In this document: positions 1 to 27,821 of the stretch, in pieces
Layout of the letters: every line of letters begins with the position of its first letter
How positions within the stretch are numbered: the first letter of the stretch is position 1
Virus record (IMG/VR): IMGVR_UViG_3300011189_000034
Span: 1 to 27,821 of that record
Direction: 5' to 3' (one strand)
Length of the DNA stretch: 27,821 nt
Source: a virus
Notes under the pieces: model-generated
Database searches by the model: none
What the model was told of the DNA's origin: nothing
What the model saw: only the letters and a program-made list of their open reading frames with translations
Program-made: the position numbers and the translations under genes

Positions 1-805
1 GAACTTCTTCCGCAGGAGATTCTTCACCTTCAACACCACCCATCTCGTCTCCAAGATCGATGTCAATTCCTTCACCTTCTCCATCAACGTCTCCATCAAC
101 GTCTCCGTCAATGTCTCCGTCAATGTCGAAATCACCTTCGTCTTCTTCGCCTCCGAGACCTTCGATCTCATCGCCTCCAAATTCGTCGTCTTCTTCGCCT
201 TCTTCGCCTTCCAAACCGTCGATTTCACCTTCAAGTTCAGCGATAATTTCATTCAATTCAGCATCTTCGTCGCCTTCTGAAATTGTCAACTCACTTGATG
301 TGTCGTTGTTTGGTGTTTGATCTGCATCTTGGTCTGAAGCCTTGATTTGTGAACTCTTACCACTCATACCAGACTTGTCTGTGTTGGAGGGTGTTAAGTT
401 ACCGCCAGCTTTTGGACCTTCAGTTGATGTGTTTACATTTGACGTTGAATCAGTATCTTGGTCTGATGGACCATCGTTTAATTCATTACTACGACCCTGT
501 GGGTCAGTTGTGTGTGCGTCAGCTTTGTATCCACCGTCTTCTTCAAGCGCATTTACTTCGGAACCGTCAGAGTTTCTTGAACCCATCCAATTCCGACTTT
601 GTGTGTCTGCTCTTTCAAGGTCTTCATCCATACCATACTCATCTTGATCCATTTCTTCATCAGCCATTTCTTGCTGAAGTTTTTGTGAAAGCATCGATTG
701 TAGCTTTGGAGTGAATGCCTCTTCGAGAACAGCCTTCGCATTTTGAAGGGCAGTTTCACGAACCGCCTTTGCATCTGCGATAGCATCTTTTAATAATTTA
801 CTCAT
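1..805 (-). CDS. Prohead core/scaffold-like acidic protein (partial, runs off left edge)
   Basis: The reading frame opens at the ATG at 805 and stays open to base 1, so at least 268 codons are present and the C-terminus is missing. The first 45 residues are Ala/Leu/Lys-rich and helical (starting MSKLLKDAIADAKA). Next comes a polar Asn/Asp/Ser/Thr stretch, then a very acidic Gly/Asp/Glu tail with DIDGD-type tandem units (about residues 227-242). This composition fits a scaffold or prohead core protein that fills the capsid and is degraded by the gp21-type protease, which is encoded upstream in the same orientation. A Shine-Dalgarno-like AAGGA lies 8 bases before the start, unlike most neighbours. 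In T4 the scaffold gene precedes the major capsid gene, so the capsid gene is expected to the left. Function is inferred from composition and position; no catalytic motif is visible. Confidence 0.75.
   Translation of the reverse strand, partial: MSKLLKDAIADAKAVRETALQNAKAVLEEAFTPKLQSMLSQKLQQEMADEEMDQDEYGMDEDLERADTQSRNWMGSRNSDGSEVNALEEDGGYKADAHTTDPQGRSNELNDGPSDQDTDSTSNVNTSTEGPKAGGNLTPSNTDKSGMSGKSSQIKASDQDADQTPNNDTSSELTISEGDEDAELNEIIAELEGEIDGLEGEEGEEDDEFGGDEIEGLGGEEDEGDFDIDGDIDGDVDGDVDGEGEGIDIDLGDEMGGVEGEESPAEEV
80..127 (-). repeat. Four 12-bp tandem units in the scaffold gene
   Basis: Four consecutive 12-base units are visible on the plus strand: TCCATCAACGTC twice, then TCCGTCAATGTC twice. 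On the minus strand they encode repeated Asp-(Ile/Val)-Asp-Gly units in the acidic tail of the scaffold-like protein. The pairwise identity suggests recent slippage or duplication. Confidence 0.8.
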
Positions 806-830
806 ATTTGCAATCCTTTTTAGATTTACC

Positions 831-853
831 TAACGTTATTCAATGAAACGTTA
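831..853. repeat. 7-bp inverted repeat upstream of the scaffold gene
   Basis: TAACGTT at 831-837 and AACGTTA at 847-853 are perfect inverted copies separated by 9 bases. They lie 26 to 48 bases upstream of the scaffold start (805) in the untranslated leader. This could be a leader hairpin, an operator or an RNA-processing site. There is no T-run, so it is not a typical terminator. Its role is unknown. Confidence 0.5.
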
Positions 854-935
854 ATGTCGTTATAATTAATCTTCCAGCAAATAAGGATTGCTGCATTATC
901 TTTATAAAAATAAATATATAAAATAAACAAAACAG

Positions 936-964
936 TTGACTTTTCTATAAGTTTCTTAATAATT
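936..964 (+). promoter_or_regulatory. Candidate sigma70-type promoter for the plus-strand endonuclease gene
   Basis: TTGACT at 936-941 is followed after 17 bases by ATAATT at 959-964; overlapping AT-rich hexamers make the exact -10 uncertain. It lies about 24 bases upstream of the ATG at 988 in an intergenic gap of 182 bases. A host-type promoter would let this gene be expressed independently of the opposing structural genes. The rest of the gap shows only AT-rich sequence and the inverted repeat at 831-853. Confidence 0.4.
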
Positions 965-987
965 ATATGACATAGCCGAAGTAAAAC

Positions 988-2667
988 ATGTTCACTCATA
1001 AATGTAAAAATTGTAAAACCGAATTCCAATCAAGGAAGCGTGTTAAAAAATATTGTAGCAACCTATGTTATCAAAGATATAGAAAAGACCCCGATTTTAT
1101 CATTGCGGCCAACGAGAAACGCAAATCAACTTGCTTGACAAGATACGGATGTGAACATGCGTCACAATCCGATGATGTAAAAGAACGCACCAAGGAAACG
1201 TGTGTGGAGAAGTACGGATGCCCAAGCCCAACCCAAAACGAAGATATACATAATAAACAAAAAGTCACAAATTTAAAAAGATACGGATATGAAAACCCGA
1301 TGAAGAATTTGGATATCCAAGAGAGGCAGAAAAATACATGTCTTTCCCATCATGGTGTGGAATTCGCTTTGCAGTCGAATGTTATATATGATAAATATAA
1401 GAATACGTGTCTGAAAATATACGGAACTACAGCTCCCTCCAAGTTAGAAAGTCAGAAGGAAAAAACAAAAGAAAGTTGTTTATTAAAATACGGAGTGGAT
1501 TCACCCAGTAAAAACAAAGAGATTATGGATAAAATTAAGTTGTCTAAACGACTGTCTATGTTCAACTCTCTATCAGACGGCAAACGATTAAACCCTAATA
1601 TAACACCATTGTTTAACGTCGATACATATATCTCCACAGACAGAGACAATTTATATGAATTTAAATGTAACGAATGTAGTCACATATTTAAAGACCACCT
1701 TCAAAACGGAAGGATGCCTAGATGTTTCAACTGTAACCCAAGGATAGAGACAGAAGTATCACAATACGAAAATGAAATCTATGAGTTTATTTGTCAAATA
1801 TACGATGATACAATAATCACAAGTGACCGATTGACAATTGGCCCTTTGGAGCTTGATATATTACTACCGAAATTGAATCTGGCTATAGAATTTAATGGAT
1901 TGTATTGGCATTCTGAGATAACAGGAAAGAAATATAAAAATTATCATTTGAACAAAACTAACTTATGTAAAAAAAACAACATTCGGTTGATTCATATATT
2001 TGAAGACGAATGGTTATATAAAAGAGATATTGTCAAATCAAAATTGAAGTCGATTATATTACAAGACACGTCGGCAGTATATGCTAGAAAATGTATAATA
2101 CGAGACGTAACAACTTCTGAGAAGAATGATTTCTTAAATACCCATCATATACAAGGGGCGGATAAGTCTAAAATAAAATTAGGTCTTTATTACAAATCTG
2201 AACTTAAGGCTATCATGACATTTGGTAGTTTAAGGGTGGCCCTTGGTAATACTCCGAAAGAAAACCAATACGAATTAATTCGATTTGCATCTAAGGATAG
2301 AGTTATCGGTGGTGCTAGTAAATTATTAAAAAATTTCATACAAACCCACCAACCGGAGAAGATAATAAGTTACGCCGACAAGAGATATAGTGAGGGTAAC
2401 TTATACAATACAATCGGGTTTAAAAAGATATCAGAATCACCGCCTAATTATTGGTATTTAAATCCCTCATGTAGTCACAGAGAATATAGATTCAAGTATA
2501 GAAAGAACGAACAACCAAAGTTATTGGCAAGTTTTAACGACGACTTGACAGAGTGGCAAAACATGCAGTTAAACGGTTACGATAGGATATGGGATTGTGG
2601 TTCTATTAAATTTGAAATGGTTATAAAAAAACCGTTGACTGCCCTTAACGATAGAACTACAAAATGA
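988..2667 (+). CDS. Free-standing homing endonuclease, YGV-repeat / PD-(D/E)xK (Vsr-like) family, copy 1
   Basis: This 559-residue protein opposes the structural genes. It starts with a Cys4 zinc motif (C6, C9, C23, C27). Six degenerate repeats follow, with the Tyr/His-Gly pair at residues 53, 76, 99, 122, 145 and 168: an exact 23-residue period, probably helical DNA-binding units. A second Cys4 motif lies at about 227-249. The nuclease core carries D290 (ELDI), E301 in AIEFNG, H308 and an FEDEW block at 338-342, a pattern like Vsr or DUF559-type PD-(D/E)xK nucleases. The C-terminal part (365-490) looks GNAT-like (VIGGASKLL, SYADKRYSEGNLY). The protein ends in a conserved block, RIWDCG. This is expected to be a mobile DNA-cutting gene. 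Paralogues lie at 2712-4490 and 5988-7691. The family assignment is good; the cut site is unknown. Confidence 0.8.
   Translation: MFTHKCKNCKTEFQSRKRVKKYCSNLCYQRYRKDPDFIIAANEKRKSTCLTRYGCEHASQSDDVKERTKETCVEKYGCPSPTQNEDIHNKQKVTNLKRYGYENPMKNLDIQERQKNTCLSHHGVEFALQSNVIYDKYKNTCLKIYGTTAPSKLESQKEKTKESCLLKYGVDSPSKNKEIMDKIKLSKRLSMFNSLSDGKRLNPNITPLFNVDTYISTDRDNLYEFKCNECSHIFKDHLQNGRMPRCFNCNPRIETEVSQYENEIYEFICQIYDDTIITSDRLTIGPLELDILLPKLNLAIEFNGLYWHSEITGKKYKNYHLNKTNLCKKNNIRLIHIFEDEWLYKRDIVKSKLKSIILQDTSAVYARKCIIRDVTTSEKNDFLNTHHIQGADKSKIKLGLYYKSELKAIMTFGSLRVALGNTPKENQYELIRFASKDRVIGGASKLLKNFIQTHQPEKIISYADKRYSEGNLYNTIGFKKISESPPNYWYLNPSCSHREYRFKYRKNEQPKLLASFNDDLTEWQNMQLNGYDRIWDCGSIKFEMVIKKPLTALNDRTTK
1129..1539 (+). 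repeat. Six 69-bp (23-codon) degenerate coding repeats
   Basis: Codons 48 to 184 of the endonuclease encode repeats whose (Y/H)G pair recurs every 23 residues without exception. Conservation is at the protein level, with diverged DNA: T-x-L-x-(R/K)-Y-G, then a small acidic/Asn/Pro-containing loop, then a charged helix. This is a protein repeat, not a CRISPR array. Confidence 0.8.
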
Positions 2668-2679
2668 TAATTATTTTTC

Positions 2680-2685
2680 TATAAT
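2680..2685 (+). promoter_or_regulatory. Possible -10 box (TATAAT) before the second endonuclease
   Basis: A perfect TATAAT lies 26 bases upstream of the ATG at 2712, in a gap of only 44 bases between the two endonuclease genes. No convincing -35 element is found at the usual distance. A TTGACT at 2635-2640 is too far away for it and pairs poorly with TACAAA at 2658. In AT-rich DNA this may be chance. Confidence 0.25.
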
Positions 2686-2711
2686 ATAGTTTTTTTATTA
2701 TATGATGATAT

Positions 2712-4490
2712 ATGTATGTTAGTATGATACTAATCGAAAAAACCACATCTAAGTGTGAACTTAAATTCTCTGAAATCAAACGGTTTTCCAAACATCCTTT
2801 GTTTTTCACATGTGATTACTGTGATTGTGAATGCGAAACTACGTTCGTAAAGTATTATTCTAGTAAGAAGAATAATATAAACCAATCCGACTGCTGTAAG
2901 GAATGTGTTCCCCTGAAAAGGAAGGCTACATATATCACAAAGTATGGCGTAGATAACCCCACTAAGAAAAAAGAATTTATTGATAAGGCTAAGTCAACGA
3001 ATAAATTCCGTTACGGTTCTGAGTGTGCTTTACATAATAAAGAAGTAAAACAGAAATCTAAGGATACGTGTATTAAAAAATACGGCGTCGATAACCCGTT
3101 TAAATCCAATTTGGTGAAAGATAAGATTAAGGAAACTTGTAAAGAAAGATACGGGGTAGATTTCTACTCTCAGAGTGATTTATACAAGGAATCTGTGATC
3201 AATACGTGTATTGGAAAATATGGTGTATATCACCCCATGATGAATGATGATGTAAAGACTAAAATGTTGGATACTAATTCGAAACGACATGGTGGGGTAT
3301 TGATGGGGTCTGATACCATACGAAATAAAATCGAAAAGACCAATTTGATAAAATATGGAGATTCCGTGTATTCTAAGACGGATGATTTTAAAGAAAAAGC
3401 TCGTCAAACAAATTTTGAAAACTTATATAACAACCTGACAACAGGCCGATTAAAACAACTTTCAAAACCTTTGTTTAGTGTCAATGAATACGTAGGAGTA
3501 GACAGTTCATATAAATTTGAATGTGTGGATTGTTCGAATATATTTATTGATACGTTGGATGATGGTAAAATACCTCTATGTCCAATATGTTACCCGGTCA
3601 AGACTAACGGATCAAAGTTCGAATCAGGTGTGATTGAATGGGTATCAGATATAAGAGACGACATCACTGTTGTATCAAACGCCGTGGGTATATTAGGTGG
3701 GAGATTTGAGGTCGATATTTATATACCCGAATTAAAAATTGCCATAGAATGTAACGGCAATTATTACCATAGTGAACTCAGTGGTAATAAAAACAAACAC
3801 TACCATTTAAATAAAACCAATGAATGTGAAAAGAAAGGCATTCAGTTAATTCATATATTTGAAGATGAATGGTTATTTCAAAATGACATTGTGAAATCCC
3901 GACTGTTAAACATGATTAACCCTGGCAAAAAAATATTTGGAAGAAAATGTCATATCAAAGAGATAGACTTCAATACAAAATCAACTTTCCTAACCAACCA
4001 CCATTTACAAGGAGATGACGTATCACAAACCTATATAGGGTCATTTTATGAGGGAGAGTTAATCGCTGTAATGACATTTACTAGATGTAGGTTCACAAAA
4101 GATCATTCAATTGAGTTGTCCCGATATTGTACATCCGTTGCAACTATAGGTGTAGCCGGAAAACTACTGAAATACTACACTACAAAATACAACCCACACC
4201 AAATTATCAGTTACGCGGATCGTAGGTATAGCATGGGACAACTATATAAATCACTTGGTTTTGATATGATACATTATACAAATCCGAGTTACCATTACAT
4301 ATCACGTAAGAATTACCTTCAGAGGTTTAATCGACTAAACTACATGAAATCCAAATTGGAACATAAATTAAATCAATTTGACGGTTCATTGTCGGAGTGG
4401 CAAAACATGCAGTTAAATGGATATGATAGAATCTGGGATTGTGGTTCTATTAAGTTTGAAATGATAACACACAAAAAACCCACAATTTAG
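2712..4490 (+). CDS. Free-standing homing endonuclease, YGV-repeat / PD-(D/E)xK (Vsr-like) family, copy 2
   Basis: This 592-residue paralogue lies 44 bases downstream of copy 1 in the same orientation. It has a Cys-rich N-terminus (C34, C37, C61/62, C65). Seven repeats follow, with the Gly-containing pair at residues 78, 101, 124, 147, 170, 193 and 215: period 23, the last step 22. A Cys4 motif lies at about 271-293. The nuclease core has D335 (EVDI), E346 in AIECNG and FEDEW at 383-387. The GNAT-like C-terminal domain includes GVAGKLL and SYADRRYSMGQLY. The last 25 or so residues are almost identical to copy 1, including the DNA. The stop codon lies in the loop of a terminator hairpin. It is probably a mobile endonuclease; copy 1 and copy 2 may stem from duplication or successive insertion at one site. 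Confidence 0.8.
   Translation: MYVSMILIEKTTSKCELKFSEIKRFSKHPLFFTCDYCDCECETTFVKYYSSKKNNINQSDCCKECVPLKRKATYITKYGVDNPTKKKEFIDKAKSTNKFRYGSECALHNKEVKQKSKDTCIKKYGVDNPFKSNLVKDKIKETCKERYGVDFYSQSDLYKESVINTCIGKYGVYHPMMNDDVKTKMLDTNSKRHGGVLMGSDTIRNKIEKTNLIKYGDSVYSKTDDFKEKARQTNFENLYNNLTTGRLKQLSKPLFSVNEYVGVDSSYKFECVDCSNIFIDTLDDGKIPLCPICYPVKTNGSKFESGVIEWVSDIRDDITVVSNAVGILGGRFEVDIYIPELKIAIECNGNYYHSELSGNKNKHYHLNKTNECEKKGIQLIHIFEDEWLFQNDIVKSRLLNMINPGKKIFGRKCHIKEIDFNTKSTFLTNHHLQGDDVSQTYIGSFYEGELIAVMTFTRCRFTKDHSIELSRYCTSVATIGVAGKLLKYYTTKYNPHQIISYADRRYSMGQLYKSLGFDMIHYTNPSYHYISRKNYLQRFNRLNYMKSKLEHKLNQFDGSLSEWQNMQLNGYDRIWDCGSIKFEMITHKKPTI
2928..3431 (+). repeat. Seven 23-codon degenerate coding repeats
   Basis: Codons 73 to 240 encode YG-centred repeats spaced 23 residues apart, with one 22-residue step before the last unit. 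The consensus is T-x-x-x-K-(Y/H)-G-V-D-N-P followed by a Lys/Glu-rich helix. They match the repeats in the paralogue at 988-2667. Confidence 0.8.
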
Positions 4491-4503
4491 TGATTGTGGG
4501 TTT
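4476..4503. terminator. Bidirectional rho-independent terminator
   Basis: AAACCCACAAT (4476-4486) pairs perfectly with ATTGTGGGTTT (4493-4503), giving an 11-bp stem and a 6-base loop. On the minus strand it is followed by six T's; on the plus strand by TTTGTT. It lies between the convergent ends of the plus-strand endonuclease (stop at 4488-4490, in the loop) and the minus-strand gene ending at 4515. It should stop transcription from both sides, most strongly on the minus strand. Confidence 0.85.
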
Positions 4504-4514
4504 GTTAACTACGA

Positions 4515-4940
4515 TTAAAAATCGTTAAGTGAATTTACTTCGTCAATAGGCTCTTTAATCTCAAAATATCTTCCAAGGATGTGACCCATGTCTTCATATA
4601 AAGCAGTCATGCGTTGTTCTGTAGAATGTGCTTCTTGAGCCAACTTACCAAACTCTTTAGAGAAGTTAGTCAAACTCTTCATATTCTCGTTGATGGTTTT
4701 TTTATCCATCCAATCCTCACCAGCTTCCGATAATGTAATATGAGTAGCAGCTTCAGCTATCTCCCCCAACTGTTTCGCGGTTTCGGTTAGACTACCATCA
4801 CGATTTAAGACCTTTCCAAGCTTGTTGTATTCACCAATCATAGCCAATACCCGTTTCTTTTCTGCGATTGGTAGTTTCTTAATCTCATCAGATTCTCCAG
4901 CCATTTTAAATTCCTTGATTATGTCTTTAAGCTTCTTCAT
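4515..4940 (-). CDS. Small helical head-region protein, unknown function
   Basis: This 141-residue charged protein is predicted to be mostly alpha-helical, with no Cys and no enzyme motif. The N-terminus, MKKLKDIIKEF, contains an I-x-E site at residue 10 and resembles the amphipathic leaders of neighbouring proteins. It lies 18 bases after the upstream scaffold-like gene. Its start is preceded by a TATTTATA box exactly 3 bases before the ATG. It is the last structural gene before the bidirectional terminator. Position next to protease and scaffold suggests a core or head-assembly role, but this is inference from context only. Confidence 0.7.
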   Translation of the reverse strand: MKKLKDIIKEFKMAGESDEIKKLPIAEKKRVLAMIGEYNKLGKVLNRDGSLTETAKQLGEIAEAATHITLSEAGEDWMDKKTINENMKSLTNFSKEFGKLAQEAHSTEQRMTALYEDMGHILGRYFEIKEPIDEVNSLNDF

Positions 4941-4943
4941 GTT

Positions 4944-4951
4944 TATAAATA
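4944..4951 (-). promoter_or_regulatory. TATTTATA box 3 bases before start codon
   Basis: Minus-strand TATTTATA, then AAC, then the ATG at 4940. The whole intergenic gap is only 18 bases. It is one of five exact boxes with identical 3-base spacing in this window; no Shine-Dalgarno sequence is visible. Confidence 0.55.
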
Positions 4952-4958
4952 GTTCGTG

Positions 4959-5951
4959 TTATGAGTTTTTCACCGATTGATCTACATCGTCGTCTGTAGC
5001 AGATGGGATTTGATTTTCAATCTTGTTCATCAACTCAGCAGAACCGTGTAGTGGAATCATTGGTCCCCATTGAGATTTTAGTTTCTCAACACCCTTATCA
5101 TCCAACCGTAATTTAGCAATAAGTTGACCCGCAAGAGCAGATAGTCCGTCAGCATCATCTTGGTATTTATCAAGTAATAGACCTAATAATACAGAAACAC
5201 CTGGACGTGTGAACAACTCAGTTCCGTTAAATTCCTTAGATTTGGCATCAGCCATTTCCCGTTCAGCTTCGGATTTTTCTTTTTCAGCTTTAGCCTTAGC
5301 AGCATCAGCCTCAGCTTCTGCGGCGTCTGCTTCCGCCTCATATTTTTCAGCCTCAGCGTCAGATTTAGCATCCTCAGGGTTAGCATCGCCCATGTCACCC
5401 ATGTCGCCCATAGGATCGCCTCCGTCGCTGCCACCGAGAGGGTCTTCTCCACCTTCTTCGTCACCGGCAAATGGATCCTCCTCCTCTTCCTCATCACCTG
5501 AGAGCGGGTCCGGAGCTTCAAATAACATACGTCCCTGTTTAGCATGAGAAGAGATTTCTTTTAAAATTTGTGAACAAATCTTATCAGCCGATGTTTTACT
5601 CTTCTTAGATTCTTTGAGGTTGTCCAAATTATAATCGGCGGACAACTTCTCTACTACATACTCTTCAATCTTCTCATGATCGTCATCAGGGTGTGCACCG
5701 TTCTCAACGGCAGTTTGTGCGTAGCTTTCAATTCTCTCGATAACTGAATTTGTAACTTCGTTATTACGAGAAACTGACAGTTTCTCAACGATTTGATCCA
5801 ATGTGTATCTGCCTTTGTAAAATTCATTTACTATTGTAGCAGCGACATCTTGTTCTGTAACTTGTGAGTTTACGTTTTCGTTTAACCCTACTCTACCTTT
5901 TGTAGCATGACCTGAGATTTCTTTTACGATGTTTTTTAGTGAAGTGTTCAT
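4959..5951 (-). CDS. Acidic scaffold / prohead core-like protein with duplicated leader motif
   Basis: This 330-residue protein has two halves. The N-terminal helical part (1-120) begins with IVKEISGHATKGR (8-20) and ends its leader at LNE (23-25). A second copy, ILKEISSHAKQGR, occurs at 129-141 and is followed by LFE (143-145). A low-complexity acidic Gly/Asp/Met region (147-195) and an Ala/Glu/Lys helix (196-240) follow, then a globular-looking C-terminus. Acidic composition, helix content and location two positions after the gp21-type protease (a mobile gene lies between) fit a gp22-like core protein. The LxE sites after both copies could be protease cleavage sites. The TATTTATA box here is 23 bases from the ATG instead of 3. 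Assignment is by composition and context. Confidence 0.7.
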   Translation of the reverse strand: MNTSLKNIVKEISGHATKGRVGLNENVNSQVTEQDVAATIVNEFYKGRYTLDQIVEKLSVSRNNEVTNSVIERIESYAQTAVENGAHPDDDHEKIEEYVVEKLSADYNLDNLKESKKSKTSADKICSQILKEISSHAKQGRMLFEAPDPLSGDEEEEEDPFAGDEEGGEDPLGGSDGGDPMGDMGDMGDANPEDAKSDAEAEKYEAEADAAEAEADAAKAKAEKEKSEAEREMADAKSKEFNGTELFTRPGVSVLLGLLLDKYQDDADGLSALAGQLIAKLRLDDKGVEKLKSQWGPMIPLHGSAELMNKIENQIPSATDDDVDQSVKNS

Positions 5952-5974
5952 AGTTTTTAAAAATGCGATATGTC

Positions 5975-5982
5975 TATAAATA
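5975..5982 (-). promoter_or_regulatory. TATTTATA box, distant spacing
   Basis: Minus-strand TATTTATA lies 23 bases before the ATG at 5951 and just after the stop of the endonuclease gene (5988). Three bases after the box is ATA instead of ATG, followed in frame by a stop after three more codons, so no alternative start is usable there. Confidence 0.4.
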
Positions 5983-5987
5983 TATAG

Positions 5988-7691
5988 TTATTTAGAAATC
6001 CACTCAAATTTATAGTTTCCACAATCCCATATTTTAGAATAACCATTATTTTTTAAATTGTCTGAGTTAGAAACCATTGGATTATAAGTGTCCAACTTGG
6101 AATTTAGGTTGGATTTTCGGAAACTGAAACGATGTTGGCGGTAATATTTCTTTCGGCTAAAGTACCAATACCCCGGATCGGTATCCGCCAACTTAACCAT
6201 TCCTATATTTAAATACACCCCGCCGGTGAAGTATCGTTTGTCTGAATATGTTACGATACGTGTGGGATTGTAATTTCGAATGAAATGCGTGAATAGTTTA
6301 TTAGCACCACCCACAACTGTTTTAGTTACGCAGTATCTGTATATTTCATATGAATTTGACTTGGAAAACCTATCTCTGCCAAACGTCATAACTGATACTA
6401 GCTCATTGTCATATAATAGACCCAATTTAATCGATGAGTTATCGCTGCCTTGTAGATGATGGCATTTTAAAAAATCGATGCATTGACGAGATGGTATTTC
6501 AGATACAACACAATGTCTTCCATATACAGTATCGGATGATGGTGATATCTGGTTAGTCAATATCAATTTGACAATATCTTTTTTATATAACCATTCATCT
6601 TCAAATATATGAATTAACCGAATGCCTTTCTTTTCACATTCATCAGTTTTATTCAAATGGTAATCACGGAACTTCCCATTTTCCTCTGAATGCCAATATA
6701 ACCCATCACATTCTATCGCTAAGTTAAGTTCGGGTATATAAATATCAAGTTCCAAACCATCTAACATGGTTCGGTCATTCTCATGTATTGTTCCGGTATA
6801 TATAGTTTTAATATAACTGGATACTTCGAGTTCAAAGTTCGACCGGATTCTATAACAAGAAGGACACTTTGGTATGTCACCGTCTTCCAAACAATCGTGG
6901 AAGACCTCACCACAAGAATTACACTCAAATTTATATTCGTTATAATAACCAGAATCCAAATACTCAGTCAATGAAAATTGTGGGGTAGACAATCCGTTTA
7001 ATCGGTCAGATGAAAATAAACTCATATAAAATCGACGGCGAATGGTATCAATCCGTTTTTGTTTAATTGATTTAACTTTTTGTACGTTATCCACTCCATA
7101 TTTCTTTAATACAGATTGTTTTTTATAATATCCATGCAACGGACTTTCTACTCCAATGGAATTCAAACAACTAGACTTCTTTAACTCTTTTATACTTTCT
7201 AACTGAGATATGTTATCAACCCCGTATTTACAATTAACCGTCGTTCTAGATTTCTTCTGAATCGTCTTGTTCGATTGTACATATTCCACACCGTAACGAC
7301 TTAGATTCGTTTGTTTTGTTTTTTCTATAACAGACGCACTTAATTGAGCGCATTTGTTACTACACGACTGTCTGTAACCCTTAGTGTATGATACGAAATT
7401 AACTTGGTTGTCGCAATGCGAACATTTAGGAACAGTATCGGGAGAATATACAATGTGCCATAATCGATTGGCCATAGTCACATTCTCCCCCAAAAACGAA
7501 GTCGATTGTATAATTTTATTATACTGCTCTACGTAGTCGTTTTTCTTAAACCAGTTATATAACCCCCTTTTTGCTGGCAACTTACCGTTTGATATAACAG
7601 TTGATAATATGAAATCTTTCACGTTTTGAAAACTTTGGGTTTGATATTGTATATAACTATCAATTATAAACCCTAGACTCTCATATGTCAC
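5988..7691 (-). CDS. Free-standing homing endonuclease, YGV-repeat / PD-(D/E)xK (Vsr-like) family, copy 3
   Basis: This 567-residue paralogue of the genes at 988 and 2712 lies between the prohead protease and the scaffold-like gene, in the same direction as both. It has a longer N-terminal region with a helix rich in aromatic residues, then a Cys4 motif (C90, C93, C110, C114). It has four repeats (YG or IG at 133, 156, 179 and 198; the last step is shortened to 19). A second Cys4 motif lies at 257-279. The nuclease core has D316 (ELDI), E327 in AIECDG and FEDEW at 363-367. The GNAT-like C-terminal domain and the final IWDCG block are present. The given start is a GTG at 7691; no good in-frame ATG lies close to it, so the true start is uncertain. 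It lies immediately downstream of a strong terminator, so it needs its own promoter or read-through. Confidence 0.78.
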   Translation of the reverse strand: MTYESLGFIIDSYIQYQTQSFQNVKDFILSTVISNGKLPAKRGLYNWFKKNDYVEQYNKIIQSTSFLGENVTMANRLWHIVYSPDTVPKCSHCDNQVNFVSYTKGYRQSCSNKCAQLSASVIEKTKQTNLSRYGVEYVQSNKTIQKKSRTTVNCKYGVDNISQLESIKELKKSSCLNSIGVESPLHGYYKKQSVLKKYGVDNVQKVKSIKQKRIDTIRRRFYMSLFSSDRLNGLSTPQFSLTEYLDSGYYNEYKFECNSCGEVFHDCLEDGDIPKCPSCYRIRSNFELEVSSYIKTIYTGTIHENDRTMLDGLELDIYIPELNLAIECDGLYWHSEENGKFRDYHLNKTDECEKKGIRLIHIFEDEWLYKKDIVKLILTNQISPSSDTVYGRHCVVSEIPSRQCIDFLKCHHLQGSDNSSIKLGLLYDNELVSVMTFGRDRFSKSNSYEIYRYCVTKTVVGGANKLFTHFIRNYNPTRIVTYSDKRYFTGGVYLNIGMVKLADTDPGYWYFSRKKYYRQHRFSFRKSNLNSKLDTYNPMVSNSDNLKNNGYSKIWDCGNYKFEWISK

Positions 7692-7703
7692 AATATATTT
7701 TCT

Positions 7704-7736
7704 AAAAAAAACACCTACATTCTTATGTAGGCGTTT
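7704..7736 (-). terminator. Rho-independent terminator after the protease gene
   Basis: On the minus strand, ACGCCTACAT, a 4-base AAGA loop and ATGTAGGTGT form a 10-bp stem with one G-U pair, extendable by A-T pairs, followed by eight T's. It lies directly after the protease stop (7742-7744) and before the endonuclease start at 7691. It should end late transcription after the protease unless antiterminated. Confidence 0.8.
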
Positions 7737-7741
7737 CTAAA

Positions 7742-8365
7742 TTAAATCTCTGATAATATATCTCTTACCAATACTTCAACGTTGTGGTATGGATTTGTTC
7801 GTGGCAATTTTCTTCCTACGGATTCCTTTATTAACGATTCATCCAAACCGGCAGTAGGCGATTGGAAAGCTCCATGGGTTGATGGATTTGAGACGAAATC
7901 AAACGCTAGCAATTCAAAATCTTCTTGAACCATGATAGTTCCATCACCGCTTTCATTTACAGAACCCAATCCTCTCGAAGAGATTCCAAGTTTAACTCCG
8001 CTTTTGAAAAGTTCCTTTAAGATGTTCCCAGCAGGAGTTGTCAAAATTTCACAAGTCCCAATAAGGTCTTTACCTTCCCAATGCATTTCTGTCACTAGGT
8101 GGGAAACATTCTGTAAGCTTACCACCGATGAATCGGGGTGATCTAGTTCACCCATCGCTCTTTTTTGGCCGACGAATTCATCTTGATACTTTCTAGCTTC
8201 CCTCATTAATATAGCATGTGGGTATACTCTACCATTATGATTCTTAGCATCTGAACGTTGTAATATACCTTTAACAGTTAAAGGTTTGTTTAGTGCGAGA
8301 GATTCGTTGATAGCTTGGGGTGATACCTCAAACGGTATCCAATCAATTAGTAAAGACTTGCTCAT
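7742..8365 (-). CDS. Prohead maturation protease, T4 gp21-like
   Basis: This 207-residue protein has the hallmarks of phage prohead serine proteases. Early on it has NGRVYP (44-49), typical of T4-type proteases. The likely catalytic His is H76 in MGELDHP; the likely Ser is S129 or S130 in GISSRG; an acidic partner is D156 in AFDFVSNPS. The family degrades the scaffold and trims head proteins after (L/I)xE-type sites inside the prohead. The size matches gp21 (about 212 residues). It sits between small head genes and the scaffold-like genes, as in T4. The ATG at 8365 is preceded by a TATTTATA box at 3 bases. Assignment from motifs plus order is strong. Confidence 0.92.
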   Translation of the reverse strand: MSKSLLIDWIPFEVSPQAINESLALNKPLTVKGILQRSDAKNHNGRVYPHAILMREARKYQDEFVGQKRAMGELDHPDSSVVSLQNVSHLVTEMHWEGKDLIGTCEILTTPAGNILKELFKSGVKLGISSRGLGSVNESGDGTIMVQEDFELLAFDFVSNPSTHGAFQSPTAGLDESLIKESVGRKLPRTNPYHNVEVLVRDILSEI

Positions 8366-8368
8366 GTG

Positions 8369-8376
8369 TATAAATA
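8369..8376 (-). promoter_or_regulatory. TATTTATA box 3 bases before start codon
   Basis: Minus-strand TATTTATA followed by CAC and the protease ATG at 8365, within a 22-base gap. Same spacing as at 4940, 13248, 18419 and 25535. Confidence 0.55.
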
Positions 8377-8387
8377 TGTGTTACTTT

Positions 8388-8786
8388 TTAAAATTGTTTT
8401 ATTTTATGTTGAGAGGAGTCGGAATTGACAGATTTGTTCTGCATTACGTTAGTTGTAGGCCCTTCCGTGTCATTTTCAATTGATATAGACGATTTTGCGG
8501 TTAAAGCGATCTTATCACCATCCCCCTCCAATATAATGACATATTGGCCTTTAGATTTCACAACTGTAACTTTATTCACTGTAAGAACCTTATTTTTGTG
8601 TGTTACTTCTTTGCCGTTCAATTTCATTTTCATGTCGTTCTCAAACTGTTTGATGGCAGATTTTTCATAGTTAGTAATTGAATCCTGTAACTCCTCTACT
8701 TCAGCCTTCAAAGAAAATTCAACTTGTGAGTTTAGGCTAGGAACCTCTTGCATCATGACTTCGGATATTAATTGTGATAGTTTCAT
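8388..8786 (-). CDS. Small head-region protein, unknown function
   Basis: This 132-residue protein starts MKLSQLISEV, containing an I-x-E site at residue 9, then a helical stretch (20-50). Residues about 55-100 alternate hydrophobic and charged residues like a small beta domain (VLTVNKVTVVKSKGQYVIIL), followed by a polar Asn/Ser tail. Its start overlaps the stop of the upstream gene by 4 bases, so translation is probably coupled. It lies just upstream of the protease, where T4 has small core genes 67 and 68. No homologue is recognised; a core or head role is inferred from position. Confidence 0.7.
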   Translation of the reverse strand: MKLSQLISEVMMQEVPSLNSQVEFSLKAEVEELQDSITNYEKSAIKQFENDMKMKLNGKEVTHKNKVLTVNKVTVVKSKGQYVIILEGDGDKIALTAKSSISIENDTEGPTTNVMQNKSVNSDSSQHKIKQF

Positions 8787-9286
8787 TTTAAATTTTTGGT
8801 TTTTTGGAGTATAGCGGTTGCTGAATTTTGAATTTTTTTTATATCTCTTTCACTTCGTTTCCACAAGTTTGATGATTCGACGCCGGATTCTCGTTTAAGT
8901 CTCAGAGTTATATTCGCCAAGTAGTTGACTTCGTCAAGCATCTTTTTCATCTCACGTATGGTGTAAGATACCTTAGACCTATCCTTCTTATACTTAGAAG
9001 ACTCTCTGAAATTGTAATACCTAGCTCTTGCTTCAGTTAGTTTATCAGGCTCTTCTTCGTCAACAACATTACTTTTTCTGGAGTCGGGGTTAGGCATGCT
9101 ATCTTCAGCAAACTCACCACCCTTCCATGCCGAACCTTTACCTGCGAAAGCATTAGGGGTTTTTATATCACCCGAAGCCGCACCAGCAGAACCGCCAGCA
9201 GAACTAATCTCTTCGATTTGATCTTCTTCAATCAATTCCTCCTTGATTATTTTTTTTATAATAGACTTTAAATCACTTCTATTCAT
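8783..9286 (-). CDS. Helical core-like protein, unknown function
   Basis: This 167-residue protein starts with an amphipathic leader (MNRSDLKSIIKKIIKEELIEE) containing several (L/I)xE sites, followed by a Gly/Ala/Ser-rich linker (28-60) and a charged helical C-terminal half (80-167). The leader resembles those of the proteins at 13248 and 25535. It overlaps the upstream gene by 8 bases and the downstream gene by 4, indicating an operon with coupled translation. A cleaved leader and a role inside the prohead are plausible but rest only on the motif and position. Confidence 0.7.
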   Translation of the reverse strand: MNRSDLKSIIKKIIKEELIEEDQIEEISSAGGSAGAASGDIKTPNAFAGKGSAWKGGEFAEDSMPNPDSRKSNVVDEEEPDKLTEARARYYNFRESSKYKKDRSKVSYTIREMKKMLDEVNYLANITLRLKRESGVESSNLWKRSERDIKKIQNSATAILQKTKNLK

Positions 9287-10154
9287 TGTCAGTTACTTTT
9301 TTCAACTCTTTGATAAGTTCATATGAGAGTAACAGTGAAGTAACTTGAGAGTCTTTTACGGTCGAACCTTTTGTGATATTAGATAATTGACGAATGGTTT
9401 CATCTAATTTAATCTGGACTACCTTGTCTTTAATATTAGATTTCAATTCATCCAACCTCAATTTTACCAAAGGTACTTCGGTCGCTATGTAAGATTTCAA
9501 AGAATTTGTATTACTTACATTGTTAATATACTCTCTAAGTAACAACTTCTGTTTTGTATCCAATACAGAATACTTTTTGTTAAACGAGTCCACAAGCATC
9601 TTATAAGTTAGTAGTCTATGATCTTCTTGTAGTTTATTGTATTGTTCAACGACACGATCTTTTTCAGCTTCGATTAGAACGTTCTTACCTCCCAATAAAT
9701 TTTCTATTATAACTTCACGGGACCGCAATGACTCACTTGGGTCATGACTTCTATCGGAAACATGGACTTCAAATAGTTTATACACAGATGCAAGTAACTT
9801 GTAATTTGATATGTTCCCTTTTAAGAAATCGTCAAGAGGATAATTTTCTTTGATAGTCTTTATCAAGTTATACTTCTGTTCATTTAATTTCTTTTCGGAT
9901 ATACGACCACGCGCTTTTACGATGGTTTCTACAATCCTATCTGCATTTACAGAGTCTTTTGCTTTCTCTTGGATAAGAAGTTGGTATAGTTTAAGTTCCT
10001 TGCCCAATTCGGTGGTGTCGCTAAAAAACTCTTTTAAGATTTTATTAGCGGTATACTCCGTGGAATCGTTTAATATATCCGCAGTAACCTGTCTTACCAG
10101 TAGTTCGAACAAGATTCCTGTGTTTTTAAATTTGCTGTGTTTAATTTTTATCAT
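9279..10154 (-). CDS. Conserved-looking helical head-region protein, unknown function
   Basis: This 291-residue protein is almost entirely helical and highly charged. The N-terminus (IKHSKFKNTGILFELLVRQ, residues 3-21) looks like a well-packed globular start. No catalytic motif, Cys pair, signal or membrane segment is visible. It lies directly downstream of the portal gene and overlaps the next gene by 8 bases, so it probably takes part in prohead assembly. The TATTTATA box at 10177-10184 is 22 bases upstream. Confidence 0.7.
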   Translation of the reverse strand: MIKIKHSKFKNTGILFELLVRQVTADILNDSTEYTANKILKEFFSDTTELGKELKLYQLLIQEKAKDSVNADRIVETIVKARGRISEKKLNEQKYNLIKTIKENYPLDDFLKGNISNYKLLASVYKLFEVHVSDRSHDPSESLRSREVIIENLLGGKNVLIEAEKDRVVEQYNKLQEDHRLLTYKMLVDSFNKKYSVLDTKQKLLLREYINNVSNTNSLKSYIATEVPLVKLRLDELKSNIKDKVVQIKLDETIRQLSNITKGSTVKDSQVTSLLLSYELIKELKKVTDNE

Positions 10155-10176
10155 GTCAATTTGAAGCTAACTTACT

Positions 10177-10184
10177 TATAAATA
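10177..10184 (-). promoter_or_regulatory. TATTTATA box, distant spacing
   Basis: Minus-strand TATTTATA lies 22 bases before the ATG at 10154 and 13 bases after the portal stop codon. The sequence matches the close-spaced boxes; the distance does not. Confidence 0.4.
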
Positions 10185-10197
10185 TAGTCTCAATCAA

Positions 10198-12129
10198 TTA
10201 ATCCTCTAAAATATTACGTTCATCTAACAAAGAACGTTTATTCTTTGAATCTGTTTTGTATTTAGATTTCATCGATCTTAACTCTTCTGATATAGACAAT
10301 CCAATCTTTTTAGTGGCCGGAGTCATCCGTCTATTAAACCTCTCATCTTCATCTTGGTCATGCGGAGACGTTATATCTCGTGACCCATGACCTAAAGCAT
10401 CAGTATCCTTGCCATCATATCCTCTTCTTTTTGAATCGGACCTAACATTAGTTTCCAACCCATAGACATTGTTTAAATGGTTCTCAGAGTCCTCCTGTTC
10501 AGATTTATCACTGTCTCCACGATTGTCTTCGCCTGGCTTTGGGACTTCACCTTCAAACAAATCGCCTCCGAAGTCATCACCCCCGGTATCGCCGAAACCA
10601 CCGCCACCGCCTCCAAATCCACCGGAGAACTCATCGTTATCATCGTTTTCACTGTCGGTGTTCAGCTTCGTTACTTCCGCTGCTGGGTCAGTACCTTCAT
10701 TTTCGATAGTATCCAAACGATATTTAGCTTTATAGTCATCAACAAGTTCGGATTTAATTTTAGAGTAGTCTGCGGGGGATAAGTTGAATACATTCTCATA
10801 AATCCAATCAACGGAGAAGAACTTAGACTCAAACATATCTCTAGCAACACTCATCTTGTCACCCCAAAGAGCAATCTTTTCTTGTTCAAACAATGTGGAT
10901 GGGTTTGTTAAAGTAATTTCAAAGTTGACCATCGCAGCATCTGTAAACCCTTGGACATACAGGTGAAGAATAGCAATTTTTGTTAACTCAGACACGATAA
11001 TATGTTGAATGCGTTGGATCGTCTTTGCAAATCTAACGTCTTGTGCAGCTAATGAAGACTTTTCGCCAATACCTTCATCGTAACCAAGAAACGTCTTTGG
11101 AATTTTAAGAGCCGCCATCATCTTATTTTTGATGTATTCCAAATCGTCAATACCAGTCCACTCAAGACCGCTTAAGTTTTCAATCCGTGTTCCACTGTCA
11201 CCGCCACGGACAGGAAGATAAAAGTCTTCAATCATGTTCTGTAGATTGAATTTCAAGTTGTAATCACCTGTTTGTGGATCGATGTATGGAATCTTCTTCA
11301 TTTGAGATACCATTCTTTCCATGTGAGCGTCAACTTCTGAAGGCGGTATATTACCAATATCAACATAGAAAATTCTACGTTCTGGAGCTCTCATGATACG
11401 ATTTATTAACATCGCGTCCTCCATAAGTGATAATTGTTTCCATACTCTTCTTGCACCTTCTATCTGAGATTTTCCATATGGAAGAAAGTTAGAGTCGGAT
11501 AACAATCTAAAGTGACCCATTTCAAAATTTTCATATTCAGCACCACCAAATGAACCATCGTGTTGAAATTTCACATAATTCTTGTTCTCAGGGTCAATTC
11601 CTTCGATACGTGTAACTTCATATGCACTTAATGGTTCTACCATGAAGATGCCGTATTCAGGGGAAATATCCATCTTGAGGAAAAAATCCCCGTATTTACA
11701 CATGTTACGAGTCCAACTCCATAAGTTGAATTCGATGTTTAAAATTTCGTAAAATAGGTTATCAAGGATGGCTTTAATGTTATCATCCTCCGAACGGATA
11801 GTTAAAACCTCACCCATTTCATTCTTTGTAGTACACTCATCCGCATAGATATCGAGGGCACTCGACAGAATCGGGTCCATATCCATAACGTCATAATCTC
11901 GGAACAACTCTAATCTACTAGCTTGATATGCCATAGACATATCTCTATTATGAAGATTATAAGTCGAACTACGAAGTCGGTTGAACCGATCACGCATTGA
12001 ATTGCGGTCAGTTGCATACTGGATCTTGTTTGTGTCAACTACCTTCAATTTTTTCCCGCCGACATTGCGAATAACAACATCGGTTGAAAATAACTTCTTC
12101 AACCTTTTAAATACACTTATATCAGCCAT
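10198..12129 (-). CDS. Portal protein, T4 gp20-like, with extended acidic C-terminus
   Basis: This 643-residue protein forms the dodecameric DNA entry ring at the head vertex. Typical T4-type portal blocks are visible: YRDYDxMDxDP-like FRDYDVMDMDPILSSALD (76-93), DECTT, the LPYGKSQIEGARRVWKQL region (about 215-235) and APERRIFYVD. A conserved IENLSGLEWTGIDDLEYIK block is followed by an ALKIPKTFLGYDEG block and the long crown/stem helices. It is about 120 residues longer than T4 gp20. The excess is a Gly/Asp-rich tail from about residue 490, with a poly-Gly/Phe stretch near 500-525 and then polar charged sequence. The start overlaps the end of the GIY-YIG gene by 8 bases. A GGAG 7 bases before the ATG is a plausible ribosome site, lying inside the endonuclease coding sequence. 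Confidence 0.92.
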   Translation of the reverse strand: MADISVFKRLKKLFSTDVVIRNVGGKKLKVVDTNKIQYATDRNSMRDRFNRLRSSTYNLHNRDMSMAYQASRLELFRDYDVMDMDPILSSALDIYADECTTKNEMGEVLTIRSEDDNIKAILDNLFYEILNIEFNLWSWTRNMCKYGDFFLKMDISPEYGIFMVEPLSAYEVTRIEGIDPENKNYVKFQHDGSFGGAEYENFEMGHFRLLSDSNFLPYGKSQIEGARRVWKQLSLMEDAMLINRIMRAPERRIFYVDIGNIPPSEVDAHMERMVSQMKKIPYIDPQTGDYNLKFNLQNMIEDFYLPVRGGDSGTRIENLSGLEWTGIDDLEYIKNKMMAALKIPKTFLGYDEGIGEKSSLAAQDVRFAKTIQRIQHIIVSELTKIAILHLYVQGFTDAAMVNFEITLTNPSTLFEQEKIALWGDKMSVARDMFESKFFSVDWIYENVFNLSPADYSKIKSELVDDYKAKYRLDTIENEGTDPAAEVTKLNTDSENDDNDEFSGGFGGGGGGFGDTGGDDFGGDLFEGEVPKPGEDNRGDSDKSEQEDSENHLNNVYGLETNVRSDSKRRGYDGKDTDALGHGSRDITSPHDQDEDERFNRRMTPATKKIGLSISEELRSMKSKYKTDSKNKRSLLDERNILED

Positions 12130-12901
12130 TTACATACTCCCACCTTAAATTATATGCGTGTGGTCTGTGACCCGCGACACATCTAGAAACTACTTTATAT
12201 GAGTAGTCATTTACATCACTAGCTTCTCTAATTGAATTGTATACTGTAACTTCTCCGTTTTTATCTATACTTTTAACTTTAGACACCCGCGTCAAACCGT
12301 TCTTCAGACTCTTAAAATTTGGGGCGACTTGTATATTATTAGGAAAATCGTATTTATAACAAAATCCAAAACCCTTAACGTTTGTATATTTTTTATTTTT
12401 CTTACAACATTGAGTTATGTTAGACTGACATATACCGGAAAACAACTCCCTAGCAGCCTCACTAGCAGAACCCCACTCATGTATTAAATTTCCCGTTTTT
12501 ATATCATATTGACAAATGGGCTTTGTTACTTTCGGATTACCCATCATTGACTTTGAGATTCTTTTTTTTACGTGGTCGGGCATCGGCGATGATTCAAAGT
12601 TGGAATATACCTTATTATATCCAAAGTTCTCATTCAATGAATTGTTCAAGTCTATGTGGTAATCCTCCCTATCTTTGCAGTTATTCTTACCCGTAACATC
12701 GGATTCTACAACACAGAATTTAAAATTTTCTTTTCCGTGTTTGTTATACGCCCGTTGTAAATGATCGTTGTCGTGGACATTGGCCTTCAATTTCCACCGG
12801 TGAGTCTTCCACCTATTCTTATAACTTATAGAACTTCCAATGTAAACCTTTCGGTCAATCTCATTCTGTATTTTGTAAATCGTATATTTTCTATTTTCCA
12901 T
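12122..12901 (-). CDS. GIY-YIG homing endonuclease (free-standing)
   Basis: This 259-residue protein has an N-terminal GIY-YIG nuclease domain (1-100): TIY at 7-9, YIGSS at 20-24, conserved R30 and H34, and E79 in the REDYHID block. A NUMOD3-like KKRISKSMMGN (112-122) follows, then two NUMOD1/IENR-type DNA-binding modules (about 129-183 and 206-256). These enzymes cut intron- or gene-less alleles and spread themselves by recombination. It is inserted between the small gene at 13248 and the portal; its last codons overlap the portal start. No Shine-Dalgarno or TATTTATA box precedes its ATG. Confidence 0.9.
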   Translation of the reverse strand: MENRKYTIYKIQNEIDRKVYIGSSISYKNRWKTHRWKLKANVHDNDHLQRAYNKHGKENFKFCVVESDVTGKNNCKDREDYHIDLNNSLNENFGYNKVYSNFESSPMPDHVKKRISKSMMGNPKVTKPICQYDIKTGNLIHEWGSASEAARELFSGICQSNITQCCKKNKKYTNVKGFGFCYKYDFPNNIQVAPNFKSLKNGLTRVSKVKSIDKNGEVTVYNSIREASDVNDYSYKVVSRCVAGHRPHAYNLRWEYVNG

Positions 12902-12912
12902 AACTTTTTATG

Positions 12913-13248
12913 TTAGAATCCCATACCAGCATCGGCATCTTTCCCAACATTACCTTCTTTTCTTGATTGATTAATTTTGTGGTTGATAATCTTCTCTTCT
13001 TGATCCAACTTCTTTTTGTTGGAACGGACATGATTTTCAATTTTATTCAACACGTTCCTTTTTGATCGTATAAATTCTTTTTGTAGTTTTAATTTATCAA
13101 ATCCCTCCGCATTCTCCATCGCTTCGCGTTTAGCGGTTGCATCATTCTTAGCATTTGTAAGAGCGGATGACGTTTCAGCAACATCTTCACAGATGTTTTT
13201 AATCTCTTCTCTAATAATCTGTCTAATGAGTGTTTCGGTGTTGTCCAT
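12913..13248 (-). CDS. Small coiled-coil protein between terminase and portal
   Basis: This 111-residue protein is almost all helix and rich in Lys, Glu and Asn. Residues 30-95 have a coiled-coil-like heptad pattern. It starts with the amphipathic leader LIRQIIREEIKNICED (7-22), similar to those of the proteins starting at 9286 and 25535. It begins 29 bases after the terminase C-part stop and 3 bases after a TATTTATA box. Function is unknown. Position suggests a head or packaging accessory role. The downstream neighbour is the mobile GIY-YIG gene, which probably separated it from the portal. Confidence 0.65.
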   Translation of the reverse strand: MDNTETLIRQIIREEIKNICEDVAETSSALTNAKNDATAKREAMENAEGFDKLKLQKEFIRSKRNVLNKIENHVRSNKKKLDQEEKIINHKINQSRKEGNVGKDADAGMGF

Positions 13249-13251
13249 ATA

Positions 13252-13259
13252 TATAAATA
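13252..13259 (-). promoter_or_regulatory. TATTTATA box 3 bases before start codon
   Basis: Minus-strand TATTTATA, then TAT, then the ATG at 13248. The run extends as alternating AT on both sides. No Shine-Dalgarno sequence is visible. Confidence 0.55.
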
Positions 13260-13277
13260 TAACCTACTTCTATTTTA

Positions 13278-14489
13278 CTACCGAATTAACCACCGAAGAT
13301 CCTGAACTTCTTTACTACTCACTTGTTGTTTATAAGGGTCATGTGTAGGAGATCCTGGTTGTCTAAAACCTGGCATGTTAGTGGATGAGTATATTCCATT
13401 CTCTTCAAACCCAGATTTCTTTATTCCCGCCAAAGCTTGTCTCTGTAGATCCATCCCCTTTTGACGTAACATTAATGCTGTATCTCGTACCCACAAACCA
13501 ATTCCCAACGCAATTGTTAAGTCATCATTATAACCGTCTGCTGCTTGGGCTTTACCGTTTTTCCAAATGAATGTCATTAGCTCATTTATGGTTCTCATCG
13601 ATTGTATGATAACACCCTTGTCCATGAAATATAAATCGATTTTAGATATCACCAGCGGTCTTGTTCGTGATGACATAGTAAACCCAGCAGTAGCTCTTTT
13701 TGATTTGGCGTTCCACTTGTTAGTATATTGATTTTCCATATCAACATATTTCAAATCATCATCCATATAAAATAGATTTTGATATCCTCTATCTAATATC
13801 TGTTGAATAACTGCCCAACCAATGTTAGAATTTTCAACAATTAATAAAGCGTTATTCCACTCTGTAGCCACTTGTACTAACAAATTACCAAAGTCCTTTG
13901 TTTCCAACTTACCTCTGTATTCAGCAACTTGTGTCATACTCTCAATTTCCAAAACGTGAAATGTAGAAAAGTCTTCTCCATCACCACGCGAAACGTCGGC
14001 ACTTACAACATATGTTTTTGAGTAGTCAGGAAACGCCCACGTCCAATAATTTGTGTCAAATCCTCTTTTTTCTACAGGTGCTTTAACGAAATTTTCTTCG
14101 TAATATTTCAAAGTCTCCAATGGAACAACTGAGTTACCAGACGAAACAAACGAACAATTATGAGATACTATTCCATCTACGTAAAAAATATTATTTGTTC
14201 CGACGTTGAGTATATCGTATAACACAATATCAGAGTCGAATTTTTCGATGTGTGTGATTGATATGACATCCCCCGATTCGGACCATAATTCATCTCCGAT
14301 TTTTAATACATCGGCATGTATAATTCCTTTACTACTCATAAACGGGTGAGTATCCGAACATTTTATAGTTTTGTCGGTGGATAAGGTTATCGCATAATAC
14401 GAATTCAGGGTCAACTTACGAATGCCCGAAAAAGGTTCATATCCAGACGGAGTATAGATTTCGTATCTAAAATTTTTCTTGAGTTTCAT
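13278..14489 (-). CDS. terL: Large terminase C-terminal part fused to split-intein C fragment (trans-splicing)
   Basis: This 403-residue ORF has two parts. Residues 1-111 are the C-terminal fragment of a split intein: IKCSDTHPF (42-50) is block B with the TxxH-type histidine, and YDILNV with GIVSHN (106-111) forms the C-terminal splice block. C112 is the +1 residue. Residues 112-403 are the terminase nuclease domain, beginning CSFVSSGNS. Acidic residues that fit an RNase H-like nuclease are D165 in SADVSRGD, E219 in LIVENSNIG and D322/D323 in GYNDDLT. The ORF starts 14 bases after the stop of the terminase N part and in a different frame, with no clear ribosome site. The spliced extein sequence ...QECD joined to CSFVSSG... 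matches a normal large terminase. Catalytic roles follow from T4 gp17 family knowledge. Confidence 0.93.
   Translation of the reverse strand: MKLKKNFRYEIYTPSGYEPFSGIRKLTLNSYYAITLSTDKTIKCSDTHPFMSSKGIIHADVLKIGDELWSESGDVISITHIEKFDSDIVLYDILNVGTNNIFYVDGIVSHNCSFVSSGNSVVPLETLKYYEENFVKAPVEKRGFDTNYWTWAFPDYSKTYVVSADVSRGDGEDFSTFHVLEIESMTQVAEYRGKLETKDFGNLLVQVATEWNNALLIVENSNIGWAVIQQILDRGYQNLFYMDDDLKYVDMENQYTNKWNAKSKRATAGFTMSSRTRPLVISKIDLYFMDKGVIIQSMRTINELMTFIWKNGKAQAADGYNDDLTIALGIGLWVRDTALMLRQKGMDLQRQALAGIKKSGFEENGIYSSTNMPGFRQPGSPTHDPYKQQVSSKEVQDLRWLIR
14157..14489 (-). other. Split intein, C fragment (111 residues)
   Basis: It covers codons 1-111 of the C-part ORF, from its ATG to the Asn before C112. 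Block B (SDTHPF) and block F/G (ending GIVSHN, +1 Cys) are intact. Length and sequence layout resemble the atypically split TerL inteins known from aquatic metagenomes, whose C fragment is about 104 residues. It contains no endonuclease domain. Confidence 0.92.
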
Positions 14490-14503
14490 TAGATTTTCAA
14501 TTT

Positions 14504-16702
14504 TTATAACACTTCGTATAGATTTTCCAAAGAAATATACATTTCTTCTTTGTTTACGATATCATACACTTTTACCTTAGAAACCCCCCACAGACAATCA
14601 CATTCTTGAGCAGCAGCTTGCTTGCCCAATAATACGTCCTGGTCATCTCTCCAAACTTGATCGTATTCAGGGTGTCCTGACCAGTGAAGTTTAATCGTAT
14701 TGAATGACTGAATTCCCTCTTCCGAATCCTTCCACATCCGATAGAACCAATTGCCCATACCATTTGGAGTCTGGTGACCGACAATGCCATTATAAACCAC
14801 AGAATGACACCACCTATCATCGAAATCATCTGGAAGGGAAAAGTCATATGTAAGCGACTTCGATTCTGTAATAGTTTTTATTTTTTCCCATACTATATTA
14901 TGTGAAATTATAGATTCCCAGTATTCAAAATCTTCGTCTGATAATAACTCACCATATAAATCAAACATCTGATTCACCAATTCCTGAGAAACATTCTCAG
15001 ATTTGCAGGGAGTCGATTTACTCACTATTGAATTTAAAAATATATTATGTCGTTTCTGAATCGAATGTGTAGTCTCACCTGAAAGCTCGAATAATGTCTT
15101 CACCAACTCAACGGAGTTTGGTATTATATTCAAATTACAATGGCGGGTTGATTGCTGTATACAGTCGTTGAAATATACACGTTTTCGATCCAAATTAAAT
15201 CCGATCAAATTATGAAATTTTATAGAATTCTTACCATATATTTCAATACGGTGAACGTCGTGATTAGTTTTTATATCACCCCCGTATGAATTCATCTGAT
15301 CCTTTGTGTAGTGATACCTACTCGTAAGAATCCCGAAATTGTTTAAAATCATCCGAGTCTTATCGATCAGAATTGAGGAACTTGATGTGTAATTAATCGA
15401 TTGAGAATCACATCCACCATCACCATCGAACATCCCCTTCAACACCCATCTAATTTTATCTCGGGAAAACGATAGTATTTTGGTTGTCAAATCTTTCCGA
15501 TTCGACTTATGGGATAAATCAAATCCTAAATATTCCAGAAATTCTAACAAATTTTTACATGACACGGAGTAATGCATGCCATCATCACTTCTCCACGGCA
15601 AACCAAGAGAATCGAATACCCACGAAATATCGTCTCCGCATGTAATTGTTAAACTTCCGCCGTTAGAATTAACATTTTTATATGTAGACCCCTCAGAAAT
15701 ATATAACCCGATTAGATAACACAATTCATTGGATAACGTATCGGGTTTAAACGGAATTCGTATCTTAGAAGAAACTGTAGGTTGAAAGTCTGAAATGTCA
15801 TCGTTATTACCCCATATATTTTGTCCATATTGGATACTAACATAGTCATCGGTAGTCAACTCATCCGATCTAAACCAACCAAATTCATTTAATTTTGATG
15901 AAAATGCCCACAACTTGTGATTGAAACTACACTCAAGATCCGTGGATTTAGTAGTTATCTTCTTCGTATCAACCAACCCATTATTATGAATTAGATTTCC
16001 AGTACGCAAACGATTTACCCCGAGTATATTATATGGAGTTACATTGTATCCACCTGACAATTCATAATTTACAAAATCTTTTACCTGGCGAATACCTTTA
16101 TCGGTAAACACGAACGTATCGTCGGTAACACATGATAATATAATAGCGTTACCACCACCGTGCATCATAGCGGATTGAACAGAAGTCCAAATATCACTGA
16201 TTTGGTCAATGAAAGCAGCTTCGTCTACTATAAGAAGTGACAAAGCTTCCGAACGACCGGCATCACCACTAGCAGAAACAGCTTTAATTTGAGACCCGTT
16301 TGAAAGTCTTAAACTCGTTCTGTTGTTTTCAATTTCACGTTCTTTCATCCATGATGGAAGGTTGTCATTAGCGAACCGAACTTTTGTTACCATGTTTTTA
16401 GCAACGTCTTGTTTAGTAGCAATAACAAGAACAGATTTGTCTTTATGAAACACCATCAACCACAAAGAATAAGCAGCGGTCAAAGTTGAAATGCCCATCT
16501 GTCGGCATTTTAGAATAATGTTTTTCGGGTTGTCTTTAAAATCTCGTATACACTCTTCTTGGAATGGGTATAACTTGAAAGGTATAGTACCTTTCTTAGG
16601 GTGCTGAATTTTTACATACTTCTTCATGAAGTATACTGGATCAGTAGCACACTTCAAATATTCTGCTTTAATAGCAGACTTTATCTCTGACGAACTAGCC
16701 AT
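14504..16702 (-). CDS. terL: Large terminase N-terminal part with an in-frame intein and a split-intein N fragment
   Basis: This 732-residue ORF contains, in order: the terminase ATPase extein (1-190), a full intein (191-644), a second extein (645-702) and a 30-residue split-intein N fragment (703-732). ATPase motifs are a Walker A-like KCRQMGIST (65-73, lacking the usual GK Lys), Walker B LLIVDEAAF (156-164) and motif III ILS joined across the intein to TPNGMG. The enzyme cuts and pumps DNA into the prohead through the portal. After both splicing events the protein would be about 540 residues (190+58+292), close to the family size (T4 gp17 is 610). It overlaps the upstream zinc-ribbon gene by 8 bases. 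A simple frameshift error is unlikely because both break points are exact intein junctions. Confidence 0.94.
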   Translation of the reverse strand: MASSSEIKSAIKAEYLKCATDPVYFMKKYVKIQHPKKGTIPFKLYPFQEECIRDFKDNPKNIILKCRQMGISTLTAAYSLWLMVFHKDKSVLVIATKQDVAKNMVTKVRFANDNLPSWMKEREIENNRTSLRLSNGSQIKAVSASGDAGRSEALSLLIVDEAAFIDQISDIWTSVQSAMMHGGGNAIILSCVTDDTFVFTDKGIRQVKDFVNYELSGGYNVTPYNILGVNRLRTGNLIHNNGLVDTKKITTKSTDLECSFNHKLWAFSSKLNEFGWFRSDELTTDDYVSIQYGQNIWGNNDDISDFQPTVSSKIRIPFKPDTLSNELCYLIGLYISEGSTYKNVNSNGGSLTITCGDDISWVFDSLGLPWRSDDGMHYSVSCKNLLEFLEYLGFDLSHKSNRKDLTTKILSFSRDKIRWVLKGMFDGDGGCDSQSINYTSSSSILIDKTRMILNNFGILTSRYHYTKDQMNSYGGDIKTNHDVHRIEIYGKNSIKFHNLIGFNLDRKRVYFNDCIQQSTRHCNLNIIPNSVELVKTLFELSGETTHSIQKRHNIFLNSIVSKSTPCKSENVSQELVNQMFDLYGELLSDEDFEYWESIISHNIVWEKIKTITESKSLTYDFSLPDDFDDRWCHSVVYNGIVGHQTPNGMGNWFYRMWKDSEEGIQSFNTIKLHWSGHPEYDQVWRDDQDVLLGKQAAAQECDCLWGVSKVKVYDIVNKEEMYISLENLYEVL
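14507..14596 (-). other. Split intein, N fragment (30 residues)
   Basis: It covers codons 703-732 of the N-part ORF, starting CLWGVSKVKVYD and ending LENLYEVL before the TAA. The first residue Cys and the short block-A pattern C-(V/L)-(Y/W)-G resemble the roughly 25-residue N fragment of the known AceL-TerL intein. The preceding extein residues are QECD. C701 is an alternative first residue but fits less well. Confidence 0.9.
14771..16132 (-). other. Full-length intein with LAGLIDADG endonuclease in terminase motif III
   Basis: This 454-residue intein runs from C191 to Q644, with T645 as the +1 residue. Block A is CVTDDTFVFTDKG, block B is CSFNHKLW (258-265) and the C-terminal blocks are LTYDFSLP and VVYNGIVGHQ. 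The two LAGLIDADG helices are LCYLIGLYISEGS (327-339) and RWVLKGMFDGDGG (418-430), with acidic residues E337 and D426/D428 at the active-site positions. The last residue is Gln instead of the usual Asn, a known minority form, and the nucleophile is Thr. Insertion is exactly between Ser and Thr-Pro of terminase motif III. The endonuclease looks intact. Confidence 0.92.
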
Positions 16703-17321
16703 TCTCGTGTTTGTCTATTTCAGCATTCACTTCTTCAAGTACATTAATAATATCAGCAAGAGCATCTTCTCCTTCTTTGATATCTTTTTGCATCTGTTCC
16801 TCTAACTTTTTTTTGTCCAAACCATTCCAACGTTCAAGTCCACCATGTTCATTTACAACTTCAATGTTAGCATCTAAATTTTCAAGTCCTGCCCGAAGTT
16901 GTTCAAGCATATCTAACACCCAATCCTTCTGATTTTCAAAAATTGTTTGTCGTTCATACAACTTAAACGTTCCAGCCAATTTCCGGCGATCATCACGGTC
17001 TATTAAACAGTTGAAACACATCTTTCCTTTTTTAGAGTATGCTTTTGTATCATATCTGTTATCTAACTCAATGACTTTAAAACAGCTTGAACAGGTAGGA
17101 TTCGACTCTTTAATAAAGTCCAACATGGTATTTACACGACTCCATGTGGAATTACCTAATCGTTTCCAATCCTTACCATCTTTATCAGTCCAGACGTCTC
17201 CTATAGGAGTCTCATCTTTTTCTTTCGCGAGGTCTGATGAACCTGTCAAAAAACCAACGTATGTAGGACGAAAGTTCTTTCCGTCTACCCAGTCACTTAG
17301 TATTTGTAAATTGCTACCCAT
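16695..17321 (-). CDS. Zinc-ribbon/coiled-coil protein, candidate small terminase subunit
   Basis: Starting at the ATG at 17321 (MGSNLQ), the product is 208 residues. A CxxC-x21-CxxC zinc ribbon lies at C77, C80, C102 and C105. A Trp-rich N-terminal part (11-60) precedes it and a long Glu/Lys-rich coiled coil (125-208) follows. An upstream GTG would add eight low-complexity residues encoded by an AT repeat and is less likely. The TATATATA box is 3 bases before the chosen ATG, as in neighbouring genes. The gene directly precedes and overlaps the large terminase by 8 bases, the usual place of the small subunit, which recognises DNA and regulates packaging. No family match is recognised, so the role is inferred from position and the coiled coil. 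Confidence 0.6.
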   Translation of the reverse strand: MGSNLQILSDWVDGKNFRPTYVGFLTGSSDLAKEKDETPIGDVWTDKDGKDWKRLGNSTWSRVNTMLDFIKESNPTCSSCFKVIELDNRYDTKAYSKKGKMCFNCLIDRDDRRKLAGTFKLYERQTIFENQKDWVLDMLEQLRAGLENLDANIEVVNEHGGLERWNGLDKKKLEEQMQKDIKEGEDALADIINVLEEVNAEIDKHENG

Positions 17322-17324
17322 CCC

Positions 17325-17332
17325 TATATATA
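17325..17332 (-). promoter_or_regulatory. TATATATA box 3 bases before start codon (variant)
   Basis: Minus-strand TATATATA followed by GGG and the ATG at 17321. It is a one-base variant of the TATTTATA box at identical spacing, which supports the choice of 17321 as the start. Confidence 0.45.
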
Positions 17333-17384
17333 TGTATATACACACGAAAACAATGGATTTTTTGTGTAAATGTTGTTTTTCTAA

Positions 17385-18419
17385 TTAGTCTCCGTTAATC
17401 ATTTTATTCTTTGGAGTGTTGTTAACTTCTTTTATATTGGAATTTGTAAGTTGTTTAGCTCTTGATAATCCGCCATTTCCAGGTGGATTCTTAAATGGTG
17501 TATGTACCGCAACCTTTGATGGGTCTATGTGGCTACCATCGCCCATATTTCCGCTCTGAGTGTCATAGTCACTACCATCATTTGGTGTTATATGGTCTGA
17601 AAAGCCTGATGTTGTATGTAATACATATTCTAGGTATAACTTATCAATTTCATTGTATGTCTGTATAAGACGCTTAGCATCTTCTTCTATAATCGAGAAA
17701 CTGCCGTTGTCTTCCCCTACATTTCCATAAACAAACTCAGGTTCGAAGTAATCCATCAAATAGGTATAACCACTGTTTTCGGAACGTAGTTTGGAGAATT
17801 TATAGTATCCCTCAACACTAGCGAACGGCGACAGTTCTGTTGTCCCTCCATTTACAAGGCCAGTAGCATTAGACTCTGACAGTATTTTCTTTATTTTAGA
17901 TTCGTTCCGTGAGATGAATTCACACAATCTCTTTTTTTTTAAGTTCTTAGATACTAAATCTCTAATCTTTTGTCGGTAACTGAATTCTTCACATATTTGA
18001 CCCGACGTATCCATAAATGTCGTATCGTCATCTAAAGTAACAGAAACCTCTTCATTTCCACTTGTACCATCGATGTAATCGACGACCTCATATCCAATTT
18101 TGTCTGCCATATCTTGGTTCTTAGAAGCCCAACTATCAGATTGTGCGTCATCAATGTTGTTACTTACAAAAGAGGAAGCTTCAGGGGAAGCGTCCAAGAA
18201 GGACGTGATTGAAGGTTCGTCTAAAACACCTGACAACTTCTGAATCGCAGGAACTGACGAAACTGAAAGAAGTTTCTTTAAAACGTCCGATTCGTTTAAT
18301 TTTCTGCCTAAAGGATAATTGTCTTTATTATCCGTTGAAGTTGAATCCAGTGGTTCAGAATATTCATCCTCTTCTAAGAAAGGTGCTGTGATTGATTCTA
18401 CTAATGCGTTGATATCCAT
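17385..18419 (-). CDS. Acidic structural-region protein, unknown function
   Basis: This 344-residue protein is not recognised. It is rich in Asp, Ser and Asn. The N-terminus (MDINALVESITAPFLEEDE) carries LVE and LEE sites that would fit the prohead-protease consensus. A basic helical block (about 150-185, with KKKRLCEF and KIKKIL) lies mid-protein. The last 60 residues are Gly/Asn/Pro-rich and look disordered. There are no membrane segments or enzyme motifs. It lies between the long tail protein and the candidate small terminase, and its start is 3 bases after a TATTTATA box. A neck, head-completion or internal head protein are all possible. Confidence 0.6.
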   Translation of the reverse strand: MDINALVESITAPFLEEDEYSEPLDSTSTDNKDNYPLGRKLNESDVLKKLLSVSSVPAIQKLSGVLDEPSITSFLDASPEASSFVSNNIDDAQSDSWASKNQDMADKIGYEVVDYIDGTSGNEEVSVTLDDDTTFMDTSGQICEEFSYRQKIRDLVSKNLKKKRLCEFISRNESKIKKILSESNATGLVNGGTTELSPFASVEGYYKFSKLRSENSGYTYLMDYFEPEFVYGNVGEDNGSFSIIEEDAKRLIQTYNEIDKLYLEYVLHTTSGFSDHITPNDGSDYDTQSGNMGDGSHIDPSKVAVHTPFKNPPGNGGLSRAKQLTNSNIKEVNNTPKNKMINGD

Positions 18420-18422
18420 GTT

Positions 18423-18430
18423 TATAAATA
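18423..18430 (-). promoter_or_regulatory. TATTTATA box 3 bases before start codon
   Basis: Minus-strand TATTTATA, then AAC, then the ATG at 18419. The rest of the 135-base gap (18420-18554) contains short inverted repeats (GTATCC/GGATAC) but no convincing terminator with a T-run on the minus strand. Confidence 0.55.
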
Positions 18431-18554
18431 TAAGTAAATTTGATTTGTCGTTATGTAGTTTTATATTGGTATCCTTCGGATTGACGTCTGACTGACATAA
18501 TTATGACGGATACAACATCGGATGTGTGGTGTTTTTTGTTGTTATAGAAATCTT

Positions 18555-21500
18555 TTAATTTTTAAATTCTAAATATCCTTGATAAATGGAAATAGTATTA
18601 CCTGCCTTAGCATTCATCCATTGAACTTTCACTGTAATATCTTCTGATGAAGTTGTATCAATAGTTTCTATTGAATTAGATGTATCTGTATCTGTATCAA
18701 TAATTGAACGACCATAGAAAGCAACACTTCCTGAAGCTCCAACACTTCGGACTGTCAATTCAGCATCCGTACTCCAATTAACACCTGTTACATTTCCAAT
18801 AGCAGGAGCAAGTGTTTCAACAAGTGTGCTTCCTATATAAACATTGATTGTAACATCATCAGAAGATGTTGCATTTGATAGAACTCCCCTAACTCTTGCC
18901 TTGACTACATTTCCTACTTTCAAAGTATTAGCATCAATAGTTCCTGTAAAGATAGTTGTTTCTGTTACTGTGTTGGATACAGTAGTTGTTGAAGTAATAA
19001 CATCTGATGTTCTATCTATTGCTCTTGGTGTGGCTACATTAGTTATTGTAAATCTTTCATTCACAAAGTTTATAGTTCCTGCCTCTGGTGTTGTAAGAGG
19101 AGTTGCTGTGTTTGTAAGTTTCAAAGGCGAAGTTCCTGCTGTAGCTGTACTTGCAGGTAGAGTAACACCATCAGAAAATAAGAATCTTGCACCTGAACCT
19201 ACTGCATTGAAAGTTGTAATACCTGTTGAACCTACCGTTGTAGAGAAATAATTAGATGTGTTATATCCTAGTCTTAATTGTTCTGTTGTTGATAGAGAGT
19301 GGAGTTTTGAAGATGGATTTGTAGTTCCAATACCGACGTTGCCCCCGAAATGAACATCTAAACTGTTAGAAGGAATAGTTATAGCAGGAGAACCAGTAGT
19401 TCCTTTTGTTGTGAATTGCATCTGTGTTCCAGCCGCCAAACCATTATCTTTTGTAGAAGCAAACATAAACTTAGAACTGTCTTGCAAAATAAATCCTCTA
19501 CTGACTGTTGCACCATATTCAGCAGCATTAACAATCTCTAGGAAAGTTGAAGACAAGGTTGCAGAATCGTTCCTAATACTAAATCCATAGTTAGTTGCAC
19601 TACCTCCTGAATTTATTTTTAACCCTGCTCTAGGGTAACTCGCATTATCACCCAATACACTTAATTCTCCACTTGTGTTAGTGGCGGATGCTAAAATACT
19701 TCCAACAACTTCTAATTCTGCGGCAGGTGCTGTAGTTCCTATACCGACATTCCCTCCCGCATAGTTAATACCACCTGTTGCAGAATTCCAAGGTTGTGTA
19801 GTTAAGTAAGAAGCGGTCACAGCGTTAATAGCATACTCAGCGTGGGATGCGCTGGCAACAGACCCATAGACAACAGACCCAGAAACAACATTGGTTGGAT
19901 CTGTTATCGAGAGGTGTTGTATGGAAGAATCCTCAAAATTCCATAAATTACCCGACGCAGTTACAGTTGCATTGGCCCCGAATGATACCGTGTTATTAAA
20001 ATAGACCTTTGGGATCGTCGAAACGGCAACATTACCATCATCAAAGTTGACCGTTTCAGTAAACGTTATATCTTTTTCGAAACTCGGATTCGGATCGCTT
20101 AAATTATCTACCCATTCAGGTTTTAATACAACCGAAGACCATTTGGGTGATATAATATCTGTAGGCAATGAGTTCTTGGGCGTTCTTAAAGTTCTTCCAT
20201 CCAGATCAAATGTATTAACAGAACGTAAACGGATTGGTACAGTTTTATTATCTATATCAAATAACTCAACATCAATTCTATATTTCTCATTAGCTACATT
20301 CAAAGGAAAACCTACCTTAACGGAGAAAATGTCAGGCGAAAAAGAGAAAGCTGATTTCGGTTGAATTGATATGTTGGAGATTGTAAATCCAGGAGCGTCC
20401 GGTCTAAGAACTAAAGTAGCATTAGAACCCGAATCCAACATAAAATCATTTTCATACTCAATGACTTCATTGGAGACTCCTGCTGGATATTCATACGACC
20501 CTATAAGAATTCCGTTCGTTCCAAAGTCTTCTGATACGTCATAACTAAAATTTGAACTTGTTAAATAGAAATTAATGCTAGCAGAGACTGATGTGGTTGG
20601 TCGGGTGTTTTGTAAATTACATTTAAGGGTATATTCAACACCTTCAAAAAACTTCATAAAATTACTATCCCACCCAGAACCGGATCGTTCCTGTAACTCA
20701 TTAACTGATGCCGAACTATACTCAGATGTGTTGTTTGGGAAGTTAGTATCGTCTTTAACGATTACGTATTCTCCGTTGTCAAACGATCCGCTTAAAAATA
20801 ATCCGTCAACCAATGCTGACGAACTTTGTATTAACGAAACATCATTACTACTTGGATACCAATATCTCTCCGCAATTGTTGCGCCGGAAATACGAGCGGC
20901 GTCGATGAAAAAACCAACATCTTCTAACTGTCTGTTCGGCGTTGCGTCGTCAATCAGTATTTCAGTGGGTTGTAACACACCGTTGCTTATCAATTCTTCG
21001 TCAGAGTTGCTGTTGAAACTCCGTCTGTAAATTCTAAATCTACGAATGTCTCCTGTGAAAGTACGAATGTTATTTACCGTTATTCTTGCTACCGATGTAA
21101 CGATTTGGTCGGATCCAGACGTCGATCCAGTTCCTTCTATTGTAGCCATTTCCACCGTTGGAAGTTTGTTGTATGAACAGCTTACATCAGCGCTATAAAT
21201 GTTTTTGACCGGTCTATCGGTCGGGGTATCTGGAAATGTAAACGGTCGACGAATCAACAATTCTCTATCACTTATAACTTTTATAATTTCAGCGCTGAAG
21301 GGTTTGTTTATAGAAGAAGAGTCAGGAGTAAGAACTATATTATTAAAATATAGAGTCTCGCCTTTAATTAACGAATTGAATGGGTCTCCCGATTTACGAT
21401 ATATCTTATATATTATATTTTTTCTAATCTTATCAAACGTCTTAAAGTTCTCACCACTTGCCGGTATGACAGCCACACCACATATGGTCGAATGTATCTC

Positions 21501-21995
21501 ATCGGTAGATGTCCCTTCAAAAATTGATAAGTTTGTTTGTAAAGGTTCGACAATGAGTTCTGGGGGTTTGTAAAATCGGATTTTAGAGACGTTCGATTTC
21601 TTGGAATCTATTGTTATTTTTCGTATCAACCTAACCGACTTGCCGGATGTGGTTGTCCCAACTAAAGTAATACTGCCAACACCGACAGGAACAAAAGACT
21701 GAACGTGGACGGATATTACCGTGGATACACCATCACGGAACTTCACACCGCCTCCAGGGCTTCTAGCAACTTCATAATATAACGGGTCTTTATTAACATC
21801 TAAGACCTCTATATGAATCTTCGTTCCCGGTTTTAATAGATTTGTACCATTAAATGCAACAGAGTTTTTTCCTCCTGTAAATTTTGGTTCAAACTCCACC
21901 ATATCGAAATACGAACCAAGTCCCGGTTCAGCTTCGATGTCAGGAGTTATTCTATCTAAATATAATCGGGTTCCTTTTCTAATGTGTCCAGACAT
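18555..21995 (-). CDS. Long beta-rich tail / fibre-like protein
   Basis: This 1146-residue protein is rich in Ser, Thr, Asn, Val and Gly and poor in Cys, typical of elongated phage tail or fibre proteins. The N-terminal 150 residues look globular with Ig-like strands (IHIEVLD, ITLVGTTTSGKSVRLI). The middle holds further beta domains. Near residues 745-760 and 880-900 are two copies of the fibre motif NVGIGTT(A/N)P, common in marine and Bacteroidetes-type phage fibres. The C-terminus (about 970-1146) is a Thr/Ser/Val beta domain likely to form the tip. No S74 chaperone domain is seen. It begins 3 bases after the upstream stop (21999), so the two are co-transcribed. Base composition differs in the C-terminal third. 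A receptor-binding role is inferred. Confidence 0.75.
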   Translation of the reverse strand: MSGHIRKGTRLYLDRITPDIEAEPGLGSYFDMVEFEPKFTGGKNSVAFNGTNLLKPGTKIHIEVLDVNKDPLYYEVARSPGGGVKFRDGVSTVISVHVQSFVPVGVGSITLVGTTTSGKSVRLIRKITIDSKKSNVSKIRFYKPPELIVEPLQTNLSIFEGTSTDEIHSTICGVAVIPASGENFKTFDKIRKNIIYKIYRKSGDPFNSLIKGETLYFNNIVLTPDSSSINKPFSAEIIKVISDRELLIRRPFTFPDTPTDRPVKNIYSADVSCSYNKLPTVEMATIEGTGSTSGSDQIVTSVARITVNNIRTFTGDIRRFRIYRRSFNSNSDEELISNGVLQPTEILIDDATPNRQLEDVGFFIDAARISGATIAERYWYPSSNDVSLIQSSSALVDGLFLSGSFDNGEYVIVKDDTNFPNNTSEYSSASVNELQERSGSGWDSNFMKFFEGVEYTLKCNLQNTRPTTSVSASINFYLTSSNFSYDVSEDFGTNGILIGSYEYPAGVSNEVIEYENDFMLDSGSNATLVLRPDAPGFTISNISIQPKSAFSFSPDIFSVKVGFPLNVANEKYRIDVELFDIDNKTVPIRLRSVNTFDLDGRTLRTPKNSLPTDIISPKWSSVVLKPEWVDNLSDPNPSFEKDITFTETVNFDDGNVAVSTIPKVYFNNTVSFGANATVTASGNLWNFEDSSIQHLSITDPTNVVSGSVVYGSVASASHAEYAINAVTASYLTTQPWNSATGGINYAGGNVGIGTTAPAAELEVVGSILASATNTSGELSVLGDNASYPRAGLKINSGGSATNYGFSIRNDSATLSSTFLEIVNAAEYGATVSRGFILQDSSKFMFASTKDNGLAAGTQMQFTTKGTTGSPAITIPSNSLDVHFGGNVGIGTTNPSSKLHSLSTTEQLRLGYNTSNYFSTTVGSTGITTFNAVGSGARFLFSDGVTLPASTATAGTSPLKLTNTATPLTTPEAGTINFVNERFTITNVATPRAIDRTSDVITSTTTVSNTVTETTIFTGTIDANTLKVGNVVKARVRGVLSNATSSDDVTINVYIGSTLVETLAPAIGNVTGVNWSTDAELTVRSVGASGSVAFYGRSIIDTDTDTSNSIETIDTTSSEDITVKVQWMNAKAGNTISIYQGYLEFKN
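19305..19350 (-). repeat. NVGIGTT fibre repeat, copy 2
   Basis: It encodes GGNVGIGTTNPSSKLHS. Together with the copy at 19715-19760 (GGNVGIGTTAPAAELEV) it marks two homologous shaft units. The DNA of the two copies shares GTAGTTCC-A-TACCGAC on the plus strand. Confidence 0.7.
19715..19760 (-). repeat. NVGIGTT fibre repeat, copy 1
   Basis: It encodes GGNVGIGTTAPAAELEV, the first of two such units in the fibre-like protein. It lies at the point where CpG frequency falls toward the C-terminal end of the gene, so it could be a recombination seam. Confidence 0.7.
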
Positions 21996-21998
21996 AAC

Positions 21999-24900
21999 TT
22001 AATTTAACTCAGATGGAACTTCGGTTGGGGTTTTTCGTCTTCCAATAATCTCAGAATACTTTTCTTTAATATCAGGCAACAAAGCTTTATACTTGAACTC
22101 ATCCGATTTTAGTTTGTTCGCTAGCTTCTCAAATGAATTTATATCATCCCATGTTACGTCGCCATCAAACAAAAACTCAGAAATTTTATCAGCGTTATCT
22201 TCAATCGCGTGATAAATCTTTTCTTTAGCTTTAAGCTTCTGACCCTTCTTTCCGAACTTGGGTTTTTCAATGCCCGTTTGGAACCCATGTTTAAAATTGA
22301 TAGTCCAACGATTCGTAATATCTGGATCGTCAGTCTCTTCTTTTATAACACCAAAGATAGCAATCAACAGTTCGTTTCTAAAAGATGCCTTGTATTTGCT
22401 ATCGTGTGGGGCTCCAGACAAAGCCTTCTTCATGAACTTCGGGTTTCCAAACATCAAATCAACTTGGATAATTGCTGGTTCATCTGAAATAACTTTACCT
22501 GTTTCATCTATCGCCGGCTGAGGATTTCCCTTTTGGTCAAATACAGGAGTTGATACGCTAATCTGACTTAGGCCGGGTTGTATATTAACATCTAATTCTG
22601 AGTTAGCAAAATATTCTTTCAACTTAGAAAACAATAATGCGTTTGTCTTTTTAATATCTTCGGCTGGTTCAACGCCTAACTTCTGTAAAACCTTTTTTGT
22701 GTCAATACCCACATCAACATCTCCTGAATATGGTTTTACGCTTCCTACCTTGATAAAGTCTACGTCTTCAAATCCAATGTTTGATAACAGGTTTTCAATA
22801 GTTGGTTTGAAATACTCGTTGTTTAACGCTGAGTTGTTGGATACAGCAGTGTGTTCGCCAACTTCTTTCAGAATAGAATCGGAATATCCTTTTATAGTAT
22901 TCATCTGATTGGTCACAGATTCACTGCCCTTTAGTTCTGCGAACTTATCTAAATATACATCGTATGTTGATTTAAAACTTGACATAAACTCATCATATGA
23001 CATTCCATCTGGCAAACCATCATGTTCTGCCAACGATTTCACCATACCCACCACCCCTTTGAGAAGCGTTCGAATTCTTACATCTTCAGATGGAATTCCC
23101 GAAATTTCCAGCTTTACATCTTCACCTGTGAAGAATTCCACGATGTCTTGAAACATCGTATCGGGATTGTCGCTTATAGTTTTCCACGTTCCTTTCTTAC
23201 GTGACCCTACAATTTCTCCAGTATCGTTTAATTTCACTCTGGCACCGTTCCATTGTAAGTTAACACCTAACAAATCTGAGATGGTGGAGTATATCTTACC
23301 AATAAATGCTCCCTTGAAACCTGGCTCAGCACGGCCTCTCGCCTGTGACCACCTAGCGAACTGAACAGTAGTATAAAAGAATTCTACTTCCGCCGTCTTG
23401 CCGTTTACTTTAAAGAATGAACGTATGCCGTTGGTGTTCTCAGAATCAACGTTCTTGTTTTGACCCGATTGAATAAACTGTTTTAATTCCTTTCGGTATG
23501 GTTGACTATCCTCAGATGGAACAGGGAAGTTGAAATCTAAATCTCCAGCAATATCTTGCTTTCCGACTGATACATTATGGCCTGATCCGTGTGGGGTTAT
23601 ATATTTTGATATGACCTCATCAGGAATAGGTTCCAGTTCGGTGTTGTTCTTCAAATGTTCGTTGAATTGAAGAACCATCTCTTTTACCATCTTCAATAAC
23701 TTTGTAACATCATCACGGTTTAGTGAGTCCGCCTGCCCAGTTGACTCATTTAACAAACGATTCTGGATAGCGTCAACAACGGCCTCTTCACCCTTAGACT
23801 TCAAAAGTCTTTCAATTTTCTCAATGGTATTCTTTCGAAGTTCAATATCACGATACGTGTCTTCACGTTTCTTTTCGTTAGTTACTTGATTTGGGTTTTG
23901 TAAAAAATCTTTTTCACTGCTGTCTACGACAGCTTTGAAATCAGCTAAGGCCATTTTCAACTGTGAAGGGTCTTTCTTCACCGTTCTCTTGAACTTAGCG
24001 TTAGCTGTGCTCATAGCGTCAATGAATTTCCAAAAATCTTTCTTCCGTTTTAAGAATAAGTCTTTGTCAACAATCTTAACCATGTCGCCTTTAGGTGTAT
24101 AAAAAATCAATCCCTCTGTTTCGTTACCGAATGCTTTATCGAAGTCAGCTTTCAATACATGGCCTTTTACTTTCTGACCAATCGTACTTACAAGTTCCTT
24201 GACGTGTTTTCTAGCTGCTACATCAACTCTCTTCCGACTTTTAGAATTTAAAATATTTCCCTTGTCTCTTATCAACGCTTCCAAGTCTATAATAAACTTC
24301 TGTGGAATCTCAATGTGGTCGGTATCAGGCCGTGGGTTAGCAAAGAACTTAATCTTAGTTGGTTTGCTAAGGGCAGAAGCGAGCTTGTCTGACAAGCCAT
24401 CCCCTTTGTCTATTTTTATCTTCTTGTCATCAATTTCAATGTTAAACATAACAATGATACCATCTTTGATTATCTTTGGATCGTATACAATAGCATTGTG
24501 ATTATAAAACGGGATGGATTCCGATTCGATGAGGAAGTTCTGTGTGTTTTTGAAACCGAGTTCCTTTAATATAGAAGAGAAATCGATTTGGCTTAAAACC
24601 TCATAGAACTCTCTAAAGTCGTCAAAGAAATACAAGTCAGGATAATCATCTTTAGATAATCGTTCGCCGCCTTGGTCTAATGTAAAGAACTTACCATCCT
24701 TCAACCCAAACTTATAAAAATGACCATCTACCTTTTCATTTACGACCAAACCTTTATCATGTGCGCCAAACAATTTTAAGAAATCCAATAACTGTTCCGC
24801 TGACAAATCTTCGATGTGTTTGACGAATCCAAATTGACCTCCTTCATTCAACTGTTCTGGCGAATCAACACCAAGAGCTTTTTGTAATATGGAATATACC

Positions 24901-25535
24901 TTTTGATTTACACCTGCGTTGAAAATAGCTTTGAACTTCTTCTCAACATCCATGTTAGGATTCTTCAAGACTTCTCTTGACTTGGTTCCACTCATTGTAC
25001 GTGGTAACTGAAACTTATATGGAAGTCCAGACCAAAATACGTTCTTGGGTACTGATGTAACCGTTTCTAAATTTGATGCACGTTGTTGTATGTCATCTTC
25101 TCCATATCCAACTACCAACGCAAAATCGTCAATGTCAAATCCAGACTTGGATATAATCTCAGCCATCCATTCAGACGGTTTTGGTTCTGGTTTGTTGTGT
25201 CGAGTGAAATACGGATTTGCTGGGCCTCTAGCTTCTATAATGTTTTGTTCGGGTATTCCAAACATAGTTTTCATTATGTATTTCTTCGCTGAAAACGGAA
25301 GCGGATCTTTAGGATCTAACTTCTTAGGGTTCGTTGTGACAATATAAGTATTTTCAACCCCAGCATTAGACGATTGGACTAGTTCTCTGTATGCCTTGTA
25401 GTGACCTCTGTGAAAAGGTTGAAATCTGCCTGGAAGTATAGCTATGACGTTATCAGTCTTTTTTGTACCCTCCGACAATCTATTTTTTATAGATTCTTTT
25501 AAAAGTTGTCTAATTTGTTTAACGCATTCTTCCAT
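21999..25535 (-). CDS. Four-module nucleotidyltransferase/ligase-like protein
   Basis: This 1178-residue protein has four modules. (1) Residues 29-215 form a cytidylyltransferase/NMN-adenylyltransferase-like domain with GRFQPFHRGH (HxGH at 42-45), MKTMFGIP and MSGTKSR (181-187, the SxTxxR-type block). (2) Residues 240-510 form an ATP-dependent ligase-like nucleotidyltransferase domain with EKVDG (nucleophile K268), GERLS (290-294), FLIE (334-337), EGLIF (474-478) and MVKIVDK (485-491). (3) Residues 605-870 are pol-beta-type, with GSG at 650-652, GDLDF (D665, D667) and a possible third carboxylate E716/E718. (4) Residues 880-1178 are a second pol-beta-type domain, with GS 931-932, GDVDV (D939, D941) and D1026 in QVDLMFG. 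Active-site residues look intact in all four. The leader MEECVKQIRQLLKES ends in LSE (20-22). Likely chemistry is nucleic-acid end repair, ligation or nucleotidylation; substrates are unknown. Confidence 0.82.
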   Translation of the reverse strand: MEECVKQIRQLLKESIKNRLSEGTKKTDNVIAILPGRFQPFHRGHYKAYRELVQSSNAGVENTYIVTTNPKKLDPKDPLPFSAKKYIMKTMFGIPEQNIIEARGPANPYFTRHNKPEPKPSEWMAEIISKSGFDIDDFALVVGYGEDDIQQRASNLETVTSVPKNVFWSGLPYKFQLPRTMSGTKSREVLKNPNMDVEKKFKAIFNAGVNQKVYSILQKALGVDSPEQLNEGGQFGFVKHIEDLSAEQLLDFLKLFGAHDKGLVVNEKVDGHFYKFGLKDGKFFTLDQGGERLSKDDYPDLYFFDDFREFYEVLSQIDFSSILKELGFKNTQNFLIESESIPFYNHNAIVYDPKIIKDGIIVMFNIEIDDKKIKIDKGDGLSDKLASALSKPTKIKFFANPRPDTDHIEIPQKFIIDLEALIRDKGNILNSKSRKRVDVAARKHVKELVSTIGQKVKGHVLKADFDKAFGNETEGLIFYTPKGDMVKIVDKDLFLKRKKDFWKFIDAMSTANAKFKRTVKKDPSQLKMALADFKAVVDSSEKDFLQNPNQVTNEKKREDTYRDIELRKNTIEKIERLLKSKGEEAVVDAIQNRLLNESTGQADSLNRDDVTKLLKMVKEMVLQFNEHLKNNTELEPIPDEVISKYITPHGSGHNVSVGKQDIAGDLDFNFPVPSEDSQPYRKELKQFIQSGQNKNVDSENTNGIRSFFKVNGKTAEVEFFYTTVQFARWSQARGRAEPGFKGAFIGKIYSTISDLLGVNLQWNGARVKLNDTGEIVGSRKKGTWKTISDNPDTMFQDIVEFFTGEDVKLEISGIPSEDVRIRTLLKGVVGMVKSLAEHDGLPDGMSYDEFMSSFKSTYDVYLDKFAELKGSESVTNQMNTIKGYSDSILKEVGEHTAVSNNSALNNEYFKPTIENLLSNIGFEDVDFIKVGSVKPYSGDVDVGIDTKKVLQKLGVEPAEDIKKTNALLFSKLKEYFANSELDVNIQPGLSQISVSTPVFDQKGNPQPAIDETGKVISDEPAIIQVDLMFGNPKFMKKALSGAPHDSKYKASFRNELLIAIFGVIKEETDDPDITNRWTINFKHGFQTGIEKPKFGKKGQKLKAKEKIYHAIEDNADKISEFLFDGDVTWDDINSFEKLANKLKSDEFKYKALLPDIKEKYSEIIGRRKTPTEVPSELN

Positions 25536-25538
25536 GCG

Positions 25539-25546
25539 TATAAATA
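25539..25546 (-). promoter_or_regulatory. TATTTATA box 3 bases before start codon
   Basis: Minus-strand TATTTATA, then CGC, then the ATG at 25535. The whole 17-base gap, CGTATATATTTATACGC, is close to an inverted repeat (CGTATA/TATACG). Confidence 0.55.
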
Positions 25547-25552
25547 TATACG

Positions 25553-27821
25553 CTACGAATTATTGACATAACTAAACCCATTTTCTTTCTTGATTTCAAT
25601 CTGACCGTCAACTAAGTCTCGTAGTGTATCAATGTGGGATATCACCAGTATAAAGTCGAATTGATGTGATAAGAATGTAAACAGAGAACTTAATGAACTT
25701 CGAACTTCGTGATCCAAAGCGCCAAATCCTTCATCAATCGTCAAGAATGTTGTCTGTGGAATATTAGATATGTTTGTCAAAGCGATTCGAATTGCAAGGT
25801 TTGAAATAAAAGTTTCCATTCCACTTGTCAATTCCAACGGCCAACTCTTATCGTCATATACAATATTAGAGTTAATGTTAGTTCCATCCATCTCAATTGA
25901 GATGTTGAATTCAACAATCTGACTTAGAATCTCATTGACTTCCTTCTCAATAGCAGGAATAGACTTACAAATAATATCATACGGAACACCGTTTCGGTGG
26001 ATTGAATCGATGTAATACTCATATGCCCTAACGGAAGCTTCCAAGTCTTTAACCTCTTTAACCTTGGATTTTAGATTCTTCAATTCACTTCTCCACACCT
26101 CCAATTTGGAATTGGATTCCAATATCTTCTCATTAGCAAGTTTCAGTTTGTTTGATATCTCCTTGTTCTCACCGTCAATACCAACAATCTGTTGTCTAAT
26201 GTTCTCATTTTTAATGATGATGTCCTTGGAATTATGAAATCTTTGGATTCGTCTTTCAAGTCTCTCAACTTCATTCTCCAACCGAATGATATCCTTTTCT
26301 TTAGTTGACAAACGATTTATACATTTGTGCCACTCAGTATCAACCCGATTGTATTGTGTCTTCAGTTTTGCATATTCTGAATATTTTTCTGTGACATGGT
26401 TCTGTTCAGATACTTGCAACTTCAATCGATTCTTCCGCTCGACCTTATCATTTATAATAGGCTTCAACGCTTCCAACTCTTCCTTGGCGTTCAAAGCGTC
26501 TTGAATAAAGGCGTTTTTCATACAATACTCACAGTCTTCATCGTATTCGTGAGTCTCCAAGGTTTTTACTTTGTCTAACTTGTTTTTGATATCAACCTTG
26601 TATATCTCCAGTTCACTTTCCAATGATTTAAATTCCGACACCACCTTGTCGTATGACTCCTTTTTAGATTCTATATCATCGTTTTCAAACTGTTCGATGG
26701 AGTCTTGCATTTCAACAAGGGCGACTTTTATACTATCACATTCATCTTCAAGTTTAGATATATTGATAGAATCAATTTCAGATTTCTTCTTTTTAATATC
26801 GATTCCCAAAGAATCTATTTCGACAGGAACGTCTGAAAGGTTCACGATTTCAGAGTTTAACTTTACGATGGTTTCTATATTTGAATCTTTTAAATCGGAA
26901 AGTTCATCATGAACCTCCACCATCTTATTATACCTCGGTTTTGCAACAGCGATACAATCCTCAAGTTTGCCAATTTCAACATCAAAATTTACTTTATTCA
27001 GTTTCTTTAAAGCACCCAAAGTTTCTTTAGATTCGTTGAAAGCGATTTGATACAACTTATCGAATATAGTTATACCCAAAAATCTGGCAACCAAATCCTT
27101 TCGGTCGGTTTGACCTTTATCAGCGAAATTTGAATTGTTCCTCTGTAAACTAAGTGACGTCAACACAAAGTCTTCGTAACTTCCTATATAAGAACGGATT
27201 ATATCATTAGTGCTTCTTCGTGACTCATCGTTAAGACTTTCTACAACTCCGTTAACAACTCGTGAGAATTCAACATTGACCTTAACAACCCCCTTCTTAT
27301 CACGTTTAGCGGTTCTTAAAATCGTATATTCGGTTCCGTCGATATCAAACACGAAAGAACATTTGAACGACATTTTAGATTCGTTCATCACAGCAGACGC
27401 TTTAAACGTCCGCGAACACTTGTCGAAACAACAAAAACAGAACGCATCAAGTATAGACGACTTGCCCGAAGCGTTACTAGCGAAGATACCATTAATTCCT
27501 GACATGCCATCGAAGTTGATTACATTCGACTCTCCATATGAAAACATGTTATCGAATGTGAACATCTTGGGAGTCCAACGAAGATTCGAAACCTTATCGT
27601 CTGAACTTAATTTTTCGTTTGTGAGTTTGTTCAGATCAAACACTTTCTTCAATAACTTCTGAGATATTTTAGGGTGTTTGTGTTTTAAAAATTCGGATAT
27701 TAATTCGTTTTGGAAATCGCTTTCGTTTAACTTAGCTAACGGAACTTTAGACACACTTCCACGTTGGACCGTCTTAAAAGAGTCACCTCTTATATAAGAA
27801 GTCTCTTGGATGTCCGCAATA
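25553..27821 (-). CDS. Rad50/SbcC/T4 gp46-like ATPase, N-terminally cut by the window edge
   Basis: It is an SMC-type ATPase of the recombination nuclease complex, which resects DNA ends for phage replication and repair. Motifs: Walker A FASNASGKSS (at about 27455-27485), Q-loop region LSLQRNNS, long coiled coils, and a zinc hook CEYC near 26520-26545. The signature is LTSGMETFIS, Walker B is TTFLTIDEGFGALD and the H-loop is VISHID, all close to the C-terminus. The frame stays open upstream of the GTG at 27754 through the right edge (27 more in-frame residues up to Val-Ser, including YIRGDSF and VQRGS), so that GTG is not the true start. About 90 residues precede the usual ATPase start, which suggests an N-terminal extension or fusion to the partner nuclease (gp47/Mre11). 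Motif-based identification is strong; the fusion is inference. Confidence 0.9.
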   Translation of the reverse strand, partial: IADIQETSYIRGDSFKTVQRGSVSKVPLAKLNESDFQNELISEFLKHKHPKISQKLLKKVFDLNKLTNEKLSSDDKVSNLRWTPKMFTFDNMFSYGESNVINFDGMSGINGIFASNASGKSSILDAFCFCCFDKCSRTFKASAVMNESKMSFKCSFVFDIDGTEYTILRTAKRDKKGVVKVNVEFSRVVNGVVESLNDESRRSTNDIIRSYIGSYEDFVLTSLSLQRNNSNFADKGQTDRKDLVARFLGITIFDKLYQIAFNESKETLGALKKLNKVNFDVEIGKLEDCIAVAKPRYNKMVEVHDELSDLKDSNIETIVKLNSEIVNLSDVPVEIDSLGIDIKKKKSEIDSINISKLEDECDSIKVALVEMQDSIEQFENDDIESKKESYDKVVSEFKSLESELEIYKVDIKNKLDKVKTLETHEYDEDCEYCMKNAFIQDALNAKEELEALKPIINDKVERKNRLKLQVSEQNHVTEKYSEYAKLKTQYNRVDTEWHKCINRLSTKEKDIIRLENEVERLERRIQRFHNSKDIIIKNENIRQQIVGIDGENKEISNKLKLANEKILESNSKLEVWRSELKNLKSKVKEVKDLEASVRAYEYYIDSIHRNGVPYDIICKSIPAIEKEVNEILSQIVEFNISIEMDGTNINSNIVYDDKSWPLELTSGMETFISNLAIRIALTNISNIPQTTFLTIDEGFGALDHEVRSSLSSLFTFLSHQFDFILVISHIDTLRDLVDGQIEIKKENGFSYVNNS

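What the first reader, a model, noticed from the sequence alone, without database searches (positions are those of the whole stretch)
14157..14596. Large terminase broken by an atypically split intein
The sequence shows a 30-residue N fragment (CLWG... to LYEVL, stop) and, 14 bases on in another frame, a 111-residue C fragment (MKLKK... to GIVSHN) followed by C112. Extein flanks QECD and CSFVSSG join into a normal terminase. Such very short N fragments are known only for a small class (AceL-TerL and similar metagenomic TerL inteins). This appears to be another member, with the halves adjacent and no endonuclease gene between them, so the split may have arisen by simple fission. Virion packaging would depend on protein trans-splicing.
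Basis: partly seen in the sequence, partly recalled or inferred. Interest (0 to 1): 0.82.

Follow-up and report, generated by a model that had tools for sequence, protein, structure and literature searches.

The report
Naturally split intein in phage terminase
A bacterial virus encodes its DNA-packaging motor in two pieces that must be stitched together by a self-splicing protein element cut into a 30- and a 111-residue part; this is a well-populated known kind of element, and its relatives show step by step how the endonuclease gene that once sat between the two parts decays and disappears.

Summary
Window 14157-14596 (minus strand) holds a 30-aa intein N fragment ending in a stop, a 14-nt gap and, in another frame, a 111-aa C fragment. 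All catalytic positions are present. The modelled C fragment matches the Cat atypical split intein best (TM 0.83). The split is not an assembly artefact. A scan of IMG/VR gave 52 loci with both parts at this site: 35 split around a ~245-aa nuclease-like gene, 12 split with little between, 2 with gene remnants, 3 contiguous. The window's start codon sits in the same alignment column as in four other split loci, and a contiguous relative keeps a fossil Met there. Near-identical inteins occur with and without the gene, so its loss, rather than simple fission, best explains the window; the window itself carries no recognisable remnant. Verdict: new member of the AceL/GOS/Cat TerL kind. Side result: in relatives the nuclease gene is preceded by a copy of the intein's insertion site beside late-promoter-like sequence, as in the I-TevI autorepression operator.

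The parts
14504..16702 (-). TerL N-terminal ORF (732 aa): ATPase part, intein 1, nuclease-domain start, intein-2 N fragment, stop
   Evidence: Terminase_6N 5.8e-9, PHROG terminase 1.1e-41
14771..16132 (-). Intein 1: contiguous, 454 aa, LAGLIDADG endonuclease; starts C, ends HQ, +1 T, in LS|TPNG
   Evidence: LAGLIDADG_3 1.2e-12; coordinates; site empty in L097
14507..14596 (-). Intein 2, N fragment, 30 aa (CLWGVSKVKVYDIVNKEEMYISLENLYEVL)
   Evidence: aligned with about 50 related N fragments
14490..14506 (-). Stop codon TAA (14504-14506) and 14-nt gap; no HEG remnant or insertion-site copy detected
   Evidence: negative tests
14157..14489 (-). Intein 2, C fragment, 111 aa, own ATG; SxxH, D, HN present
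   Evidence: model pLDDT 90.7; best fold match CatC
13281..14156 (-). TerL C-extein (292 aa, nuclease domain), starts C+1 SFVSSG
12122..12901 (-). Free-standing GIY-YIG homing endonuclease gene downstream of TerL; possible trans partner of the intein (weak)
   Evidence: among the loci fetched up to then only L097, also intein-bearing, has it

Best explanation
The phage TerL gene carries a class 1, naturally and atypically split intein at the QECD|C site. The TerL-N/IntN and IntC/TerL-C chains are made from adjacent reading frames (inferred: reinitiation or independent non-SD initiation at the ATG 14 nt after the stop). IntN (30 aa) threads into IntC (111 aa) to complete a HINT domain; Cys1, SxxH, block-F Asp, His-Asn and Cys+1 then ligate the exteins and excise the intein. 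Intein 1 must also splice out in cis, giving a 540-aa TerL. Shown: the parts, homology, catalytic residues, fold, and recurrence of the same split in independent contigs. Inferred: actual trans-splicing, and that the window descends from a split intein that once held a homing endonuclease gene between its halves and lost it.
For: IntC matches CatC 4e-18, gp41-1 and VidaL; window IntC model, top Foldseek hit 6dsl_B, TM 0.83; contiguous sister intein L177/L097 modelled at pLDDT 95 as HINT. S, H, D, H, N columns invariant in 27 aligned sequences. Exteins join into a TerL 73% identical to L097 over 538 aa, and most relatives have the site empty (70 of 71 parsed). Of 53 loci including the window, 35 split+HEG, 13 split without HEG, 2 remnant, 3 contiguous. 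Near-identical inteins with and without HEG: L187/L212 v L189/L238; L190 v L193/L197/L198. HEG scars in L178 and L190. Window ATG column shared with L195, L203, L215, L229; fossil Met in contiguous L192.
Against: No splicing assay. The window's junction shows no significant HEG remnant (p=0.24) and no insertion-site copy, and its nearest relative on the tree is contiguous (91/93, not starred, with a long-branch warning), so a fresh fission cannot be excluded. Block A has V at position 5 where most relatives have D or E (T, A, Q and N also occur).
Confidence: 0.92

Rival explanations
1. The split is a sequencing or assembly error: the intein is really contiguous as in L097 and one base is wrong near the junction.
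For: The C frame is open upstream of the ATG, so one indel before the stop would join the frames; the closest relative L097 is contiguous; no second contig with the exact junction was found (near-identical records may be hidden).
Against: The indel would have to fall before the TAA, in a stretch without homopolymers longer than two. The same split, with the C fragment starting at the same codon column, is found in independent contigs with and without HEG. Isolated phages show adjacent split halves too (EniLVp02).
Confidence: 0.05
2. The window's split is a recent fission of a contiguous mini-intein (frameshift plus existing ATG), not the result of HEG loss.
For: Tree neighbour L177/L097 is contiguous; no HEG remnant in the 14-nt gap.
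Against: Start codon column identical to other split ICs; the split state is common and HEG loss recurrent in this clade; contiguous L192 retains a Met in the start column, so refusion happens.
Confidence: 0.3
3. TerL works as two chains without splicing, as in the genes-in-pieces ribonucleotide reductase; the intein halves are relics.
For: The precedent is cited in PMC10448857.
Confidence: 0.03

Closest known systems
AceL-TerL, GOS-TerL and Cat (consensus) atypically split TerL inteins
   Same: Terminase large subunit; short IntN (25, 37, 30 aa; here 30) and long IntC (104, 115, 104; here 111) (PMC11766414); Cys1/Cys+1 like AceL and Cat; CatC is the best sequence and fold match
   Different: About 38% identical to CatC in the fold alignment; a different TerL and intein clade (CLWG start, QECD|C site), whose between-halves gene is not GIY-YIG; second contiguous intein in the same TerL
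Aeromonas phage PX29 gp17A/gp17B
   Same: gp17 in two ORFs annotated as 'putative N-intein' and 'GIY-YIG endonuclease and C-intein'
   Different: GIY-YIG fused in frame to the C part; none at the window's junction
Fractured genes with split inteins and a homing endonuclease between (Dassa et al. 2009; known to me from memory and citations, paper not held)
   Same: Arrangement seen in 35 relatives of the window
   Different: Window has lost or never had the HEG at the junction
T4 I-TevI operator (PMC2988022)
   Same: Homing-site-like sequence beside a late promoter upstream of an endonuclease ORF, here seen in relatives only
   Different: Intein rather than group I intron; no binding data; absent from the window

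Membership tests
Atypically split TerL intein (AceL/GOS/Cat kind) | Natural split close to the N terminus, IntN about 25-37 aa, IntC about 104-115 aa | tested here: met
   30 + 111 aa
Atypically split TerL intein (AceL/GOS/Cat kind) | Located in the terminase large subunit before a C.F motif | tested here: met
   QECD|CSFVSSG here, EFE|CEFLGS in Cat-type loci, compared by motif
Atypically split TerL intein (AceL/GOS/Cat kind) | Sequence and fold homology of IntC to Cat | tested here: met
   E=4e-18; TM 0.83, rank 1
Class 1 intein | Cys1, block B (T/S)xxH, block F Asp, His-Asn end, Cys/Ser/Thr +1 | tested here: met
   C1, S45xxH48, D92, H110-N111, C+1; the IntC ones invariant in 27 aligned sequences
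Split intein | Protein trans-splicing activity | not testable with these tools
   needs expression assay
Fractured gene with HEG between halves | Homing endonuclease gene between the split halves | tested here: not met
   14-nt gap in the window; met in 35 relatives
EDxHD (Vsr-like) homing endonucleases, for the relatives' between-halves gene | Catalytic domain homology | tested here: inconclusive
   no Pfam, PHROG or credible PDB match; a conserved E..E..H pattern only

The most novel reading that the evidence does not exclude
The window is one stage of a cycle in phage terminases. A split intein holds an endonuclease gene between its halves; the gene is lost repeatedly; the bare split persists, as here; and the halves sometimes refuse, leaving a fossil start Met. 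While the gene is present, the sequence upstream of it carries a copy of the intein's own insertion site beside a late-promoter-like element, so that the endonuclease would repress itself late in infection as I-TevI does. This would be the same regulatory solution reached independently in split inteins, with two unrelated endonuclease types: the N-side site copy in the window's clade, the C-side copy in the GIY-YIG clade.
Probability: 0.35. Interest if true: 0.62.

Novelty: new member of a known kind. Interest (0 to 1): 0.42.

Why it matters
Short-IntN split inteins are prized for attaching synthetic peptides to proteins, and tens of natural, diverse TerL pairs are listed here, some without any gene between them. 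The insertion-site copies next to the endonuclease start predict autorepression in inteins.

Tried and rejected
A slippery frameshift or transcriptional slippage joining the frames: no X XXY YYZ heptamer at the junction, and the A-run lies behind the stop (by eye). A HEG C-terminal remnant in the window gap ('IENLMKLKK'): profile score not significant, p=0.24, whereas L178 and L190 score clearly. A first version of that script failed through a wrong pattern. An insertion-site copy in the window gap or before the window's GIY-YIG gene: none. Exact-junction search of viral contigs: 0 hits. Close-relative search with the intein-C alone: none; alignments were needed. Classing the relatives' HEG by PDB, Pfam, PHROG or against the window's DUF7487 proteins: no credible match. 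Alignment A3 holds one stray single-residue row of mine, which invalidates the hhalign run; it was repeated without that row. Dassa et al. 2009 is not in the library.

Full report
WHAT IS THERE. The window is a 27,821-base IMG/VR virus record. It has a T4-type portal protein (1.7e-68) and a T4-type terminase. On the minus strand the terminase large subunit is encoded by two ORFs. The first (14504-16702) ends in QECD followed by CLWGVSKVKVYDIVNKEEMYISLENLYEVL and TAA. After 14 nt, in a different frame, the second (13278-14489) starts MKLKKNFRYEIYTPSG and reaches GIVSHN|CSFVSSG. With both inteins removed, the exteins give a 540-aa protein that aligns to the intein-free sequence of the nearest relative, L097, at 73% identity over 538 aa.

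IS IT AN INTEIN. The joined N and C sequence hits the Cat consensus atypical split intein C fragment at 4e-18, gp41-1 at 1.2e-4 and VidaL at 1e-3. AlphaFold2 models of the window's C fragment (pLDDT 90.7) and of the contiguous sister intein (pLDDT 95.3) are HINT folds. The best PDB match of the window fragment is Cat (6dsl_B, TM 0.83, 38% identity), then gp41-1. In 27 aligned sequences (window included) the SxxH, Asp, His and Asn positions are invariant. Cys1 and Cys+1 are there too. Against L097, codon changes concentrate at third positions in both halves: 0.40/0.30/0.53 in IN and 0.35/0.28/0.65 in IC for positions 1/2/3. This fits continued purifying selection, though it cannot date it.

IS THE SPLIT REAL. 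The closest relative found (L097, 73% in TerL, same gene order) has a contiguous 144-aa intein at the same site, so an artefact had to be considered. A joining indel would have to lie before the TAA, in sequence without long homopolymers. More decisively, a scan with an alignment of window-type C fragments gave 52 loci with both parts at this site: 35 split around a ~245-aa ORF, 12 split with no such gene, 2 with truncated genes and 3 contiguous, L097 itself among these (as L177). The window's initiator Met falls in the same alignment column as the initiator of L195, L203, L215 and L229, and its IC has the same 111-residue length. Adjacent halves without an endonuclease also occur at this site in the isolated Vibrio phage EniLVp02 and at another TerL site in Shigella phage JK32.

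WHERE THE SPLIT COMES FROM. Among close TerL relatives the site is mostly empty: 70 of the 71 loci that could be parsed; 9 more could not. Among occupied sites, near-identical inteins differ only by the gene between the halves: L187 and L212 overlap by 14 nt where L189 and L238 carry 771 nt; L190 has 86 nt where L188, L193, L197 and L198 have 770. Scars show deletion. L178 keeps the gene's leader and its last residues (RQLEIENLLKCKFIRI), L190 keeps its first and last residues, and L203 fuses the truncated gene start to the C fragment. On a tree of the inteins the gene's presence changes about 10 times, at least 6 on well-supported branches, while contiguous versus split needs 2 changes. The contiguous L192 and L200 keep a Met in the start-codon column, which reads as refusion of a split ancestor. 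Loss of the gene from a split intein is therefore the most economical origin of the window's state. It is not proven: the window's gap shows no remnant (p=0.24), and its nearest neighbour on the tree is contiguous, with a long-branch warning.

HOW IT WORKS (inferred beyond the anatomy). Two chains are translated from one operon. The C chain has no SD-like sequence upstream, like other genes of this window, and the gap allows reinitiation. IntN threads into IntC, the HINT domain forms, and standard class 1 chemistry joins QECD to CSFVSSG. Intein 1 splices in cis. Only then is a normal terminase available for packaging. The splicing itself was not tested.

COMPARISON. AceL-TerL (25+104), GOS-TerL (37+115) and Cat (30+104) are the known kind (PMC11766414). 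Aeromonas phage PX29 carries the annotation 'putative N-intein' and 'GIY-YIG endonuclease and C-intein' on its two gp17 pieces. A scan with CatC gave at least 80 IMG/VR loci; of the 36 whose N fragment was parsed, 32 are split around ~590 nt, 31 of these with a GIY-YIG motif, and 4 are adjacent. One locus of that clade, L057, is contiguous. The window is a new member, from a different TerL clade, of that kind; it is not a new kind.

A SIDE RESULT ON THE RELATIVES. In the window's clade the leader between the IN stop and the nuclease gene contains a copy of the 15-nt intein insertion site CAAGAATGTGATTGT, matching at 12-15 of 15 positions in 11 of 16 non-redundant gene-bearing loci; random segments of the same loci reached at most 12. 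In some of them it follows directly on TATTTATA. In the Cat/GIY-YIG clade the leader instead contains a copy of the other half-site, the start of the C-extein (TGTGAGTTTTTTGGA, 10-13 of 15), directly followed in nearly all by TATAAATA. The loci within each clade are related, so these are two observations, not dozens. T4 I-TevI has a homing-site-like operator (15/20 identity) over its late promoter and represses itself (PMC2988022). The parallel suggests autorepression. The alternative is a footprint of endonuclease-gene invasion. The window, having no such gene, lacks the copy.

Noticed in passing
14771-16132 (-): Second intein in the same TerL: 454 aa, LAGLIDADG, inserted in LS|TPNG, ending in HQ (Gln instead of Asn) with Thr+1. 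Its site is empty in L097.
   Followed up: partly
L183, L188, L213, L219, L221, L227, L235 (leader after IN stop); L012, L015, L016, L058: Copies of the intein insertion site (N-side half in one clade, C-side half in the GIY-YIG clade) next to late-promoter-like TATTTATA/TATAAATA just upstream of the endonuclease gene between the intein halves.
   Followed up: partly
L183, L195, L221, L240 and others, between IN and IC: A conserved ~245-aa family with a CxC...CxxC cluster and a conserved C-terminal E..E..H pattern, probably a homing endonuclease; no Pfam, PHROG or PDB match; weaker relatives in Lak phages and LR756508.
   Followed up: partly
12122-12901 (-), L097:6245-7012: Free-standing GIY-YIG gene two genes downstream of TerL, found only in the two intein-bearing relatives and in none of the other loci fetched by then, most of them empty-site; candidate for collaborative homing, but confounded by kinship.
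   Followed up: partly
4944, 5975, 8369, 10177, 13252, 18423, 25539 (-): TATTTATA occurs 10 times in the window (3.2 expected); seven lie 4-30 nt before start codons, five of them within about 4 nt of the ATG: late promoters giving almost leaderless messages.
   Followed up: partly
988-2667 (+), 2712-4490 (+), 5988-7691 (-): Three related DUF7487 proteins (about 40% identical), two with weak restriction-endonuclease-like hits, probably free-standing homing endonucleases.
   Followed up: partly
L192:4890-5318, L200: Contiguous inteins with a Met in the column of the split relatives' start codon, suggesting refusion of a split intein.
   Followed up: yes
L097:7014-10037: The portal gene of the closest relative carries an insertion with HNH-like sequence that looks like another intein.
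   Followed up: no

Follow-up and report, generated by a model that had tools for sequence, protein, structure and literature searches.

A single open reading frame (ORF) on the minus strand of the 27,821-nt viral sequence analyzed here (IMG/VR record IMGVR_UViG_3300011189_000034; hereafter, the window), at 21999-25535, encodes a 1178-residue protein carrying four nucleotidyltransferase-type modules: one NMNAT-like HxGH module, one KxDG module, and two Pol-beta-type modules. This bears out the initial annotation, which had described four such modules in one chain. We consider it probable that this gene of a T4-like phage encodes a virion-packaged polyprotein of four nucleotidyltransferases, which would be cut by an S77 protease encoded nearby. 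While we infer packaging and cutting, as well as delivery and all activities and substrates, the first two are well supported.

Four Nucleotidyltransferase-Type Modules in One Chain

The polypeptide opens with a 22-residue leader (MEECVKQIRQLLKESIKNRLSE, followed by Gly; 25470..25535, minus strand like all modules below), a putative capsid-targeting peptide with a terminal LxE of the prohead-protease type. The first module, D1 (residues 23-231; 24843..25469), displays the motifs GRFQPFHRGH (residues 36-45, with H42 and H45) and MSGTKSR (182-188), which satisfy the patterns GRFQPxHxGH and [I/M]SGTxxR, and ends with an LNE at 229-231. PHROG cytidyltransferase families match it (395 and 3041; E values of 3e-8 and 1e-7), while its scores lie below the curated NCBIfam cut-off (17.6 vs. 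127 bits) and the Pfam cut-off (14.1 vs. 21), the latter being passed by D1 relatives. In the PDB profile search, NMNAT 2qjt is the best match (E 2.7e-10), 1f9a scores 3.8e-8, and PPAT comes behind; CoaD and cytidylyltransferases, considered as nearest kin, rank under NMNAT. D1 had been described as cytidylyltransferase-like, a label that should give way to NMNAT-like. Its closeness to NadM-type NMNATs, together with the NMNAT-like proteins found in cyanophage virions and the frequent packaging of NAD-related proteins by myoviruses (PMC9503650), would suit an injected kit for NAD+ or nucleotide metabolism, acting against NAD-depleting or nucleotide-signaling host defenses, in which the NMNAT-like domain would rebuild NAD+ and the other transferases would modify or remove signaling nucleotides or toxins. 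This reading appears rather improbable, since inspection of the window and of a set of neighborhoods revealed no NadV-like partner, and it is not obvious what the KxDG and Pol-beta domains would do in NAD salvage.

The second module, D2 (residues 232-597; 23745..24842), opens with GGQFGFVKHIED directly past the LNE at 229-231 and itself ends with an LNE at 595-597. It contains E267-K268-V-D-G, an S-E pair near 339, E474-G-L-I-F, and M485-V-K487. Motif I, KxDG with a downstream Glu, and motif IV, EG, are thus present, and the motifs are kept in one close relative (locus L174), to which D2 is 38% identical over its whole length. A comparison with hhalign relates D2 to a large KxDG phage family across EGG...EKxDG...YD (P 1.2e-4). 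The ARNKG of that family, with its Arg past motif I, is replaced in D2 by TLDQGG, and the motif V region offers one clear Lys, K487. Since the profile of a second ligase-like family, similar in layout, fails to match D2, we placed D2 in the first KxDG family on the strength of the hhalign result. PDB sequence searches with the profiles of D2, the KxDG family, and the second family returned no meaningful match, nor did tblastn of D2 alone against phages return any. The structure model, whose input alignment contained the second family, has a pLDDT of only 41.5. D2 is, judging from its motifs and homology, probably a covalent-nucleotidyltransferase (ligase/capping)-like domain of the KxDG type (K268, EGLIF 474, and K487); on the ATP-grasp/RAGNYA fold of that superfamily, the low-confidence model and the PDB sequence searches are uninformative.

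As for the two C-terminal modules, D3 (residues 598-891; 22863..23744; ending with an LKE at 889-891) and D4 (residues 892-1178; 22002..22862) are homologous to each other (hhalign P 5e-7). The active site of D4 is complete (G931-S932, D939, D941, D1026), and an alignment of 25 sequences shows GS/GT, DxD, and the third Asp to be conserved. Its model (pLDDT 88.8) exhibits a Pol-beta palm fold, the 19 top PDB structure matches all being family-X polymerases (Foldseek E 1.4e-3, probability 0.99; VIA-align Z 7.8 over 178 residues, rmsd 4.7), and model residues 1-246 align to Pol lambda 334-575 with Z <8 and TMq ~0.3. A search of PDB sequences with the D4 profile returned no meaningful match. D3, which is assigned its fold by homology to D4, is 29% identical to an ORF in locus L166, and jackhmmer reaches homologues in L166 and L169; its site comprises G650-S651, D665, D667, and Glu718, the last being Asp in both known homologues. 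A joint D3-D4 alignment misplaced D3 homologues onto D4 and was left out of folding. The claim that all four modules have their key residues thus holds for D1 and D4, probably holds for D2, and carries a caveat for D3; the weak points of the four-domain assignment are the low-confidence model of D2 and the final Glu, instead of Asp, in D3.

Neither Pfam nor NCBIfam matches the Pol-beta domains to RlaP or known RNA-repair Pol-beta proteins, although they may be kin all the same, and a scan of genome contigs with one peptide pattern found no cellular relative of D4. Injected polyvalent proteins count Pol-beta nucleotidyltransferases among their protein-modifying domains (PMC5512222), so the Pol-beta and KxDG domains could instead be effectors that nucleotidylate proteins or RNAs of the host, in the manner of polyvalent effectors or T4 Alt. 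We regard this as distinctly improbable, because the palm-and-thumb likeness of D4 to template-using Pol X and the ligase-like and PNK-like partner genes described below fit nucleic-acid substrates better.

The Modules Recur as Separate Genes and Other Fusions

Searching viral contigs with the whole single protein produced no relatives. The combination, reported at first as not known elsewhere, is indeed unusual, but its parts recur both as neighboring genes and as fusions. Separate D1, KxDG, and D4 genes adjoin in L092 and similar loci, while D3 and D4 homologues share one locus in L166, whose stand-alone set includes a leader-bearing PNK-like kinase. Fusions occur in several orders: D1-KxDG (121), KxDG-D1 (11), KxDG-D1-D4 (L188), and D1-D2-D4 (L174). 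This recurrence indicates that the functional unit is the module rather than this one chain. With more than 560 loci related to HxGH-KxDG proteins counted in one scan of viral contigs, the system is common in nature.

Repeated fusion in varied orders also suggests that physical linkage is useful and, with the PNK-like kinase and the resemblance of D4 to Pol X, would suit a single multidomain repair enzyme, packaged or not, whose domains would remain joined and work one after another on the ends of RNA or DNA, as do T4 Pnkp/Rnl or, in NHEJ, Pol X plus ligase. We think this unlikely, given that LxE sites or internal starts occupy the very junctions in question, a sign that the domains come apart. 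The repair or capping machine proposed at the outset is reasonable as regards the processing of nucleic-acid ends, but the LxE of the prohead-protease type at every boundary makes a polyprotein likelier than one machine working as a unit.

LxE Sites at Module Boundaries

T4 gp21 cleaves after L/I-x-E, and short leaders are enough for packaging (PMC9026906). The window protein has LxE at the end of its leader and at all three internal boundaries (residues 22, 231, 597, and 891). Shuffling gives P ~1e-4 for the three internal sites, and in L174, a 2078-residue relative with [L/I]xE at the leader, four repeats, D2, and D4, that is, at most module starts, 5000 shuffles reproduced at most 3 of 7 sites. 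Chance is thus an unlikely source of the pattern, bearing in mind that the boundaries were picked after inspection and that related sequences are not independent. There are 16 LxE/IxE in the whole window protein, most of them within domains.

The same arrangement is conserved among relatives. All 15 of 15 stand-alone KxDG proteins have an LxE-type site directly before their conserved [G/S]G start when P3 may be L/I/V/M/F (12/15 with strict L/I), as do 42/53 fused KxDG domains and 50 of the 51 stand-alone D4 proteins having that start; D4 of the window protein opens with VG instead of GG/SG. In leaderless D4 proteins (Lak, Atu_ph07, Moby, L137), the initiating Met falls at exactly the point where the LxE-following start lies in others. 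The D1-KxDG fusion of Microcystis phage Mel-JY01 carries IAE directly before GG. Moreover, in some two-domain fusions the P1 Glu is replaced by Met, as in LLM before GG, and a Shine-Dalgarno sequence is then found in 7/7 cases, against 1/54 otherwise (Fisher 2e-8), apparently marking an internal translation start. Some LxE-GG motifs could instead be kept for structural reasons. Separation of D1 from D2 is, as far as is known, unneeded for activity, which counts against cutting.

Leaders and Head Genes Point to Packaging

The window leader ends RLSE at residue 22, before Gly, in a genome that also encodes an S77 protease, as for T4-type internal head proteins. It contains no F, Y, or W and so departs from the F/Y-rich T4 consensus, which many stand-alone homologues do match; it is akin to the leaders of D1-KxDG fusions, such as MNKLVEQIIKELKLQIFNEED. 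T4-type leaders are found on the separate genes of L092 (KxDG, MKKLFTYEQFLTE; HxGH, MKHVKLFEQFINEA; D4, MKYVKLYEDFIAE), and the D3 homologues have leaders MKKVLLFEQFITE and MALYKYNEFISLLE, each followed by GG. In D4-bearing loci, 12/14 KxDG and 15/24 HxGH proteins show the leader pattern, which is seen in 96/511 of the remaining same-strand ORFs and in 5.6% of shuffles. Scoring is weaker for D4 (17/57), and none of 19 members of the second ligase-like family has the pattern.

The candidate LxE cutter is a prohead core protease of the T4 gp21 type (Peptidase_S77; 7742..8365, minus strand; PF03420, E 1.8e-28; PHROG 207, E 4e-50). It lies in a head-core cluster (4515..10154, minus strand) that is interrupted by an inserted ORF (5988-7691) and includes several small minus-strand proteins whose short helical leaders abound in LxE/IxE (4515-4940, 4959-5951, 8388-8786, and 8783-9286). 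The latter have no strong family matches, their roles being suggested by their place beside the protease. Portal and terminase genes complete the late head-gene surroundings. NMNAT-like proteins have been detected in virions of the T4-like cyanophages S-SCSM1, S-CBWM1, and S-CREM2 (PMC9602691 and PMC10665884). Leaders, late neighborhood, and published proteomics together support packaging and delivery, a possibility that the initial annotation had not raised.

Discussion

In the polyprotein model that we favor, the four-enzyme precursor would be produced late, and its N-terminal leader would bring it into the prohead core. The S77 protease would then cut after the LxE at residues 22, 231, 597, and 891, releasing the leader, an NMNAT-like enzyme, a KxDG ligase-like enzyme, and two Pol-beta-type enzymes, which would enter the next host with the DNA, at the onset of infection. 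There, they would most likely cooperate on nucleic-acid ends, the probable substrate, be they those of DNA or of RNA such as cleaved tRNA: the Pol-beta domains may add nucleotides, the KxDG domain may activate or seal ends, and the NMNAT-like domain may make NAD+ or another nucleotide conjugate.

The closest precedents each share part of this design. T4 internal head proteins and Alt have a short N-terminal leader ending in L/I-x-E, with the gene for an S77 protease likewise placed in the head cluster, and Alt is an enzyme delivered with the DNA, as we propose here; they are, however, single small proteins or one enzyme, whereas the window protein joins four, with LxE at each junction, and its packaging is a prediction. 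Polyvalent proteins (Iyer et al. 2017, PMC5512222) are likewise large, with multiple disparate enzyme domains, encoded next to late virion genes (here portal, protease, and terminase) and predicted to be injected. Unlike them, the window protein has no Pfam, PHROG, or NCBIfam match to a metallopeptidase or ArdC-N hub domain, all four of its enzymes are of the nucleotide-transferring kind, and cutting by a prohead protease is predicted.

Three further systems pair similar modules. In cyanophages such as Prochlorococcus phage P-HM1, an HxGH protein annotated as "cytitidyltransferase" (D1 HMM 9e-13) adjoins a DUF6267 protein with KWDG ... EGYVL..GDMIKLV. The HxGH proteins of S-H38 and P-TIM68 open with T4-type leaders, and S-SCSM1 has an NMNAT in its virion, but the genes are separate and no Pol-beta partner was seen there. 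The likeness of DUF6267 to the KxDG family is one of motifs judged by eye, hhalign giving no alignment. Stenotrophomonas phage Moby has, in the overlapping genes gp48-gp51, three comparable proteins: one of Pol-beta type that resembles D4 (hhalign P 6e-6), one with KMDG...IEGVII...KVQS, and one with HxGH (D1 HMM 7e-18); these are separate, leaderless genes with an extra gp49 in between, not a polyprotein, and gp50 gave no alignment to the second ligase-like family. RlaP RNA-repair systems of jumbo phages (PMC7824862) place a Pol-beta nucleotidyltransferase beside ligases, sometimes with PNK nearby, whereas the window protein lacks a Pfam RlaP or RNA-ligase match and has an NMNAT-like partner and capsid leaders.

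More broadly, and more tentatively, T4-like phages could pack a conserved nucleotidyltransferase set (NMNAT-like, KxDG covalent, and one or two Pol-beta enzymes), made as an LxE-cut polyprotein in some lineages and, in others, from separate genes or internal starts yielding the same mature N termini: a possible, previously undescribed ejection kit for nucleic-acid repair or counter-defense. The set belongs in part to families absent from Pfam, including a Pol-beta family. If this is correct, a capsid-maturation protease would process an enzyme polyprotein in a bacterial virus, in the style of RNA viruses, for shipment to the next cell. It would also provide a working hypothesis for "cytitidyltransferase" proteins, unassigned KxDG families, and the non-Pfam Pol-beta family, and a clue to the roles of injected internal proteins in the first minutes of infection.

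The window protein comprises four nucleotidyltransferase-type domains encoded among late genes

The window ORF, on the minus strand from 25535 to 21999 (1178 aa) of a 27,821-base IMG/VR fragment, is surrounded by late genes of a T4-like phage. These encode an SbcC-like subunit (25553-27754), a fibre-like protein (18555-21995), an S77 prohead protease (7742-8365; Pfam E 1.8e-28) and small head-core proteins, terminase pieces and a portal-like protein; the fibre, terminase and portal names come from sequence reading and position. The terminase large subunit (13278-16702, minus strand) seems split, with two intein-like insertions. A short tail resembling an intein N part closes its first ORF, and the following ORF opens with an intein C-like part ending in VSHNC, in the style of a split intein. 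Large repeated ORFs whose zinc-finger and repeat sequences are alike, together with a GIY-YIG-like ORF, give the appearance of homing endonucleases inserted among the head genes; the positions are 988-2667, 2712-4490, 5988-7691 and 12122-12901, along with L007:15701-17644 in a related viral locus.

The NMNAT-like domain D1 (residues ~23-231) exhibits the motifs GRFQPFHRGH and MSGTKSR, matches PHROG cytidyltransferases (3e-8 and 1e-7) and, as a six-sequence profile, ranks NMNAT structures first (2qjt, 2.7e-10). D2 (~232-597), which resembles covalent nucleotidyltransferases of the ligase/capping type, displays EKVDG (267-271), EGLIF (474) and the segment GDMVKIVD; a relative with 38% identity retains its motifs, and hhalign links D2 to a large phage family of KxDG proteins (P 1.2e-4). 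Structure prediction of D2 yielded no usable fold model. D3 and D4 are mutually homologous Pol-beta-type domains (P 5e-7). D4 contains GS, DVD and QVD, and its DxD and third Asp are conserved in an alignment of 25 diverse homologues. When the D4 structure model (pLDDT 88.8) was searched against the PDB, DNA polymerases mu, lambda, beta and TdT came out on top, with a Z of 7.8 over 178 residues. D3 has GS and DLD, and its third acidic position is Glu718, which is Asp in D3 homologues. No Pfam, PHROG or NCBIfam assignment was found for the D2-type, D3/D4-type and a second ligase-type family, except that one D4 member weakly matches a PHROG of unknown function.

The same domains occur in many arrangements in other phages

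One scan returned at least 563 related viral loci. Counted over distinct ORFs, the architectures are D1-KxDG (121), D4 alone (63), D1 alone (29), KxDG alone (22), KxDG-D1 (11), KxDG-D1-D4 (one, in locus L188) and D1-D2-D4 (one, in locus L174), while D1-D2-D3-D4 is found only in the window ORF. Mel-JY01 has D1 and KxDG. In LR756508 a single protein of 915 aa combines a ParB-like domain with D1 and KxDG, and its gene, in the same order as in the window, adjoins a fibre-like gene and terminase. Elsewhere the modules are separate: KxDG and HxGH are neighbouring genes in LR756500, Stenotrophomonas phage Moby has D4-like, KMDG and HxGH genes (gp48-gp51), and two of the loci found via D4 show a row of separate KxDG, HxGH, D4 and second ligase-like genes (L092) or D3, D4 and a PNK-like kinase (L166). 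The HxGH gene of cyanophage P-HM1 adjoins DUF6267, which bears TKWDG and EGYVL..GDMIKLV.

This DUF6267 protein (PF19782; L170:2766-3971), beside the cytidyltransferase gene, may be a covalent nucleotidyltransferase. The PNK-like P-loop kinase (L166:4590-5111; AAA_33, PHROG polynucleotide kinase), which shares its locus with D3 and D4, has a leader-like N terminus. The second ligase-like family (EKxDA motif; L092:6693-7955 and homologues), which adjoins D4 genes, is devoid of N-terminal leaders, and some members have leader-like motifs at the C-terminal end, for example LLTYSQFLEKD.

Domain junctions coincide with prohead protease-type sites

T4 gp21 cleaves after L/I-x-E (PMC9026906). At domain starts marked by a conserved GG or SG, we scored hydrophobic-x-E in the positions immediately preceding this opening. 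Such a site is present in all 15 stand-alone KxDG proteins (strict L/I in 12), 42 of 53 fused ones (all strict) and 50 of the 51 D4 proteins having a GG/SG opening (45 strict); another six, without that opening, are outside this count. Leaderless D4 proteins have their start Met exactly at the junction point, as MSG in Lak phages and MGG in Atu_ph07, locus L137 and Moby.

In the window chain the sites are LSE|G (22), LNE|GG (231), LNE|S (597) and LKE|V (891), with the bar marking the putative cut point. The chain contains 16 such motifs in total, and about 1/10,000 shuffles puts all three internal sites within two residues of the expected boundaries. The 2078-aa L174 relative (L174:1344-7580) consists of a second, degenerate HxGH domain and four repeats, followed by D1, D2 and D4. 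Its repeats start at LTE|DP, LKE|DP, INE|DP and LTE|SP, D2 at LEE|GV and D4 at LRE|SG, with MDE|A in place of an [L/I]xE site at the inner D1; shuffles match at most three of the seven chosen points. These tandem repeats, of ~240 aa each and each opened by [L/I]xE|(D/S)P, were assigned to no family in this analysis. L188 has IKE|SG before KxDG and IIE|GG before D4, and no clear site was found before its D1.

Seven D1-KxDG fusions (in L045, L049, L050, L059, L065, L070 and L082) lack the junction Glu and have an in-frame Met instead, its ATG sitting exactly at the LxE position of other phages. An AAGGAG- or AAGGGG-like Shine-Dalgarno lies about nine bases upstream in 7/7, versus 1/54 of the Glu (51) and Cys (3) variants (Fisher 2e-8), although the seven are related and thus represent fewer independent events. 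This looks like an internal start yielding the same GG N terminus, which suggests selection for making KxDG as a product of its own. The junctions of the window gene have no such Shine-Dalgarno internal start.

Many stand-alone proteins carry leaders resembling capsid-targeting sequences

The stand-alone proteins frequently open with leaders such as MKHIKLFEQFINEA, which, as sequences, resemble the capsid-targeting sequence of T4 internal proteins, MKTYQEFIAEA. The pattern is present in 12/14 KxDG, 15/24 HxGH, 2/3 D3 and 17/57 D4 proteins, compared with 5.6% of shuffled N termini and 96/511 other same-strand ORFs, a background raised because these loci have many leader-bearing genes. One small leader-bearing protein (L093:2384-2911) contains text like the start of an ADP-ribosyltransferase (VGTVYHYTT) and is perhaps an Alt-like internal protein.

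In T4, ten residues of IPIII are enough for packaging (PMC9026906). Mass spectrometry of purified virions detected NMNAT-like proteins in cyanophages S-SCSM1 and S-CREM2, the latter annotated as a cytidylyltransferase, and one is reported for S-CBWM1 (PMC9602691, PMC10665884). The related proteins of S-H38 (7e-14; N terminus MKSYKEFLSEAR) and P-TIM68 (7e-17; N terminus MKSFTSFFTEAR) match the D1 profile.

Possible function

For an enzyme set that would add nucleotides and activate or seal ends, in some loci accompanied by a PNK-like kinase, the best fit is a role in repairing nucleic-acid ends. Jumbo phages have tRNA repair ligases with Pol-beta partners (PMC7824862), and DNA-end repair is equally open because of the Pol X likeness of D4; the NMNAT-like part also points to NAD+ as a further direction. 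In its way of working, we propose that the window protein may be likened to T4 internal proteins and to polyvalent proteins (PMC5512222), from which it would be set apart by its four nucleotide-transfer enzymes with protease-type junctions.

Follow-up and report, generated by a model that had tools for sequence, protein, structure and literature searches.

The enzyme of 1178 residues encoded in this 27.8-kb IMG/VR fragment of a T4-like phage (the window, which means the whole stretch of DNA analysed here) begins with a short helix ahead of its first domain. This raises the question of whether the helix is a capsid-targeting leader that brings the enzyme into the phage head, and in which form the enzyme would be carried there.

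Genome context of the enzyme gene

On the minus strand, the genes follow in the order of SMC-like gene, enzyme, fibre-like gene, two genes, large terminase (TerL), portal, three small genes, gp21-like protease, two core-type genes and scaffold-like gene, with several homing endonucleases interspersed. The order of the T4-like head module (portal, core genes, gp21, scaffold-like gene) is present, the capsid gene being beyond the contig end, and the enzyme gene is located upstream of the terminase, as in relatives.

We found the element TATTTATA in gene sense at window positions 4944, 5975, 8369, 10177, 13252, 18423 and 25539. It lies exactly 3 nt before the ATG of the enzyme, gp21, 13248, 4940 and 18419 genes (numbers denote gene starts), and 22-23 nt before the start in two of the seven cases. 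The gap is mostly 3 nt in genome G001 too and often 4 nt in genome G003. Generally, the element is common ahead of the head and tail genes of relatives, and the other orientation is rare (199 vs 31). This shared upstream element places the enzyme among the late genes. TATTTATA looks like a late-promoter variant, perhaps with nearly leaderless transcripts.

TerL apparently lies in two genes (window 14504-16702 and 13278-14489). The first ORF contains a complete intein-like insert and its end resembles the N-terminal half of a second intein, and the next ORF begins with the matching C-terminal half (...IVSHNC), an arrangement that points to a split TerL intein. The closest relative (L189:8909-13947) has a gene of homing-endonuclease type between the two TerL parts. 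Besides, the head cluster of the window is broken up by four genes, of which three are large, similar and homing-endonuclease-like and one is GIY-YIG-like (988-2667, 2712-4490, 5988-7691 and 12122-12901).

Table 1. Features of the window discussed in the text; the arrow in a site marks the predicted cut.
Feature	Position	Strand	Evidence or remark
1178-aa fused enzyme	21999..25535	-	NMNAT/cytidylyltransferase-like + RNA-ligase-like + nucleotidyltransferase-like A + nucleotidyltransferase-like B
Enzyme leader, residues 1-23, MEECVKQIRQLLKESIKNRLSE↓G	25467..25535	-	Amphipathic helix; LKE14 and LSE22↓G23
NMNAT/cytidylyltransferase-like domain, GRFQPFHRGH, ~residues 28-225	24861..25454	-	phrog_395 3e-8, phrog_3041 1e-7; L197/L202 orthologues
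Putative protease site LNE231↓GG, NMNAT-like/ligase-like junction	24843..24851	-	[LI]xE↓GG in 28/34 fused Mel-JY01-type relatives
RNA-ligase-like domain, NEKVDG motif I, EGLIF, VKIVDK, ~residues 232-597	23745..24842	-	Motifs; low-probability alignment to Mel-JY01 type; Mel-JY01-type fold
Putative protease site LNE597↓S	23745..23753	-	Where free ligase genes of relatives end
Nucleotidyltransferase-like domain A, ~residues 598-891	22863..23744	-	26% to free gene in L202, 24% to one in L197
Putative protease site LKE891↓V	22863..22871	-	Matches predicted leader cleavage site of free domain-B gene
Nucleotidyltransferase-like domain B, GSVKPYSGDVDV, residues 892-1178	22002..22862	-	33% to free leader-bearing genes in L197 and L202
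TATTTATA element, 3 nt ahead of enzyme ATG	25539..25546	-	Same distance before gp21, 13248, 18419, 4940
Leader LEE17↓D of protein 17385-18419	18369..18419	-	Homologue in closest relative begins MEQSELTRFLTAPFLDE↓D
Leader ICE21↓D of 111-aa protein 12913-13248	13186..13248	-	Sequence and strict/loose motif scan
Leader IEE26↓ISS of core protein 8783-9286	9209..9286	-	T4 gp67/68 position; site kept in nearly all 36 homologues
Leader ISE9↓V of protein 8388-8786	8760..8786	-	T4 gp67/68 position; loose motif only
gp21-like S77 prohead protease, own N-terminal site INE21↓S	7742..8365	-	Peptidase_S77 PF03420, E=1.8e-28; phrog_207 4e-50
Leader LNE25↓N of core protein 4959-5951	5877..5951	-	
Leader IKE10↓F of core protein 4515-4940	4911..4940	-	

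The leader of the enzyme

As the preliminary description had stated, the enzyme ORF starts with a leader that is followed by Gly (Table 1). It is a strongly amphipathic 22-residue helix which ends in LSE22↓G directly ahead of the mature domain, and its helical hydrophobic moment is the highest among all 14-residue windows of the enzyme. It turned out that, of 18 distinct contexts of enzyme relatives, 15 have an (L/I/V/F)xE site 10-13 residues ahead of GRFQP, and this site is also kept in relatives with the domain inside a longer protein. The leaders of relatives from uncultured phages are of several types, such as MNRLVKQLITPFITE↓Q, MLGDWLAEQILSE↓S and MKKLTEWLVKPFLKE↓D, and the relative in Mel-JY01 has the leader MGKLINILLSELRLHIFSE↓D.

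The helix could also be an ordinary N-terminal part of the folded enzyme, or an oligomerisation helix, without any packaging role. AlphaFold2 predicts a helix at residues 2-22 with low confidence (the full-length model, with mean pLDDT of 49, is too poor for use), and TerL provides a case in which such an N-terminal helix can be part of the fold. However, the leaders of the enzyme orthologues vary in sequence and length, are absent in some of them, and the same kind is common to unrelated proteins, which leaves this explanation highly improbable.

Enzyme relatives without a leader are found in three related sequences (L064, L069 and G003), and the jumbo phages RaK2 and Paride have leaderless enzyme homologues, yet both encode an S77 protease. 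Packaging is therefore not universal for the enzyme family. RaK2 and Paride had been considered as S77-less negative controls and were dropped from this role because both encode S77; they count only as leaderless homologues.

Leaders on other proteins of the window

The five other leaders claimed earlier (at 13248, 9286, 5951, 4940 and 8786) are all present as quoted; those at 9286 and 4940 appear with the first ATG as start, and homologues back both starts. A seventh leader protein had been overlooked (18419..17385, MDINALVESITAPFLEE↓D). The six leader proteins listed earlier, the enzyme included, are not all unrelated cargo: the 9286 and 8786 genes are flanked by portal and protease, the place of core genes 67 and 68 in T4, and the 5951 and 4940 genes come after the protease and ahead of the scaffold-like 805 gene. 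In the family of the 9286 core protein, leaders differ in length and sequence, and xxE↓(A/M/I)(S/T) stands before the mature part in nearly all 36 homologues. A site kept despite divergent leaders is what one would expect where processing takes place.

The core protein of 4959-5951 contains two copies of a leader-like segment, LKNIVKEISGHATKGR and SQILKEISSHAKQGRMLFE, one of them further inside, which looks like a duplication. Four proteins of the phage immuto share a second leader type, FDLKKFLVENKLTxNSKLLxE (L082, L164-L170; immuto 1803, 103806, 117631 and 118632).

Enrichment of the leader motif at N-termini

We defined a strict motif, [LI][KR].[IL][IVL][KR]E. In the window, it occurs at 5 of 21 N-termini and in none of 592 internal windows, a figure which is partly circular since these sequences had served to define the motif; the fair test is provided by the relatives. 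For the genes of 80 related gp21 loci, the strict motif was found at 60 of 851 N-termini and in 13 of 14,027 internal windows, which makes it about 80 times commoner at N-termini in a set whose members are phylogenetically related, not independent, and which includes the TerL family. The comparison of leaders across related phages, which the preliminary description had proposed, came out as enrichment of the motif at N-termini with the site position kept.

When the proteins were clustered by their mature part, this kind of leader was found on about 40 otherwise unrelated protein families. A leader common to otherwise unrelated proteins of one phage is seen in the window, in immuto, and in L197 and L203. 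The N-terminal helix of TerL, which is not regarded as a packaged protein, matches the motif as well and belongs to its fold. The motif alone is therefore no proof of targeting. The scan of N-termini also returned T4 gp24 (MAKINELLRE↓STT), a known gp21 substrate, from which a propeptide of 10-20 residues is taken off by gp21 (PMC5694885). A simple hydrophobic-helix regular expression (pattern B) showed little enrichment and was dropped.

Such leaders might also be an artefact of composition in AT-rich phages with K/E/I/L-rich N-termini, and loose forms of the motif do occur in about 1 to 2% of control N-termini and internal windows. In contrast, the strict motif was found at 0 of 229 N-termini in two AT-rich control phages, Twort and phage 11b, the counts in the relatives are far apart between N-termini and internal windows, and the position of the site is conserved although the leaders diverge. 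An artefact of this kind is thus extremely improbable. An S77 protease was not found in Twort or phage 11b by a search which had no positive control of its own.

Prohead protease and expected cleavage specificity

The presence of a gp21-like protease, which had been read from the locus before, is confirmed by matches to the S77 family (Table 1), and its closest cultured relatives are those of Microcystis phage Mel-JY01 (56%) and Flavobacterium phage immuto (47%). For T4 gp21, the cut is made directly behind L/I-x-E (PMC9026906). In the clade of the window, [ILV]xE↓[SAL] is found at the same place in the protease's own N-terminus (63 of 63 homologues), and the capsid proteins have (V/I)xE↓A close to where the T4 site lies. 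From these sites, a specificity of (I/L/V)xE↓(S/A) is expected.

Domain composition of the enzyme

By its domain signatures, the enzyme is a fusion of NMNAT, RNA-ligase-like and two nucleotidyltransferase-like domains, which is new in this analysis. For the first domain, profile matches were obtained to two phage cytidyltransferase families, phrog_395 and phrog_3041, and these include the nucleotide-binding motif GRFxP..xGH; NMNAT matches are otherwise weak, and the domain is under the cut-off of Pfam PF01467. In the ligase-like domain, the motifs KxDG (NEKVDG) and EGxxF (EGLIF) are seen, and its profile link to the Mel-JY01-type domain is weak. For the latter (model with pLDDT of 85), RNA ligases rank highest by structure (Naegleria ligase, Z 8.2; T4 Rnl1, Z 7.6), compared with up to 6.7 for DNA ligases of other viruses and 5.4 and lower for cellular and T4/T7 DNA ligases. 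A PDB sequence search with the ligase domain gave no convincing match. A Pol-beta-type motif, G[SG]..DxD, is visible in the nucleotidyltransferase-like sequence, for which the full-length model is too poor to show the fold.

Neither the whole enzyme nor its C-terminal half gave matches as query among viral contigs, and only the ligase segment reached the split orthologues. In two contexts (L130 and L161), a zeta-toxin/AAA_33-type kinase domain stands ahead of the same NMNAT-ligase pair, with one leader. For suspected ART-like sequences among the tagged proteins, Pfam gave no ADP-ribosyltransferase identification.

Sites at the domain junctions and split relatives

There are (L/I)xE sites at all three domain junctions of the enzyme, two of which coincide with natural gene ends of free relatives. 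A few uncultured phages (L197-L203) encode the closest counterparts of the enzyme as three genes side by side, with an NMNAT-ligase matching at 35% along some 600 residues, a domain-B gene at 33% and a domain-A gene at 24-26%. The free NMNAT-ligase and the free domain B each have their own leader, with the ends LLE↓D and LLLE↓GG, and the free domain-A gene is without leader. The fused version and split, separately tagged versions thus both occur in related phages. For the Mel-JY01-type family, 28 of the 34 fused contexts and 28 of the 30 others have [LI]xE↓GG at the NMNAT/ligase junction, and the remaining 8 of 64 junctions have M in place of E.

Since (L/I)xE sites also stand at the three junctions, several pieces are expected and not one product. 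The single product starting at G23, which the preliminary description had predicted, is probably not the final form. The site pattern suggests that the enzyme is likely a packaged polyprotein cut by gp21, and we regard its processing as plausible, though with some reserve.

The leader could instead package the enzyme and be removed, while the enzyme stays whole and its internal (L/I)xE sites are chance or structural. The enzyme contains 16 (L/I)xE triplets, most of them away from the junctions, and LL[LI]xGG at the ligase N-terminus is kept even where Glu is lost, so that part of the conservation at the ligase junction may be structural. Against this, random placement would put sites at all three junctions with P of about 7e-4 (the windows were set after inspection), two of the junction sites are natural gene ends of free proteins, and the residues just past the ligase site are disordered in the Mel-JY01-type model. 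An enzyme which stays whole seems to us a somewhat doubtful outcome, if a serious one.

Virion evidence from relatives

Cytidylyltransferase/NMNAT-like proteins were detected by mass spectrometry in virions of S-SM1, S-SZBM1, S-CREM2, S-SCSM1 and S-CBWM1 (PMC3037559, PMC9146016, PMC10665884, PMC9602691). The two of these proteins whose N-termini were checked start with T4-like leaders, MKNFSSFLTE↓A (S-CREM2) and MRFRQFIIE↓A (S-SZBM1), and other family members start alike, such as MKKFSAFLSE↓A in Syn9 and P-RSM1. By sequence, the cyanophage leaders of this T4 type (MKxFxxFLxE) are distinct from the window leaders. In S-CREM2, 5 of 8 leader-matching genes are among the 52 published virion proteins (Fisher P 0.008, with the pattern set after seeing the list), including SAM hydrolase, kinase and cytidylyltransferase. 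Its authors point out that they could not rule out contamination of their CsCl preparation. Published virion proteomics was not found for immuto or Mel-JY01.

Another S-CREM2 virion protein (OR473000, 7704-10313; L233) is annotated as CRISPR-Cas9 nuclease and has RFASFMAE↓A about 17 residues in; the annotated start codon may be too far upstream.

The virion data also bear on the possibility that the helix is a scaffold tether for assembly only, and that the enzyme exits or is degraded before DNA packaging, like T4 core proteins. There is a precedent in T4, whose gp22, gp67 and gp68 are degraded (PMC9958956), and several leader proteins of the window are located at T4 core-gene positions. However, the NMNAT relatives persist in mature purified virions, and large folded enzymes should escape less easily than small peptides, which makes a role as tether only improbable.

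As for packaging of the enzyme by a T4-style propeptide, the claim of the preliminary description is well supported by comparison, through modular leaders which end at the right site and tagged relatives in virions. On these grounds we consider it quite probable that the leader is a T4-type capsid-targeting propeptide and that the enzyme is packaged. Injection of the enzyme into the host, also put forward there, goes further than these data reach and is an inference.

Proposed mechanism and its meaning

In the proposed mechanism, the amphipathic N-terminal helix would dock the enzyme on the prohead scaffold core late in infection, alongside core proteins with similar helices. The gp21-like protease would cut after (L/I)xE and free the enzyme inside the head and, given the sites at the three junctions, would probably split the fusion into the NMNAT-like, the RNA-ligase-like and two nucleotidyltransferase parts. 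The pieces would remain in the head and be delivered to the host together with the DNA; once there, they may act early in infection by repairing cut RNA or restoring NAD. Such RNA repair or NAD restoration may be a reasonable guess for the role of the enzyme, as far as its domains tell. The complete scenario, in which a single leader brings a four-enzyme polyprotein into the prohead, the protease splits it and the parts are injected as a ready-made RNA-repair/NAD kit, is offered tentatively.

If true, a readable sequence tag would predict the head cargo of T4-like marine and freshwater phages, the polyprotein would be a new way of loading several enzymes by one tag, and the cargo would point to a defensive role, early in infection, against RNA- or NAD-directed attacks by the host. 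Besides, NMNAT-like proteins and kinases have been repeatedly seen in cyanophage virions with no import mechanism stated in the available portions of the reports, and the leader offers a possible one.

Comparison with known systems

Similar to the capsid-targeting sequences of T4, which are found on internal proteins and Alt and are removed by gp21, the leaders here are N-terminal propeptides of about 10-20 residues ending in (L/I)xE, and the two systems also share the S77 protease, a late gene cluster and enzyme cargo (Alt in T4). Unlike in T4, the leaders are found on many proteins of an uncultured clade with a sequence unlike IPIII, and one of them heads a four-domain fusion with further sites inside.

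The virion cytidylyltransferase/NMNAT proteins of cyanophages (T4-GC190) have a phrog_395-type first domain and an (L/I)xE leader as well, and are virion-detected, but they are of 286-392 aa and without the ligase and nucleotidyltransferase parts; no leader is reported in the available portions of the cyanophage papers. The ejection proteins of SPN3US and phiKZ are alike in that propeptides are cut after x-x-E by a distant gp21 relative and many of the proteins are ejected, whereas their propeptides are mostly of more than 100 residues with the motif AxE or SxE. As far as the consulted portions of the literature describe them, polyvalent proteins of phages and conjugative elements carry no CTS-type leader; they resemble the enzyme in having several enzyme domains per polypeptide and in being thought to be packaged and injected, but their processing is thought to be done by their own peptidase domains and not by a prohead protease. 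In kind, the proposed system is a variant of T4 capsid targeting.
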